A DNA stretch of 53,657 nt from Candidatus Gemmiger stercoravium. Lineage in GTDB: Bacteria; Bacillota; Clostridia; Oscillospirales; Ruminococcaceae. The position numbers and the translations under genes are program-made. How positions within the stretch are numbered: the stretch's first letter is position 1; each line of letters begins with the position of its first letter. The notes beneath the pieces are model-generated. The model had not been told where the DNA came from. It searched no databases and saw nothing but the letters and a program-made list of their open reading frames with translations. Below are positions 1 through 53,657 of this stretch, piece by piece. The DNA lies in NCBI GenBank assembly GCA_019119835.1, contig DWWE01000037.1:1-53657 (forward strand), in the 5' to 3' direction.

Positions 1-536
1 GCGCCGGGCAGCAGGATCTCCCGGCACTTGCCCTTGCCGGTGACGGTGGCGCGGCCGGTGCGCACCGCCTCCACCGTGATGAACCGCAGCTCCGACACCC
101 GGATGCCGGTGGCGCAGATCGTCTGCATGGCCAGGCACAGCCGTTCGCGCCCCTGGGCCCGCGCCGTCTGCACAAGGCGCAGGTACTCCCCACGGGTCAG
201 GTCCCGGTCCTTGTCCCGGAACACCCGACGCTGCCGCCGCACCTGCCGCACACAGAGTTCCGGGCGGCCCAAAAACTGCAGAAATCCGTTCACCGCCGCC
301 AGCTTGGCGTTGATGGTGGCCGGGCGCAGACCCGCGGTGAGCAGGGTACGCTTCCAGCTCAGAAGCATTTCCTGATTCGGCGCCGCCTCGAGACCGTCTT
401 GGCTGTCTTGGCAAAACTGTAAAAACTCCCCGCAATGGCGGATATAGTTGGCGATGGTCGCCGGACTGCGCTCCCGCCGGACCAGTTCCTTCCGGTACGC
501 TTCCAACTGCTTGTCAGTCATCTCCTGCATGGACAT
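1..536 (-). CDS. Tyrosine recombinase/integrase, N-terminal part (cut by window edge)
   Basis: This leftward reading frame opens at an ATG at 536-534 behind a GGGAGGAATTC ribosome site and runs without a stop off the left edge, so only about 178 residues are seen. Residues 1-90 form a SAM-like core-binding domain (RSPATIANYIRHCGEFLQFC, then INAKLAAVNGFLQFLG), as in XerC/XerD-type enzymes. The catalytic domain starts after a DRDLTRGEYLRLV segment, and the motif ATGIRVSEL near residue 146 supplies the first catalytic arginine. The Lys, His, Arg and Tyr of the active site would lie outside the window. Family members cut and rejoin DNA for integration, excision or dimer resolution. It is divergent from the two recombinase genes to its right, so it may be the integrase of the same element or of a neighbouring one. 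Confidence 0.85.
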   Translation of the reverse strand, partial: MSMQEMTDKQLEAYRKELVRRERSPATIANYIRHCGEFLQFCQDSQDGLEAAPNQEMLLSWKRTLLTAGLRPATINAKLAAVNGFLQFLGRPELCVRQVRRQRRVFRDKDRDLTRGEYLRLVQTARAQGRERLCLAMQTICATGIRVSELRFITVEAVRTGRATVTGKGKCREILLPG

Positions 537-1031
537 ATTTGAATTCCTCCCGCCTGTATTTTCCATTCTATTTTAGAATCACACGATACAGCGGAGGATG
601 GCAAGAGTGCTGCCAGCAAGGGAATCGTTGACGGAGAATACAGTGCTTGAACTTTGGGAACTTGGAAGATTTAACCCAGCCCGTTTTAACACAAAACAAA
701 TTATCTCATACAAAAAAGCCTTCACTTTATCATCAAGCAAAGTGAAGGTCTTTTCGTATATTCTCGAAAATTGTAATAATACTGTAATTATTTGACGTCT
801 GGTTTTACCCGACTTCGGCAGCTTAAAATCGGCCGCGAAAGCAAATAGAAGCGAATTATCGCAATAATTTTCAAACATATCCAAATATCTATCCCAAAAG
901 CCAAATGTCGCAAAGTGAATATACTTCATAATGCAGGCAGAAGTTGATGCCCATCCGAATTCGGCCTGCAAGGATTGAATTAGACGACCGCATCTTTACG
1001 ATCAACGAACAGGGGACAGGAGGCGGCTATC
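537..1031. other. Intergenic region between divergent recombinases
   Basis: About 495 bases between the leftward recombinase and the rightward recombinase pair. It is clearly AT-richer than either gene. It holds a terminator hairpin (711-756) and the two genes' ribosome binding sites. I see no convincing promoter and no well-supported gene. A 130-codon leftward frame (579-971) crosses the terminator hairpin and looks accidental. Divergent regulatory sequences, or an attachment or recombination site, would fit here, but no such site can be named from one sequence. Confidence 0.5.
711..756 (-). terminator. Rho-independent terminator hairpin (possibly bidirectional)
   Basis: The arms CCTTCACTTT (719-728) and AAAGTGAAGG (739-748) form a perfect 10-bp stem around a 10-base loop. 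Read leftward the stem is followed by CTTTTTTG, and read rightward by TCTTTTC, so it could stop transcripts both ways, with the better U-tract leftward. The gene it serves is unclear, because the flanking genes both point away from it. Confidence 0.7.
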
Positions 1032-2684
1032 ATGGGTAAGTCAAAAAATGATATCGGATATGGCGCGGGTAAGCTGCGCGTCCTCGTCGAGACGGCCCGC
1101 GGGACCAGGGCGACAGGCGGCAAAAAGCAGTATGACGGCAAGGTGTATGTCATAAATCCTATCACCAACCAGCCGTATACCAACCAAGAGATTCTGAATG
1201 CCCTGTGCCAGCGGCGGGAGGAACGCCCGGAACTTGCGGGGCTGATTGACCCGTGGATCGAAACGATCCAACCGCGGGCCCAGGTCCATCCGCAGGCAGC
1301 GTATCATCGGTCGGTACGCGCCGCAACCAGGGACGCAGCCCGGCAGCGCACTTGCCGCGAACTGCCGCCACAGATGCAAACGCTTTGTCGCCTGGTCTGG
1401 CTGCCCCAGGCCGAGAGCGCCGTCCGCGCTGGCAGCATGACGGTATGCGAGTATGTACAGTGCTGGGGCGTCAGCATTTTTGCCCGATACGGGGCGGACA
1501 AGGCCCAACGCCTGATGCGCGTCACGCGTACCGTCATTATCCCGGCCATTGGCGGCATGCCCATTGCGGATTTGGCGCCGGAACATCAGCCGCTGCGCAG
1601 CAATGCGGCTACCAAGATAATCAATCGGGTTCTCAACCGCAGCGCGTCCAAGGGCACCAAGCGAAGTGATGCCCGCACAGCGTTTGAGGCAATATTGACG
1701 AGCGCCCGGAGCATGGGCGCCACCCTCCATATGGCACCCAGTCACCTGGCGCGCTTGATCCAGCAACAGAAACGCCGCAACACGGCTATCCAGCCCGGGC
1801 TGCTGGCCGACCACTGCACCGACAGCCAGCGGTCGGGTTTTCTGGCTTGGCTGTATGATACCCGACGATACCAACTGCTGCTATGGGTGGCCTGCTTGTA
1901 CAGCGGGCTTACACCCGCAGAACTTTGTCCGCTGACGTTGAGCGACTTTGTGCGGATGGCCTGCGCCAATGGAACGGTCGTGTATACCGTACTGGTTACC
2001 CGCATCATCCATGCTGCGGGCAAGCGCAACACAGCCATTCAGGTGACGAACCCGGCCTTCCCGCGCGGGGTCTACCGTCGCGTTGTGATGGTGCCATGGT
2101 TCCGGGCGGCGCTGCAACTATATTTGACACAGTTGCAGTCGGATGACGTGCCGATTGGGACGCTAGGCCGCCGGAGCATCGCACAGCAAGGCAGCCGCCG
2201 CCTGACGCCAGACCAGGTACGGGCTGCGATTGAGGACAGCATGGCGGCCAGCAACTGCTACCCGACTCAACGTTTGGCGCGCACGCAGCCGGACGGTCGG
2301 ATCGTTGACGAGGCGCACGAAGCGGGCGTCCGGCTGCTGCGCAGTGATGCCCGGTACCTGTTCGCGCAGGTGGCTGGCCTGGCGCCGCAGCTGGTGGACG
2401 CCAGTTTTGGCGTGCGGCTCAGTGACGAGGACGAAGCCCATTACCTCGATGTGTTGGGTCAGGATGCGGCGCTGCGGCGGTATGTGGCGCTGCGGCGGCT
2501 GCCGATGCCAGCGTTTGCGGGGCAGGAACCCGACCCGCCGCAGGTTATGGTCGCTCGCGTTGAGAATCCCGGCGATGAGCCCGGCTGCGTCAAAATATGC
2601 GCGCCGTATGGCTATATAGCCAGGATTATCCAAGACCCTGCACAGAAACGTTCTGATTCATCTTATTTAGGAGGTCAACCATGA
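1032..2684 (+). CDS. Degenerate tyrosine recombinase-like protein, first of an overlapping pair
   Basis: A 550-residue protein starting at ATG 1032 behind AGGAGGCGGCTATC. The layout is that of a large phage-type integrase. Residues ~140-180 resemble the core-binding domain (VRAGSMTVCEYVQCWG), and residues ~290-475 the catalytic domain. The first catalytic motif, normally TGLRxSEL, reads SGLTPAEL (~residue 292), so the Arg is replaced by Thr. The beta-hairpin Lys is not evident (NPAFPRGVYRRVVMVP). The HxLRH box reads RSDARYLFA (~440), keeping only the second Arg. A possible nucleophile Tyr lies in EDEAHYLDV (~470). Its stop overlaps the next gene's start (ATGA), so the two proteins are probably made together. 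I infer a catalytically weak or inactive DNA-binding partner of the downstream recombinase. The family assignment rests on motif order only. Confidence 0.65.
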   Translation: MGKSKNDIGYGAGKLRVLVETARGTRATGGKKQYDGKVYVINPITNQPYTNQEILNALCQRREERPELAGLIDPWIETIQPRAQVHPQAAYHRSVRAATRDAARQRTCRELPPQMQTLCRLVWLPQAESAVRAGSMTVCEYVQCWGVSIFARYGADKAQRLMRVTRTVIIPAIGGMPIADLAPEHQPLRSNAATKIINRVLNRSASKGTKRSDARTAFEAILTSARSMGATLHMAPSHLARLIQQQKRRNTAIQPGLLADHCTDSQRSGFLAWLYDTRRYQLLLWVACLYSGLTPAELCPLTLSDFVRMACANGTVVYTVLVTRIIHAAGKRNTAIQVTNPAFPRGVYRRVVMVPWFRAALQLYLTQLQSDDVPIGTLGRRSIAQQGSRRLTPDQVRAAIEDSMAASNCYPTQRLARTQPDGRIVDEAHEAGVRLLRSDARYLFAQVAGLAPQLVDASFGVRLSDEDEAHYLDVLGQDAALRRYVALRRLPMPAFAGQEPDPPQVMVARVENPGDEPGCVKICAPYGYIARIIQDPAQKRSDSSYLGGQP

Positions 2685-4465
2685 AGAAGGAAAAGGATAC
2701 ATGCCAGGGACGCAACGCGGACCGGAACACGAAAAACGAAACATACACCAGTTACCGGCAGGATAAGATCACCTACCATCTGTCCTACGACCGGCCATCG
2801 TTCCGCAAGGGTACCGATGAGCCGGTTCGTGCGCGGGTCAACCTGCGGCTGCCGGGCGGGAAGCGATACCTGCGTAAATCGGACCTTGACCCCAATGCCA
2901 GCGATACGCCGTTGGACCGGGTACTCTACGGCCATAGTGAAAAGGATATCTATACACACAAATTGCCGTCCCTGGCCGCACAGATGCAGGCGGAATTACA
3001 AGCCAGCGGCCTGGTGGAAAAACAAGCCGAAGCATTGCAGGGCGAAGATCTTGGATGGCTGATTGCCACCCACGCCGAGGATATTCTGGCTGTTTCTTGC
3101 TCGTCGGTAACGGAAAATACCCGCGCCACCTACCGCGCCCGGATGCTGCAGCTGGCGAAGCTGTGCCGCGGCATCGACCCAACACGCCTGCATGGCGATG
3201 TCTTGGAAGGGCTGCGGTACAAGGTGCGCGAGGCAGCGGCACAAAACTCCCGGCATTATCAGGACTGGCAGCCGGGGGACGAGGACCCGTCCGCGGCGCG
3301 GCAGCAGTTCTATCTGTTGGGCCTGGCATTGGACTACCTGATTGGCCTGGGGTATGACATCCCGGCCGATGCATTGCAGCGCGATACAAGCCAGACAAGC
3401 CCGCAGGCTCTGGCCCTGCAGCGGACCGATTCCGCCCGCAGCTACCCGCCGCAGGCGTTCCACGCCATGCTGGCGGCGCTGGACCCGGATGAGCTTCATA
3501 CGCCGATATTGCTGACGCAGGCATTTACCGGTATGCGCATTGCGGAAGTCTGCGGACTGTTGTGGAGCGACTTTGCCGTGCTGCCCGGCTGGCAGGGGGT
3601 ACAGTACATGATTCGGGTGAGCGGTCAGCTCGGGGATGGCAGCCGAAGCGGCATGCGAATCGACACGCCCAAGACGGACAATGGGTACCGGTACATACCG
3701 TTGCCGGTCTGGCTTGGACAGCAGCTTGCGCAGCGGCGACAAAAGCTGGCGCTGACAGGGCGAAAGCTGAATCTGTTGCCCATCTGGCTGGATGACCCCA
3801 CCGCCAGCCGGGAGGAGATCGCGGAATTCAACCGCAAATTGATGGACAGCTACCGTCAGTCTGCAACCGATGCGCTGCGCACCACACTGTACGAACCGCT
3901 GCGCCGCGCACGGGCCTTTGTTTTTGATGCGGGCGCACAGGACCGGCAACTGCGGGAGATGCTGACGCCCCATTCACTGCGGCGGCGTTATCTGACTGAT
4001 TTGTACGGCCGGTCGATGGAGACGCCAGAGGAAATCCACCGCGCCACCGGCCACGCGGACCCGGAACGAAAGCCCCGCGCCCGGCGTTGCGCCCCCAACC
4101 GGGATGAGCAGTACCGAATGTGCCTGCGGTATGCGTTGGCCGGGATCGGTCTGGCGGAACCCGCCGTGCTGTGCTGCGAACTGGGCCGCGACGATGGCAT
4201 TGTGGACCCCTGCCTGCGGCTGGAACTGACCGTGCCACCGCACACCCGGGGCCAGGTGGTGATTTATGAGCAGGAACCAGGAACCACGCTGCAGGTCAGC
4301 GCCAGCGGTGTCGTCGTGACCGAAACGAATCGGCTGCCCCAAGCACCGTCCCTAACCAGGGAACGGCTGTTGGCCGACTGGCGGGCGTGGGAAGTCACCG
4401 ATACGAGTCACCCCCTGCACCACACAGAGGGCAGCAGTTGGAACGAGTTGCTGAGCCGACTATAA
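2681..4465 (+). CDS. Site-specific tyrosine recombinase with C-terminal extension
   Basis: A 594-residue protein whose ATG overlaps the preceding stop codon (ATGA). An AGGAGG lies inside the end of the upstream gene (about 2671-2676). Active-site motifs appear in the expected order: FTGMRIAEV (Arg ~286), TPKTDNGYRYIPLP (Lys in the beta-hairpin), TPHSLRRRY (His-x-x-Arg ~430), GHADPE (second His ~459), and a likely Tyr in DEQYRM (~476). The N-terminal half contains an ARM/core-binding-like segment (SVTENTRATYRARMLQLAKL, ~140-160). About 110 residues of beta-rich sequence follow the catalytic domain, which is unusual for XerD-like enzymes. The spacing of its motifs closely matches that of the degenerate upstream protein, suggesting an ancient duplication. 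It probably performs strand exchange for the element at the left end of the window. Confidence 0.8.
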   Translation: MKKEKDTCQGRNADRNTKNETYTSYRQDKITYHLSYDRPSFRKGTDEPVRARVNLRLPGGKRYLRKSDLDPNASDTPLDRVLYGHSEKDIYTHKLPSLAAQMQAELQASGLVEKQAEALQGEDLGWLIATHAEDILAVSCSSVTENTRATYRARMLQLAKLCRGIDPTRLHGDVLEGLRYKVREAAAQNSRHYQDWQPGDEDPSAARQQFYLLGLALDYLIGLGYDIPADALQRDTSQTSPQALALQRTDSARSYPPQAFHAMLAALDPDELHTPILLTQAFTGMRIAEVCGLLWSDFAVLPGWQGVQYMIRVSGQLGDGSRSGMRIDTPKTDNGYRYIPLPVWLGQQLAQRRQKLALTGRKLNLLPIWLDDPTASREEIAEFNRKLMDSYRQSATDALRTTLYEPLRRARAFVFDAGAQDRQLREMLTPHSLRRRYLTDLYGRSMETPEEIHRATGHADPERKPRARRCAPNRDEQYRMCLRYALAGIGLAEPAVLCCELGRDDGIVDPCLRLELTVPPHTRGQVVIYEQEPGTTLQVSASGVVVTETNRLPQAPSLTRERLLADWRAWEVTDTSHPLHHTEGSSWNELLSRL

Positions 4466-4489
4466 TTGGCCGCCCCCTGCTGGCGGCTG

Positions 4490-4518
4490 TTGACGGATTG
4501 GCTAATATACACTATAAT
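4490..4518 (+). promoter_or_regulatory. Promoter of the toxin-antitoxin operon
   Basis: TTGACG (4490-4495), a 17-base spacer and a perfect TATAAT (4513-4518) form a strong vegetative promoter 30 bases before the antitoxin start. It lies just after the recombinase stop codon, so the pair has independent expression. Confidence 0.85.
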
Positions 4519-4527
4519 AATATTAGC
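4501..4527. promoter_or_regulatory. Inverted repeat around the -10 box, likely autorepression operator
   Basis: GCTAATAT (4501-4508) and ATATTAGC (4520-4527) form a perfect 8-bp inverted repeat, extended by further partial symmetry, enclosing the TATAAT. Phd/YefM-type antitoxins repress their own operon by binding palindromes over the promoter. The site's position directly upstream of such an antitoxin fits that role. Confidence 0.7.
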
Positions 4528-4548
4528 TAAAGAAAGGGAGGGGTCCAT

Positions 4549-4791
4549 ATGAATATTGCGACTGCCACCGCCACCGAGATGCAAAACAATTTTGGACGGT
4601 ACCTGAATCTTGTCATGTCTGGCCAGGAGGTCATTGTGACCAAAAACGGCAAGGAAGTCGGCCGGTTTATTCCAAAAGACGCGGCGGTATCCTATTTGAC
4701 CGACTCGCTGACCGGGATTCTCCACCGGGACCTGGACCTCGAGGCGGCCAGAGACGAAGGGTTGAGGAAGAAGTATGCGAATCCTGATTGA
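4549..4791 (+). CDS. Phd/YefM-family antitoxin
   Basis: An 80-residue protein with ribosome site AAAGGGAGGGG. The N-terminal ~50 residues (ATEMQNNFGRYLNLVMSGQE, then VIVTKNGKEVGRFIP) match the Phd/YefM DNA-binding fold: an N-terminal helix, then a beta-hairpin carrying the KNGKEV turn. The acidic C-terminal tail (SLTGILHRDLDLEAARDE) would wrap the toxin. The gene overlaps the PIN toxin gene by 17 bases, the usual translationally coupled antitoxin-first order. It should neutralise the toxin and repress the operon through the inverted repeat upstream. Confidence 0.88.
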   Translation: MNIATATATEMQNNFGRYLNLVMSGQEVIVTKNGKEVGRFIPKDAAVSYLTDSLTGILHRDLDLEAARDEGLRKKYANPD

Positions 4792-5182
4792 TGCCAATAT
4801 CCTGTTGGATGTGCTGCAAAACCGGGCGCCGTTTGTAGAGGCGTCCTCAAAAATCTGGAAACTGTGCGAGACGGAGCAGGTCAAAGGGTATGTATCTGCG
4901 CTGACCTTTGCCAATCTCGTCTATGTGATGCGCAAAGAATTGGACCCGGCGCGCATCGAGGACGTGCTGAGCAAGCTGAATTTGATTTTCGAGTTTGCCG
5001 ACCTGACGGCCATGGATCTCGCCCGGGCCGCCGCGCTGGAGTGGGATGATTTCGAGGACGCCCTGCAAAGCGTGACGGCTGAGCGGATACACGCCGACTG
5101 TATCGTGACGCGGAATGTCCGTGACTTTGCCCAAAGCCGCGTATTGGCGTTTACCCCGGCAGAGCTGCTGGCAAGAATTTGA
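4775..5182 (+). CDS. PIN-domain toxin (VapC-like ribonuclease)
   Basis: A 135-residue protein that fills a single PIN domain. The opening MRILIDANILLDVL gives the first active-site Asp. Further acidic residues appear in the DDFEDALQ and TRNVRDF segments near the C-terminus, the normal PIN metal-binding set. VapC-type toxins are Mg-dependent ribonucleases that cleave tRNA or rRNA and arrest growth until bound by antitoxin. Pairing a Phd-type antitoxin with a PIN toxin is a common hybrid combination. Placed beside recombinase genes, the pair probably stabilises a mobile element. The RNA target cannot be read from the sequence. Confidence 0.88.
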   Translation: MRILIDANILLDVLQNRAPFVEASSKIWKLCETEQVKGYVSALTFANLVYVMRKELDPARIEDVLSKLNLIFEFADLTAMDLARAAALEWDDFEDALQSVTAERIHADCIVTRNVRDFAQSRVLAFTPAELLARI

Positions 5183-5232
5183 GGGAAGGACACGCTGGCA
5201 AACAGCCCAATTCACTAATTACATGCAAGAAT

Positions 5233-5278
5233 AGCCCCCAAATGAAGCGGCTTTGTGAGCTTCGTTTGGGGGCTTTTG
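5233..5278 (+). terminator. Strong Rho-independent terminator after the toxin gene
   Basis: AGCCCCCAAATGAAG (5233-5247) pairs with CTTCGTTTGGGGGCT (5260-5274) with one mismatch across a 12-base loop and is followed by TTTT. It lies 50 bases after the toxin stop codon and ends the rightward block. Confidence 0.9.
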
Positions 5279-5651
5279 TCTGGCTGTGCTGCTCTTTTAG
5301 GGGTTGGGGAACAAGAAGCGCGGCTTTTTATGATGTAGCGTAGATTTTATATGCGAGGGCTCGACTTAGGTTTTGGCAACTTGCACAAAAAAGGTGTCAA
5401 GAATTCTCTGCATTGCCAATCCAATTTTTTGGCTTTTCGCACTGATTATAGAGGAATGTTGAAAAAATGCAGCCCATCCACCGCCGATTTACGCCCCCAA
5501 AAACAGTGCAAAACCTCTTAATTCATAATGAATTCATAACAAAACGCTGTTGTGCAAGCTGCCCAAACGATACAAACACGGCGGCACCTACAAGTCCAGT
5601 GGACGTAGATAAATAAAACAGACGCTCGTATGAATTTTATCCAGACATAGC
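5279..5651. other. AT-rich gap between the element-like block and tRNA-Ala
   Basis: No gene is supported in these ~370 bases. The composition is noticeably AT-richer than the surroundings. A short direct repeat AATTCATAA occurs twice, 11 bases apart, near 5520-5540, with TTCAT/ATGAA symmetry inside, and GTCCAGTGGAC near 5594 is a small palindrome. The stretch could contain an element end or attachment site, but nothing proves this. Confidence 0.45.
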
Positions 5652-5685
5652 AACAGCCCGCATCCAGACGGATGCGGGCTGTTTG
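5652..5685 (-). terminator. Hairpin downstream of tRNA-Ala
   Basis: ACAGCCCGCATCC (5653-5665) and GGATGCGGGCTGT (5670-5682) form a perfect 13-bp stem with a 4-base loop, immediately after the tRNA 3' end in the leftward direction. The following U-tract is poor (TTGCTATG), so it may work more as a processing or 3'-end stabilising hairpin than as an efficient terminator. Confidence 0.7.
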
Positions 5686-5761
<76 letters not shown>

Positions 5762-5792
5762 ACGGGTCGATTGCCTTTCAGCAACGTGGTAT

Positions 5793-5821
5793 AGTATACC
5801 AAACAAAGTTGGATTTGTCAA
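5793..5821 (-). promoter_or_regulatory. Promoter of tRNA-Ala
   Basis: On the leftward strand, consensus TTGACA (5816-5821), a 17-base spacer and TATACT (5793-5798) lie about 30 bases before the tRNA 5' end. The -10 box is part of the palindrome TGGTATAGTATACCA. Confidence 0.9.
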
Positions 5822-5910
5822 CCGCTTTTTTCGAAAAAAGTCGGTTTTTCCCCGGCGGCGGACGGCGGCGAGGGGCCGGACATAGAATACGTCGGGAAGG
5901 AGGTGGAGCC

Positions 5911-6546
5911 ATGCGGCGCAAAAACCCGAAGCCCGGGCCGCGGCGGTGGGTCCGGCGCGGGCTGGCCCTGCTGCTGGCGGCAGCCGGGCTGTATGTGTAT
6001 TTGGTGGAGACCGAGGTCAAACCCCGGGTGGAGGAACTGGCCGAGTACGAATGCCGCGCCATTGTGGTGCAGGCGATGAACGAGGCCGTAAGCGCCGAGA
6101 TGCAGCGCACCCCGGCGCTGTACCAGGACCTGTACACCCTGACCTATGCCCCGAGCGGTGCGCTGTGCGCGGTCCGGGCGGACACGGCCGCACTGAACCG
6201 GGCGCAGCTGGCATTGGTGGACGCCGTACAGCAGGCGCTGGCGGCGCTTCCGGCCCGGAGCTGGACCTTTCCGCTGGGCAGCCTGAGCGGCTGGAGCGTG
6301 CTGGGCGGGCTGGGCCCCGACTGGGAGATGCAGCTGCAGCCCCGCGGATATGTGGAGGGCCGGATGGAGGAAGAGGCCGAAAGCCTTTCCATCAACCGCA
6401 CCCGCTACACCGTATCGCTGGCCCTGCAGGTGACCATCAACATGGTGTTGGACGGCAAGCACAGCACCGCCGTGGTGGCCGAGCGCATTCCGGTGGCCAG
6501 CCTGCTGCTGGAGGGCGAAGTCCCCACCTATTACAGCGGCGGATGA
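5911..6546 (+). CDS. yunB: Sporulation protein YunB
   Basis: A 211-residue protein starting at ATG 5911 behind GGAAGGAGGTGGAGCC. An earlier in-frame start at 5809 lacks such a site. It has a short basic N-terminus, one membrane segment (GLALLLAAAGLYVYLVE, ~17-33), and an outer part. YunB-like features include the VKPRVEELAEYECRAI segment, PLGSLSGWSVLGGLGP, and SINRTRYTVSLALQVTINMV near the C-terminus. In Bacillus, yunB is expressed in the mother cell under sigma E and is needed for proper spores. Its exact activity is unknown. It is the only gene here tied to sporulation. Its 3' end overlaps the convergent CLC transporter gene by 16 bases. No clear promoter was identified. Confidence 0.85.
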   Translation: MRRKNPKPGPRRWVRRGLALLLAAAGLYVYLVETEVKPRVEELAEYECRAIVVQAMNEAVSAEMQRTPALYQDLYTLTYAPSGALCAVRADTAALNRAQLALVDAVQQALAALPARSWTFPLGSLSGWSVLGGLGPDWEMQLQPRGYVEGRMEEEAESLSINRTRYTVSLALQVTINMVLDGKHSTAVVAERIPVASLLLEGEVPTYYSGG

Positions 6547-7835
6547 TCCCCGAAGCCGGCCGGGTGGTGGGGGTGGATCTCGGAGCGGTATTCGGCGCCC
6601 AGCTTATCAGTGAGGAAATGCTGGTGGCTGTACAGCCCCGAATAGCCGGAGAGGGTGTAGCTGACGCCGCACACGATGGCATAATAGAGCAGCCCCGGCG
6701 CGCCGAACAGTTCGACGGCCAGCACGATGGAGGGCACCAGACAGTTGGTGGCGCCGCAGAAGACCGCCGCCAGCCCCAGCGCCGCGCCGAACCCGGCCGG
6801 CAGGCCCAGCAGCGGAGCCGCCACGCAGCCGAAGGTGGCCCCCACAAAAAAGCTGGGGACCACTTCGCCCCCCTTATACCCCGCCCCCAGCGTGAGGGCG
6901 GTGAAAAGGATCTTCCACAAAAAGTCCAGGGGCAGGGCCTGGCCCTGCTCCACCGCCAGGGTGATGACATCGGTGCCGGCGCCGTTGTAGCGGGTGGAGC
7001 CGCACAGCCAGGTAAGGGCCACCACCGCCGCGCCGCCCGCCAGCACCCGCAGCCAGGGGTTGGGCAGGGCCCGTTCCAGCCAGCTGTGGGCCAGGCGCAG
7101 CACCCGGCAGAACAGCTGGGTGACCAGCGCACAGGCCAGCCCCAGGGCCAGCGTGCGCAAAGCCAGCCCCGGCGCCCAGCCCGGCATGGTCACTGCGTAG
7201 CGGGTGGGCGCGACCCCCAGCAGCTGGGTGATGCTGTAGGCCACCAGCGAAGCCCCCAGCGCCGGCAGGAAGGCCGCGTAGAACACCAGCCCCACGTTGA
7301 CCACCATCATGGCGAACAGGGTGGCCGCCAGCGGGGTGCCGAACAGGGCGGTGAAAAAGGCCGCCATGCCGCAGAGAGTGGCGGTGCGGCAGCCGTGGTC
7401 GGACAGGTGCAGCAGCCGGCCGGTCTGCCAGCCGATGTCCCCGCCCATCTGCAGCGCCGCGCCCTCCCGTCCGGCGCTGCCGCCGGTCAGGTGGGTGAGC
7501 ACGGTGGACAGGAAGATCGCCGGCAGAAGCAGCAGCGCCACCGGCTTGCCGTCCTGCACCGCGTCGATCACATCGTTGGTGCCAAGGCCCTCGGTGCCGG
7601 TGGCCTTGTAGATCTGCACAATGGCCAGGCCGGCCAGGGGCAGCAGATACAGCAGCCAGGGGGTCTGGCCACGCAGGCGGGTGGCCTCGTCCACCGCCAG
7701 GTGGAACGCCGTGCCGATCCCCCCGCACAGCCCGCCGATGACCACCGCCGCCACCAGCCAGCGCCCCAGCGTGACCGCTGCCGGCCGGCCCCGGCGCCAC
7801 AGGCCGCGGGCCGCGTTTTTCCATCCTTGGGACAT
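6531..7835 (-). CDS. CLC-type anion channel/antiporter, possibly fluoride-exporting branch
   Basis: A 434-residue protein with about ten hydrophobic segments and CLC motifs in order: a first-loop variant EGLGTNDVID (~83-92) in place of GSGIP, GGSAGREGAALQMGG (~117-131) with the gating Glu in GREG, and YKGGEVVPSFFVGATFG (~314-330) in place of GxFxP. Canonical chloride CLCs carry GSGIP and GREGP. The altered first motif, GREGA followed by QM, and the GGEVxP glutamate resemble the CLC-F group, which exports fluoride by proton exchange. I recall that pattern rather than having aligned it. It is the last gene of the pilus-like operon, 24 bases after pilT, with ribosome site GAAAGGAAGAGGAT. No fluoride riboswitch is visible. 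The alternative is a chloride CLC with drifted motifs. Confidence 0.8.
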   Translation of the reverse strand: MSQGWKNAARGLWRRGRPAAVTLGRWLVAAVVIGGLCGGIGTAFHLAVDEATRLRGQTPWLLYLLPLAGLAIVQIYKATGTEGLGTNDVIDAVQDGKPVALLLLPAIFLSTVLTHLTGGSAGREGAALQMGGDIGWQTGRLLHLSDHGCRTATLCGMAAFFTALFGTPLAATLFAMMVVNVGLVFYAAFLPALGASLVAYSITQLLGVAPTRYAVTMPGWAPGLALRTLALGLACALVTQLFCRVLRLAHSWLERALPNPWLRVLAGGAAVVALTWLCGSTRYNGAGTDVITLAVEQGQALPLDFLWKILFTALTLGAGYKGGEVVPSFFVGATFGCVAAPLLGLPAGFGAALGLAAVFCGATNCLVPSIVLAVELFGAPGLLYYAIVCGVSYTLSGYSGLYSHQHFLTDKLGAEYRSEIHPHHPAGFGDHPPL

Positions 7836-7859
7836 ATCCTCTTCCTTTCTGTTGGTGGG

Positions 7860-8930
7860 TCACAGGCGGGACAGGGCGTCCAGCTTGCGCTGGGTCGTCT
7901 CGTACCGCAGGCAGTAGGTGAGCACCGTGTCCCGGGTGATGCGCCCGGCCGCGTACAGGCGGCAGAGGCTGTCGTCCATCGTACACATGCCCTCGGCGGC
8001 GCCGGCCTGGATGGCGGCGTCCAGCTGGAAGGTCTTGGCTTCCCGGATCATGTTCTTGATGGCCGGGGTGGAGCGCATCACCTCGAACACCGCCGCCTGC
8101 CCCCCGTCGGTGGTGGGGACCAGCTGCTGGCTGATGACCGCCTGCAGCACCATGGACAGCTGGATGCGCACCTGCCCCTGCTGGCTGGCGGGGAACACAT
8201 CCACGATCCGGTCGATGGTGTTGGCCGCCCCGGTGGTGTGCAGGGTGGAAAAAAGCAGCTGGCCGGTCTCGGCGGCGGTCATGGCCACCTCGGTGGTCTC
8301 CAGGTCCCGCATCTCCCCCAGCAGGATCACGTCGGGGCTTTCCCGCAAGGCGCTGCGCAGGGCGCTCACATAGCTGGGGGCGTCGCTGCCGATCTCCCGC
8401 TGGGTGACGATGCTGCGGTTGTGGCGGTGGATGTACTCGATGGGGTCCTCCATCGTGATGATGTGGGCTTCCCGCTCGTGGTTGATGGCGTCGATCAGGC
8501 AGGCCAGGGTGGTGGACTTGCCGTTGCCGGCCGGGCCGGTGACCAGCACCAGCCCCTTGCGCTGGCGGGCCACATCCATCACCTGGGCCGGGATGCCCAG
8601 CGCCGCCGGGTCGGGCAGACCGAAGCGGATGACCCGCAGCACCGCCGCCAGGGTGCCGCGCTGATGCAGCACGTTGGCCCGGAAACGGCCCATCTGCGGG
8701 ATGGCAAAGGAAAAATCGTCGTCCGCGTCGGCCTGCTGCAGCGCCCGGGGGCTGCGCTCCGACAGGGTGTAGATGGCCCGGATGGCCGCCTCGGTCTGGG
8801 CCGGGGTCAACCGTTCGCCCATCCGCTGCTGGCGGCCGTTGACCTTGTAAGTCAGCGGAAGGCCGGCAATGATGAACATGTCGGAGGCGCCGCAGTCCAG
8901 CGCCTGCTGCAGCAGTTCACGGATCTCCAT
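7860..8930 (-). CDS. pilT: PilT-family pilus retraction ATPase
   Basis: A 356-residue protein starting at ATG 8930 behind AGAGAGG. The N-terminal PAS-like domain (LDCGASDMFIIAGLPLTYKV) is that of PilT/PilB ATPases. Walker A is GPAGNGKS (132-139), the His box is LFSTLHTT (~227-233), and Walker B is VILLGEMRD (201-209). The AIKNMIRE motif (~290-297) is the C-terminal helix signature of retraction ATPases (AIRNLIRE). The length is normal for PilT, which drives pilus depolymerisation at the inner membrane platform. The gene follows a PilC-like gene and four pilin-like genes in one operon, yet no extension ATPase (PilB) is present. Either PilB is encoded elsewhere or this ATPase drives a simplified pilus or competence-like pseudopilus alone. 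Confidence 0.92.
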   Translation of the reverse strand: MEIRELLQQALDCGASDMFIIAGLPLTYKVNGRQQRMGERLTPAQTEAAIRAIYTLSERSPRALQQADADDDFSFAIPQMGRFRANVLHQRGTLAAVLRVIRFGLPDPAALGIPAQVMDVARQRKGLVLVTGPAGNGKSTTLACLIDAINHEREAHIITMEDPIEYIHRHNRSIVTQREIGSDAPSYVSALRSALRESPDVILLGEMRDLETTEVAMTAAETGQLLFSTLHTTGAANTIDRIVDVFPASQQGQVRIQLSMVLQAVISQQLVPTTDGGQAAVFEVMRSTPAIKNMIREAKTFQLDAAIQAGAAEGMCTMDDSLCRLYAAGRITRDTVLTYCLRYETTQRKLDALSRL

Positions 8931-8967
8931 ACAAGCATTCCTCTCTTTCTGCCGCGGGGCGGCGGGG

Positions 8968-9366
8968 TCACTGTCCGGTCCACACATCCAGCGAGGTGTC
9001 CGGTTCCCAGGGGGCGGTCAGCTGCCAGCGGGTGATCCGCCAGCCCTCCCCCGCCGGCTCGGCGGCCAGGCGCAGGGTGTCGCCGCTTTCCAGCGTCAGC
9101 TCGGCCTGCACCCCGCCGTCCCCGGTGGAGACGGTGTCGGCCGGCAGCGTGCCGGGGTCGGCGGCGTCCAGGGCAGCCAGCCACTCCTGGCCGGCCTGCT
9201 CGGCGGCGGCCTCCTGGGCCAGCCGGTCCAGGCTTTTTTGGGCCAGGGCCTCGTCGGCCCGGGCGGTGGCCAGCGAGAGCACCGCCAGCACGGCCAGGCA
9301 GAGCAGCACCACCGTGAACAGCAGGGTCAGCGCCCCGCTGCGCACCGGGCGATGGGATGTTTCCAT
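8968..9366 (-). CDS. Small single-pass pilin-like membrane protein
   Basis: A 132-residue protein from ATG 9366 behind AAGGGAGGTGTACCC. A short basic head (METSHRPVRSG) precedes one long hydrophobic helix (ALTLLFTVVLLCLAVLAVLS), then a charged helix (ARADEALAQKSLDRLAQEAA) and a small beta-rich outer domain. This is the type IV pilin or pseudopilin outline, with G/A as a possible prepilin peptidase site, but the Glu at +5 is missing, as in tip-type minor pseudopilins. It is the fourth pilin-like gene after pilC and is followed by pilT. No specific family is recognised. Confidence 0.65.
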   Translation of the reverse strand: METSHRPVRSGALTLLFTVVLLCLAVLAVLSLATARADEALAQKSLDRLAQEAAAEQAGQEWLAALDAADPGTLPADTVSTGDGGVQAELTLESGDTLRLAAEPAGEGWRITRWQLTAPWEPDTSLDVWTGQ

Positions 9367-9424
9367 GGGTACACCTCCCTTGCGGGCCCCGGCGGCCGGG
9401 GCGTGGGGATCGGTCGGGCCCGGC

Positions 9425-9859
9425 TCAGCCGCCGGGCAGATAGTGCGCGGTGTCCAGCGCAGCCAGTTCGTCCCCGCCGGGGGCCGACACCGCCACATGA
9501 GCCTGGATCATCCACCCCGCCGGGCGTGGGTCCGGTTCCAGCGCCACCGTGACGGTGTAGGCGGCGGGGTCGGTCTCGCCGTCGGCCAGGCGGGTGCCGT
9601 CGGCCGCGTACAGGCAGGTGACGGTCTGCCCCTGTCCGTCGGCCGCCGCAGCCAGGGCCTCGGCCCAGCCGCCGGCGCCGGCGTGGAGTTCCGCCGTGAC
9701 GTTCTGCAAGATCAGCGCCGCGTCGGTTTCGCGGCGGGCCTGCAGGCCCAGGCGCTGGGCCGCGCCGAACAGCTGCACCAGCAGCGCCAGCACCACCAGC
9801 AGGAACAGCGTCAGGGCCAGAGTCTCGATGGTAAAGGCCAGGTTTCTGCGCTTGTTCAT
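9425..9859 (-). CDS. Type IV pilin-like protein
   Basis: A 144-residue protein. The opening MNKRRNLAFTIETLALTLFL resembles a prepilin leader, with a cleavage-like A/FTIE junction. The acidic residue is at +4, not the usual +5. One membrane helix (to ~residue 32) continues into a helix (AAQRLGLQARRETDAALIL) and a C-terminal domain of mixed strands (VTVALEPDPRPAGWMIQAHV). Its start overlaps the previous gene's stop (ATGA), so it is translationally coupled to the DUF4860-like gene. It probably forms part of the pilus-like filament. Substrate and role cannot be assigned. Confidence 0.65.
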   Translation of the reverse strand: MNKRRNLAFTIETLALTLFLLVVLALLVQLFGAAQRLGLQARRETDAALILQNVTAELHAGAGGWAEALAAAADGQGQTVTCLYAADGTRLADGETDPAAYTVTVALEPDPRPAGWMIQAHVAVSAPGGDELAALDTAHYLPGG

Positions 9860-10320
9860 GGCAGTTCCTCCCCGCTGTGCAGCCAGACCCGGACCGTGCC
9901 CTCGCCGGTGGTGATGGTGTAGAGCCGGCCTTCCGCCGTGACCTCAAAGGTGTCGGTGCGGGCCACCACCTGGGCGGCGGCCGGGTCCAGCGGGGTGTCG
10001 GCGGCGGCGTATTCCTCCATGAGCGCCCCCTGGTACAGGTAGATGCGGGTCTCGTAGCCGGGTTCCGCCAGGATCAGCGCCGGACCTTCCGGCCCCTGCT
10101 CCACCGTGACGGCGCCGGCGGCGTCGCCGGCCCGCAGCCGGGCGCTGACATATCGCAGCGCCGCCCGGGCCGCGTTGTTGCGCCCCTGGCTTTCGGTGAG
10201 GGCGCGGTATACCTCGCCCCCGAAGCCGACCACCGCCAGCACAACCCCCAGCATCAGCACGAACAGCGCCAGTGCGCTGACGCCCGCCGTATTTGAATGT
10301 CTTTTGGTGCGGGTGAACAT
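9856..10320 (-). CDS. Pilin-like membrane protein, DUF4860-like
   Basis: A 154-residue protein with start ATG 10320 and ribosome site AAAGGAGCCGGGT. After a basic head (MFTRTKRHSNTAG) comes one hydrophobic helix (VSALALFVLMLGVVLAVVGF) and a domain whose layout (ALRYVSARLRAGDA, then YETRIYLYQGALMEEYA) resembles Firmicute proteins classed as DUF4860. That assignment is from memory of the pattern. Such proteins often sit in pilus or secretion operons, as this one does. A role as a minor pilin or assembly factor is inferred from context. Confidence 0.6.
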   Translation of the reverse strand: MFTRTKRHSNTAGVSALALFVLMLGVVLAVVGFGGEVYRALTESQGRNNAARAALRYVSARLRAGDAAGAVTVEQGPEGPALILAEPGYETRIYLYQGALMEEYAAADTPLDPAAAQVVARTDTFEVTAEGRLYTITTGEGTVRVWLHSGEELP

Positions 10321-10356
10321 ACCCGGCTCCTTTCTGGGAAAACGGACCGCCCAGCG

Positions 10357-10683
10357 CTATTTTTGCAGCACCTGCACGTCGGGCAGCTGGTTGGAGGCAT
10401 AGACCTCATAGGTGACGATGTAGCGGGCGTGGTTGATCTGCACGCCGTATTCCCGCTCCAGCCGGTCCAGGCTTTCGGGGTATTTGCCCTCCACGGCGTA
10501 GCACTGCACGGCGGCTTCCAGCACGGCCTGGCGCAGCGCCGCCGCGCCCTGGCGGTCCAGGTCCCGCTCCACCCGCTGCAGAACAGCCCGGCCGCCCCAG
10601 CCCAGCAAAGCCAGGGCCAGCAGGACGCCCAGGACCCGCAGCAGACGGGTGCGCAGCGGGGTGCGGGGTCGATCATGATACAT
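10357..10683 (-). CDS. Small pseudopilin-like membrane protein
   Basis: A 108-residue protein starting at ATG 10683 behind GGGAAGGAGGGCT. One membrane helix (LLRVLGVLLALALLGWGG, ~12-29) is followed by a helix with QGAAALRQAVLEAAVQCYAV and then EGKYPESLDRLEREYGVQIN. The YxxEGKYPxSLxxL pattern is a hallmark of the helix-turn in GspG/PilA-like pseudopilins, where short peptides with YP follow the long helix. A canonical GFTLIE leader is lacking. It lies directly after pilC in the operon, where major pseudopilin genes often lie. Confidence 0.65.
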   Translation of the reverse strand: MYHDRPRTPLRTRLLRVLGVLLALALLGWGGRAVLQRVERDLDRQGAAALRQAVLEAAVQCYAVEGKYPESLDRLEREYGVQINHARYIVTYEVYASNQLPDVQVLQK

Positions 10684-10714
10684 GGCGCAGCCCTCCTTCC
10701 CGGTTTGCGGCCGC

Positions 10715-11764
10715 TCAGCCGATGGCCCCAAGGATGCCCACCAGCGGCAGCATGGCCGACACCAGCGTGATGCCCACCGCCACGGTCAGGAAGGCCGAGA
10801 GCGCCGGCTCGATGCTGTCCACCGCCTGGTCCATCCGGGCCTGGGCGTCGGTCCAAAGCAGGTTGCTGAGCCGGGCCAGCACCAGTTCCAGGTTGCCGCT
10901 GCGGGCCCCCGCCACCAGCAAACGGGCATAGAGGGGTTCCAGCAGCTTTTGGGTGTAGAGGGCCGTGGCCAGGCCGGCGCCCTCCTGCTGCATCTGGCGG
11001 CGGCAGGCTTCCGCCTTGGCGCGCAGCCCCGGGTGGGTGACCAGCGCGCAGGCGTCCTCGATGGCCGCGTCCTCGTCCAGGCCGCTGGCCACGTCGATCT
11101 GCAGCACCTGCAGGAAGCGGCAGAGGGCGTTTTCCTCCACCAGCTGCGCTGTGAAGGGCAGCCGCCCCAGCAGCCGGACCAGACGGTCCCGGCCGGCGGG
11201 GCTGCGGAAGGCAAGGCAGGCCCCGAGCAGCGCCAGCGCCAGCAGCACCGTGACGGCCAGCGCCGCGCCGCCCACCACATACCCCACCGCAATATACCGG
11301 TAGGAGGAGGCGGTCAGATCGCCGGACAGGCTGGCATAGACCCCGGTGAACACCGGCATGACCCGGGCCAGCAGCACCGTGAGGATGACCGCCATCAACA
11401 GCAGCAGCACCAGCGGGTAGAACACCGCGCTTTTCAGCCGGGATTGCAGCCGGTCCTGGGCGGTATAGTACCCGGCCAGGCTGTTCAGGGCCTGGGTGCT
11501 GCGGCCGGCGCGCTCCCCGGCTGCCAGCATCCGGCTGGCATAGGCGGGGAAATAGCCGCTCTGGGCCATGGCGTCGGACAAAGTGCCCCCCTGCACCAGC
11601 AGGTGTTTCTGCACCGCCTGGGCGGCGTCGTGGAAAAGGCTGTCGGCGCTGTCCTCACACAGCAGGCCGGCGGCTTCCTCGGGCCCGATGCCGGCGCCCA
11701 GCAGCATGGCCATATTTTCGCAAAACAGGCTCAGCGCCCGGTTGTCCAGTTCCTTGCTTGCCAT
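10715..11764 (-). CDS. pilC: Type II secretion F/PilC-type inner membrane platform protein
   Basis: A 349-residue protein with the two repeated T2SSF domains. The first (LDNRALSLFCENMAMLLGAG to SGYFPAYASRMLAAGERAGR) is followed by a membrane hairpin (SAVFYPLVLLLLMAVILTVL). The second (CRFLQVLQIDVASGLDEDAA to LLVAGARSGNLELVLARL) is followed by the final helix SAFLTVAVGITLVSAMLPLV. The G-E-x-x-G (AGERAG) and ARSGNLE motifs are typical. PilC/GspF forms the platform that links the ATPase to the growing pilus. It sits between the transglutaminase gene and the pilin-like genes, with gaps of 12 and 31 bases. Length is near the low end for PilC (~400). Confidence 0.88.
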   Translation of the reverse strand: MASKELDNRALSLFCENMAMLLGAGIGPEEAAGLLCEDSADSLFHDAAQAVQKHLLVQGGTLSDAMAQSGYFPAYASRMLAAGERAGRSTQALNSLAGYYTAQDRLQSRLKSAVFYPLVLLLLMAVILTVLLARVMPVFTGVYASLSGDLTASSYRYIAVGYVVGGAALAVTVLLALALLGACLAFRSPAGRDRLVRLLGRLPFTAQLVEENALCRFLQVLQIDVASGLDEDAAIEDACALVTHPGLRAKAEACRRQMQQEGAGLATALYTQKLLEPLYARLLVAGARSGNLELVLARLSNLLWTDAQARMDQAVDSIEPALSAFLTVAVGITLVSAMLPLVGILGAIG

Positions 11765-11776
11765 CTGGGGTCCTCC

Positions 11777-12733
11777 TTAGTAGGTCAGGCGGTCGGTGTA
11801 GCCGGTGCCGTCCCCGGTGAATTCCCCGGGGGCGCCGGCGGCGAAGGTCAGGTCGATGCGCTCCCAGCTGTGGGCCGGGGCCTCGATCTCCACGGTGATC
11901 CAGCCGCTTTCCTCCAGCCAGATCATGTTCCAGGCATGGTAGAGATCCCCGGGCGAGACATAGCCGGTGATGAGCTTGGTGGGGATGCCCTGGCTGCGCA
12001 GCATGGCCGCCGCCAGCGCCGCATAGTCAAAGCAGATGCCCTGGCCGGTGGCCAGCGTCTCGTCCGGGTCGGGGAGGTAGCCGCTCTGCACCGTGGCGGC
12101 CTTGGCGGTGTCATAGGTGATGGTATCCCGGATATAGGCGTAGATGTTGGCCACGGCGCCGGCCTCGTCGGCCGCCCGGGCGGCCAGGTCGGCGGCCAGG
12201 GCCACGCAGTCGGAGTCCGGGCCGTAGTTCACATACTGGCTGGGCCGCAGGAAGGGGGCGAATTCGCTTTCCAGCGTGACTTCGGCCTGCACGGCGCAGA
12301 TCTCGACGTATTTGTCCTCGGTGGTGTTCTGCATCACCCGGAAGGTGTAACTGCCGTCGCCGCTCTGCAGTGGAAAGACCTGGGGGGTGCCGTCCCCGGG
12401 CAGGTCGTAGTTGTAGCGGGTCTCGCCGTAAACCACCTGGAATTTCAGCCGGTGGTCGTTTTCAGCGCTGGCCGCCACCACCCCCTGCGCCACGCAGGAC
12501 AGGTCGATCAGCGCGCCGTTTTCGCCGGCGGCGGCCTCGGGGTGGAACCCGCTTTCGGCCATGGGCGGGGCGGTATACCCGCCGCCGGTGGTGCCGGGCA
12601 GGGCGGCGGAGGCCGTCGGCTCGGCCGCGGGGGCGCTGCCGGCCTGGGCGGTGGCCGCCGGGGCCCCACAGGCCCCCAGCAGCAGGGCCAGCCCCAGGCA
12701 TACCAGCCGGGCGGCCGGCGGAATATGCGGCAC
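11777..12733 (-). CDS. Transglutaminase-like lipoprotein heading the pilus-like operon
   Basis: The chosen start is GTG 12733, behind GGAGGGGAGGGG, giving 318 residues that open directly with a lipoprotein signal (LVCLGLALLLGAC, lipobox Cys ~19). The longer frame upstream would bury the signal. After an Ala/Pro-rich linker and a beta domain comes a transglutaminase core: GQGICFDYAALAAAMLRSQG (nucleophile Cys), DLYHAWNMIWLE (His), and WITVEIEAP, where the usual Asp seems to be Glu. Members crosslink, deamidate or hydrolyse amide bonds. The protein should be anchored outside the cell membrane. As first gene of an operon with pilC, pilin-like proteins and pilT, it may process or crosslink the filament or attached wall proteins, but this is inference. 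Confidence 0.82.
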   Translation of the reverse strand: MPHIPPAARLVCLGLALLLGACGAPAATAQAGSAPAAEPTASAALPGTTGGGYTAPPMAESGFHPEAAAGENGALIDLSCVAQGVVAASAENDHRLKFQVVYGETRYNYDLPGDGTPQVFPLQSGDGSYTFRVMQNTTEDKYVEICAVQAEVTLESEFAPFLRPSQYVNYGPDSDCVALAADLAARAADEAGAVANIYAYIRDTITYDTAKAATVQSGYLPDPDETLATGQGICFDYAALAAAMLRSQGIPTKLITGYVSPGDLYHAWNMIWLEESGWITVEIEAPAHSWERIDLTFAAGAPGEFTGDGTGYTDRLTY

Positions 12734-12823
12734 AGCGGTCCCCTCCCCTCCTGGCCGCGGCGGGTGCGGCCGTTGTTCTCCGCTGCCGGCGGCGGGCGGC
12801 GGCCCGGGGCAGCTTCTATGCTT

Positions 12824-12853
12824 ATTATACGACCAAACCCGCCCCGGGTTCAA
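12824..12853 (-). promoter_or_regulatory. Promoter of the transglutaminase-pilC-pilT operon
   Basis: On the leftward strand, TTGAAC (12848-12853), an 18-base spacer and a perfect TATAAT (12824-12829) lie about 90 bases before the GTG start. It sits just after the terminator of the giant surface-protein gene, so the two operons are separated. No further promoter is seen inside the operon down to the CLC gene. Confidence 0.82.
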
Positions 12854-12880
12854 GCCTTTCAGGCAAAGCCGTATGGGCAG

Positions 12881-12927
12881 AAAAAGGCCGCCGGGCGGCA
12901 CGGAAACACTCCATGCCGCCCGGCGGC
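12881..12927 (-). terminator. Terminator of the surface-protein operon
   Basis: GCCGCCGGGCGGCA (12887-12900) and TGCCGCCCGGCGGC (12914-12927) form a perfect 14-bp stem with a 13-base loop, followed leftward by CTTTTT. It lies ~110 bases after the adhesin stop codon and is one of the strongest terminators in the window. Confidence 0.93.
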
Positions 12928-13035
12928 TGCGCGGGCTGCGCCCGGGCGAGGTCCCCGGCCCCGGCCCGGTTTTCAGGCCATCGGGTGCGGGGGTTCGCCT
13001 GTCAGGGCGCCGCGGTATTCAGGTTGTGGGGCGGG

Positions 13036-16000
13036 TCAGCGATCCTTGCGGTTGGCGCGCTTGCGCTCCTGCAGGTAGACGATCAGCAGCACACCGCACA
13101 GGCTCAGCGAAGCCACCAGCACGATGGGGGCGCCGTCTCCGGTCTGGGGGATGGTGCGCACCACATGGGCGACCTGGCGAACCTGGCGGACCACCTCGTC
13201 GGTGACCTGCCGGGTGATGGTGACATCCCGCTTGGTGTTGTACAGGTTGATGGTGGTATCGCCCACCCACTCGGCGTCCGCGCCGCTGAGCACCGTAAGG
13301 TTGCCGTAGGCGTCGAAGATGAACTCGGTGTCCTCAGCCTTGTCGTACCCGTCGGGGGCGGTGACTTCGCGCAGGATGTAGGTGGTATCCACATTCAGCA
13401 CGCGCTCCATGCCCTGGGTCGTTTCGCCGCTGGTCCACTGGTACACCACGGTGCCGGTGTCCTTTTCGATGATCTGCAGCACCGCGCCGGTGACCGGCTC
13501 ACGGGTGTTGGTGTCCAGCTTGTTCACATACAGCTTGGTCACCTCGTCCTGCACGCCGACAGCGCCGTCCTTGTACTCGAGCACGATGCCCTGTGCGGTT
13601 TCGTCCACCGTTGCAACCTCGCTCTGTTCCGGCGCCGGGGCGTTTTTGGCCAGACGGTTGCTGTCCTGGTATTCCAGGTAGTAACCGCTGCCGTCCTCAG
13701 CTTCCCGGATGGTGAAGGTCTTGCTCGGATATTCGTCTACGGTATGGCCGTCGGGGGCGAACTCTTCCTTGAAGTAGTAGGTTCCTCCGACTTCCACCCC
13801 TTCATAGAAGGTCATGTAACCGTTTTCGTCGGCCACACAGTTGCCCAGGTACAGGTCCTCGCCATTGGCTGCACCGCTGACGCGCCACAGGCCGTAAATG
13901 GCACCCACCAGCGGGTCGTTGGAGCCGTCCTTACTGGTCTTCTGCACGCGCAGAATGATGGGGTACCAGGTGTTGACCAGTTCGGGCGTCTCCGTCTGCT
14001 GGCCGTCCTCGTAGTAGGTCAGGTTTGCCTCCAGGTGAGAGGGATCCTCCGCATTGCGGCTGATTGTGATTTCCACCGTGACCACAGTCTCATCATAGAC
14101 ATAGTTGGGGTCGTGGTTGTAGGTCGGGTCTTCCTCAATGGTGTATCGGAATGTCTTGCCAACATCCTCCTCATCAAAGCGGAGTTCTTCCGTATCAGCG
14201 CTGTCAAAGCGGACATTGCCATCAGCATCGTTGTAAGCGGAAGCAATGACCCTGCCGTTTTCATCCTTCAGATCGAACTTGAACGCGTTGGGGGTGATGG
14301 CAATGCCGACCTGTTCGTCGGTACCGTCAGCGGTTACCACCCGCTTGGTGATCTGCGGGTCGATAAAGACCACGCCGGCCCCATTGAAGGTGTTGGTGAC
14401 AGTGAACCGGTAGACATAGCTTGCATCACTTGCATCGCCCGACTGCGGCTCACCGGTGGAGAGAGCAACGCTGGCCGTATAACCCGGGAGCGGGTTTTCA
14501 GGCGTCAGGCCCTCGGCCGGCACCTCTTCAACCGTGTAGATATACTTGTTGCCTTCGCTGTCAAAGTACGGCTGTTTACCGAAAGACGCTTCCCAGTCGT
14601 TCTCCCCATTGAGGGTCACGGTGGCCACCGCCTGCGGTTCCTTGCCCTCCGTGCTCCGCATCAGACGGACCCGAACCTCCGGGTGGGTATCGGTAATTTC
14701 TTCGTCACCGACCCATTTTTTGGTGACCTCGATTTCCAGAACTGCCGTATTGACAAAATCCTCCACCAAAACAGGCGTTTCATTGTCGGCAAAGTCTTCC
14801 GCACTCAAAGTCACCTTTGCCACCTGATCGGTGTACGAGATCCCGTCGATCGTCTTGCCTGCATTCTGCTCCACGACGGCCAGCTCGATCGTTTTGGAGG
14901 TATCGCGCACGCTGTAGTAGAAGACGAAGTTCCCGTTCTCATCGGTGGTCGCCGTTGCAAGCGGCTTCGCGTTCGCATAACTTGCCAGGTTATCATCGAT
15001 ATACTTGTACAGGTTAAAGCGGAACTCACCCTCCTCCGCGTTGCGCTGAGTCGTGTCGCTCTTCACATACTTGTGGCCCTGGATTTCGACAAAGTTGCCA
15101 TCCAGGCTATAAAGCTGCAATTCGTTGTTGTAGAAGGCTGCAACAGGCTGTTTCCCTGCTTCCGGCGTGATGGTCTGCTTTTCGTCGTCCGTATAGCTGC
15201 CATTTCCATCGCCATCATACATCCAGGTCATGGTGACGGTTTCTTTGACGCCGCCAGGCTCTGCTGCCTCATCATATTCGAGTTTGACCTCGACCAGATA
15301 GACGCTGGCATCGTTGACAGTGATCAGCTCGCCATTCTCGGCCTCCCCGGCATCCCCCGTATTGCCATCCTTCTCACGGATCAGATAGTAATAGGTAATG
15401 GGGTCGTACCCTCCGTCTTTGCTTTCGGTAAAGACAGGCTCGTACTCAATGCTCGGGAAGGAATCGGTACCGGCGCCCTGTTCATTCAGCGGAATCGAAA
15501 TTTTCGTACCCGAAGGGATCAGGCCATTCTCGTCCGCCCGGATGATGGTCTCGTCGGAAACTTTTTCCGTCGTTCCTCCGGAGGCATTGTTGACGCTGCC
15601 GTCCGCGTTGGCGTTCAACAGCTCAAATGTAAACCATTTTTCGGAAGCATTGGTTCCGTAGAACTGCTTGCTGACCGAAAATTGTACATCCGACTCCAGC
15701 TTGTTGTCAAAAACATCGTAGGAGGGGTAGGTCACGGCCGGGTAGTTTACATCCTCCGCACTGGCCGGCAGTTCGTCCGCAAATTCGCCATCGCTATTGT
15801 TTGCAAGGATGTAGCCCACATAGGTCTTCAGCTGGTCCGGCGTATACTGGCTGGGCAGGATGAAGTACGTTCTCTGCGTGTTGCGCTGGTACCCTGCCGG
15901 GGCTTTGGTCTCCTCGTAATAATACAGGGTATCAAAATCCAGCGTTCCGCCGGCCCCTTCGCCAAAGACGGCAACGCCGTTATCGTTGGATTCGACGGTC

Positions 16001-19000
16001 TCGACCTTGGTAACCTCTTTGACAATCGGATTTGTGGGGATCCTGTCCGCATTCACCGGACCGGACGAATTATCGACCTCAACCTTGTAGAGGGTGAACT
16101 CTGCATCCGGCAGCCTGGTATTGACATTTGTGGAATCCTTCTTGGTGAGGGATACCGTGCCGGCTGTGCCGGTGGCCGTGGCAGCCCCCTCGGCATAATA
16201 GAATGTATAATCGTTCCCAGCGGTGATTGTGTAGCTGCCGGTGAGGGTGGCCGTATTCTTCAGTGTGACAGGTTTGTTCGGCTGCTCGTTGTTCACCACC
16301 TGGGTATACACGATCCGAACATAGGTTTCGTCCGGAAGGGTACAAACCAGCACATTATGCCCGTTCTCGGTTTCGATGCGCCAGCTGGCGTCACTGACCA
16401 GGGTGTTTGTATTGCCGCGGTAGAAGGTGACGCTGGTGGGCACCGTTGCATTGTCCGGCAGCTGGTCCCGCAGGGTCAGGATGTCGTCCGAGCCCGGCAG
16501 CAGGTCCAGCCCATCCTGGTTGACCTTGATGGTGTATGTAAGGCCGATTTTTGCTCCGCTGCTCGTCTTATACTCTTCGCTCGTCTTATCGAGGAGGTTG
16601 TTTTCCACTCTGACCGTGTCCGTCGCGTCGCCAAGCTGGGTGCCCCCCTGGTTGAGGATCGCGTTGTTGGTCAGATAGACGGGATCGGACGGGGCCTCTT
16701 CATCATACACATCACCGGTGACTTCGGTATAATAGACCAGTTGATACTTGGCGCTGGTCAGACCGGTCAGGTCCCAGACCAGGGTGGAACTGTCCGGATC
16801 AGTCGGCTCCACCTCCCTGGGTTCGCCGGCGGGGTCCACCTGTTCCAGGGTGGTCTTCCCTTCCATATAGCGCAGCCCTTCCGGCAGGGTATCGGTGATT
16901 GTGAAGACCGTTTCCCCGGTGACATTTGTCAGGACGCTCAGATCCAGGTCGATGGTCCACTTGATCGCCGTCTTGGCCGAATCGCCGGCCACGACAGCAA
17001 TATCCAGTTTGCCCTTTTTCGTGAAAATATCCTTGAAGGTGGCCTCCACTGTGTCTTCCACAGTCTCTGTCTCTTTGTCAAAGATATAGGACACGCTAGA
17101 GGTATTGGTAACGGTGATGTCCGTGCCATTGGTGGCCTGACCCAGGTTGTCCCCTTCCGTCGTGGGCTGGGTTTGGGTTGTGTAAGTCACGATGAAGATA
17201 TGCGGGCCGGTCACATTGCCGAACGCAATGGTGAAAGTTTTGCCATCCGTGTCATACGAGATCGTTGCATTCTTGAGCGCCGGGCAGTCAGCCCCGTGCG
17301 TCTCGCACGTCTCGCACGTCACCGCCACATCCTCTACCAGTGTCGTATCAGCCGGGTGGCTGGCGTTGCCGCCCGTATGGCCGACTGTATCGGTAAAGGT
17401 AAAGTTTTGCAGCGTCTGGCCGGGCTGCTGGGTTCCTTCTGCCGCATTGACATCCGACAGATCCACCTCAACCGACCATTTGATGGTCCCATCCAGGTAG
17501 GACTGGGCCTCCTTCGTCTTCTCCAGGTTCACCTCCGGCGGAATGTCGTTGTCGTCGAAGGTGTTGGTGAAGTTGGCATTCGTGGCGGTTGTATCGTCCG
17601 TAAACGTAACATTTGCGGCGTTATCGTCCGGTACGAAGGTGCCATTCGCATCATAGGTGCCTTTTTGAATGGTTTTCGACGTTGTGAGGGTGTAGCCGTC
17701 CCCCCCTCTCGTGACTGTCACCGCGATCTGGTAACAGGTCGTATCGTCGGTGATGCCGGAGATATTGGAAGCCACCTCACGAACACGGAAGAGGTGCGGG
17801 CTGTTGGGCTCAGTCTTGGTATAATACGTCAAATTGCCCGAAGAGAGTGTGTAAGTCTCACCTGGTTTTGCGTCTGCAGAGCTTACTGCGTTTGTATAGT
17901 TTACTTGAGTCCATTTGCCATTTTCGAGCTCTTCCAACACAAACGTGAACTTTGTTTCGTCAAAGGTTACCTTGTGCGGATTGTAGATGTCCTCTACCGT
18001 CTTGGTGCCGGAAACAGTAAAGCTGGTCGTTACTTCGGAGTACTTGTTTTCGAATGCCAATGGCTCCTGTTGATTGGTAGCGACTTTGACAAGGGTCTCG
18101 TCGTTCTGCAATTCAGCGCGGCTCCAGGTAACGTCCAGACGATTATCTGCTGTGTTGGAGTTATTTTCTACTTCGACAATGATGTAGTAGCATGTATCGT
18201 CATCATACGTCACGCCCTGCGCATTGCCGGAGTCTTCCGTCACCTTATAGTAGTAGGTAGCTTTTTCTGTGTGCGGGCCATAGTAGGTCAGGGTAAATGT
18301 AAAATCGCCGCTGTCATTCGGTTGCGTCGTAACGCCGTTGTCTAACACATTACCTTGCGCGTCTACCTCTTGCAGCCGCATGGTAAATGCGCGGGGGCTG
18401 GGCTTGTTCGTACCGTCCACCGCTGTGACCGTCTTCGTGCCCGGTATGGTCGTGCTGCCTTTGTAGTATTGGTTTTCGAAGTTCAGGCCAGTAAAGGAAA
18501 TTGGGGTTCCTTCCTTGATTTCTTTCCACTCGCTATCAGGCACAGAATCGCCTTTGTCGTCCACTTGCGCAATCTCAAGTTTCAGCGTTCCATTATCATA
18601 GGTGGTCACGCGCACGGCAAACCAATACTCCCGCGTATCGTACACAACACCAGGCGTACCGGCGCTGCTGTCTTCATACAGGCGATAATAGTAAGTGTTT
18701 CCGACATCATTCTTGTTGAAGCTGCCGAACTTACTGCCATTAAAGCTGATGTCTCCTTTGTTTGCGGTGATGGGCTTCACGGCAAAGGAGGTATCACGTT
18801 CGCCGTTCAGATAGCGCTCCAGTTTGAATGTATAGTCGCGTTCGGGGGTTCCGCCGTTCTCTTTTTTTGTGCCGTTGAAGGTCACGCCTGTGCCAATGTC
18901 TTTCCCCCGGTAGATGTTGACAAAGTCGGCGTCGGCGTCGCCGGACACGGGTGTCCACGTTCCGCTCGCACCCTCCCGCTTGGAATAGGAGACCGTGGCC

Positions 19001-22000
19001 TCCAAATCATCGTTAACCGTCACCGTGACCAGGTACTGGGTCTGGTCAACCACAATATTATTGTCCTTCAGCTCGTTTTCGGTGACCAGCAGGTAATAGG
19101 TGCCGGATTCGGTCACGGTGAAGGTGGGGAAGTTGATCTCGCCGGTGCTGTCCACTTGGATCGTCGTCCATTCGCCGAGGTATTTGGCACCGTCCGTGTC
19201 AGCAGTAATGGGTTCCCCATTCACATTGGCGCTCTGGACCGTAAAGCGGAACTTGCTGTAATGATCCTTCAACTCCGCACCGGTCAGCGTTTTGTTGCCG
19301 GTGATCGTAAAGGTGCTCTCTTTATAGGTGTTTTCGATCACAAAGTCATCGGTGGAGGCGGCAGAGTCATACACTTCAGCTCCATCGGAATCCGTGATCA
19401 CGATGCCGGCTACAGAGGGCGCACCTTTCTCATCCGCCTTTACAGTGACTTCGACCGTATAAGGGCCGGCAATTGTCACGCCGGATACCGTGCTGCTTTC
19501 TTCTGCCAGGGTATAGGTATAGGTCTTGGTGCCATTAGGCGAAATGCCGCTGTAGACCGGCAAGCTATCCCAGGTGATATCGCTCACTGCCTCATTGTTG
19601 GCGATGGCGTTTCTCTCGATGGTGGCTTTGCCGGTGTATGTATCATTCGGAGTTTCCGTATTCGTGAGGGTGAAGTTGAATGTCGTCGTGGGGGGCAGCT
19701 TTGTGGTGCCTCCGTTGACAACCAGCTTCTTCACGACCGGCAGATCCAGCGTGGTTTTCAGGTAGGTGTTTTCAAACGAGAATTCCGGTTTGCTTGTCTC
19801 GTTTGTACCCCTCTTTGTATAGGTGATCGTATGGTTCAGGGAGCCATTTGGGTTTTTCGTGACAGCAACTATCACGTCCCAGATCGCAGGGTCATACCTG
19901 ATGTCTGTGCGGGTGGTGTCCGCCACTTCCCGGATGGTGAAGGTTCTCGTGCCTGCATCGGTAAACTCGAGCTGTTCCAAGTCTTGGAACACGATGTCAC
20001 CGCCATCCGCATCGGTTTCCTGCGTATCGATGGGGGTGGCCGCCTCAAAGTCACTTACCTTCCTTTCGTAAAGTTCGAAGGTGAACTCGGTACCGGCCGG
20101 CGCACTGATGTCGTTGGTCATGGACTTGGTGCCGGTGAGTTTGACCGAAATCGCATTGCTGACGTCCCATTCAACGGTGGCGTTATCCGTGTAGTCCTTC
20201 CCGTTCTTCAGTTCCAAGTTAACCTCGTTCGTGGAGGCATACTCGCCATCCTCGACCTGGCTGTCATCCAGCGTTGTCTGGTATATGACCTGATAATGCC
20301 GGGTGTTCTCGCCATTTTCGACTTTAGGGAAGATATAGCTCCAGTTTCCGTTTTCTTCCGGATTGATCGCATCCGGAACCGTCTCCCAGGTTCCGTCATC
20401 TTTTTGATACTGGAGGGTAATGTTCTTCACGGCCTGTTTGGCCCCGGTCGCGTCTGTAGACAGGGTATCCGTCAGTGTTGCCTCGGCAAGATCCATGCGG
20501 GGGAGGGTCCCGTTGATGTCGATGGTCCATTCAATATATTTGCTGCCATCTTCATCTGTTTTTACTTCGCTGCCTGTCTTTGTAAGATTTTCTGTGCTGT
20601 CGGTCCATACAACCTCAATGGTATCGCTCTCATCTTTTCCGTTCCAGTGCCATTCCACTGTATTGGTATTGGTGCCGGAGTCGATGGCGTCCATGCGGTC
20701 ATTGACCACTGCTTCATAGGTCAGCGTATAGGTACCCGCTTCCAGGTCCCCCAGGTTGATCGTGGCGACCTCGTCATGGATGCAGTATTCATGCAGATTA
20801 AGCTCTGCAGGGTCCTTATCGACCTTTTTCAAAATTTCGTCGTTCCCGTCCAGAGAAATCTGCACATCACTCGGCCAAGAAAACGCCGCGCCCAGGGTAT
20901 CGACCACCCGGACATCCTTCACGTCCTTGCCCTGGGTGTCCAGCTTGATGGTGAAGGAAATCCGCCCGGTCTCTGTCACTTTGGACTTATCATACGTTTT
21001 TTCAGCATCCATTACGATATTCGGAATCGTGATGGTGACATCATGGCCTTCGCCGCCAAAGTTGACGTCCTGGGTTTCGTTTTCTTCCCACCAACCCGTG
21101 TCCAGTTTGCAGTCCCAGTTGAAGGTGCCTTCGATGTTGGTGCGGGATTTCAGAAACTCCTCATTAAAGCTGAATACAAGTTCCCATTTTTGGGTTTCCT
21201 GGTTTTGGGAAAGGGTATAGCTGCCCGCAATGCCGTACCCGGGCATGGTGATGTCATCCGTCATTGTGGCCAGGGACATATCGAGCATTTCGGGGAATTC
21301 ATAGAAAATCTGCGTGTCGGCGCCAATTTCCCCGATGTGCAGGTTGTCAATGACATACTCGATCGAGATCTTGAACGGCTGGTCCTTTCCGATGGAGGTC
21401 AGCGGGTTTCCGTCCGAATCCGTCAGTTTGAAGTCAAGATTGTCCCCCAGCGCGATATCGACGAGGTTTACTTGGGAGGCTGCGGCTGGCTCGGCCGCAG
21501 CGGTGGTCCCCTCAACCGATTCGTTCATCATGGCAATGCCGTTGTCTGCCGGCGCGGCGGTGGGGTCCGGGCTTGCGGTCGGGGCCGGCTCTTCCGTTGG
21601 GGTAGCAGCGGGCTGTTCCGTTGCGGCTGCTTCCTCCGTCGGTTCCGGGGTGGACTGCTGGTCCGGTTCCGGGGTCGCTTCTGTCGGTTCCTGCGTGGCA
21701 GCAGGTTCCGTGGCGGCCGGCGTCTCGGTGGCGGCCGGCGTCTCGGTGGCGGCCGGCATCTCGGTGGGGGCCGGGGCCTCGGTGGGGGCCGGTTCCTCGG
21801 TGGCGGCCGGTTCCTCGGTGGGGGTCGGCTCGGTGGCCGAGACGGTTGTATCCTCCGGCACGGGGGTCGCCTGGGTTTCCGCCGCCGCGGTGGGCGCCGG
21901 GGACGCAGCGACTTCCGCAAAGACTGACGCGCCGCCGGAGGAAGCCAGCATCAGCAGGACCAGCGCCATGGCGGTGATCCGCTTGCCAAGCTTCTGGGTA

Positions 22001-22011
22001 AATTTCTTCAT
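13036..22011 (-). CDS. Giant sortase-anchored adhesin/pilin with tandem FctA/Cna-B domains
   Basis: A 2991-residue cell-surface protein. Residues 1-32 are a signal peptide (ALVLLMLASSGGASVFAE). Residues ~33-175 are a Pro/Thr/Glu/Ala stalk with 6-residue repeats. A head region (~178-620) has Sdr/collagen-binder-like beta domains. Residues ~640-1483 hold about six tandem FctA-like domains, each ending in motifs such as FENTY, IENTY, FENQY and FENKY near 749, 890, 1030, 1180, 1323 and 1483. Those Asn would accept intramolecular Lys-Asn isopeptide bonds. More Cna-B/SpaA-like domains follow (KAPAGYQ ~2040; REVTAPDGYD ~2890). The C-terminus has IPQTGD (2954-2959), a hydrophobic helix and a basic tail: a sorting signal. 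It lies downstream of a class B-like sortase and a second surface protein. It may be a single adhesin or a polymerised pilin. GC content appears lower than in its neighbours. Confidence 0.93.
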   Translation of the reverse strand: MKKFTQKLGKRITAMALVLLMLASSGGASVFAEVAASPAPTAAAETQATPVPEDTTVSATEPTPTEEPAATEEPAPTEAPAPTEMPAATETPAATETPAATEPAATQEPTEATPEPDQQSTPEPTEEAAATEQPAATPTEEPAPTASPDPTAAPADNGIAMMNESVEGTTAAAEPAAASQVNLVDIALGDNLDFKLTDSDGNPLTSIGKDQPFKISIEYVIDNLHIGEIGADTQIFYEFPEMLDMSLATMTDDITMPGYGIAGSYTLSQNQETQKWELVFSFNEEFLKSRTNIEGTFNWDCKLDTGWWEENETQDVNFGGEGHDVTITIPNIVMDAEKTYDKSKVTETGRISFTIKLDTQGKDVKDVRVVDTLGAAFSWPSDVQISLDGNDEILKKVDKDPAELNLHEYCIHDEVATINLGDLEAGTYTLTYEAVVNDRMDAIDSGTNTNTVEWHWNGKDESDTIEVVWTDSTENLTKTGSEVKTDEDGSKYIEWTIDINGTLPRMDLAEATLTDTLSTDATGAKQAVKNITLQYQKDDGTWETVPDAINPEENGNWSYIFPKVENGENTRHYQVIYQTTLDDSQVEDGEYASTNEVNLELKNGKDYTDNATVEWDVSNAISVKLTGTKSMTNDISAPAGTEFTFELYERKVSDFEAATPIDTQETDADGGDIVFQDLEQLEFTDAGTRTFTIREVADTTRTDIRYDPAIWDVIVAVTKNPNGSLNHTITYTKRGTNETSKPEFSFENTYLKTTLDLPVVKKLVVNGGTTKLPPTTTFNFTLTNTETPNDTYTGKATIERNAIANNEAVSDITWDSLPVYSGISPNGTKTYTYTLAEESSTVSGVTIAGPYTVEVTVKADEKGAPSVAGIVITDSDGAEVYDSAASTDDFVIENTYKESTFTITGNKTLTGAELKDHYSKFRFTVQSANVNGEPITADTDGAKYLGEWTTIQVDSTGEINFPTFTVTESGTYYLLVTENELKDNNIVVDQTQYLVTVTVNDDLEATVSYSKREGASGTWTPVSGDADADFVNIYRGKDIGTGVTFNGTKKENGGTPERDYTFKLERYLNGERDTSFAVKPITANKGDISFNGSKFGSFNKNDVGNTYYYRLYEDSSAGTPGVVYDTREYWFAVRVTTYDNGTLKLEIAQVDDKGDSVPDSEWKEIKEGTPISFTGLNFENQYYKGSTTIPGTKTVTAVDGTNKPSPRAFTMRLQEVDAQGNVLDNGVTTQPNDSGDFTFTLTYYGPHTEKATYYYKVTEDSGNAQGVTYDDDTCYYIIVEVENNSNTADNRLDVTWSRAELQNDETLVKVATNQQEPLAFENKYSEVTTSFTVSGTKTVEDIYNPHKVTFDETKFTFVLEELENGKWTQVNYTNAVSSADAKPGETYTLSSGNLTYYTKTEPNSPHLFRVREVASNISGITDDTTCYQIAVTVTRGGDGYTLTTSKTIQKGTYDANGTFVPDDNAANVTFTDDTTATNANFTNTFDDNDIPPEVNLEKTKEAQSYLDGTIKWSVEVDLSDVNAAEGTQQPGQTLQNFTFTDTVGHTGGNASHPADTTLVEDVAVTCETCETHGADCPALKNATISYDTDGKTFTIAFGNVTGPHIFIVTYTTQTQPTTEGDNLGQATNGTDITVTNTSSVSYIFDKETETVEDTVEATFKDIFTKKGKLDIAVVAGDSAKTAIKWTIDLDLSVLTNVTGETVFTITDTLPEGLRYMEGKTTLEQVDPAGEPREVEPTDPDSSTLVWDLTGLTSAKYQLVYYTEVTGDVYDEEAPSDPVYLTNNAILNQGGTQLGDATDTVRVENNLLDKTSEEYKTSSGAKIGLTYTIKVNQDGLDLLPGSDDILTLRDQLPDNATVPTSVTFYRGNTNTLVSDASWRIETENGHNVLVCTLPDETYVRIVYTQVVNNEQPNKPVTLKNTATLTGSYTITAGNDYTFYYAEGAATATGTAGTVSLTKKDSTNVNTRLPDAEFTLYKVEVDNSSGPVNADRIPTNPIVKEVTKVETVESNDNGVAVFGEGAGGTLDFDTLYYYEETKAPAGYQRNTQRTYFILPSQYTPDQLKTYVGYILANNSDGEFADELPASAEDVNYPAVTYPSYDVFDNKLESDVQFSVSKQFYGTNASEKWFTFELLNANADGSVNNASGGTTEKVSDETIIRADENGLIPSGTKISIPLNEQGAGTDSFPSIEYEPVFTESKDGGYDPITYYYLIREKDGNTGDAGEAENGELITVNDASVYLVEVKLEYDEAAEPGGVKETVTMTWMYDGDGNGSYTDDEKQTITPEAGKQPVAAFYNNELQLYSLDGNFVEIQGHKYVKSDTTQRNAEEGEFRFNLYKYIDDNLASYANAKPLATATTDENGNFVFYYSVRDTSKTIELAVVEQNAGKTIDGISYTDQVAKVTLSAEDFADNETPVLVEDFVNTAVLEIEVTKKWVGDEEITDTHPEVRVRLMRSTEGKEPQAVATVTLNGENDWEASFGKQPYFDSEGNKYIYTVEEVPAEGLTPENPLPGYTASVALSTGEPQSGDASDASYVYRFTVTNTFNGAGVVFIDPQITKRVVTADGTDEQVGIAITPNAFKFDLKDENGRVIASAYNDADGNVRFDSADTEELRFDEEDVGKTFRYTIEEDPTYNHDPNYVYDETVVTVEITISRNAEDPSHLEANLTYYEDGQQTETPELVNTWYPIILRVQKTSKDGSNDPLVGAIYGLWRVSGAANGEDLYLGNCVADENGYMTFYEGVEVGGTYYFKEEFAPDGHTVDEYPSKTFTIREAEDGSGYYLEYQDSNRLAKNAPAPEQSEVATVDETAQGIVLEYKDGAVGVQDEVTKLYVNKLDTNTREPVTGAVLQIIEKDTGTVVYQWTSGETTQGMERVLNVDTTYILREVTAPDGYDKAEDTEFIFDAYGNLTVLSGADAEWVGDTTINLYNTKRDVTITRQVTDEVVRQVRQVAHVVRTIPQTGDGAPIVLVASLSLCGVLLIVYLQERKRANRKDR
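21708..21838 (-). repeat. 18-bp in-frame tandem repeats in the adhesin stalk
   Basis: About seven near-identical units related to GCGGCCGGCGTCTCGGTG follow one another, each encoding six residues such as AATETP, AATEEP or APTEAP. Because the unit is a multiple of three, copy-number changes would lengthen or shorten the stalk without breaking the frame. Confidence 0.85.
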
Positions 22012-22044
22012 GTGGGTTCCGTCCTTTCTGTAAGATCCAGACGT

Positions 22045-24120
22045 TTAGCGCCGGGTCGAGCGGTTGCGTTTGCGCTGCACGACGATCAGCACGACCAGAA
22101 CGATGGCCACGACCAGCGCCGCCACGGTGCCGCCGGTCATCAGCGCGGTGCTGAGCCCCGATTTGGCCGTGTCATTGTCGGTGATGGCTTCCTCCGGCGT
22201 GGTCTCGCCGCCGGGGGACTGGGCCAAAGGCGTTTCGCCTTCCGCGATCTGCTCCTCGCGCTCCTGCGCCAGGCCCTGCCCTTCCTCATTGACAGCCTGG
22301 TTCATGCCGGTGGTGTCATCGGTGATGCCGGTGATGCCGGTGCCGGCCGCCGGGCCGGTGGCGTAGGCGGGGCCGGTGACCGTGCCGCCGGTGACGGTGG
22401 TCACATCCTCCACATAGGTCACGCCGGTCTCGGTGCGCTCGGTGGTAACCGTTTCGATGTTGGTGATGATGGTGTTGGCATACAGCGTATCATTCACATC
22501 GCGGTAGTAGATGGTGTAGGTCCGCTTGGGGCTGTAGTAGCTGTGGCGGTAGGTATCGCTCTGGCCGCCCAGCCGGACATAGGTGTTGTCGCCCGCGGTG
22601 AACTCCGCCGGGCAGGTGATCTCGGTGTCGGCGCCCGGGTTGACCATGACCGACTCGCTCTGCAGCACCGCGCCGTCCGCGATGTTGACAAACTGCAGGG
22701 TGACGGTGTAGCTGACGCTTGGAACGTAGCCGTCTGCCGTGTAGTATACCTGCTGGAGAAGATTCGTGTCCCCGTAGGTGTAGGTATATTCGTCCTGCAC
22801 CGGGACATAGGTGGTTCCGTTGTAGGTGATGGGTTCCGGGGTATGGGTCGCCGTTTCGCCCGGCTGGACGGTGTATTCCGTATTGCCCAGCGAGATGCTG
22901 GACCAGGTTCCGTCTTCCGCAACAGAGACCGCCAGATTCTGGATGGTCCAGGTGACCTCACGCGTCTGATCGACCACATTGTACTGAACGGTATACGTTT
23001 TGCTCGATTCCGTTCCCGCATCGCCCGGCTGGAAATAAAGGTATTCCGCCGTTTCGTCGGCGCGGTCATAATAATTTGTCTGCGTCTGCGTTGTGCCGTC
23101 TTCCCCCGTCACATCCGCCGTGTGCACAAAGGTCTTCGGCAACATGTAGATGTAGTTTTCAGTGACCGACACTTCATCCTGCCAGATGAGTTCGTCGTTC
23201 TCATCAACATATTGGATGATCGCCTGATATCGACCGTCATCGCCCTTCGGATAGGTCTGGCAGGGAATGACAAAGTCGATCTGCTTATAGTAATCAACTT
23301 TTATGGATGTTACCTGGGGATAATACACGGTCCCATCCGCCGCGGTAACCTCTTTCAATTGGATCTCACGGGCAGAATCCCCGGTTTCAGTCGCTTTGAT
23401 CTCTTCAATCTGATCCGTCTTCACGACCGAACCATGAGAATCAACATAAGTGATGGAGCCGGTCAGCTCAGGCTGGACGTAGGGCGTGTAGTCGCAGTGG
23501 TAACCGTCGCTCTCTGTGCCAATTGTTTCCTGCGCACGGTTGTAGTCTTTGCCATCAAAATAGAACGTCGAAGGGAAGTCATCCATCGAGATCGCCACGG
23601 TGTTCACAACCGCACCAATGACTTTGCTCCCGCCCGAAGTTCCATCCTCGCTCGGCAAATCGGCATACAGGCAGCGGATGTTTGCCCTGACAGCAGAGCT
23701 GTTCGCCTCCGCCGACGGTCCGGTGTAAACCACGATACTGTAGAGGTTCTGGGACTCGTCTTCCTTCACTTCGATGCCCACATGGTCCACATTGTCCTCT
23801 TCCACCTCATAGTGTACATGCTGGTACACCGGATCCCCGTCATACAGGACATCGTAGAACAGATTGTTCGCGTTGCCGCCGTGGATGTCAAACTGGACAT
23901 AGTCGGTCCCGTAATAGACTTCGCCGGTGATGGTGACCCCGCCCTGTGCGGTGGTCCCTGCGGAGCCCGCCTCGCTGCCGGCGGCGTCGGACGCCTCGGC
24001 GCCGACAGAGGGATCGGCGGTGGTCGAAGCATCCTCGGCAAAGGCTGACAGCGACAGCAGAGCAGCCAGGCTGAAGACGAGCAGCAGGGCTGTGATCCGC
24101 TTTTTCATTGTTTGCTTCAT
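22045..24120 (-). CDS. Membrane-anchored surface protein, partner of the giant adhesin
   Basis: A 691-residue protein with start ATG 24120 and ribosome site AGAAAGGTGAGAATCC; a second Met four codons in is also possible. Signal peptide: ALLLVFSLAALLSLSAFAE. The middle consists of repeated beta-rich segments with MucBP-like phrases: GSITYVDSHGSVVKTDQIEE, YQAIIQYVDENDELIWQDEV, SYTVTLQFVNIADGAVLQSE and YTIYYRDVNDTLYANTIITN. A Thr/Gly-rich linker follows. The C-terminus is a hydrophobic helix (AALVVAIVLVVLIVV) with the basic tail QRKRNRSTRR, but no LPxTG-like motif precedes it. It may therefore stay in the membrane, or use a cryptic sorting site. It lies between the sortase and adhesin genes with short gaps (52 and 33 bases), so one transcript is likely. 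A pilus-base or adhesin-presenting role is inferred. Confidence 0.8.
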   Translation of the reverse strand: MKQTMKKRITALLLVFSLAALLSLSAFAEDASTTADPSVGAEASDAAGSEAGSAGTTAQGGVTITGEVYYGTDYVQFDIHGGNANNLFYDVLYDGDPVYQHVHYEVEEDNVDHVGIEVKEDESQNLYSIVVYTGPSAEANSSAVRANIRCLYADLPSEDGTSGGSKVIGAVVNTVAISMDDFPSTFYFDGKDYNRAQETIGTESDGYHCDYTPYVQPELTGSITYVDSHGSVVKTDQIEEIKATETGDSAREIQLKEVTAADGTVYYPQVTSIKVDYYKQIDFVIPCQTYPKGDDGRYQAIIQYVDENDELIWQDEVSVTENYIYMLPKTFVHTADVTGEDGTTQTQTNYYDRADETAEYLYFQPGDAGTESSKTYTVQYNVVDQTREVTWTIQNLAVSVAEDGTWSSISLGNTEYTVQPGETATHTPEPITYNGTTYVPVQDEYTYTYGDTNLLQQVYYTADGYVPSVSYTVTLQFVNIADGAVLQSESVMVNPGADTEITCPAEFTAGDNTYVRLGGQSDTYRHSYYSPKRTYTIYYRDVNDTLYANTIITNIETVTTERTETGVTYVEDVTTVTGGTVTGPAYATGPAAGTGITGITDDTTGMNQAVNEEGQGLAQEREEQIAEGETPLAQSPGGETTPEEAITDNDTAKSGLSTALMTGGTVAALVVAIVLVVLIVVQRKRNRSTRR

Positions 24121-24172
24121 GGATTCTCACCTTTCTCGTTGATTTTGGGGCCGGGCCCCTGGGGGAAGGCGG

Positions 24173-24949
24173 TCATTCGCCGCCGATGTATTTGGCCGTG
24201 ACCACCAGCTTGCCCTCACCGCTGACGGTGGCGCAGGTGCTCAGGCTGAGGACCTGGTCTTCGGCGGTGACGGTGACGCCGGTGTCATAGAGCGAATTTT
24301 CCTTCACCTGCTGCAGGAAGCTGCCGAACGCTTCGTCATGGGCGAAGCCGATGGAGTACAGCGGGCTGCTGTCGTCGGCAAACTGCACCGCAAAGATCTG
24401 GTAGCGGCGCACCCCTTCCGGCGTATAGAGGGTGAAGCAGCCGGTGCCGTTGCGGTAGAAGTCTTCCTCCTGATAATCCAGCAGGCCGGCAAACATGCTG
24501 CCGTCCTGCATGTGGTGGCCGTAGATCAGCACATAGGGGTCGGTCAGCGACTGGTTGGCGCAATCCATAAACAGGCTGCCCGCTTCGGAGTGGGTGCCGT
24601 CCGGCGCACGGCGCAGATAATATTCATTATCCTGTGCGTGAAGCACAGGATAATCGATGACCGGCCGGTCATCGAACTGCAGCCACCCCACCACGTCCGG
24701 GTATTGGGCCTGCAGCGCTGCAAAATCCACCGTCAGGCTGCCTGCGCTGGCCGGCGTGCCCTGGCCTGTCTCGGCGTCCTGGGCGGCCACGGGGGCCGTA
24801 TAGTCTGCGCTGAGCTGGTCATACGCCGCGCGCGCCTGGTAGTAGCCATACAGGCGGGAAGCGATCCAGAGCACGCCCCCCAGCACCGCAAGCCCCACCA
24901 GCACCTGGACCACCGTGATCCACCGGTTGGCGGCTTGTCTGTTTTTCAA
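24173..24949 (-). CDS. Class B-like sortase with Lys at the usual Arg position
   Basis: The chosen start is TTG 24949, preceded by AGGGGGTGAAG, giving 258 residues (MKNRQAANRW...). A GTG start 69 bases earlier has no good ribosome site. A membrane helix (TVVQVLVGLAVLGGVLWIAS, ~12-31) precedes the sortase barrel: DVVGWLQFDDRPVIDYPVLH, SLFMDC, IYGHHMQDGSMF (catalytic His ~145) and LSLSTCA (Cys 239). The active-site Arg, usually in GRxVV after the Cys, reads EGKLVV (Lys 247). Class B sortases attach heme proteins to the wall, and some, as in the streptococcal FCT region, polymerise FctA-type pilins. Being first in an operon with an FctA-domain protein, this enzyme probably anchors or polymerises that protein. 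Confidence 0.9.
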   Translation of the reverse strand: MKNRQAANRWITVVQVLVGLAVLGGVLWIASRLYGYYQARAAYDQLSADYTAPVAAQDAETGQGTPASAGSLTVDFAALQAQYPDVVGWLQFDDRPVIDYPVLHAQDNEYYLRRAPDGTHSEAGSLFMDCANQSLTDPYVLIYGHHMQDGSMFAGLLDYQEEDFYRNGTGCFTLYTPEGVRRYQIFAVQFADDSSPLYSIGFAHDEAFGSFLQQVKENSLYDTGVTVTAEDQVLSLSTCATVSGEGKLVVTAKYIGGE

Positions 24950-25146
24950 AAGATCTTCACCCCCTGCAGGTATGGGCCGATCCGTTTTTGCGGTCTCCTT
25001 CGGGCGCAGCCGGCGCACAGGCCGCCCGCCCCGGCGGTGGAATCGCAGAGGATCCTGCCGTTTCCTGGTTTCTCGCTTAAAAATGTAGGACCTTTTCTTT
25101 ACATTATTGAATGTACCGATACGACATGGCAGTTGTAGCTAGGTAT

Positions 25147-25155
25147 ATTATATCA
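25147..25155 (-). promoter_or_regulatory. Extended -10 promoter of the sortase/surface-protein operon
   Basis: Leftward TGATATAAT is an extended -10 element (TGn plus TATAAT). No good -35 box is seen at the right distance, which is normal for extended -10 promoters. It leaves a leader of about 190 bases before the sortase start, long enough for regulation, though no known riboswitch fold is recognised. Confidence 0.65.
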
Positions 25156-25581
25156 CTTTTCAGGCAAAATGCGATAGGTCACAGCGCCATCAGCTTGCAC
25201 AAAGTTTTGACGCTGTTTTGGGCGGAAACTGACAATTTTTGGACGCAGCTGCGGGAAATCTGCCTCCGGCGGCCCGGGCCGATTCCTCTGTGTAAAATTG
25301 CATCCTCTTTCTACAGAACGGACCGACCCGGCCGGCGCTATCTGACCGGGTTTGGTTGTAAAAATCAAGACGCTGTCTCATCCGAATCTTTTTCATCCCG
25401 GTTTCGCCGCTCCGCTGCCGGCCCGGAGACTCTCCCCTGCCCCACCTGCGCCCAAAAAAAAGCAGCGTTGGAAGGAAAAATATCCGTGCATCGTCCGCCG
25501 GCGGCGCGTATTCAGCCCGGCGGGCGGCCGGCGCCCGGGGGAGGAGGATTCCGGGTTTCGTCTGCAAACGAATGGGAAATG
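25156..25581. other. Non-coding region upstream of the sortase promoter
   Basis: About 430 bases between the sortase promoter and the tsf terminator. Short open frames occur on both strands but lack ribosome sites and recognisable content. Apart from possible upstream promoter elements nothing specific is seen. Confidence 0.5.
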
Positions 25582-25633
25582 AATACAAAAAGAGGTATGC
25601 GGCCCCTTTCGGGATACCACATACCTCTTTGTA
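25582..25633 (-). terminator. Terminator of the rpsB-tsf operon
   Basis: Read leftward, AGAGGTATG pairs with CATACCTCT (25620-25628 with 25591-25599) around an inner GC hairpin (CCC GAAA GGG), followed by TTTTTG. The complementarity continues further outward (ACAAAGAGG with CCTCTTTTTGT), giving an unusually long stem. It lies ~100 bases after the tsf stop. Confidence 0.88.
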
Positions 25634-25729
25634 TTCTCTGTTTTCCCGGCGGATCCCCGGGACCCACCGAGAGCGTCTTCCCTGCCCCACCCGCCAGGGT
25701 CGGGCAAAGCAGACGGAATCAAGCGGAAC

Positions 25730-26647
25730 TCAGCCCTTGATGGCAGCGGCGACTTCGGCGGCGAAGTCCTCGTTGCGCTTCTCCAGGCCCTCGCCCTTGA
25801 TGAAGTGGGTGTAGGCCGCGATCTGGATGTCGCCGCCCAGCTCCTTGGCGGTGGCCTCGACGTACTTCTTCACGTCCATGTTGCCGTCCTTGATGAAGGC
25901 CTGGTCCACCAGGCAGTTCTCCTTATAGAACTTGCCCAGCTTGCCAATGGCCATCTTCTCCTTGATGGCGTCGGGCTTGTTGGCGGTCTTGGGATCGTTG
26001 GCCATCTGAGCCAGGATGATCTCCTTCTCCTTGGCGATCACGGTCTCGGGCACAGCCGCTTCGTTCAGGTAGCTGGGGCTGGCCGCGGCGATCTGCATGG
26101 CGATGTCCTTGCCGAAGGCGGTGAAGCCTTCCTTGGCCGCGACATCGTCGCTGGTCTCAAACTTGACGATGACGCCGTGGGTGCCGCCGCCATGGACATA
26201 GGCAGCGCAGTGGCCCTCATAGCGGGCAAAACGGCGGACCTTGATGTTCTCCTTGATGACAAGGATCAGGGCCTTCAGGGCGTCGTCCACAGTGCCATCG
26301 CCCATCTTGCAGGCCATCAGGGCCTCCACATCGGCGGGGTTCTGCTCGGCCACGACCTGGGCCAGATCCTTGGTGAAGGCGACAAACTTCTCGTTCTTGG
26401 CCACGAAGTCGGTCTCGGCGTTGACCTCGACCACCACGGCGCAGTTGGGGAAGGTGGCGGCGTAGACCATGCCCTCGGCGGCGATGCGGCCGGCCTTCTT
26501 GCTGGCGGTGGCCAGACCCTGCTCGCGCAGGATCTCGATGGCTTTCTCAAAATCGCCGTCGGCCTGGGTCAGCGCCTTCTTGCACTCCATCATGCCGCAG
26601 TCGGTCTGCTTGCGCAGTTCCATAACGTCCTTCGCAGAAATAGCCAT
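25730..26647 (-). CDS. tsf: Translation elongation factor Ts
   Basis: A 305-residue protein with start ATG 26647 behind ACAGAAAGGATAATACGTT. The N-terminal UBA-like domain (LRKQTDCGMMECKKALTQAD, then GDFEKAIEILREQG) and the ETDFVAKNEKF motif, whose Asp-Phe intrudes into the EF-Tu nucleotide site, are typical. Two core subdomains follow (YVHGGGTHGVIVKFE; ENCLVDQAFIKDGNMDVKKY). EF-Ts exchanges GDP for GTP on EF-Tu. It is cotranscribed with rpsB, the conserved bacterial order, with a 51-base gap and a strong terminator behind it. The length is that of the full form. Confidence 0.98.
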   Translation of the reverse strand: MAISAKDVMELRKQTDCGMMECKKALTQADGDFEKAIEILREQGLATASKKAGRIAAEGMVYAATFPNCAVVVEVNAETDFVAKNEKFVAFTKDLAQVVAEQNPADVEALMACKMGDGTVDDALKALILVIKENIKVRRFARYEGHCAAYVHGGGTHGVIVKFETSDDVAAKEGFTAFGKDIAMQIAAASPSYLNEAAVPETVIAKEKEIILAQMANDPKTANKPDAIKEKMAIGKLGKFYKENCLVDQAFIKDGNMDVKKYVEATAKELGGDIQIAAYTHFIKGEGLEKRNEDFAAEVAAAIKG

Positions 26648-26698
26648 AACGTATTATCCTTTCTGTATAAAGATGATGGTGTTATACGGAACGGTCGC

Positions 26699-27433
26699 TC
26701 ACTCAGCGGCAGCCTCGGCGGCCGGCTCCTCCGCGGCGGGGGCGTCCTGTTCGCCCTGCTTGCCTTCCAGGGCGGCGTCGGCCATAGCGCCGGAGATCAG
26801 CTTGACAGCGCGGATGGCGTCGTCGTTGCCGGGGATGACGTAATCGATCTCATCGGGATCGCAGTTGGTATCGACGATGGCGACGATGGGGATGTGCAGC
26901 TTGCGGGCCTCGGAAACGGCGATGCGCTCCTTGTGGGGGTCAACGATGAACAGGGCTTTGGGCAGGCTCTTCATGTCCTTGACGCCGCCCAGGTACTTGT
27001 CCAGCTTGGCCATTTCCAGCTGCAGCTTGACCACTTCCTTCTTGGGCAGCAGGTCGAAGGTGCCGTCTTCCTGCATGGTCTTGAGCTGCTCCATGCGGTC
27101 GATGCGCTTGCGGATGGTGCGGAAGTTGGTGAGCATGCCGCCCAGCCAGCGGGCGTTGACGAAGTGCATGCCGCAGCGGGTGGCCTCGTCACGGATGGAT
27201 TCCTGCGCCTGCTTCTTGGTGCCGACGAAGAGGATCTCGCCGCCGCCCGCGACGGTCTCGCGGACGAAGTTGTACGCCTCGTCCAGCTTTTTCACTGTCT
27301 TCTGCAGGTCGATGATGTAGATGCCGTTGCGCTCGGTGAAGATGTACTTCGCCATCTTGGGGTTCCAGCGACGGGTCTGGTGGCCGAAGTGGACACCGGC
27401 TTCGAGAAGCTGCTTCATAGAAACGACTGCCAT
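26699..27433 (-). CDS. rpsB: 30S ribosomal protein S2
   Basis: A 244-residue protein. The start is ATG 27433 ([20 protein letters not shown]), preceded by GGAGGAAATACCT; frame upstream of it is leader sequence. Diagnostic segments are [47 protein letters not shown] and [21 protein letters not shown]2 joins the 30S subunit last and contacts S1 and the Shine-Dalgarno region. The C-terminus carries an Ala/Glu/Pro-rich tail ([15 protein letters not shown]) beyond the conserved fold. It is first in the rpsB-tsf operon, with its own promoter set inside a hairpin-forming sequence. Confidence 0.98.
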
Positions 27434-27521
27434 AGGTATTTCCTCCAAAAAATTTAGTTTTACCCTCCGCACCGCGAACTTGTTTTCTAACCCCTGCCGC
27501 CAGTATCGGCGGTTTTGGGCA

Positions 27522-27580
27522 CAAAAAAACAACGCAATGCGTGTGTATTGCCGAAATACTATACCACACATTGCGTTGTT
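27522..27580 (-). terminator. Terminator-like hairpin enclosing the rpsB promoter -10 region
   Basis: Leftward AACAACGCAATGTGTG (27565-27580) pairs with CACACGCATTGCGTTGTT (27528-27545): 12 plus 4 base pairs with a 2-base bulge, followed by TTTTTTT. The loop contains the rpsB -10 box. Transcripts from upstream would form the hairpin and stop. Transcripts starting at this promoter lack the left arm and escape. It thus works as a second insulator behind the pfkA terminator, or as a regulatory device. Confidence 0.75.
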
Positions 27581-27586
27581 TTGCAA
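27558..27586 (-). promoter_or_regulatory. Promoter of rpsB-tsf
   Basis: Leftward TTGCAA (27581-27586), a 17-base spacer and TATAGT (27558-27563). The leader to the rpsB start would be ~115 bases. Spacer and start region coincide with the arms of the hairpin at 27522-27580. Confidence 0.82.
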
Positions 27587-27597
27587 GCATTTTTTTG

Positions 27598-27629
27598 AAA
27601 AAGGGACGGTAAAAAGGGAAAACCGCCCC
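27598..27629 (-). terminator. Terminator of pfkA
   Basis: Leftward GGGGCGGT (27622-27629) pairs with ACCGTCCC (27603-27610), with one G-U pair, around an 11-base loop, followed by TTTTTC. It lies six bases after the pfkA stop codon. Confidence 0.85.
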
Positions 27630-27635
27630 GCGCCC

Positions 27636-28610
27636 TCAGATCGAGATGGTGTTGGCGACCTCGATCTCGCTGTCCTCGATGGTCTTGTGCATCGAGAGGG
27701 CGACGTTCACATCATAGTCCACGATCTTGCCGCCGGAGACTGCCACGACCCGGTTGTAGATGCCCTTGTCCAGCAGGTCCACGGCGTGGTAGCCCATCAG
27801 CGAGGCGTTGACCCGGTCCCGCACGGTGGGCGAACCGCCGCGCTGGATGTGGCCCAGCACGGTGGCGCGGGAGTCCACGCCGGTGGCCGCCTGGATCTGG
27901 TTGGCCAGCTCCTGGGCGCCCACAACCCCTTCCGACACGATGATGATGAAATGCTTTTTGCCGGTGGCCTGGGTCTGGCGCATCCGCTGCAGGATGTCCC
28001 GCTCGAAATCGAAGGGGCGTTCGGGCAGCAGCACGGCCAACGCGCCGGTGGCGATGCCCACGTTGAGGGCGATGTAGCCGGCGTGGTGGCCCATGACCTC
28101 CACGACGCTGCAGCGGTCATGGCTCTGGGTGGTGTCCCGCAGCTTGTCGATGGCCTCCACCGCGGTGTTCATGGCGGTGTCGTAGCCGATGGTGTACTCG
28201 CTGCAGGCGATGTCGTTGTCGATGGTGCCGGGGATGCCGACGCAGGGCACCCCCTGGTTGGCCAGGGCCCGGGCGCCCATGAACGAACCGTCGCCGCCGA
28301 TGACCACCAGCGAGTCGATGCCCAGTTCCTTGCAGCGGGCCAGGGCCTTGGCCTGGCCTTCGCGGGTCTTGAATTCCAGGCAGCGGGCCGTGTACAGGAT
28401 GGTGCCGCCGCGGTGGATGATCTCGGACACGCTGCGCACGTTCATCTCGTACACTTCGCCGTTGATCAGGCCGTTGTAGCCGCGCTGGATGCCCAGCATC
28501 CGGTAGCCTTTCGAGATGCCGGTGCGCACGATCGCACGCACCGCCGCGTTCATACCGGGGGCGTCGCCGCCGCTGGTCAGTACGCCGATGGATTTGATCT
28601 CCTTCGCCAT
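27636..28610 (-). CDS. pfkA: ATP-dependent 6-phosphofructokinase
   Basis: A 324-residue protein. The start is ATG 28610 ([20 protein letters not shown]) behind GGGAGGAAAACCAAT. Motifs: [24 protein letters not shown] (the Gly of GGDGS indicates ATP rather than pyrophosphate as donor), [20 protein letters not shown] (catalytic Asp in TIDND), [12 protein letters not shown] and [15 protein letters not shown]. The enzyme phosphorylates fructose 6-phosphate, the committed glycolytic step, and is usually a regulated tetramer. It is the last gene of the hprK-to-pfkA run but has its own extended -10 promoter and ~155-base leader. Length fits the short bacterial type. Confidence 0.97.
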
Positions 28611-28765
28611 ATTGGTTTTCCTCCCATTGCATTGAAACAGCAGGGTGCTTGTTTCTTCCGGGTTTTCGGTCTTTCCGTTTTCTCTCCCGAACAGGCGGCA
28701 CTGCGGGCCGCGCCGGGGCCGCCCGCTCACGGTTGTTAAAAGCGTAACGATTCCCCGTAATTTCC

Positions 28766-28774
28766 ATTATACCA
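28766..28774 (-). promoter_or_regulatory. Extended -10 promoter of pfkA
   Basis: Leftward TGGTATAAT is an extended -10 element about 155 bases before the pfkA ATG. No good -35 box is visible. It lies in the 209-base gap between dnaE and pfkA and allows glycolysis to be controlled apart from the upstream operon. Confidence 0.7.
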
Positions 28775-28819
28775 TAGAACGCGGCCGGTCTTATGGATAT
28801 ATCTTGCAAAAGAATGGAT

Positions 28820-31800
28820 TTATTTTGCCTCACGGGCGATCACATGGCCCTGGCCCAGAATGCGCTCCAATTCGGTGCGCAGCAGCGGGCAGTCGTTGGC
28901 CCACAGGGACCGGGGCGCCCGCATATACCGGCCGGTATCCTCGAACTTGAAGCAGACCGGCGTGGAGCCGTCAAAGATATTCTGCAGCAGGTTTTCCACC
29001 TTTTTCATCTCCGGGCAATCCCGGGAAGGCGCCAGCAGCCAGAGGCTTTCCACCCGGGGGGCCGCCGGCCGGCGGCGTTCCCCGCCCTGGTTTTCGGCAA
29101 AGCTGCGGTCGGGGTCGTAGCCCTGCACCGGCAGCACCCCCTCCACCAGCAGGCGGGTGCCTTCCTCTTCCTTATAGGAGACACGGCCCTGGGCGATGAC
29201 GACGGCGTTTTCCTGCAGAATGTGGCGGCATTCGGCAAAGACCCGGGGGAAGACCAGCAGTTCCATCGTGCCGGTGAGGTCTTCGACGGTGGTGAAGGCC
29301 ATGAGGGTGTTGGACTTGGTGGTCATAACCTTGTTTTTGACGACGGTACACAGGATGGTGACCATCCGGTTGTCATAGCCGCGGGCCTGTTCCTCGTCGG
29401 CCAGGTCGGCCAGCGTACAGCTGGAGACCCGGGCGGCCAGTTCCCGGTAGGCGTCCAGCGGGTGGCCGGACAGGTACAGGCCGGAGACCTCCTTTTCCAT
29501 CTTGAGCAGCTCGGCGGCGGGGTATTCGGGCAGATCGGGCACCCGGAAGTCCTCGGCCGCGGCGGCGTCGCCGCCGGCGCCCAGGGCGCTGAACAGGTCC
29601 AGCTGGCCTTCCAGGTTCTGGCGGGCATCGTTTTCCACGCTTTTCAGGATGGCCTCCACGCTTTCCAACATTCCGCGGCGGCTGGGTTCCAGCCCGTCGA
29701 AGGCGCCGGCGCGGATCAGGCTTTCCAGGGCACGGCGGTTGAGTTCGGCCCCGTGCAGCCGCTTGCAGAAGTCGTACAGGCTGCGGAAAGGGCGGTTTTT
29801 GCGCTCCCGCACCACCGTGTCGATGAGGTTGCGCCCCACCGACTTGACAGCGTTGAGGCCGAAGCGGATGCTCTGGCCGTCCACCGTGAAGCCGCCGCGG
29901 GAGACGTTGATGTCCGGCGGCAGCACCTTGATACCCAGGCGCTGGCATTCGGATGTATACTCGATGACCTTGGCGGTGTTGTCCAGCACGCTGGTGAGCA
30001 GCGCGGCCATGAACTCCCGCGGGTAGTGGCATTTGAGGTAGGCGGTCTGGAAGGCCACATAGGCATAGCAGGCCGCGTGGGATTTGTTGAAGGCGTAGGA
30101 GGCAAAGCTGCTCATGTCGTCATAGATGGCGTTGGCGGCGTCCTCCGGAATGCCGTTCTGGATGCAGCCGGGGCACTCCTTGCCGGGGTCGGTGCAGCCG
30201 TAGACGAAGTGGGCGCGCTCGGCCTCCATGACCTTGTGCTTTTTCTTGCTCATGGCCCGGCGGACGTTGTCGGCCTGGCCGAAGCTGAAGCCCGCCAGTT
30301 CCCGGCAGATCTGCATGACCTGCTCCTGATAGACGATGCAGCCGTTGGTCACATCCAGGATGTGGGCCAGCTGGGGGGTGCGGTAGCGGATCTTGTCCGG
30401 CTCCTTGCGGTTGCGCAGGTAGGTGGGGATGGAGTCCATCGGGCCGGGGCGGTACAGCGAGATCAGGGCGATGATGTCTTCGAGGTTTTTGGGGCGCAGA
30501 CCGGTGAGCACCTGCTTCATGCCGGTGGATTCCAGCTGGAAGACTCCCTCGGTCTCGCCGCCGGTGAGCATGGCGTAGGTGGCGGGGTCGTCGTAGTCGA
30601 TGCTCTCGTGGGTGAAGTCGGGGTGGGTGCGCCGGACCGCAGTCTCGGTGTCGTGGATGACGGTGAGGGTGCGCAGCCCCAGGAAGTCCATCTTGAGCAG
30701 GCCCAGCCGCTCGATCTCGGTCATGTTGAACTGGGTGACCGGCACGCCGTTGTTGGACCCCAGCGGCACATACTCGGTGGCCGGTTCCCGGGTGATGACG
30801 ACGCCGGCCGCATGGGTGGAGGCGTTGCGGGGCATCCCCTCCACCTTCAGGGAGGTCTCGATGAGCTCGTGGATCTGGGGGTCGCCCTCATACAGTGCCT
30901 TGAGGTCGGGGGAGACTTCCAGCGCGTGGCGCAGCGTCATCTTGAGTTCCATCGGGATGAGTTTGGCCACCCGGTCCACTTCCTGGTAGGGCATCCCCAT
31001 GACCCGGCCCACGTCCCGCACGGCGGCCCGGGCGGCCATGGTGCCGAAGGTGACAATCTGGGCCACATGGTCCCGGCCGTACTTTTCGTTGACATAGTCG
31101 ATGACTTCCTGCCGGCGTTCGTAGCAGAAATCCACGTCAAAGTCGGGCATCGAGACCCGCTCGGGGTTGAGGAACCGCTCGAAGATCAGGTTGTAGCGGA
31201 TGGGGTCGATGTCGGTGATGCCGACGCAGTAGGCCGCCAGGCTGCCCGCGCCCGAACCCCGCCCCGGCCCCACCGGGATGCCGTGGCTCTTGGCATAGTT
31301 GATGAAGTCGTAGACGATGAGGTAGTAGTTGGTGTAGCCCATCTTTTTGACCACGCCGATCTCATAGTCCAGCCGCTGGCGCAGCTCGTCGGTGACCTGG
31401 CCGGGGTAGCGGCGCTCCAGCCCTTCCCGGCAGAGTTTTTCAAAGTACGCCTGGTTCTCCATGCCGCCGGGGGCCTTGAAGTAGGGCAGCTTGGTCTCGC
31501 CGTAGTGGAAGTCGAACCGGCACTGTTCGGCGATGCGGTTGGTGTTCTCGCAGGCTTCCGGCACCATCGAGAACAGATCATACATCTCATCGGTGCTCTT
31601 GACATAGAATTCATCGGTCTGGAACTCCATGCGGTCGGCGTCGGCGATGGTCTTGCCGGTCTGGATGCACAGCAGGATGCTCTGCATCTTGGCGTCCTCC
31701 CGGCGCAGGTAGTGGGCGTCGTTGGTGGCCACCAGCGGGATGCCGGTCTCCCGGGACAGGCGGATGAGCTGGGGCAGCACGATGTTGTCTTCCTCCAGGC

Positions 31801-32350
31801 CGTGGTCCTGCAGTTCGATGTAGTAGTTGTCCGCGCCGAACAGGTCCCGGTAGTACAGCGCGGCCTGTTTGGCCCGCTCATAGTCCCCGGCCAGGATGGC
31901 CTGGGGCACCTCGCCGGCCAGGCAGGCGGACAGGCAGATCAGCCCTTCGTGGTGGGCTTCCAGCAGCTGCCTGTCCACCCGGGGTTTGGAGTAGAACCCT
32001 TCCAGAAAGCCCGCCGAGACCATCTTGATGAGGTTTTTGTAGCCCGTCTCGTTTTTGCACAGCAGGACCAGGTGGTTGTTGCCGTCGATGCGGTTGACCT
32101 TGTCGAACCGGGTGCGGGTGGCCACATAGACCTCGCACCCGATGATGGGCCGGATGCCCGCGGCCACGGCGGCGTCGTAGAACTGCACGCAGCCATACAT
32201 AACGCCGTGGTCGGTGATGGCCACGGCGGTCTGGCCCAGCTCTTTGACGCGCTCGAACAGCCGGTCGATCCGGCAGGCGCCATCCAGCAGGCTGTATTCG
32301 GTATGCAGATGCAGGTGGGTGAACTGGCGGGGGGAAGTTGTGTCAGCCAT
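28820..32350 (-). CDS. dnaE: DNA polymerase III alpha subunit, DnaE type
   Basis: A 1176-residue protein with start ATG 32350 behind AAAGGAGACCC. The N-terminal PHP domain opens with FTHLHLHTEYSLLDGACRID and has AVAITDHGVMYG. The polymerase core has GPGRGSGAGSLAAYC and the catalytic MPDFDVDFCYERR (two of the three catalytic Asp), with finger and thumb regions after it. The C-terminal part has an HhH region and an OB fold (MVTILCTVVKNKVMTTKSNT, EDLTGTMELLVFPRVF). It synthesises DNA at the fork; Firmicutes usually pair DnaE with PolC. The length is that of the long DnaE1 form. Its start overlaps whiA by 8 bases. PHP histidines appear intact, so metal-dependent proofreading is possible. Confidence 0.98.
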   Translation of the reverse strand: MADTTSPRQFTHLHLHTEYSLLDGACRIDRLFERVKELGQTAVAITDHGVMYGCVQFYDAAVAAGIRPIIGCEVYVATRTRFDKVNRIDGNNHLVLLCKNETGYKNLIKMVSAGFLEGFYSKPRVDRQLLEAHHEGLICLSACLAGEVPQAILAGDYERAKQAALYYRDLFGADNYYIELQDHGLEEDNIVLPQLIRLSRETGIPLVATNDAHYLRREDAKMQSILLCIQTGKTIADADRMEFQTDEFYVKSTDEMYDLFSMVPEACENTNRIAEQCRFDFHYGETKLPYFKAPGGMENQAYFEKLCREGLERRYPGQVTDELRQRLDYEIGVVKKMGYTNYYLIVYDFINYAKSHGIPVGPGRGSGAGSLAAYCVGITDIDPIRYNLIFERFLNPERVSMPDFDVDFCYERRQEVIDYVNEKYGRDHVAQIVTFGTMAARAAVRDVGRVMGMPYQEVDRVAKLIPMELKMTLRHALEVSPDLKALYEGDPQIHELIETSLKVEGMPRNASTHAAGVVITREPATEYVPLGSNNGVPVTQFNMTEIERLGLLKMDFLGLRTLTVIHDTETAVRRTHPDFTHESIDYDDPATYAMLTGGETEGVFQLESTGMKQVLTGLRPKNLEDIIALISLYRPGPMDSIPTYLRNRKEPDKIRYRTPQLAHILDVTNGCIVYQEQVMQICRELAGFSFGQADNVRRAMSKKKHKVMEAERAHFVYGCTDPGKECPGCIQNGIPEDAANAIYDDMSSFASYAFNKSHAACYAYVAFQTAYLKCHYPREFMAALLTSVLDNTAKVIEYTSECQRLGIKVLPPDINVSRGGFTVDGQSIRFGLNAVKSVGRNLIDTVVRERKNRPFRSLYDFCKRLHGAELNRRALESLIRAGAFDGLEPSRRGMLESVEAILKSVENDARQNLEGQLDLFSALGAGGDAAAAEDFRVPDLPEYPAAELLKMEKEVSGLYLSGHPLDAYRELAARVSSCTLADLADEEQARGYDNRMVTILCTVVKNKVMTTKSNTLMAFTTVEDLTGTMELLVFPRVFAECRHILQENAVVIAQGRVSYKEEEGTRLLVEGVLPVQGYDPDRSFAENQGGERRRPAAPRVESLWLLAPSRDCPEMKKVENLLQNIFDGSTPVCFKFEDTGRYMRAPRSLWANDCPLLRTELERILGQGHVIAREAK

Positions 32351-33290
32351 GGGTCTCCTTTCCCGGTGCGTCGGGGGGTGCGGGTGGAGGGTCCTGCAGG
32401 CGCTGGGCGGCCTGCTGGATCCGCTTGAAGCGGTGGGAAAGCCCCGCCTTGCTCACCGGCGGGTCGAATTTCTGCCCCAGCTTGGCCAGCGGCAGGTCGG
32501 GGTAGGCCATGCGCAGGCGGGCGGTGTCGGGCAGCGGGGCGGGCAGGGCGTCCAGCGCGCCGGCCGCCTCCAGCGCACGGATGGCCAGCTGCACCTGCAC
32601 CGTGGCCTGCACGCTCTTGCCCAGGTTGGCGGTTTCACAGTTGGACAGGCGGTTGGTCTTGTTGCGCATGTCATTGTACATCCGCTGTTCCATGATCCGC
32701 ATGGCCGCGTTGCCGGCGCCCATGAAGGTGAGCAGGTCTTCGATATGGTCGCCGGCCTTGATGTAGACGGTGCTGGCCCCTTTGCGCAGGGCCCGGTGGG
32801 GGTGGAACTCGTGTTCGGCCAGGATGGCTTCCAGCTGCTGGGAGAGCTGGTAGCGGGTGGACAGAAACTCGATGTTGTAGCCCTTTTCCGGGTCGGTGGC
32901 GGTGCCGCAGCACAGGAAGGCGGTGGACACAAAGCAGGACACGCAGTTCTGGCAGCGGAAGCCGTCCGGCCGGATGCGCAGGGCGGTTTCCCGGCCGGTA
33001 TGGCCGAAGATCTCCAGCATTTTGGCGGTCTGGGCCGGGTCCTTGACGCTGAACTCAAACACCGGGCCGGCCGGGCGCTCCTTGCGCAGCAGCGTGCCGG
33101 TGATGCCGCAGCGGGCGTACATCCGCTGGGCGAAATTGGCCACCCCTTCGGTCTCGGTCTGCAGCACGATGCCCCGCTCGTCAAAATATTTGCCGAAGCA
33201 GGCCACCGCATAGGCCGCGGCCCGGCAGCAGCAGGGGCGGGTGATCTTGCGGCGCAGGATCTCGTTTTTCACATCCTGGGAAAAACTCAT
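32343..33290 (-). CDS. whiA: WhiA-type DNA-binding protein
   Basis: A 315-residue protein with start ATG 33290 behind AAAGGGGGAGGGCAGACGC. It has the N-terminal LAGLIDADG-like homing-endonuclease fold (MSFSQDVKNEILRR; AAAYAVACFGKYFDERGIVL) and a C-terminal helix-turn-helix (DLPLAKLGQKFDPPVSKAGL, then SHRFKRI). WhiA is needed for sporulation septation in actinomycetes, and in Bacillus affects division and chromosome segregation. Several Cys (RPCCCRAAA, CQNCVSC) stand out near the core. It overlaps dnaE and follows rapZ. The usual middle gene yvcK is missing between rapZ and whiA. Confidence 0.95.
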   Translation of the reverse strand: MSFSQDVKNEILRRKITRPCCCRAAAYAVACFGKYFDERGIVLQTETEGVANFAQRMYARCGITGTLLRKERPAGPVFEFSVKDPAQTAKMLEIFGHTGRETALRIRPDGFRCQNCVSCFVSTAFLCCGTATDPEKGYNIEFLSTRYQLSQQLEAILAEHEFHPHRALRKGASTVYIKAGDHIEDLLTFMGAGNAAMRIMEQRMYNDMRNKTNRLSNCETANLGKSVQATVQVQLAIRALEAAGALDALPAPLPDTARLRMAYPDLPLAKLGQKFDPPVSKAGLSHRFKRIQQAAQRLQDPPPAPPDAPGKETHG

Positions 33291-33329
33291 GCGTCTGCCC
33301 TCCCCCTTTCTCTTGTCATGGTATTGGAT

Positions 33330-34193
33330 TCACATTGTCCGCCTGGCGTCCCGGTGCATCACGATGGGCTGGTAGCCCAGCCGGGTGCAGAACTCGCCGA
33401 GCTTGCGGGCGAAGGTGATGGACCTGTGTTTGCCGCCGGTGCAGCCCACGGCCACCACCAGCTGGCTTTTGCCCTCCTTGACATACAGGGGCAGGGAAAA
33501 TTCCAGCATGCTCTCGTACCGGCGCAGCAGCCCCTGGGAATCCGGACTGTTCATCACATAGTCCACCACCGGCTGGTCCAGGCCGGTGAGTTCCTTGAGC
33601 TCAGGCACATAGAAGGGATTGGGCAGACAGCGCACGTCCAGCACGATGTCCGCCTCCTGGGGCAGACCGTACTTGAAGCCGAAGGACAGGATGGTCAGCG
33701 ACATGGGGCACTGGTCCTGCCCCAGAAACAGGCTGCAGATGCGCGCCCGGTTCTGGGAGGCGGAAAGCTGGGAGGTGTCGATCAGGTATTTGGCCCGCTC
33801 CCGCAGCGGCTGCAGGATCTCCCGCTCCCGGCGGATGGCCTCGTCGATGGGCAGCTGCCCGCCCTGGGCCATGGGGTGGATGCGGCGGGTCTCTTTGTAG
33901 CGCCGGCGGATCACCGCGTCGGAGGCGTCCAGAAAGAGGATGTCGTACTCCATCTTCTTGTCGTCCAGCGCCTGCAGGGCCGTCTCCACCGCTTCGCGGG
34001 AGCGCAGGCCGCGGATGTCCATGACCACCGCCACCCGCTGCAGCTGGTTTTCGCCCTGCAGGGCGAAGTCCACAAGGCGGGGCAGCAGCCCCGCCGGAAT
34101 GTTGTCGATGCAGAAATAGCCGATGTCCTCCAGGACATTGGCGGCCATGGATTTGCCCGCCCCGGACAGGCCGGTCACCACGAGAAAGTTCAT
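33330..34193 (-). CDS. rapZ: RapZ/YvcJ P-loop nucleotide-binding protein
   Basis: A 287-residue protein starting at ATG 34193 behind AAGGAGGAATCCCCCA. Walker A is GLSGAGKS (~8-15). Conserved family segments follow: ALEDIGYFCIDN-like (VLEDIGYFCIDNIPAGLLPR), DIRGLRSRE, LFLDASDAVIRRRYKETRR, LILSFGFKYGLPQEADIVLD-like and CTGGKHRSITFARKLGEF. In E. coli, RapZ delivers the small RNA GlmZ to RNase E to tune glucosamine 6-phosphate synthesis. In Bacillus, YvcJ binds and hydrolyses nucleotides and affects competence. Its place between murB and whiA links it to wall precursor supply. Confidence 0.96.
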   Translation of the reverse strand: MNFLVVTGLSGAGKSMAANVLEDIGYFCIDNIPAGLLPRLVDFALQGENQLQRVAVVMDIRGLRSREAVETALQALDDKKMEYDILFLDASDAVIRRRYKETRRIHPMAQGGQLPIDEAIRREREILQPLRERAKYLIDTSQLSASQNRARICSLFLGQDQCPMSLTILSFGFKYGLPQEADIVLDVRCLPNPFYVPELKELTGLDQPVVDYVMNSPDSQGLLRRYESMLEFSLPLYVKEGKSQLVVAVGCTGGKHRSITFARKLGEFCTRLGYQPIVMHRDARRTM

Positions 34194-34226
34194 TGGGGGA
34201 TTCCTCCTTGTCTGGGCCGCAGCGGG

Positions 34227-35156
34227 TCACTGGACCACGCGGATCTCCCGCTCGAGGGTGTGGCCGGTCTTTTCCAGCACGATGCGGCGCACCTCGTCGG
34301 TCAGGCGCAGCACGTCGGCGCAGGTGGCGCCGCCGGTGTTCACCACAAAGCCGCAGTGCTTTTCGCTGACGGCGGCGCCGCCCACCCGAAAGCCCCGCAG
34401 CCCGCATTCTTCAATGAGCTGGCCCGCAAAGCAGCCGGCCGGGCGCTTGAAGGTGGAACCCGCCGAGGGCAGGTCCAGCGGCTGTTTGGCCCGGCGGCGG
34501 GCCATATAGTCCTCCATCCGGGCGCTGACCGCCCCGGGGCCGCCCGGGTCCCGGGTCAGGGTGAAGGAGGCTTCCAGGATGCACCAGGGCCGGGTCTCGA
34601 AGATGCTGGTGCGGTAGCCCAGGGCCAGGTCGGCGGCGGGCAGGCAGGTCAGGCGCAGCGCTTCGTCCAGGCAGGCGGCCGACTCGATCACCCCTTTGAT
34701 CTCGCCGCCGTAGGCCCCGGCGTTCATATAGACGGCGCCGCCCACCGTGCCCGGGATGCCGTAGGCGAACTCCAGCCCGGTCAGCCCCTGGGCGCAGACT
34801 TCCCGGCACAAAGCCGCCAGGCTGCGCCCCGCCCCGGCCCGCACCGTGACCCGGTCCGCCCCCGCCGGGGTGAAGCGGGTGGGCTGGGTCAGGTCGGTCA
34901 GGCAGATCACCGCGCCGGGGAAGCCGGCGTCGGCAAACAGCACGTTGGAGCCGTTGCCCAGCAGGTAGGTGCGCACGCCCCGGGCGCGGCAGAATTCCAG
35001 GGTGCGGGTCAGCTCCGGGATGGTCTGGGGCCGGCAGAACACCGCCGCCGGGCCGCCGATGCGGAAGGTGGTGTGGCGGGACAGCGGCTCATCGGCCGTG
35101 CAGGGCAGGCCGGCACGGCGCAGGTCCTGCAGCAGTTCTGAGATGGTTCCGGCCAT
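34227..35156 (-). CDS. murB: UDP-N-acetylenolpyruvoylglucosamine reductase (type IIb)
   Basis: A 309-residue protein starting at ATG 35156. FAD-binding features are HTTFRIGGPAAVF, YLLGNGSNVLFADAGF and FAYGIPGTVGGAVYMNAGAY. The catalytic Ser lies in PSAGSTFKRP and the substrate site in RVGGAAVSEKHCGFVVN. The absence of the type I insert and the overall size mark it as type IIb. MurB reduces enolpyruvyl-UDP-GlcNAc to UDP-MurNAc with NADPH in the cytoplasm, an early committed peptidoglycan step. It lies between the ROK kinase and rapZ with gaps of 15 and 33 bases, so cotranscription is likely. Confidence 0.97.
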   Translation of the reverse strand: MAGTISELLQDLRRAGLPCTADEPLSRHTTFRIGGPAAVFCRPQTIPELTRTLEFCRARGVRTYLLGNGSNVLFADAGFPGAVICLTDLTQPTRFTPAGADRVTVRAGAGRSLAALCREVCAQGLTGLEFAYGIPGTVGGAVYMNAGAYGGEIKGVIESAACLDEALRLTCLPAADLALGYRTSIFETRPWCILEASFTLTRDPGGPGAVSARMEDYMARRRAKQPLDLPSAGSTFKRPAGCFAGQLIEECGLRGFRVGGAAVSEKHCGFVVNTGGATCADVLRLTDEVRRIVLEKTGHTLEREIRVVQ

Positions 35157-35171
35157 AGATGCCTCCTTGGT

Positions 35172-36125
35172 TCAGATGGATTCGGCCAGACGGGCCGCGC
35201 CGATCACGCCGGCGTCGTTGTGCAGCGTACAGGCAACGATGGCCGTGAAGTTGCCGCAGGCGATGTTGCCGGTCTCCCGCTTGACATACTCGCGCACCGG
35301 GGCCAGCAGCACTTCGCCCTGGTTGGACACGCCGCCGCCGATGCAGACCACCTCGGGCTGGAAGGTGTTGACCACATTGGCCACCCCGCAGCCCACATAC
35401 TCCAGCCAGTTTTCCACCACCTGGCGGCCCACCGGGTCGCCGGCGGCCATGGCGTCGAAGGAGGTCTTGGCGTTCACATGGTCCAGATCGCCGGCGATCT
35501 TCCACATCAGGGTCTCGGGGTGGGCGCGCATGGCCTCCTTGGTGTCCTCGCTGAGCGCGCGGGAGGAAGCGTACCGTTCCCAGCAGCCGCGGCGGCCGCA
35601 GTTGCAGGGCCGGCCGTCCTTGACGATGACGGTGTGGCCCATTTCGCCGGCGGCAAAATTGAACCCGCGCAGGATCTTGCCCGCAAGGATGATGCCGCTG
35701 CCGATGCCGGTGCCCAGCGTGATGACCACCGCGTCCTTGTAGCCCTTGGCGCCGCCGGCCAGGTATTCGCCGAAGGCGGCGGCGTTGGCGTCGTTTTCCA
35801 CATAGACGCGGCAGCCCAGCAGAGCCTCCATATCGGGGCCGAGGTTCCAGTCATAGTAGCCGAAGTTGGTGTTGTAGCCCACAAAGCCGGTGGTGAACCT
35901 GACGCTGCCGGGGGTGCCGATGCCCACATACTCGATGTCCGCCATCGAGACGCGGCTTTCCTTGGCCACGGCGCGGCAGAGGTCGGCCATGGCTTTTTCC
36001 AGGTCCCGGGCCGGGCGGGGCAGCCGGGTGGCCCAGGTCAGCTTGCCTACGATCTCACAGTTTTCGTTGACCACGCCGGCGGTCATGGTGGTGCCGCCCA
36101 GGTCGATGCCGATGGTATATTTCAT
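35172..36125 (-). CDS. glk: ROK-family glucokinase
   Basis: A 317-residue protein with start ATG 36125, behind GGGAGGAATTTTGGC. The phosphate-binding loop is IGIDLGGTTMTAGVV; the catalytic Asp is in YVENDANAAAFGEY; the ATP site includes LGTGIGSGI; the ROK zinc site is CNCGRRGCWE with the upstream GHTVIV His. These together are typical of Firmicute glucose kinases of the ROK family. It makes glucose 6-phosphate from non-PTS glucose and can feed the glycolysis started by pfkA further along. Its start overlaps the PHP gene's stop (ATGA). A ROK repressor is excluded by the missing N-terminal helix-turn-helix. Substrate could also be N-acetylmannosamine or fructose. Confidence 0.92.
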   Translation of the reverse strand: MKYTIGIDLGGTTMTAGVVNENCEIVGKLTWATRLPRPARDLEKAMADLCRAVAKESRVSMADIEYVGIGTPGSVRFTTGFVGYNTNFGYYDWNLGPDMEALLGCRVYVENDANAAAFGEYLAGGAKGYKDAVVITLGTGIGSGIILAGKILRGFNFAAGEMGHTVIVKDGRPCNCGRRGCWERYASSRALSEDTKEAMRAHPETLMWKIAGDLDHVNAKTSFDAMAAGDPVGRQVVENWLEYVGCGVANVVNTFQPEVVCIGGGVSNQGEVLLAPVREYVKRETGNIACGNFTAIVACTLHNDAGVIGAARLAESI

Positions 36126-36871
36126 GCCAAAATTCCTCCCAATTCATCCGCGCAGGGCCGGCCGTGCCGGCGCAGTTCCGCCACCAGGGCGGCGGCGGAG
36201 GCGTTGACGATGCGGTCCTGCGGGAAATTTTCTTCTTCCACAAGGGTGTACAGCGCCGCCATATTTTCCTGCAGCTGGCGGATGCTGTGCGCGTCGGAGT
36301 TCAGGGCGATGCGGCAGCCGTTGTCGCGGCAGGCCCGCATCAGCGTCCGCATATTGGGGATGCCGTCGCGCCGGACCTGGCAGGAGTTGCCGTTGAACTC
36401 CACCACCTTGTTGCGGGCGGCAAAGGCCCGGGTAACCAGGTCGTAGTCGTATTTGTAGTGCTGCTGCTCCGAATGGCCGATGCAGTCCACATAGGGGTTT
36501 TCCGCCACGCCCAGCCAGAGGCGGGTGGCTTCCCGCTCGGTGAGCAGGCCGGGCAGGCAGGGGCTGTGGATGGAAGCCACCACCCAGTCCATCCCGCGCA
36601 GCAGGCTGTCGGGCAGATCCAGCCCGCCTTTGGTGTCCATCACGTTCACCTCGGCGCCGTAGAGCATGGCCACGCCGTCCACGGCCCGGGGCAGCCCCCG
36701 CCAGTTGCCGAAATGCCAGCTGTGGGGCGCGTCGGGCATGGCGGGGGCATGGTCGGTGACGGCCAGCGCCCGATAGCCCAGTTCCCTGGCCGCCGCGGCC
36801 ATCTCCTGCAGGGTATGGAAGGCGTGGGTGGAGGCGAGGGTGTGGGTGTGCAGGTCTGCGATTATCTGCAT
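36122..36871 (-). CDS. PHP-domain phosphoesterase, YcdX-like
   Basis: A 249-residue protein that is a stand-alone PHP fold. Metal ligands appear as IADLHTHTLASTHA (HxH), LAVTDHAPA, GAEVNVMD, VVASIHSP, GHSEQQ and LNSDAHSI at the end. The order and length match the YcdX/phosphatase branch rather than histidinol phosphatase or polymerase PHP domains. YcdX-type enzymes hydrolyse phosphate esters using a trinuclear metal site. The physiological substrate here is unknown. It is coupled to the glucokinase gene by a 4-base overlap and lies directly after hprK, suggesting a sugar-phosphate role. Confidence 0.88.
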   Translation of the reverse strand: MQIIADLHTHTLASTHAFHTLQEMAAAARELGYRALAVTDHAPAMPDAPHSWHFGNWRGLPRAVDGVAMLYGAEVNVMDTKGGLDLPDSLLRGMDWVVASIHSPCLPGLLTEREATRLWLGVAENPYVDCIGHSEQQHYKYDYDLVTRAFAARNKVVEFNGNSCQVRRDGIPNMRTLMRACRDNGCRIALNSDAHSIRQLQENMAALYTLVEEENFPQDRIVNASAAALVAELRRHGRPCADELGGILA

Positions 36872-36905
36872 GGATGTACTTCCTTCTGTTTCGGGCGGCG
36901 CCGGC

Positions 36906-37844
36906 TTACAGCCCGCTGCCGATGTCGTTCTGCAGCCCGAGGGTGTTGAGCAGTTCCTGGGCGGCGTTGTAGCCCATCTCTTTCTGACGGTTGTTGATGG
37001 CCGCCGTCTCCAGGATGACGGCCAGGTTGCGCCCGGGCATGACCGGGATCAGCATACTGGGCACCGCCACGCCCAGGATGTCGTAGCTGTCCATCTCCAG
37101 GCCGGTGCGGTCATAGTTCTTGGTGCGCTCCCAGGGTTCCAGCTCCACCACCATCTCCACCTCGACGCTGTTCTTGACGGCGCCGGCGCCGAACAGACGG
37201 GCCACGTTGATGATGCCGATGCCCCGCAGTTCGATGAAATGGCGGATGTTGGCCGGGGCCATGCCCATGATCTTGCGGGAGGACACCTTGCGCAGTTCCA
37301 CCGCGTCGTCGGCCACCAGCCGGTGGCCCCGCTTGACCAGCTCGATGGCGGTCTCGCTCTTGCCGACGCCGGAATCGCCCAGGATCAGGATGCCTTCGCC
37401 GGCCACCTCCACCAGCACGCCGTGGCGGGTGATGCGGGGGGCCAGCTCGGTGTTGAGGGTGGTGATGAGGCTGCTCATCAGCGGGCTGGTCATCTCGGTG
37501 GAGCGCAGCAGCGGCACGCTGTACTTTTTGGCGAATTCCAGCATCTCGGGCAGGGGTTCCAGGTCCCGGGTCAGGATGACGCAGGGCGGCTGGAAGGAGA
37601 AGAGCTTTTCCAGGTGGGTGCGCCGCACCTCGGGTTCCAGCTCCTGCAGGTAGGACAGCTCGGTCAGCCCGATGATCTGGATGCGGGTGTTGTCAAAATA
37701 CTGGTAGTACCCGGCCAGCATGATGCCCGGGCGGTAGACCTCGGCGGTGATGACCTTGGTCTCGGACAGGTCCTTGGCGGCGTAGAGGGTGGTCAGGTTG
37801 GATCCCTCTGCGATCTTGGCCAGCGTGACGGAAAATTGCGGCAC
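36906..37844 (-). CDS. hprK: HPr kinase/phosphorylase
   Basis: A 312-residue protein. The start is GTG 37844 behind AAAGGGGAGACCTTCC; the frame upstream is leader. The N-terminal domain (VPQFSVTLAKIAEGSNLTTL) is followed by the catalytic domain: Walker A LGDSGVGKSETAIEL, DDAVELRK, the family signature ELRGIGIINVARLFG, and the C-terminal GRNLAVILETAAINNRQKEMG. HprK phosphorylates and dephosphorylates HPr Ser-46 in response to fructose 1,6-bisphosphate and phosphate, controlling carbon catabolite repression. It leads the operon that also codes glucokinase and, further on, phosphofructokinase, the enzyme that makes its activator. Its own promoter lies 80-100 bases upstream. Confidence 0.97.
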   Translation of the reverse strand: MPQFSVTLAKIAEGSNLTTLYAAKDLSETKVITAEVYRPGIMLAGYYQYFDNTRIQIIGLTELSYLQELEPEVRRTHLEKLFSFQPPCVILTRDLEPLPEMLEFAKKYSVPLLRSTEMTSPLMSSLITTLNTELAPRITRHGVLVEVAGEGILILGDSGVGKSETAIELVKRGHRLVADDAVELRKVSSRKIMGMAPANIRHFIELRGIGIINVARLFGAGAVKNSVEVEMVVELEPWERTKNYDRTGLEMDSYDILGVAVPSMLIPVMPGRNLAVILETAAINNRQKEMGYNAAQELLNTLGLQNDIGSGL

Positions 37845-37923
37845 GGAAGGTCTCCCCTTTCTGGATCTGATTGCAGGGCGCGAAGCGCCGCGGCCCGGCG
37901 GCCCGCGCCTGCCATTTTCTTTC

Positions 37924-37952
37924 ATTATAGCCCACCGGCCGGGTTTTGTACA
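37924..37952 (-). promoter_or_regulatory. Promoter of the hprK operon
   Basis: Leftward TGTACA (37947-37952), a 17-base spacer and perfect TATAAT (37924-37929). The leader to the GTG start is about 75 bases. It probably drives hprK through dnaE (~9 kb), since all gaps between those genes are under 40 bases or overlap. Confidence 0.78.
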
Positions 37953-37965
37953 GGGTGCCCGACGC

Positions 37966-38000
37966 AAAAAAATCGGCGCGGGCCCGGGCGGGTCTGCGCC
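37966..38000 (-). terminator. Terminator of the polysaccharide operon
   Basis: Leftward GGCGC (37996-38000) pairs with GCGCC (37975-37979), with an inner CCCG/CGGG stem, followed by GATTTTTTT. It lies 30 bases after the acyltransferase stop codon and just before the hprK promoter. Confidence 0.8.
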
Positions 38001-38029
38001 CGCCCCAGCCTACGCCGAAACCGGCCGGG

Positions 38030-39064
38030 TTATGCCCCCGCCCCGTGCCAGAGCGCCCCCGCCCCGGCCCGGACCTTGCCGTCCAGCCAGTAGAGCAGCG
38101 CCGAGGCCGCGGCGGTGGCCACCAGGTAGCTGAAAAAGAGCAGCACGGTGTCCCGCCGGGTGAGCACCGACAGATCGAACCCCCGCACCAGCCGCTGGAT
38201 CAGCACATGGTGGCAGAGGAACACCGCGTAGGAATACCGGCTCAGCAGCCCGCAGCCCCGCCGCACCGGGCCGCGGTCGAGCAGCGGCGAGAGCAGGGCC
38301 AGCGCCGCAAAGACCGCCGTGCTGAACAGCGCGCAGAGGATCTTGGTGTCGGCCAGCGGGCCGCCCAGCGCCCACAGCGCCAGCAGCCCGGCCAGGCTTG
38401 CGCCCAGCGCCCCGGCCTGGCCGCGGCGGGTCAGCTGCACGAACACCATCCCGAAAAAGAATTCCGGCAGGTGGATGGCCACGAGCCGGGCGTCCCACCC
38501 TGTCAGGTGAACGGCGACGCCCAGCACCGCCGCGCCGGCGAAGCCCAGCCAGCGCACCGCCCGGCCTTTGCGGCACAGCGCCAGCAGCAGCGGGAAGAGC
38601 AGATACAAAAACAGGATGCTGCCCAAAAACCACTCGCCCACACAGGCGAAGTCGGCCCCCACCCAGCCGGCGGCCACGGCGAAGTTGTCCAGCCCCAGCA
38701 GGGTGAGCACCAGCGTGACGCCCCGGGCGCCGGCGAAGGCGCCGGGGACGGTGGTGAACCGCACCGTGAAGCAGATCGCCCAGGCCAGCCAGAACATCGG
38801 GTAGACGGCCCGGGCCCGCTTTTTGTAGAACCCCTTCACCGAGAAGGGCTCGGCCGCCGTATAGCACAGCGCCGCCCCCGATACGATGAAGAAGAGTGAG
38901 GAGCCGAAGTCGCCGAGATAAATGCCGAAGGGCAGCGTGGAGCCGAACAGCCGGGAGGGATAGGTGAAATACCCGGTGACGGTGGCGTTGAAATGGATGA
39001 TGAGGATGCTGATGAGCGCCGCCGTGCGGATCAGATCAAGATAAAACAGCCGGGGCTTTTTCAT
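38030..39064 (-). CDS. Membrane acyltransferase (acyltransferase 3 family)
   Basis: A 344-residue protein, almost wholly hydrophobic with about ten membrane helices. The opening RLFYLDLIRTAALISILIIHF is the typical first helix of acyltransferase 3 proteins, including the conserved Arg and His. LYLLFPLLLAL and LLSRYSYAVFLCHHVLIQRL near the end are also characteristic. These enzymes transfer acetyl or succinyl groups from the cytoplasm to extracellular polysaccharides or other envelope carbohydrates. It is the last gene of the polysaccharide operon, 57 bases after the preceding RgpF-like gene, so it probably O-acylates the polymer made by that operon. The acyl group cannot be told. Confidence 0.87.
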   Translation of the reverse strand: MKKPRLFYLDLIRTAALISILIIHFNATVTGYFTYPSRLFGSTLPFGIYLGDFGSSLFFIVSGAALCYTAAEPFSVKGFYKKRARAVYPMFWLAWAICFTVRFTTVPGAFAGARGVTLVLTLLGLDNFAVAAGWVGADFACVGEWFLGSILFLYLLFPLLLALCRKGRAVRWLGFAGAAVLGVAVHLTGWDARLVAIHLPEFFFGMVFVQLTRRGQAGALGASLAGLLALWALGGPLADTKILCALFSTAVFAALALLSPLLDRGPVRRGCGLLSRYSYAVFLCHHVLIQRLVRGFDLSVLTRRDTVLLFFSYLVATAAASALLYWLDGKVRAGAGALWHGAGA

Positions 39065-39121
39065 GGGGTGTCCTCCTTGGGGTGGATCGGTCGTGCCGGC
39101 GCAGGTTTTTTCGGTTACCCC

Positions 39122-40582
39122 CTACCGCCGCAGCGCGGACCTGAGCGCACGCGCCAGCGCCCGGGCGGCCCCCTGCGGGCTGAGCTGGGCGGCCAGCAGC
39201 ACCCCCAGCTGGTCGGCCCGGGCCGCGGCCTGGGCGGCGTCCTGGGCCAGGGCGACGGCCCAGCCGCCCTGCTGGGCGGCCAGCGGCAGCAGCCAGAGAT
39301 CTTCCGGCCGTTCCACCGGCGGCAGCCCCCCGGGGAAGGCCGCCCCCCGCAGCAGCACCCCGCCGGCGGGCAGCGGGGGCGGGTCGGCGGCATCCAACGG
39401 CAGCTGCAGGCCCAGTTCGGCCATGCGGGCCTGCACGGCGGGCCGGTCCCGCCGCCAGGCGCGCAGGCGGGCGGCCTCGCAGCCGGGGTACAGGGGCAGC
39501 GCCGGCCCGATGAGGCCCCACAGCGGGTTTTGCTCCAGCAGCCGGACGGCGGCCGCCTGCTGCGCCGGGGTCCAGCGGGCCGCGGCCTCGTACCGGCGGG
39601 CGGGTTCGGTCTCGGGCAGCGGCAGTTCCAGCCAGTAGAACCGGTCGGGGGCAAGGGCCGCGCCCTCCCGCAGCAGGGCGGGCGGCAGCACCGTGACCGG
39701 CGCCGGGCCCGCCGGGTCCGCCGGCAGCAGCGGGTAGGGGTGCAGGCTGCGAGTCACGGCGGACAGCGGATATGCCGGCAGCAGCCCGCGGAGCAGTTCG
39801 TCCACCGGGTAGCTCGTCTCGGCCTTGAGCCAGTCGTACAGCCGGCGGGCGGCCAGGCCGTCGGTGCGGCGCAGCTCGTCGCCATAGGGGGTGAAAAAGC
39901 TGCGCCGCTTGAAGAAGGGGCAGCGCTCCTGCTGCAGCAGCTCCCGCGGGCAGGCCATGAGCGGGTTGAGGAAGATCCCCCGCCAGCGCTCGCCGTCCAG
40001 GAAGCTGTCCCACCGGTAGCCCAGCGCCGCAAAATGGGCGGTAAACCGGGCTTCGTGGCAGCGCACCGACTCCTCATAGCTGCGGGGCAGGGCCATAGCC
40101 TGCCAGTAGGCAAAGAAATCGTCGTACATCGGGCGGCGCACAGCCAGCAGGTGGGACTGCAGGTGCTCGGGCACCGCCCCGCCCCGGCCGCCGAACCGCC
40201 GGCTGCGCATGGCGTAATGGCGGCTCAGCCCCCAGAAATCCAGCGCCCGGGCGTCCATGGCCGCGAACATCTCCCCCAGCGGGAAGACCGGCCCGGCCAG
40301 GGTGTAGTTCATCAGGACGATCTCGTCCCACTCGTCCAGCGCCGGCCGGCCCAGGGCCAGCAGCACCTGCCGGTAGGCGCCCACATCAAAGCCGGTGTTC
40401 TCCCGTTCCAGCAGATGCAGCCCGGCGTCCCGGGCCCAGCCGCGACTTTCGGCGTCCAGCCTGCCGTTTGTGACGAACCAGACCGCCCGGGCCTGCTTTT
40501 GGATTTCGCGCACCGCAAAACGGCAGGCTGGATCAGCCTGCCCGCGGGGATCATAATGAAAATAGACTACCAGCCGTTGCAT
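39122..40582 (-). CDS. Rhamnan synthesis protein F (RgpF)-like, diverged copy
   Basis: A 486-residue protein if started at ATG 40582 (MQRLVVYFHYDPRG), which matches the start of the neighbouring homologue. An ATG at 40621 overlapping the preceding stop is also possible. RgpF motifs: VTNGRLD, ENTGFDVGAYRQVL, EIVLMNYTLAGPVFPLGEMF, LDFWGLSRHY and HLQSHLLAVRRPM. RgpF-family proteins are associated with assembly or side-chain addition of rhamnose-containing wall polysaccharides. The second half (after ~300) is Ala/Pro/Leu-rich and does not show the second domain seen in the next gene. It probably arose by duplication of its neighbour and may have a distinct acceptor. Confidence 0.82.
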   Translation of the reverse strand: MQRLVVYFHYDPRGQADPACRFAVREIQKQARAVWFVTNGRLDAESRGWARDAGLHLLERENTGFDVGAYRQVLLALGRPALDEWDEIVLMNYTLAGPVFPLGEMFAAMDARALDFWGLSRHYAMRSRRFGGRGGAVPEHLQSHLLAVRRPMYDDFFAYWQAMALPRSYEESVRCHEARFTAHFAALGYRWDSFLDGERWRGIFLNPLMACPRELLQQERCPFFKRRSFFTPYGDELRRTDGLAARRLYDWLKAETSYPVDELLRGLLPAYPLSAVTRSLHPYPLLPADPAGPAPVTVLPPALLREGAALAPDRFYWLELPLPETEPARRYEAAARWTPAQQAAAVRLLEQNPLWGLIGPALPLYPGCEAARLRAWRRDRPAVQARMAELGLQLPLDAADPPPLPAGGVLLRGAAFPGGLPPVERPEDLWLLPLAAQQGGWAVALAQDAAQAAARADQLGVLLAAQLSPQGAARALARALRSALRR

Positions 40583-40617
40583 GATCCGGTCCCGCCTTTT
40601 CTGTAGTGCCCCGGCGG

Positions 40618-42579
40618 TCATTCCTCGTAGGGGGCGCCGTGGGGGCCGAACACCGCCCGCTTGAGCCGCCAGATGCCCCAGTACAGACCGGCGGGCAGAT
40701 GGTCCCGCAGCCAGTTGCGGGCATGGCGGCGCCGGGTGTTGGCGTAGGGCCCGTAGACCCGGAACAGCCCGAAATGCCGCCGGGCGGCAAAGCCGGTGGC
40801 GGACAGCGCCGCGTTGCCGAAGGTCGTGCAGTCAAACACCCGGGCCAGCGGCCGGACCAGCCCGCCCGCATAGGCTTGCATGGCGTCGCAGCGGGTCACG
40901 GCGAACTCGGTGCTCATGACCTGGGCCGGGTAGTAGCCGGCCGCCTGGGCCGCGAAGGGATAGACCCGCTCGATGGCATGGCTGATGGTGCCGTCCTGGG
41001 GCAGCGGTTCGGGGGGGAAGTCCTCATGCCGCCAGCCGGCGCCCCCCTGCCCCTTGGAAAACAGCTGTTCCAGCGCCTTGACCCGGAACCAGAACACGCT
41101 GCCGAAGGGGGCCAGCGGGGATTTTTCCCCCGAGATGGGCACATCGAAGCCCAGTTCCCGGCACAGGGTCTTGGTGTTGTCGAAGTTGGGGCCCCAGCCG
41201 CCCGAACACAGGTTCATGAAGTACAGCCCATGGGTGGGGAAAGGCGGGCAGAGAAGGCCCAGGCGGGGGTCCCGCTCGAACTCGCAGAGGATGTTGAGCA
41301 CATGGTCGGCGTTCTTGCAGACGTTTTCGTTGCAGACATAGCCGAAGCTGCCGCCCACGCTGCCCGGCTTGGTCTGCACGGCCTTTTTGTCGTGCATGAA
41401 GCAGGCATAGTCATACCCGGCCAGGCGGGGGGCCAGGTCGCAGAGGAAGGCCGCCACGTCCCGGCCGCGGTTTTCCACCACCAGCACCGTGACGCTGTGC
41501 AGCGCCAGCGGGGCGAAAGCCGCCTGGATGGCCGCCTTCTTCTCCTCGGTGTCGGTGGAGATGAAGACATCGGTCTCGGGCGGGAAGTTGGCCGCAAAGG
41601 CCGTGCTGGAAGCCAGAAGGTCGGGGAAATACAGGTGCATGGCCAGGGCGATGCGCCGGGTGCCGCGCACCCGGGCGGCCAGCGCCCCATCCTGGAGGGT
41701 GGGCTGGATCAGCCGGGTCAGCCCCAGGTTGCGGGTGAAGTCGTAGGGGTGCATGGTGCGGATCATGTTGGACCAGATCAGCTCCAGCGGGTAGTCGGTG
41801 TGGTCCCGCAGGTAGGCGTACAGCTCCCGCACCGGCTCGCCGGCGGTGTCGTTGAGGTAGGCTTCCAGCGGGTGCATGAAGCTGCGGCGCTTGAACAGCG
41901 GGCACTTTTTGTCCCGCAGCAGCCGGGTGGGGCAGACCAGCATCGGGTAGTCGGTGAAGTCCTTGAGGTCGTCGGTGCGGACATAAACGTCCCACTTGTA
42001 GCCCTTGTCGGCAAAAATCTTGGTGAAGACCGCCTCGTACCGCTGCACCGAGTCGGTGTAGCTTTCGATCATCGGCATCTTGTCCCAGTACTGCTGCAGG
42101 TCCGCGGACTGGAGGAACCGGCGGCGGTAGACAATGAAGTGGGACTGGATGTGAACGGGCAGATAGTCGTAGATATGCTTGCCCTTGAAGGGGTTGCCCT
42201 CGGCGCCGTGGTGGACGCTGAGGCCCCAGAAATCCAGGTCCTGGTTTTCGGCCATCGCCTCAAACATCTCGGACAGCGGGCGCACCGGGCCCATCAGGGT
42301 GGAGTTGGTCATGACCACCTCGTCAAACCCGGCCAGGCGGTCCCAGCCATACTGGTCCAGGGCGGTCTTGTAGGCCCAGACATCCAGGCCCTTGTTTTCC
42401 CGCACGATGATGTTCTGCGTATAGCGGGAGAAGGCCGCCCGCCCCTGTTCGCTGAGCTTGCCGTTGCAGACCACCACCAGCTCGGTGAGGTTCTTGACCA
42501 GATCGGCCATGTAATAGAGGATGAAGTCATCCACATAGCCGTTTTTTTCAAAGAAGAAGAAGATTCCCAGGCGTTTCAT
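40618..42579 (-). CDS. Rhamnan synthesis protein F (RgpF)-like, two-domain
   Basis: A 653-residue protein starting at ATG 42579. The N-terminal RgpF unit has RLGIFFFFEKNGYVDDFILY, RENKGLDVWAYKTAL, DEVVMTNSTLMGPVRPLSEM, DLDFWGLSVHH and HIQSHFIVYRRRF. A second unit from ~residue 320 (RIALAMHLYFPDLLASSTAF, VENRGRDVAAFLCDLA, CFMHDKKAVQ, GSVFWFRVKAL) has the layout of the RgpF C-terminal domain (DUF616/Glyco-transferase-like). Such proteins act in cell-wall rhamnan or related glycan assembly at the membrane. The next gene is a shortened relative, and both lie in an operon of glycosyltransferases. Confidence 0.88.
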   Translation of the reverse strand: MKRLGIFFFFEKNGYVDDFILYYMADLVKNLTELVVVCNGKLSEQGRAAFSRYTQNIIVRENKGLDVWAYKTALDQYGWDRLAGFDEVVMTNSTLMGPVRPLSEMFEAMAENQDLDFWGLSVHHGAEGNPFKGKHIYDYLPVHIQSHFIVYRRRFLQSADLQQYWDKMPMIESYTDSVQRYEAVFTKIFADKGYKWDVYVRTDDLKDFTDYPMLVCPTRLLRDKKCPLFKRRSFMHPLEAYLNDTAGEPVRELYAYLRDHTDYPLELIWSNMIRTMHPYDFTRNLGLTRLIQPTLQDGALAARVRGTRRIALAMHLYFPDLLASSTAFAANFPPETDVFISTDTEEKKAAIQAAFAPLALHSVTVLVVENRGRDVAAFLCDLAPRLAGYDYACFMHDKKAVQTKPGSVGGSFGYVCNENVCKNADHVLNILCEFERDPRLGLLCPPFPTHGLYFMNLCSGGWGPNFDNTKTLCRELGFDVPISGEKSPLAPFGSVFWFRVKALEQLFSKGQGGAGWRHEDFPPEPLPQDGTISHAIERVYPFAAQAAGYYPAQVMSTEFAVTRCDAMQAYAGGLVRPLARVFDCTTFGNAALSATGFAARRHFGLFRVYGPYANTRRRHARNWLRDHLPAGLYWGIWRLKRAVFGPHGAPYEE

Positions 42580-42631
42580 GCGGTCTCCTCAGATGGTATA
42601 TTTTTATCTCTCGCCGGCGGCGCCCCGCGGT

Positions 42632-43474
42632 TCAGTCCAGGCGGGCGCTGCGCAGGATCTCGTTGATCCGGGCAGGGTCCCCCCAGACGCCGGGGCTGTC
42701 GTAGGGGCGGTCGGGGTAGGCGCCGTAATCCAGCCGGATCTTGTAGTGCTTGTCCCGCAGGAACTGCTCCACCTGGTCGGCCAGCGTCCGGGGCTGACCG
42801 GTGCAGACGTTGATGATCCCGTTGACCTGGTCCTGCACGCTGGCCGCCACAATCATCTGCGCCAGGCGGTCCACGTCGATGAAGTCGTACCGGTTTTGGC
42901 CGCTGGTGAAGGGGAAGGTCTCCTTGCCGTCCAGTTCGGCCTGGGTGATCTTGGCAAAGATCGAGCTGCCGTGGGCTTCGTCGCCGGTGATGTAGTAGGC
43001 CCGCAGCCAGTGCAGCAGGCAGCCGGTGTCGGGCAGCGAGAGCAGCAGGCTCTGGCGCAGCGCGTTCTTGGCGATGCCGTACTGGCTTTGGGGGGCGCAG
43101 GGGGTGTCGGCGGTGATGGGGCCTTCCCAGTAGCCGACCTCGTGCATGGTGCCCATGACGGTGAGCATCGGCAGGCCGCCTTTGGCCAGGTTGTTCAGAA
43201 ACACCACATGGCTGGACAGGTCCTTCATGTGGCTGGACGCGTTGTGGCGGAAGCCGTCCCGCCAGGCCAGGTGGATGCAGACATCCGGCGCACCCAGCGC
43301 CTGCCAGATGTTCTTGTCGCCGCTGAACAGCGGCACATCGCAGAATTCAGCCCGCTCGTCCACCCCTTTGAAGGCAAAGTCCGAGGCGATGACCGGGTAG
43401 CCCATATCCAGGGCGGTCTTGACCACATGGCGGCCGATATAGCCGGCGGCGCCGGTCACAAGGATCTTTTTCAT
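42632..43474 (-). CDS. NAD(P)-dependent sugar epimerase/dehydratase family protein
   Basis: A 280-residue extended short-chain dehydrogenase-type protein. The Rossmann loop is ILVTGAAGYIGRHVV (~4-18), and the active-site Tyr-Lys pair is in SQYGIAKNAL (~130-139), with VMGTMHE supplying the Ser/Thr position. C-terminal substrate residues follow in INVCTGQPRTLADQVEQFL and DYGAYPDRPYDSPGVWGDP. The size suits a reductase or epimerase acting on a nucleotide sugar; which sugar cannot be told. Start ATG 43474 overlaps the end of the preceding glycosyltransferase gene (ATGA). It probably supplies an activated sugar for the operon's polymer. Confidence 0.87.
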   Translation of the reverse strand: MKKILVTGAAGYIGRHVVKTALDMGYPVIASDFAFKGVDERAEFCDVPLFSGDKNIWQALGAPDVCIHLAWRDGFRHNASSHMKDLSSHVVFLNNLAKGGLPMLTVMGTMHEVGYWEGPITADTPCAPQSQYGIAKNALRQSLLLSLPDTGCLLHWLRAYYITGDEAHGSSIFAKITQAELDGKETFPFTSGQNRYDFIDVDRLAQMIVAASVQDQVNGIINVCTGQPRTLADQVEQFLRDKHYKIRLDYGAYPDRPYDSPGVWGDPARINEILRSARLD

Positions 43475-44526
43475 GTCAGCAGTTCCTCCTCCTTGTTGGG
43501 AAGATGGGCGTAGAGGTCTTGCAGGCGGACCGCATAGAGCAGCAAGGCGGCGGCCTGCTTTTTATTTTGCCCTGCCACGCGCAAAAAGTCAAGGGCCGGG
43601 GCCGGGTTGGCCAGCGGGGCCAGCGCCCTGCGCAGCGCCCGCCAGGCCGCCCGGGCCGCCGGGCGGGGGGCGGCGCTGTCCCGCAGCTGGTGCATCAGGA
43701 AGGTGACGAGCTCGGCCTGCCGCGCCGCCCAGACCCGCCGCCGGGCCCCGGCTTCGCACCGGGCGGCCATGGCGGCGTGTTCGGCTTCGGCCCAAAGGGG
43801 CAGCGACTCGACCCGGGCGGCCACGGCCGCCGCGCTGGCCCGGGAGGTGCTGGCTGCGCTTTCGAAATGGCGGGTGGTGACCACCGGGTCGTACACCGCC
43901 CGGGGTCCCCGCGCATACACCGCGGCGTTGAGGACGAAGTCCTCCAGCCCGGCGCGGCAGCGGCCGTCAAAGCGCAGCGCCCCGAAAAATTCCCGGCGGT
44001 ACCAGGCGTTCCAGACAAACTGGGGGCCGCTCTGGCGCAGGAAGTGCAGATAGGCCCCGCCGTCCGGCGCCGGGTCCAGCCCGCAGAGGGTTCCCGCCGG
44101 GTGGGGCAGGGTGACAAACCGGCCGTCGGCGGTCTGCCGCCGCAGCTCGTACCCGGTGCGGATCAGGTCGGCCCCGGTGCGGGCGATCAGCGCCGTTACC
44201 GCCGCCAGGGCGCCGGGCAGGTAGAGGTCGTCGTCGTCACAAAAGCCCAGGTAGCGGCCCCGGGCTTCGGCCAGGGCGCGGTTGCGGGCGGCGCAGATGC
44301 CGCCGTTTTTCTGGGCGAACACCCGCACCCGGGGGTCGGCGGCGGCCAGCGAACGGGCCAGCTCCAGGCTGCCGTCGGCGGAACCGTCGTCCACCAGCAG
44401 CAGTTCCAGGTCGCCCTGGCTCTGGTCCAGCACGCTGCGGGCGGCCGCTTCCAGCGTGGCGGCGGCGTTGTACACCGGCATCAGGATGCTGAACAGCGGC
44501 GGTTGGGTTGTCGGTTGATTTTGCAT
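43471..44526 (-). CDS. Family 2 glycosyltransferase
   Basis: A 351-residue protein starting at ATG 44526 behind GGGTGAG. The GT-A fold is clear: LFSILMPVYNAAATLEAAAR, LELLLVDDGSADGSLELA, NGGICAARNRAL and YLGFCDDDDLYLPGAL, where the Asp cluster is the metal and nucleotide-sugar site. A C-terminal helical stretch lacks membrane segments. The enzyme adds a sugar from a nucleotide donor to a growing glycan on the cytoplasmic face. It is in the middle of the polysaccharide operon and is coupled to the epimerase gene by a 4-base overlap. The donor sugar is not predictable. Confidence 0.92.
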   Translation of the reverse strand: MQNQPTTQPPLFSILMPVYNAAATLEAAARSVLDQSQGDLELLLVDDGSADGSLELARSLAAADPRVRVFAQKNGGICAARNRALAEARGRYLGFCDDDDLYLPGALAAVTALIARTGADLIRTGYELRRQTADGRFVTLPHPAGTLCGLDPAPDGGAYLHFLRQSGPQFVWNAWYRREFFGALRFDGRCRAGLEDFVLNAAVYARGPRAVYDPVVTTRHFESAASTSRASAAAVAARVESLPLWAEAEHAAMAARCEAGARRRVWAARQAELVTFLMHQLRDSAAPRPAARAAWRALRRALAPLANPAPALDFLRVAGQNKKQAAALLLYAVRLQDLYAHLPNKEEELLT

Positions 44527-44531
44527 CGGTC

Positions 44532-46376
44532 TCACCCGTTCTGCCTGTGTTTGAGCGCCGCATACACCTTGTCCCAGGGCAGCGGCAGGGGCAGCGCCCG
44601 CCGCAGGAAGGCGGTCTTCCAGCGGGCGTCCCGCAGGTCCCGGCCAAAGGCCCGGGGGTCCCGCAGATAGTCCGCCCGGCGGCGGGGGGCGGCCAGCGGC
44701 CATTCGCCGCCGTCCTCCACCGTCAGGTCGCCCAGGGCGTCGGCCTCGGCGCGGCCGGGCGCACGGATCAGGTCCAGCAGCGCGGCGGCCGCATACTCGG
44801 CCGGCAGCCCCAGCCCGGCCCAGGGGCCGGCCAGCCAGTCGGCGGCAAAGTCCAGCGCACCGGCCCGGGCTGCCGCCACGGCCCCCGGCACCGGCGCCGG
44901 GTCTGCCGGGACCGCCGGGCGGGCCCCCTCCCCTGCCGGTTCGTAGGCGGTGGTGGGGGCGCAGGGTTCGGAGATCAGCCGTTCCAGCATCGGCTGGCCG
45001 GCCCAGTACCACAGCGGCGCCGGCCGCCCGCCGAACAGGAAGGCCGCGGCCCGGTCGGGCGGCAGCTGGGCGTGGAGGCGCTCGTCACAGGCCAGGTAGG
45101 CCCCCTGCAGCCGGGCGCCGGTCAGCTCTTCCAGGATGCGCTGGGTGGTGCCGCCGCTGCCGATGTCCACCAGGCAGACCGGTTCGCGGCCGATGCCCTC
45201 GCCGGCCAGGTAGGCCCGCGCCAGGCGGGCCTGGCGGCGCACCGGTTCCCCGGCCGGGCCCTTGGCCAGCGCGGCCGCCGCCAGCAGCAGTTCGCCGGCC
45301 GCCCGGCTCAGCGGACGGGTGCGCAGGTCGATCTCGGCGCCGGCCGGGTGGCCGGGCAGGGCGGTGCCGGGGGCAAAGCCCAGGTAAGCCAGCACCTGGG
45401 CGACGGTGAGCCGCTGGCGGGGCAGCGCGTCGGCCAGCAGGTCCAGCGCCCCGCCGGTGAGGGGGCGCAGCAGCAGCGCCGGGCACAGGCTGCGGCGGGA
45501 CACCCGCAGGTACCCGCTTGCCCCGGCGCCGGCGGTCCGGTCATACAGCCGGCGCACCAGTTCCATGTCCCGGGCCAGAAAGACCATCCGCACCCCGGGG
45601 CGGGCATTGTCCCGCAGCCAGGCCGCAAAGGCCAGCAGCAGCGGGCCCAGCAGGGCATACCCCACCGCCCCGGCCGGGTCCCGGGGACCCCGCCCCTGCA
45701 GGAAGGCGTACAGCGCCCCCTCCTCTGCCGAGGCGGGCGGCCCGTAGTGGGCCGGCGGGGCGGGCGGCGGCACCAGCAGGCAGCGGATGCCCGCCAGCGC
45801 GGCGCCCAGCGCGTCGGCCCGCCGGTCGTTGCCCACAAACAGCACCTGGGCGGGGCGCAGGCCGGTCTGCCGCAGGAAGGTGCGGAACAGCCTGCCGCTG
45901 CGCTTTTGCACCCCGTATTCCGACGAGACGAACACTCCGTCCAGGAAATCGAACCCGGCCCGGCGCAGGATCTCCCCGATCCCGGCGGCGGGCAGGTACA
46001 TATCCGACACCACATACACCCGCAGCCCCCGGTCCTTGCAGGCCCGGGCGGCGGCCAGCAGGTCGGGGTCGGGGCGCAGCACCGCCCGCTCGGCGGCACA
46101 CTCGGCGGCCGGGTCGGCGCCGGCCAGTTCGGGGCAGGCGTAGATCTCGGCCAGGGTGACCTCCCGCCCCGGGTGCCGGGCGCGGGCGGCGGCCTCGGCG
46201 GCGCGGCGGGCGGCGGCGAAGCCGGGGCGGGCGCGGCCGGTGCGCTCCATCAGTGCAAACAGGTCGGCCGGGGCGGCCACGTCCCGGCGGAGCAGCGTAT
46301 CGAACACATCAAAAGCGACCGCCCGGCAGGAGCCGGCGGTCCGCTGAAGGTGTTGAAGCAGGCGTTGTTTGGTCAT
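44532..46376 (-). CDS. HAD-superfamily protein of the polysaccharide-cluster type (COG5610-like)
   Basis: A 614-residue protein starting at ATG 46376. Residues 1-~215 are a HAD domain: VAFDVFDTLLRRD (motif I), YVVSDMYLPAAGIGEIL (motif II) and VLFVGNDRRADALGA (motif IV), with a lysine in EYGVQKRSGRLF. The remaining ~400 residues contain MVFLARDMELVRRLYD, SGYLRVSRRSL and LVDIGSGGTTQRILEEL, segments I associate with COG5610 proteins found in capsule and rhamnan gene clusters. The C-terminal function is not established. It is sandwiched between two glycosyltransferase genes, with a 4-base overlap at its start. A sugar-phosphate phosphatase or transferase role is a guess. Confidence 0.75.
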   Translation of the reverse strand: MTKQRLLQHLQRTAGSCRAVAFDVFDTLLRRDVAAPADLFALMERTGRARPGFAAARRAAEAAARARHPGREVTLAEIYACPELAGADPAAECAAERAVLRPDPDLLAAARACKDRGLRVYVVSDMYLPAAGIGEILRRAGFDFLDGVFVSSEYGVQKRSGRLFRTFLRQTGLRPAQVLFVGNDRRADALGAALAGIRCLLVPPPAPPAHYGPPASAEEGALYAFLQGRGPRDPAGAVGYALLGPLLLAFAAWLRDNARPGVRMVFLARDMELVRRLYDRTAGAGASGYLRVSRRSLCPALLLRPLTGGALDLLADALPRQRLTVAQVLAYLGFAPGTALPGHPAGAEIDLRTRPLSRAAGELLLAAAALAKGPAGEPVRRQARLARAYLAGEGIGREPVCLVDIGSGGTTQRILEELTGARLQGAYLACDERLHAQLPPDRAAAFLFGGRPAPLWYWAGQPMLERLISEPCAPTTAYEPAGEGARPAVPADPAPVPGAVAAARAGALDFAADWLAGPWAGLGLPAEYAAAALLDLIRAPGRAEADALGDLTVEDGGEWPLAAPRRRADYLRDPRAFGRDLRDARWKTAFLRRALPLPLPWDKVYAALKHRQNG

Positions 46377-47290
46377 GGCGTTTCCTGTGGGTCGAGGGCG
46401 GGCAGAGCCGGGCGGAACCGCACGCCGGCGGCGAACCCGCCCCAGATGATCCCCAGCCGGTAGCCCTTGCGGGGGCCGGGGCGCAGCAGCACCTGAAGGC
46501 TGTGCCAGGCGTCCTTGGCCAGCAGCCACAGCCAGCCGCGCAGCCCTTCCCGCCGGTAAAGGACCACGTCGTTGCGGTAAAAATAGCGGTAGCGCTCCCA
46601 CCGGTCGGGGGTGTCCAGCGCGATGTTGCAGGGGGTGGCGCGCTGCATGGCGTGGACCACCCGGCTGGCGGGCACCGTGTAGCAGGGGCGGGCACGGGAG
46701 ATGCGGCGGGTATACTCCCAGTCGTCGGACCAGATGAAGAACTCGGCCACAGGCAGCCCAAAGGCCCGCACCACCGCCCCGGGCAGGAAGAGCGAGACAA
46801 AGCTCGCCATGACCGAGGGGATGTGCGGGGCGTCGTAGCCGGGGATGTCCCGATAGGGGGTCGCCCGCTGGCGGTTCATCGGCTGGTCGGCCCCTTCAGG
46901 GGTGAGCGCCCGGGAGGACAGCCACCCGTACCCCCCGCCCAGGGCCCGGTCGGCCGCCAGCAGCGCCGCCAGGGCGCCGGGTTCGGGCAGGGTGTCGTCG
47001 TCCATCAGCCAGTAGAAATCATACCCGCGGGCCGCGGCAGCCCGCAGCCCCCAGGCAAAGCCGCCGGCCCCGCCCAGGTTGCGCCCGGTGCTGCGGTAGA
47101 CAAGGCCCGGGTCGGCCCAGGCGGCCATGGCCGCGCCGGTGCCGTCGGTGCTGGCATTGTCGATGACCCACAGGTCCAGCGCCGCCCCGGGGCAGGCGGC
47201 CCGGCAGGCGGCCAGCGCCGCCAGGCAGCGGCGCAGCAGCGGCAGGCGGTTGTAGGTGACCACCACCGCCGCGATGCGTGGGGTGTGCAA
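46373..47290 (-). CDS. Family 2 glycosyltransferase (galactofuranosyltransferase-like)
   Basis: A 305-residue protein. Motifs: AAVVVTYNRLPLLRRCLAAL, LWVIDNASTDGTG, NLGGAGGFAWGL and FYWLMDDDTLP with the DDD metal site, then WSDDWEYTRRI with the catalytic Asp-Asp. The N-L-G-G-A-G-G-F phrase and the WSDD box are those of GlfT-like enzymes, and many relatives add galactofuranose or rhamnose to wall polymers. The next gene (HAD) starts within its last codons. The start has a weak ribosome site and lies six bases after the DUF4422 gene. Confidence 0.9.
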   Translation of the reverse strand: MHTPRIAAVVVTYNRLPLLRRCLAALAACRAACPGAALDLWVIDNASTDGTGAAMAAWADPGLVYRSTGRNLGGAGGFAWGLRAAAARGYDFYWLMDDDTLPEPGALAALLAADRALGGGYGWLSSRALTPEGADQPMNRQRATPYRDIPGYDAPHIPSVMASFVSLFLPGAVVRAFGLPVAEFFIWSDDWEYTRRISRARPCYTVPASRVVHAMQRATPCNIALDTPDRWERYRYFYRNDVVLYRREGLRGWLWLLAKDAWHSLQVLLRPGPRKGYRLGIIWGGFAAGVRFRPALPALDPQETP

Positions 47291-47296
47291 AAGCGT

Positions 47297-48061
47297 TCAG
47301 TCCTTTTTGGGGAATAGTTTGCGCCACAAAAACGCGCTGCCCTTGCGCAGCCAGTGCTGGGGTTCCATGTGCAGCAGGGACAGTTCCTCGTAGGAGATGT
47401 TGTTGGTGATGAGCCAGGCGTCCAGCAGCCGTTCGCTGACAAAACCGAACACCCGCTTGTCGTTGGTGGAATAGTGGGAGATGTCCAGTTCCCGCTCCAG
47501 CTCGAAGAGGATGTCGAACAGCCAGGTGCAGTAGTGGCCCAGCAGCTCCCGCTTCATGACGAACATGTTGAAGTGGTGGCCGTGGGTCTTGGACATATAC
47601 AGGTCGTAGGCGGGCAGGTACTCGGGGCATTTGCGGGCGATGATGGCCCGGGTGACCTCCAGGTCCTGCTTGTGGTGGGCATGGATGTACTGGGTGTAGT
47701 TGGTCTCGATATAATAGTGCCGCTCCTTGGGCAGAATGACGTTGGTGGTGGCCAGGATGCTGCCCAGCTCCTCATGCCGGATGACCCGCTGCCGCTTGGG
47801 GGCGAAGCGGTTCTGGCGGCTGGCGAAGTAGCGGCGGTAGTGGACAAGGCCGATGTAGTCGGCGTCGATGTTCTTCCAGGCCCAGTACAGGCCGGTGAGT
47901 TCGCAGAAATTCCAGTTGCGGTCGGAGATGTTTTCGCCGGTGTCGTCGCCCACATAGCCGATGTCCGGGTGGATGGCATGGCCCATCTGTACCGGCAGAT
48001 ACATGGGATCGTCCGGCACCCAGTAGGGCTTATGCGTTGCTATGATGATCTTCGTTTCCAA
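47297..48061 (-). CDS. DUF4422 glycosyltransferase-like protein, first gene of polysaccharide operon
   Basis: The chosen start is TTG 48061, behind GCGGGGAACC, so the 254-residue product begins METKIIIATHKPYWVP, the normal start of DUF4422 proteins. An ATG 57 bases upstream adds an Arg-rich unconserved head. Family features: MYLPVQMGHAI, ENISDRNWNFCELTGLYWAW, DYIGLVHYRRYF (acidic metal site region) and FVSERLLDAWL. DUF4422 proteins are found in exopolysaccharide clusters and are thought to be glycosyltransferases. It heads the operon after a promoter ~75-100 bases upstream. Confidence 0.88.
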   Translation of the reverse strand: METKIIIATHKPYWVPDDPMYLPVQMGHAIHPDIGYVGDDTGENISDRNWNFCELTGLYWAWKNIDADYIGLVHYRRYFASRQNRFAPKRQRVIRHEELGSILATTNVILPKERHYYIETNYTQYIHAHHKQDLEVTRAIIARKCPEYLPAYDLYMSKTHGHHFNMFVMKRELLGHYCTWLFDILFELERELDISHYSTNDKRVFGFVSERLLDAWLITNNISYEELSLLHMEPQHWLRKGSAFLWRKLFPKKD

Positions 48062-48136
48062 CTCGGTTCCCCGCTTACAACGTCGTAGCCGCCGCGGGCC
48101 GCCGACCGTTCCTTCCATAACACATTTTTTTAATTT

Positions 48137-48164
48137 AGTATACCGCTTTTTTGCAAGAAAGCAA
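48137..48164 (-). promoter_or_regulatory. Promoter of the polysaccharide operon
   Basis: Leftward TTGCTT (48159-48164), a 16-base spacer and TATACT (48137-48142), within an AT-rich stretch. No other promoter is evident across the eight-gene operon. Confidence 0.65.
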
Positions 48165-48195
48165 GTTACAGTTATATTAAGGGCTTAAGGGCGGC

Positions 48196-50106
48196 TCACT
48201 GGCCGGCGCTCTCGGCTTCCTCGGCCTCCAGGCGCTCCTGCTCCTCGCTGAGTTTTTCCCACTCGTCAAATTTTTCCTGCTGGTGGAAGCGGGCGTCGTC
48301 CAGTTCATCGCACTTGTCCCGCAGCAGCAGATGGTCCCGCAGCACCTCGGGGTCGTTGATCTCGCTTTCCAGCGCGACGATCTGGGCGCCCAGCTCCTCG
48401 ATCTCGTTTTCCAGCGTGCGGATGCGGGTGCGCAGCTCGGCCCGGCGGCGGCGCTGTTCCTTGCCGTAGCCGCCGCGGGACCGCTCCTCCTTCTGGGCGG
48501 GGCGGGGGGCGGCGGGGGCGGTGTCCTGGGCGTGCAGGGCTTCGAAATCCCGGTAGAAGGCGGCCTTGCCGTCTTCCAGATACAGGATCGGGCAGCCCAG
48601 CGTCTGCATCAGGTAGCGGTCGTGGGTGACCAGCAGCAGTGTGCCGGTGTAGGCGGCCAGCGCCTGGGTCAGGCTTTCCCGCATGTAGATGTCCAGGTGG
48701 TTGGTGGGTTCGTCCAGGAACATCAGGTTGGGGCGTTCCAGCGCCAGCTCGGCAAAGCGCAGGCGGGCGGCCTCGCCGCCCGAGAGGGTGGCGCAGTCCT
48801 TGAAGACCTGCTCGCCCCGGTAGCCGAAGCGGGCCAGGTGGCTGCGCACCTCCAGCTCGGTGAAGCGGGGGTACTGGTCCCAGATGGCGTCGATGACCCG
48901 CCCCACCCGGCGGGCCTGCTGCTGGGTGAAGACCCCCGGCTTGGCGCCGGAGCCCAGCCGCACCATGCCGCCAGAGGGTTTGCGCTTGCCGTCCAGCACC
49001 TGCAGCAGGGTGGACTTGCCGGCGCCGTTGGGGCCGGCGATGACCAGCTTGTCGCCCCGGTGGACGGTGTAGTCCAGCGGCTGCAGCAGGGTGCGCTCGC
49101 CGATGCGGATGGTCAGCCCCTTGAGGATGACCAGCTCGTCATAGGGTTCGATGTCGTATTCGAACCGGAAGTTCAGCCCCCGGCCGGGGCGCTCGGGGGC
49201 GTCCACGATCTCCAGCTTTTCCAGCTGCTTGCGGCGGCTCTGGGCCATCCTGGTGGTGGAGGCCCGCACCAGGTTGCGGTCGATGTAGTCCTGCAGTTTG
49301 GCGGCCTTTTCCACCGCGGCGTCGTGGAGTTTCTGCTGGCGCTCGTCGGCGGCCTCCCGCTGGGGCAGGTAGGCCGAATAGTTGCCCTTGTAGGTCAGGA
49401 TGGTCTTGCCGGCCAGCTCCCAGATGCGGGTGCAGACGGCGTCCAGGAAATAGCGGTCATGGCTGACCACCAGCACCGCGCCCCGGTAGGTCTTGAGGTA
49501 GCTTTCCAGCCAGTCCATCGTGGCCAGGTCCAGGTGGTTGGTGGGTTCGTCCAGGATCAGCACGTCGGGGCGTTCCAGCAGCAGGCGGGCCAGGCGCAGG
49601 CGGGTCTGTTCCCCGCCCGAAAGCACGCCGGCCTTCTTCTGCCAGGTGTCGGCCGGGAAGCCCATGCCGCTGAGCACCTTGCGGATCTGGGTGTCCATAT
49701 TATAGGCATCCATCGCGTCGATCACCGCGATGCAGCGGGTGATCTGCTCTTCCAGGGCGGGGTGCTGGTCCGGGGCGGCCTTGGCCAGCTGTTTCTGCAG
49801 CGATTCCTGCTGCTGCATGGCGGCCAGCGCCGGCGAAAAAGCCTGGCGCATCGTCTCGTACACATCCCGGCCGGGTTCCAGCCGGCCGTTCTGTTCCAGG
49901 TAGCCGATGGTGATGCCGGCGGCAAAGGCGATCTCGCCCGCATCGGCGGAAAGTTCGCCGCACAGCACCCGCAGCAGCGTGGTCTTGCCGGTGCCGTTGG
50001 CCCCGATGATGCCGATGCGGTCCCCCCGCTCGACCCGGGCCGTGACCCCGGCCAGGACCTCGTGTTCGCCAAAGCTCTTGCCAAGGCCCTGCAGTTCGAT
50101 CAACAT
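48196..50106 (-). CDS. ABC-F family ATPase
   Basis: A 636-residue soluble protein with two ABC domains and no membrane segments. Domain 1: IGIIGANGTGKTTLLRVL (Walker A), LSGGEQTRLRLARLLLERPD and LILDEPTNHLDL (signature and Walker B). The inter-domain linker (~240-310) is highly charged (RQQKLHDAAVEKAAKLQDY). Domain 2: VIAGPNGAGKSTLLQVL and LSGGEAARLRFAELALER with MFLDEPTNHLD. The C-terminal ~80 residues form a charged coiled coil (TRIRTLENEIEELGAQIVAL). ABC-F proteins act on the ribosome E site in translation or antibiotic protection. This one looks like a housekeeping YdiF/Uup-type member, but resistance cannot be excluded. Its start has ribosome site AAAGGTGAAACACC. Confidence 0.93.
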   Translation of the reverse strand: MLIELQGLGKSFGEHEVLAGVTARVERGDRIGIIGANGTGKTTLLRVLCGELSADAGEIAFAAGITIGYLEQNGRLEPGRDVYETMRQAFSPALAAMQQQESLQKQLAKAAPDQHPALEEQITRCIAVIDAMDAYNMDTQIRKVLSGMGFPADTWQKKAGVLSGGEQTRLRLARLLLERPDVLILDEPTNHLDLATMDWLESYLKTYRGAVLVVSHDRYFLDAVCTRIWELAGKTILTYKGNYSAYLPQREAADERQQKLHDAAVEKAAKLQDYIDRNLVRASTTRMAQSRRKQLEKLEIVDAPERPGRGLNFRFEYDIEPYDELVILKGLTIRIGERTLLQPLDYTVHRGDKLVIAGPNGAGKSTLLQVLDGKRKPSGGMVRLGSGAKPGVFTQQQARRVGRVIDAIWDQYPRFTELEVRSHLARFGYRGEQVFKDCATLSGGEAARLRFAELALERPNLMFLDEPTNHLDIYMRESLTQALAAYTGTLLLVTHDRYLMQTLGCPILYLEDGKAAFYRDFEALHAQDTAPAAPRPAQKEERSRGGYGKEQRRRRAELRTRIRTLENEIEELGAQIVALESEINDPEVLRDHLLLRDKCDELDDARFHQQEKFDEWEKLSEEQERLEAEEAESAGQ

Positions 50107-50156
50107 GGTGTTTCACCTTTCTTCTCTTTTGTGGGAAGGCGGGCGCCCGCCGGGCC

Positions 50157-50188
50157 CGAAAGAAGCCGCTGCCCGGCAAAGCAGCGGC
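50157..50188 (-). terminator. Hairpin between the YjjG-like and ABC-F genes
   Basis: Leftward GCCGCTGC (50181-50188) pairs with GCAGCGGC (50165-50172) across an 8-base loop, followed by TTCTTTC. It lies 10 bases after the preceding stop codon and may end or attenuate that transcript. The mixed T/C tract makes efficiency uncertain. Confidence 0.6.
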
Positions 50189-50198
50189 ATCCTTGGTG

Positions 50199-50951
50199 TC
50201 AGATCCCTTCGTTTTGATGGCGGCGGTTGCGGGCGCCGATGTTTTCCAGTTCCTCCGGTTCCATGACGATGCGGTAAAGCGCTTCGTAGGAATCCACGGT
50301 AAATTTCGGTTCGATGCCGGTGTCGTTGTCCCGGCGGTCAAAGTTCACCCAGCAGGTGTCCAGCCCGGCGTTGCGCCCGCCGCGGATGTCGGCCAGCAGG
50401 TCGTCGCCCACCACCAGCACCCGGCTGCGGTTGGTCACCCCCAGGTCCCGCAGCGCGGCGTCAAAGATGCGGGCGTTGGGCTTGGCGGCGCCCACCTTCT
50501 CCGAGATATAGACCCCGTCCAGGAAGCGTTCCAGCCCGGCGTCCCGGATGCGGGACATCTGCACCTTGTGTGCGCCGTTGGAGACGATGGCCAGGGTGGC
50601 CACCTCGGCCAGCTCGTTCAGGGCGGTGAGGGCCCCGGGCATCAGGTCGGCATGGAGGGCGAGCTGCTCCTCATAGTAATCGTTCATCTCCCGGCCCTTG
50701 CCGTTGTCCGGCAGGTTCAGGGCCTTGAGGAACTGGCCGAAACGGACGGCAAACAGCTTGTTGCGGTTCAGTTCGCCCTTGGCCAGGCTGTCCCACAAAC
50801 GGCGGTTGACCTGGTGGTAGGCGGTCAGGGCCGCGTCGTCGTGGGGCAGTTCGTAATGGATCAGCGTATCGGCCAGGGCCTTGCGCTCGGCCGCATCAAA
50901 GTCCAGCAGGGTGTTGTCAGCATCCAGCAAAAGGCAGGTATAGTAGGCCAT
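50199..50951 (-). CDS. yjjG: YjjG-family HAD nucleotidase
   Basis: A 250-residue HAD hydrolase starting at ATG 50951 behind ACAGGAGAAACC. Motif I is LLLDADNTLLDFD (nucleophile Asp and acid/base Asp), motif II LAIVSNGAHKVQ, motif III Lys in EKVGAAKPNARIF and motif IV LVVGDDLLADIRGG. The cap region and the DADNTL wording match YjjG/YfnB proteins, pyrimidine nucleotidases that remove phosphate from noncanonical or pyrimidine nucleoside monophosphates. It follows the SGNH-like gene by 29 bases. Other HAD subfamily I substrates are possible. Confidence 0.88.
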   Translation of the reverse strand: MAYYTCLLLDADNTLLDFDAAERKALADTLIHYELPHDDAALTAYHQVNRRLWDSLAKGELNRNKLFAVRFGQFLKALNLPDNGKGREMNDYYEEQLALHADLMPGALTALNELAEVATLAIVSNGAHKVQMSRIRDAGLERFLDGVYISEKVGAAKPNARIFDAALRDLGVTNRSRVLVVGDDLLADIRGGRNAGLDTCWVNFDRRDNDTGIEPKFTVDSYEALYRIVMEPEELENIGARNRRHQNEGI

Positions 50952-50980
50952 GGTTTCTCCTGTTCTGCACCGGCGGGGGA

Positions 50981-52639
50981 TCAGCCGCCGCTGGGCGTGC
51001 TCGTGGGGGTCGGCGTGGCCGCGGGAGCCGTGACGTTGAGCACGAACTCGGCGGTGGCGCCGTTGTTGGTGGCAAGGATATGGTACTCGCCCGGGGTGTC
51101 GGCCGAGAACTGGGCCGAGTTGCCGGTGGCGGACCAGTCGGGTTTCTGGGGGCAGGACCAGCTCACATCGCCGGAGGCGTTTTCCACCGTGGCGGTCAGG
51201 GTGGTGGCCTGGCCGGCCGGGATGGACTGGACGCCGGACACCGACACCCGGGTGGCGGGCTGCTCGACGGTGACGGTCACCTCGTTGGAGGCATAGACCC
51301 CGTCGATCTCGATGCCGGCGCGGATGGTGTAGGTGCCCTCCGACTCGGGGGTGAAGGTGAAGCTGTAGCCGTTGCGCTGCAGTTCGCCGTTGACGGCCCA
51401 CTGCACGTTGTCGGTGTTGCCGTCCTCCTCATTGACCTTGAGGGTGGAGTGGAAGGTGATGCTCTCCCCCACCCGCATGGTCTGGTTGCCCTCGTCGATG
51501 GTCAGGGCGACGGTGGTCTTTTTGTTGAACATTGCGGTGACCGACAGGTCCTTGGTGACCAGGTCGTAGCGGGTGGCGTTGGTCTGGCCGTCGCTCCACT
51601 GGTAGAACTCATACCCTTCGGCCGCCACGGCGGTGACCGACACGGTGGAGCGGTCGTCCACCTCCATGGTCACGGTGGGCACGCCGCTGGTGTCGCTGGT
51701 CTTGAGGGTGCCCTTGCCCTCCTCCACCTCATAGGTGACGGTGTGCTTGCCCGGGGTGGCGGTGGGGGTGGGGCCGGGGGTGGCCTCGGCCGATGCCTGG
51801 GTGGCCCGCAGCGGGATGTCGCTGGTGTCGGGGCGGCGGTCCTCGGCGTCATAGGCGTGGGTGGTGACGTAGTTCAGCATCGCCTGGGCGCCGGATTCGC
51901 TGAAGCCGTTGGCGGTGACATAGCCGGCATTGGCATAGCCGGTGCTGTCCTTGAGGACCTCGGCGGTGTTGAGCAGCTTGTAGCCGTCCTCATTGCAGGC
52001 CACCGCCAGCTGCTGGTTGATCTGGTCGATGAGGGTCTGGCGGGCGGCGGCGTTGTCCGAGGTCTCGGCCACCGGGGGCAGCGTGCTGACGATGAGATCA
52101 CTGTAGGAGTAGGCGGTGTTCAGCGATTTGAGCACGTTGCGGAAGTCCATCAGGAAGCTGTCGGCGGTGGTCCCGTCGGAGAGATCGTCGCTGCCCAGCA
52201 GGATGACCACCCGGCGGGGCTTCATCTTGGCCAGGGCCTGGGGGATGGTGTAGGTGGCGCTGTCGTTCGCAAAATTGATGCAGGATTTCTGCAGCACGTC
52301 CCCCAGCGTCAGCCCGTTGGCGCCCAGGTACTGGTCCAGCTGGATCTGGCCGGTGGAGTAGAGCGAATCGACATAGCTGTCGCCCAGGAAGACCGTGGAC
52401 CCCAGATAGTTGGAGTCCGAGGAGGTGGCTTCGGGCAGGACCGAATCCAGCGAGGTATCCAGCGGATAGGCCGACGGGTCATAGCTGCCGGAAGACGTTT
52501 TCCCGCCCAGCAGGTTCGGCAGCAGGACCCAGGACAGCAGGAAGGTGGCAACAACGGCCAGCACGCACAGTACCAGCACAAGGCAGGCGCGGCGCTGAGT
52601 GGGGCTGAAGGAACCCCGGCGGGAATCGTTGCGGCTCAT
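50981..52639 (-). CDS. Membrane-anchored SGNH-like protein with eroded active site
   Basis: A 552-residue protein starting at ATG 52639 with a weak ribosome site (GGAGGTACTTACCCATT). A basic head leads into one membrane helix (ACLVLVLCVLAVVATFLLSW, ~18-37), so the rest is outside. Residues ~80-265 resemble an SGNH/GDSL hydrolase: VFLGDSYVDS (GDS block), VVILLGSDDLS in place of GxND, and AGYVTANGFSESGAQ where the D-x-x-H dyad would be expected, with neither Asp nor His. The C-terminal ~240 residues are Ig-like and bacterial InlB B-repeat-like (GYEFYQWSDGQTNATRY) modules with Pro/Thr linkers. It may be a glycan-binding or structural envelope protein rather than an esterase. Confidence 0.75.
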   Translation of the reverse strand: MSRNDSRRGSFSPTQRRACLVLVLCVLAVVATFLLSWVLLPNLLGGKTSSGSYDPSAYPLDTSLDSVLPEATSSDSNYLGSTVFLGDSYVDSLYSTGQIQLDQYLGANGLTLGDVLQKSCINFANDSATYTIPQALAKMKPRRVVILLGSDDLSDGTTADSFLMDFRNVLKSLNTAYSYSDLIVSTLPPVAETSDNAAARQTLIDQINQQLAVACNEDGYKLLNTAEVLKDSTGYANAGYVTANGFSESGAQAMLNYVTTHAYDAEDRRPDTSDIPLRATQASAEATPGPTPTATPGKHTVTYEVEEGKGTLKTSDTSGVPTVTMEVDDRSTVSVTAVAAEGYEFYQWSDGQTNATRYDLVTKDLSVTAMFNKKTTVALTIDEGNQTMRVGESITFHSTLKVNEEDGNTDNVQWAVNGELQRNGYSFTFTPESEGTYTIRAGIEIDGVYASNEVTVTVEQPATRVSVSGVQSIPAGQATTLTATVENASGDVSWSCPQKPDWSATGNSAQFSADTPGEYHILATNNGATAEFVLNVTAPAATPTPTSTPSGG

Positions 52640-52665
52640 AATGGGTAAGTACCTCCGTTCGAAAA

Positions 52666-53343
52666 CTACAAAAGGTCGGCGCGGGCGGCGCTTGCGCCCC
52701 GGCCCAGGATCCAGGCGGTGAGTTCGGCGCAGTCCCCGGCCAGGAACCGGGGGCCGCAGGCTTCCAGCTCGGCCCGGCTGCCGTAACCGTACAGCACCCC
52801 GGCCGCAGGCAGGCCACAGTCGGCGGCGCCCAGCAGGTCGTCCTGCCGGTCGCCCACCATCAGCACCCGCCGGCCGGCCAGGCGCGGGTCGGTCAGGACC
52901 TGGGCGATCACCGCGGTCTTGGTGTCCACGCTGGCGTCCATGCTGGCGCCGCCCACCCGGTCAAAATAGGGCAGCAGGCCCTGCTCCTCCAGGATGGGGG
53001 TCACCACCTCCACCGGTTTGCAGGTGGCGGTGGCCAGGTAGAGCCCCGCCTGCCGCAACGCGGCGAGCATCGGCGCCACGCCGGGAAAGGGCGAGCACTC
53101 GTGCATACCGACCTGCGCATAGCGGGTGCGGTAGAAGTCCACCGCCCGCTCCACCTCGGCCTCGGTGGAAAAGTGCTGCGCAAAGCTCCAGCGCAGCGGC
53201 GGGCCCAGGTAGCGGGTGCAGTCGATCTGCGCCGGGTCCAGCCCCATCTGCCGGAAGGCGTAGGCAAAGGTATTGAGGATGCCGGGGCGGGAATGCAGCA
53301 GCGTTCCGTCCACGTCAAACAATACGGCGTCAAAGGCCCTCAA
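52666..53343 (-). CDS. HAD hydrolase, phosphoglycolate phosphatase-like
   Basis: The chosen start is TTG 53343, behind AGGAGGAGATCGACC, giving 225 residues (MRAFDAVLFDVDGTLLHS). Motif I is LFDVDGTLLHSRPG, motif II LATATCKP, motif III Lys in DTKTAV and motif IV VLMVGDRQDDLLGA. The helical cap lies between ~18 and 85. This is the Gph/PpaX/PGP-like subfamily. The closest known functions are phosphoglycolate or pyrophosphate (PpaX) hydrolysis; substrate is uncertain. It is the first gene of a short leftward operon with the SGNH-like and YjjG-like genes. The CKPxEV segment is typical of PGP-like cap loops. Confidence 0.88.
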   Translation of the reverse strand: MRAFDAVLFDVDGTLLHSRPGILNTFAYAFRQMGLDPAQIDCTRYLGPPLRWSFAQHFSTEAEVERAVDFYRTRYAQVGMHECSPFPGVAPMLAALRQAGLYLATATCKPVEVVTPILEEQGLLPYFDRVGGASMDASVDTKTAVIAQVLTDPRLAGRRVLMVGDRQDDLLGAADCGLPAAGVLYGYGSRAELEACGPRFLAGDCAELTAWILGRGASAARADLL

Positions 53344-53404
53344 GGTCGATCTCCTCCTGCGGGTGGATTGGCCGGCACAATGCGGCAGCATACTAGTAAG
53401 TTAG

Positions 53405-53432
53405 ATTATAGCATATTTGCCGGGATTTGAAA
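53405..53432 (-). promoter_or_regulatory. Promoter of the HAD-SGNH-YjjG operon
   Basis: Leftward TATAAT (53405-53410) with a weak -35 TTTCAA (53427-53432) at 16 bases. It lies ~60 bases before the TTG start. Confidence 0.65.
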
Positions 53433-53495
53433 ATCACTTTGTACGATTTTGCGGATTCGTCACATTTTCGTAACCCTTCCCCCGCCCGGGGCAGC

Positions 53496-53537
53496 AAAAA
53501 GGCGGCCGCCTCAGCGTGTCGAGAAACTCGACACGCT
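53496..53537 (-). terminator. Terminator of a leftward gene beyond the window
   Basis: AGCGTGTCGAG (53513-53523) and CTCGACACGCT (53527-53537) form a perfect 11-bp stem with a 3-base loop. Leftward it continues into the palindrome GGCGGCCGCC and TTTTT. No gene precedes it in the window, so it should end a transcript entering from the right. Confidence 0.75.
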
Positions 53538-53538
53538 G

Positions 53539-53594
53539 CACAAGAGGCAACAGCCGCGCACGGCAATTGCCTAACGCGGCTGTTTCCCCTTGTG
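53539..53594 (-). repeat. Second large inverted repeat at the right edge
   Basis: The 20-base arms 53539-53558 and 53575-53594 pair with two mismatches (core CAGCCGCG/CGCGGCTG). The loop itself contains the palindrome GGCAATTGCC. It adjoins the terminator hairpin, so two strong stems stand in tandem. The region 53433-53657 holds no supported gene. Confidence 0.75.
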
Positions 53595-53657
53595 TATGTC
53601 CGGGTTGCGGTGCCCGCATCATGCGGCGCGCCTTGGACGGCGCTTGCATTCTGCGAC

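Follow-up and report, generated by a model that had tools for sequence, protein, structure and literature searches.

The type IVa pilus of Clostridia is represented here by the operon of genome G423, with the gene order PilB-PilT-PilC-pilin-p1-p2-PilM-PilN-(PilO)-p3-p4-PilD, where p1 to p4 denote the relatives of the four small proteins described below. According to the accessible part of PMC6916266, PilT is the retraction motor of such pili and is dispensable for piliation. In Myxococcus, a type IVa priming complex of four minor pilins with PilY1 enters the type IV pilus (T4P) machine independently of PilB; the pilus that it primes there has a major pilin and is built by PilB (PMC7541494, available text). 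Clostridia also carry Tad-like loci with TadA, TadC and TadV, in which type IV filament genes lack the prepilin motif (PMC3244431, in the portion available). A two-cluster T4P is described in the accessible part of PMC8726730.

The window, that is, the whole stretch of 53,657 nucleotides analysed here (contig DWWE01000037.1 of Candidatus Gemmiger stercoravium), contained a closely packed set of seven genes on the minus strand (12733-7860), with intergene gaps of -4 to 58 bases. The set and its surroundings comprised the following features:

Terminator-like stem upstream of the operon, 12927-12887, minus strand: stem of 19 pairs with a T run behind it, by consensus match
Promoter-like site of the operon, 12853-12824, minus strand: TTGAAC-18-TATAAT; consensus match only
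TG, 12733-11777, minus strand: 318 aa, GTG start; secreted transglutaminase-like protein, probable lipoprotein (PF01841, E 6e-24)
PilC2, 11764-10715, minus strand: 349 aa; PilC/GspF platform protein (PF00482 twice, E 1.5e-32)
p1, 10683-10357, minus strand: 108 aa; pilin-like membrane protein
p2, 10320-9856, minus strand: 154 aa; DUF4860 (E 7e-17), GspJ-like minor pilin fold
p3, 9859-9425, minus strand: 144 aa; GspI-like minor pilin fold, E5-like Glu12
p4, 9366-8968, minus strand: 132 aa; small membrane protein, probably GspK/PilX-like by its place
PilT2, 8930-7860, minus strand: 356 aa; PilT-type ATPase (TIGR01420)
ClC chloride-channel gene, 7835-6531, minus strand: 24 bases after PilT2 (PF00654, E 6e-53)

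All the parts that an earlier reading of the letters alone (the sequence-only reading) had described were present on the minus strand, including TG at the operon head with its lipobox-like LLGAC stretch. A single promoter-like site was found in the region, with 0.3 expected; together with the terminator-like stem it may set the operon apart from the upstream gene, both elements being consensus matches.

Compared with the G423 pilus, the set shared PilT, PilC and relatives of the four small proteins in the order PilC-p1-p2-p3-p4, whereas PilB, the major pilin, PilM-O and PilD were missing, p1 and p2 had no cleavage motif, PilC2 was shorter and TG was added. Similarly, neither PilB nor a major pilin of the kind that the Myxococcus complex primes was found in the set, and PilT, PilC and minor pilin relatives took the place of the Tad proteins of the Clostridia loci. 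The sole ATPase of the set was PilT-type, as had been claimed: PilT2 contained the proposed AIKNMIRE stretch, scored 408.5 bits against TIGR01420 (cut-off 319.1) and had PilTs as its best solved relatives. Both a ComGA-type ATPase of a com operon (NF041000, 127 bits; cut-off 300) and the GspE ATPase of type II secretion (TIGR02533, 124 bits; cut-off 630) were rejected as identities of PilT2. A PADLOC search gave one weak match, for PilT2. PilC2 belonged to the inner-membrane platform proteins (PilC/GspF) by its PF00482 match, but it had no counterpart to positions 1 to 56 of the GspF model, the TIGR02120 match beginning at model position 57, and its median length was 347 over 101 members.

We then examined the four small proteins. 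The C-terminal model of p1 matched the N_methyl prepilins of two T4P operons (1.6e-10 and 5.5e-9), and those of p1 and p2 together gave matches from 1.6e-10 to 2.1e-6; these GFTLIE prepilins come from ordinary T4P operons and, in G423, stand in the same gene order, while p1 and p2 have lost their own cleavage motif. The full-length model of p4 matched the minor pilin-like protein that comes last in the G423 T4P operon (3e-6), mainly in the N-terminal region. Predicted folds were GspJ-like for p2 and GspI-like for p3 (minor pseudopilins), so that the pilin fold was recognised by predicted structure for these two only and by sequence for p1. Foldseek gave no significant E-value for p2 and p3; their pilin fold is proposed from the VIA-align Z together with a long first helix and the link to prepilins by sequence. 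Pfam scans found no pilin family in p1 (15 members), p3 (92 members) or p4 (92 members, with a single weak Tad match, E 0.0033), and the p1 and p4 profiles found no credible relative among solved structures. In the domain and family scans, the ends used for TG, p1 and p4 differed by 5 residues or fewer from those given above. The invariance of p1 Cys61 was selected by the scan pattern CY[AT]xEGxYP[EPD] and hence is no evidence. Altogether, p1 to p3 were shown to be relatives of T4P minor pilins, and the claim that the small genes are pilin-like is less sure for p4.

None of the genes of the set was recognisable as a major pilin. By the strict pattern test, the pilins of the set did not qualify as carrying a class III (cleavable) leader (0/101 p1, 0/100 p2, 18/95 p3 and 0/96 p4). 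Some processing of p3 and p4 is possible, given the 18 p3 sequences with the strict pattern and the p4 Gly11, kept in 94/96. Although the set works with parts of a pilus, the type IVa pilus class does not apply to it because it was found wanting in the ATPase, the peptidase and the leader. These results bear on the reading that the set builds a true thin filament, in which a bidirectional PilT2 would assemble p1 as the repeating subunit with no leader cleavage. Its attraction lies in the relationship of p1 to prepilins and in the single ATPases that may both extend and retract, discussed in the available text of PMC6668835. However, p1 showed neither the cleavage motif nor an E5-like residue in the pattern tests, has a length of just 108 aa and is matched one-to-one by three tip-type pilins, and the dispensability of PilT for piliation (PMC6916266, accessible part) also speaks against a thin filament, which we consider unlikely.

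TG had the Cys-His-Asp core domain of the transglutaminase-like superfamily, with Cys234, His266 and Asp294 invariant in 89/89 aligned members; its best solved relatives were transglutaminase-like proteins, at a weak E-value (3e-5). A simple lipobox pattern, which misses some plausible cases, was found in 54/89 TG sequences, and in several loci TG looks secreted, without a lipid anchor. Crosslinking of a filament by this putative transglutaminase is possible. The set could also act as a secretion piston, in which the tip complex, working as a short type II pseudopilus does, would drive TG or another secreted protein across the thick wall. The predicted folds of p2 and p3 recall the GspJ and GspI of the type II secretion tip, and TG is a constant neighbour that in several loci seems to be released rather than lipid-anchored. 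Minor pseudopilin folds alone, however, are shared with type II secretion, whose GspE the set does not have; GspG, GspO and a secretin are likewise lacking, and p2 has no processing motif. An extension ATPase is missing, monoderm cells lack an outer membrane that would have to be crossed, and there was no conserved cargo gene next to TG (the commonest flanking cluster occurred in 19 of the best 80 loci described below), which makes a piston improbable.

The sequence-only reading had stated that no PilB or PilD was present. This held within the set and on its contig, where a profile search found neither an A24 peptidase nor any further match to T2SSE or T2SSF, but not for the genome. In the window's own genome (G000; 2.36 Mb, 120 contigs, 93% complete), one further strong T2SSE match lay on contig C105 and was a PilB that has an MshEN domain; nearby were a PilC of full length, a two-domain A24 peptidase (PilD) and two N_methyl prepilins. 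Contig C105 also gave a weak PilN match and a weak T2SSM match, both under the cut-off, and no PilT was found beside this T4P operon. The third T2SSE match of the genome was weak (contig C7, E 4.5e-7) and surrounded by genes that we take to resemble sporulation stage III A. The idea that the genome has no PilB was thus ruled out, and PilT2 could additionally act for the pilus of C105, whose operon is without a PilT. Since a T4P operon is present in the window's own genome, only a comparison across genomes can settle the question.

To this end, DUF4860 (p2) was located in 15 of 61 genomes, the window's own counted, and the remaining 14 loci were fetched (L026-L039). In 13 of the 14, PilC2, p1, p2, p3, p4 and PilT2 followed one order, with p3 in five loci and p4 in one assigned by place, there being no BLAST match. 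TG stood in front in 12 of these 13; L028 ends there. The exception, L039, had PilC2 and p1-p4 without PilT2 or TG. A p1 pattern scan of the genome collection gave at least 597 stretches, among them at least 589 relatives, and loci were made from the best 80 of these relatives, a sample that leans towards window-like sequences and in which at least three loci repeat genomes seen already (L040, L041 and L042; identical ATPases). Where a group is named, the best 80 loci are from Bacillota, mostly Clostridia, and include Holdemania, Solobacterium and two Sedimentibacter; two (L049 and L113) have no group name. The seven genes occurred in one order and on one strand in 62 of the best 80. The other 18 included 10 loci cut by a contig end, three with TG on the opposite strand, four without TG despite sequence being there, and one without a detected p3. 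In Acetoanaerobium noterae the six core genes were present and TG stood at the 3′ end; a plasmid search returned one record, a 2.6 Mb replicon of this species that has no annotated genes in the stretch. The flanks of the best 80 loci had no constant neighbour.

In a class-wide draw of 392 genomes, p1 was matched at E <= 1e-5 in 49. Two of these, G423 and G397, were discarded as carriers of the set, their weak p1 matches turning out to be ordinary T4P operons. The set itself was observed in the window, in the 14 relatives, one of which has it incomplete, and in six of the drawn genomes (L120-L125), among them G318, where no TG was detected; elsewhere in the draw the p1 match is a proxy for the set. 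In addition, dN/dS lay between 0.04 and 0.51 in 42/42 gene-by-pair comparisons (seven genes, six locus pairs), with 0.04-0.31 for PilT2. Because the gene order is conserved and dN/dS is low, the set is more than a chance arrangement; conservation as a unit, which the sequence-only reading suggested checking across Oscillospiraceae, extends well beyond that family. These data also weigh on the view that the set is the decaying remnant of a T4P operon. Such a view would account for the absence of PilB, PilD and PilM-O from the set and for genome G048, which retains PilC2 and p1-p4 and has lost PilT2 and TG too. However, it is contradicted by the selection on all seven genes and by the recurrence of the same seven genes in distant Bacillota groups; it was rejected as highly improbable.

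The INDEPENDENCE from the pilus was addressed by a search of 61 genomes, 12 of them relatives and 49 from the class draw. At E <= 1e-90, a T2SSE match of the PilB/GspE type was present in 32/61 and not found in 29/61; excluding G423 and G397, such an ATPase was present in 30/59. An A24 peptidase (PF01478, E <= 0.001) was not found in 14/61, and in 13/61 neither the ATPase nor the peptidase was found. In nine of these 13 (G440, G176, G323, G246, G014, G008, G009, G033 and G047), a single T2SSE match (E <= 1e-20) was present together with one two-domain T2SSF protein, the latter in the set; T2SSE matches of E 4e-8 or worse, which some of these genomes have, were left uncounted, and in G440 and G176 the match was assigned to PilT2 from its being single and from PilT2 in the set (L120 and L121). 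Among the remaining four, G318 had a second, weak T2SSF pair, G048 had no ATPase, and G119 and G225 had additional T2SSE matches. When the A24 search was repeated in 11 genomes with the limit relaxed to E <= 10, three matches appeared (E 0.02 to 0.63), all of them short of the cut-off. Each of G440 and G176 is a single contig, 99 and 100% complete, and for these two the absence of PilB and peptidase is well supported; for the drafts it is less so. A PilM search gave no match in G000 and G006, although both have a T4P operon, so that a missing PilM match carries no weight.

These genomes decide how much weight to give to an accessory retraction module, by which PilT2 and its partners would serve an ordinary pilus encoded elsewhere. 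The window's own genome fits it, since the T4P operon there has no PilT and PilB and PilT2 are the only strong T2SSE matches; G003 and G017 fit too, since the strong matches of each are a PilB-type ATPase and a second one that lies in the set. In contrast, the nine genomes carry the set without a detected PilB or peptidase, other genomes (e.g., G006 and G036) have the set plus a PilT beside PilB, and the set has its own platform and pilins, so that an accessory module appears quite unlikely. The sequence-only reading had held that a complete operon with PilB elsewhere, using these genes as accessories, or a lack of conservation would tell against it; a T4P operon with PilB does exist elsewhere, but the set is conserved and no mere accessory, and it is also carried by genomes, including the single-contig G440 and G176, where neither PilB nor PilD was found.

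A quick maximum-likelihood tree of 117 ATPases placed the 94 PilTs of the set on one side of a branch and the 23 others on the opposite side (SH-aLRT 99), the latter including PilTs that adjoin PilB in genomes carrying the set. In G437, G230, G199 and G081, the nearest PilT lay about 40 kb from p1, and the distant PilTs of G437, G230 and G368 were placed just outside the branch of the set. Some outside rows are long-branched, L146 is probably no PilT, and the deeper order of this tree is not readable.

Altogether, the set is probably a separate kind of surface machine, and several genomes yielded no pilus machinery besides it. Our leading explanation, to which we give an even chance, is that the seven genes form a self-contained, reduced T4P machine made up of a platform, a tip complex and a PilT motor, with no extension ATPase or leader peptidase. 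Against it stand the PilB/GspE-type ATPase in 30/59 genomes, the cleavage pattern kept by some p3, the distant PilTs, the four loci without TG, and G048. Slightly less probable is the fuller proposal of a new Bacillota family of type IV filament machines, with a PilT-type motor alone, unprocessed anchored tip pilins and force coupled to an extracellular TG, and with no pilus; our confidence in this family was lowered because of the distant PilTs and the p3 motifs that are retained. The minimal or new T4P-like machine proposed from the letters is partly supported, and the pilus as such is doubtful because no major pilin is recognisable and p1 and p2 have no cleavage site. In the reduced machine, p1-p4 would remain unprocessed in the membrane and assemble on PilC2 into a short complex of the tip type; as a major pilin is missing, no long filament would be formed. 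PilT2 would turn or pull PilC2 with ATP, and the tip complex would move in short strokes on the membrane's outer side. TG would be the conserved outside partner, probably carrying out transamidation or cleavage of whatever the complex holds, and its target might be a secreted substrate, a protein bound to the wall or the complex itself. That a tip complex could do without extension is plausible because the Myxococcus complex enters its machine independently of PilB (PMC7541494, available text).

If this is true, pilus parts can work without a pilus, with PilT as the sole motor. It also becomes testable whether PilT is of use in the absence of PilB and whether uncleaved pilins are functional. 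No mention of DUF4860 (PF16152) was found in the open-access papers searched, nor any report of such a PilT-TG-pilin set in the titles and abstract openings among the matches listed; surveys that use PilB as the ATPase marker, to judge from the accessible part of PMC6668835, would likely overlook the set. DUF4860 gains a meaning as the domain of a GspJ-like minor pilin, and attention is drawn to three families of proteins in common gut bacteria for which Pfam has no name. Finally, the ClC gene (6531-7835), absent from the account of the sequence-only reading, was present at 5 of the 14 relative loci, all in the window's genus, and is probably a neighbour and no part of the set.

DUF4860, the domain of the pilin-like protein p2, matched just under its cut-off on two genuine N_methyl prepilins (L127 8921-9415 and L128 1157-1618). 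Because it is found on genuine prepilins, we conclude that DUF4860 is a domain of minor pilins.

The ATPase PilT2 was missing from the set in G048 and G437. In G048, the relative locus L039 (7504-10266) carried PilC2 and p1-p4 but neither PilT2 nor the transglutaminase-like protein TG, and the T2SSE profile, which covers the ATPase family including PilT and PilB, had no match in this genome at E <= 0.001. This locus is either a remnant or a motor-less version of the set. Genome G437 (L125, L126) carried the set lacking PilT2 and had a PilT approximately 40 kb off; comparable PilT distances (approximately 40 kb) were found in G230, G199 and G081. The set was also present in Acetoanaerobium noterae (L149, NZ_CP154629.1), with TG located at the 3′ end. 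This 2.6 Mb replicon is recorded as a plasmid and has four annotated features.

In the window, the set was flanked by the following features:

13036-22011 (-), surface protein of 2991 aa, immediately upstream of the set
6531-7835 (-), ClC channel gene, 24 bases past PilT2
5878-6546 (+), YunB-type sporulation gene (PF09560, E 9e-18), its end abutting the ClC gene
5686-5761 (-), tRNA-Ala
2681-5182 (+), recombinase-like gene (PF00589, weak) and Phd/YefM-PIN toxin-antitoxin-like pair

The ClC gene adjoined the set in 5 of the 14 relative loci, all five from the genus of the window. The recombinase-like gene, the Phd/YefM-PIN-like pair and the tRNA-Ala possibly represent an old integration. The surface protein contained seven FctA stretches, three SpaA and one Cna_B, domains of a kind that form isopeptide bonds, and its C-terminus was of the IPQTGD type, as read by eye.
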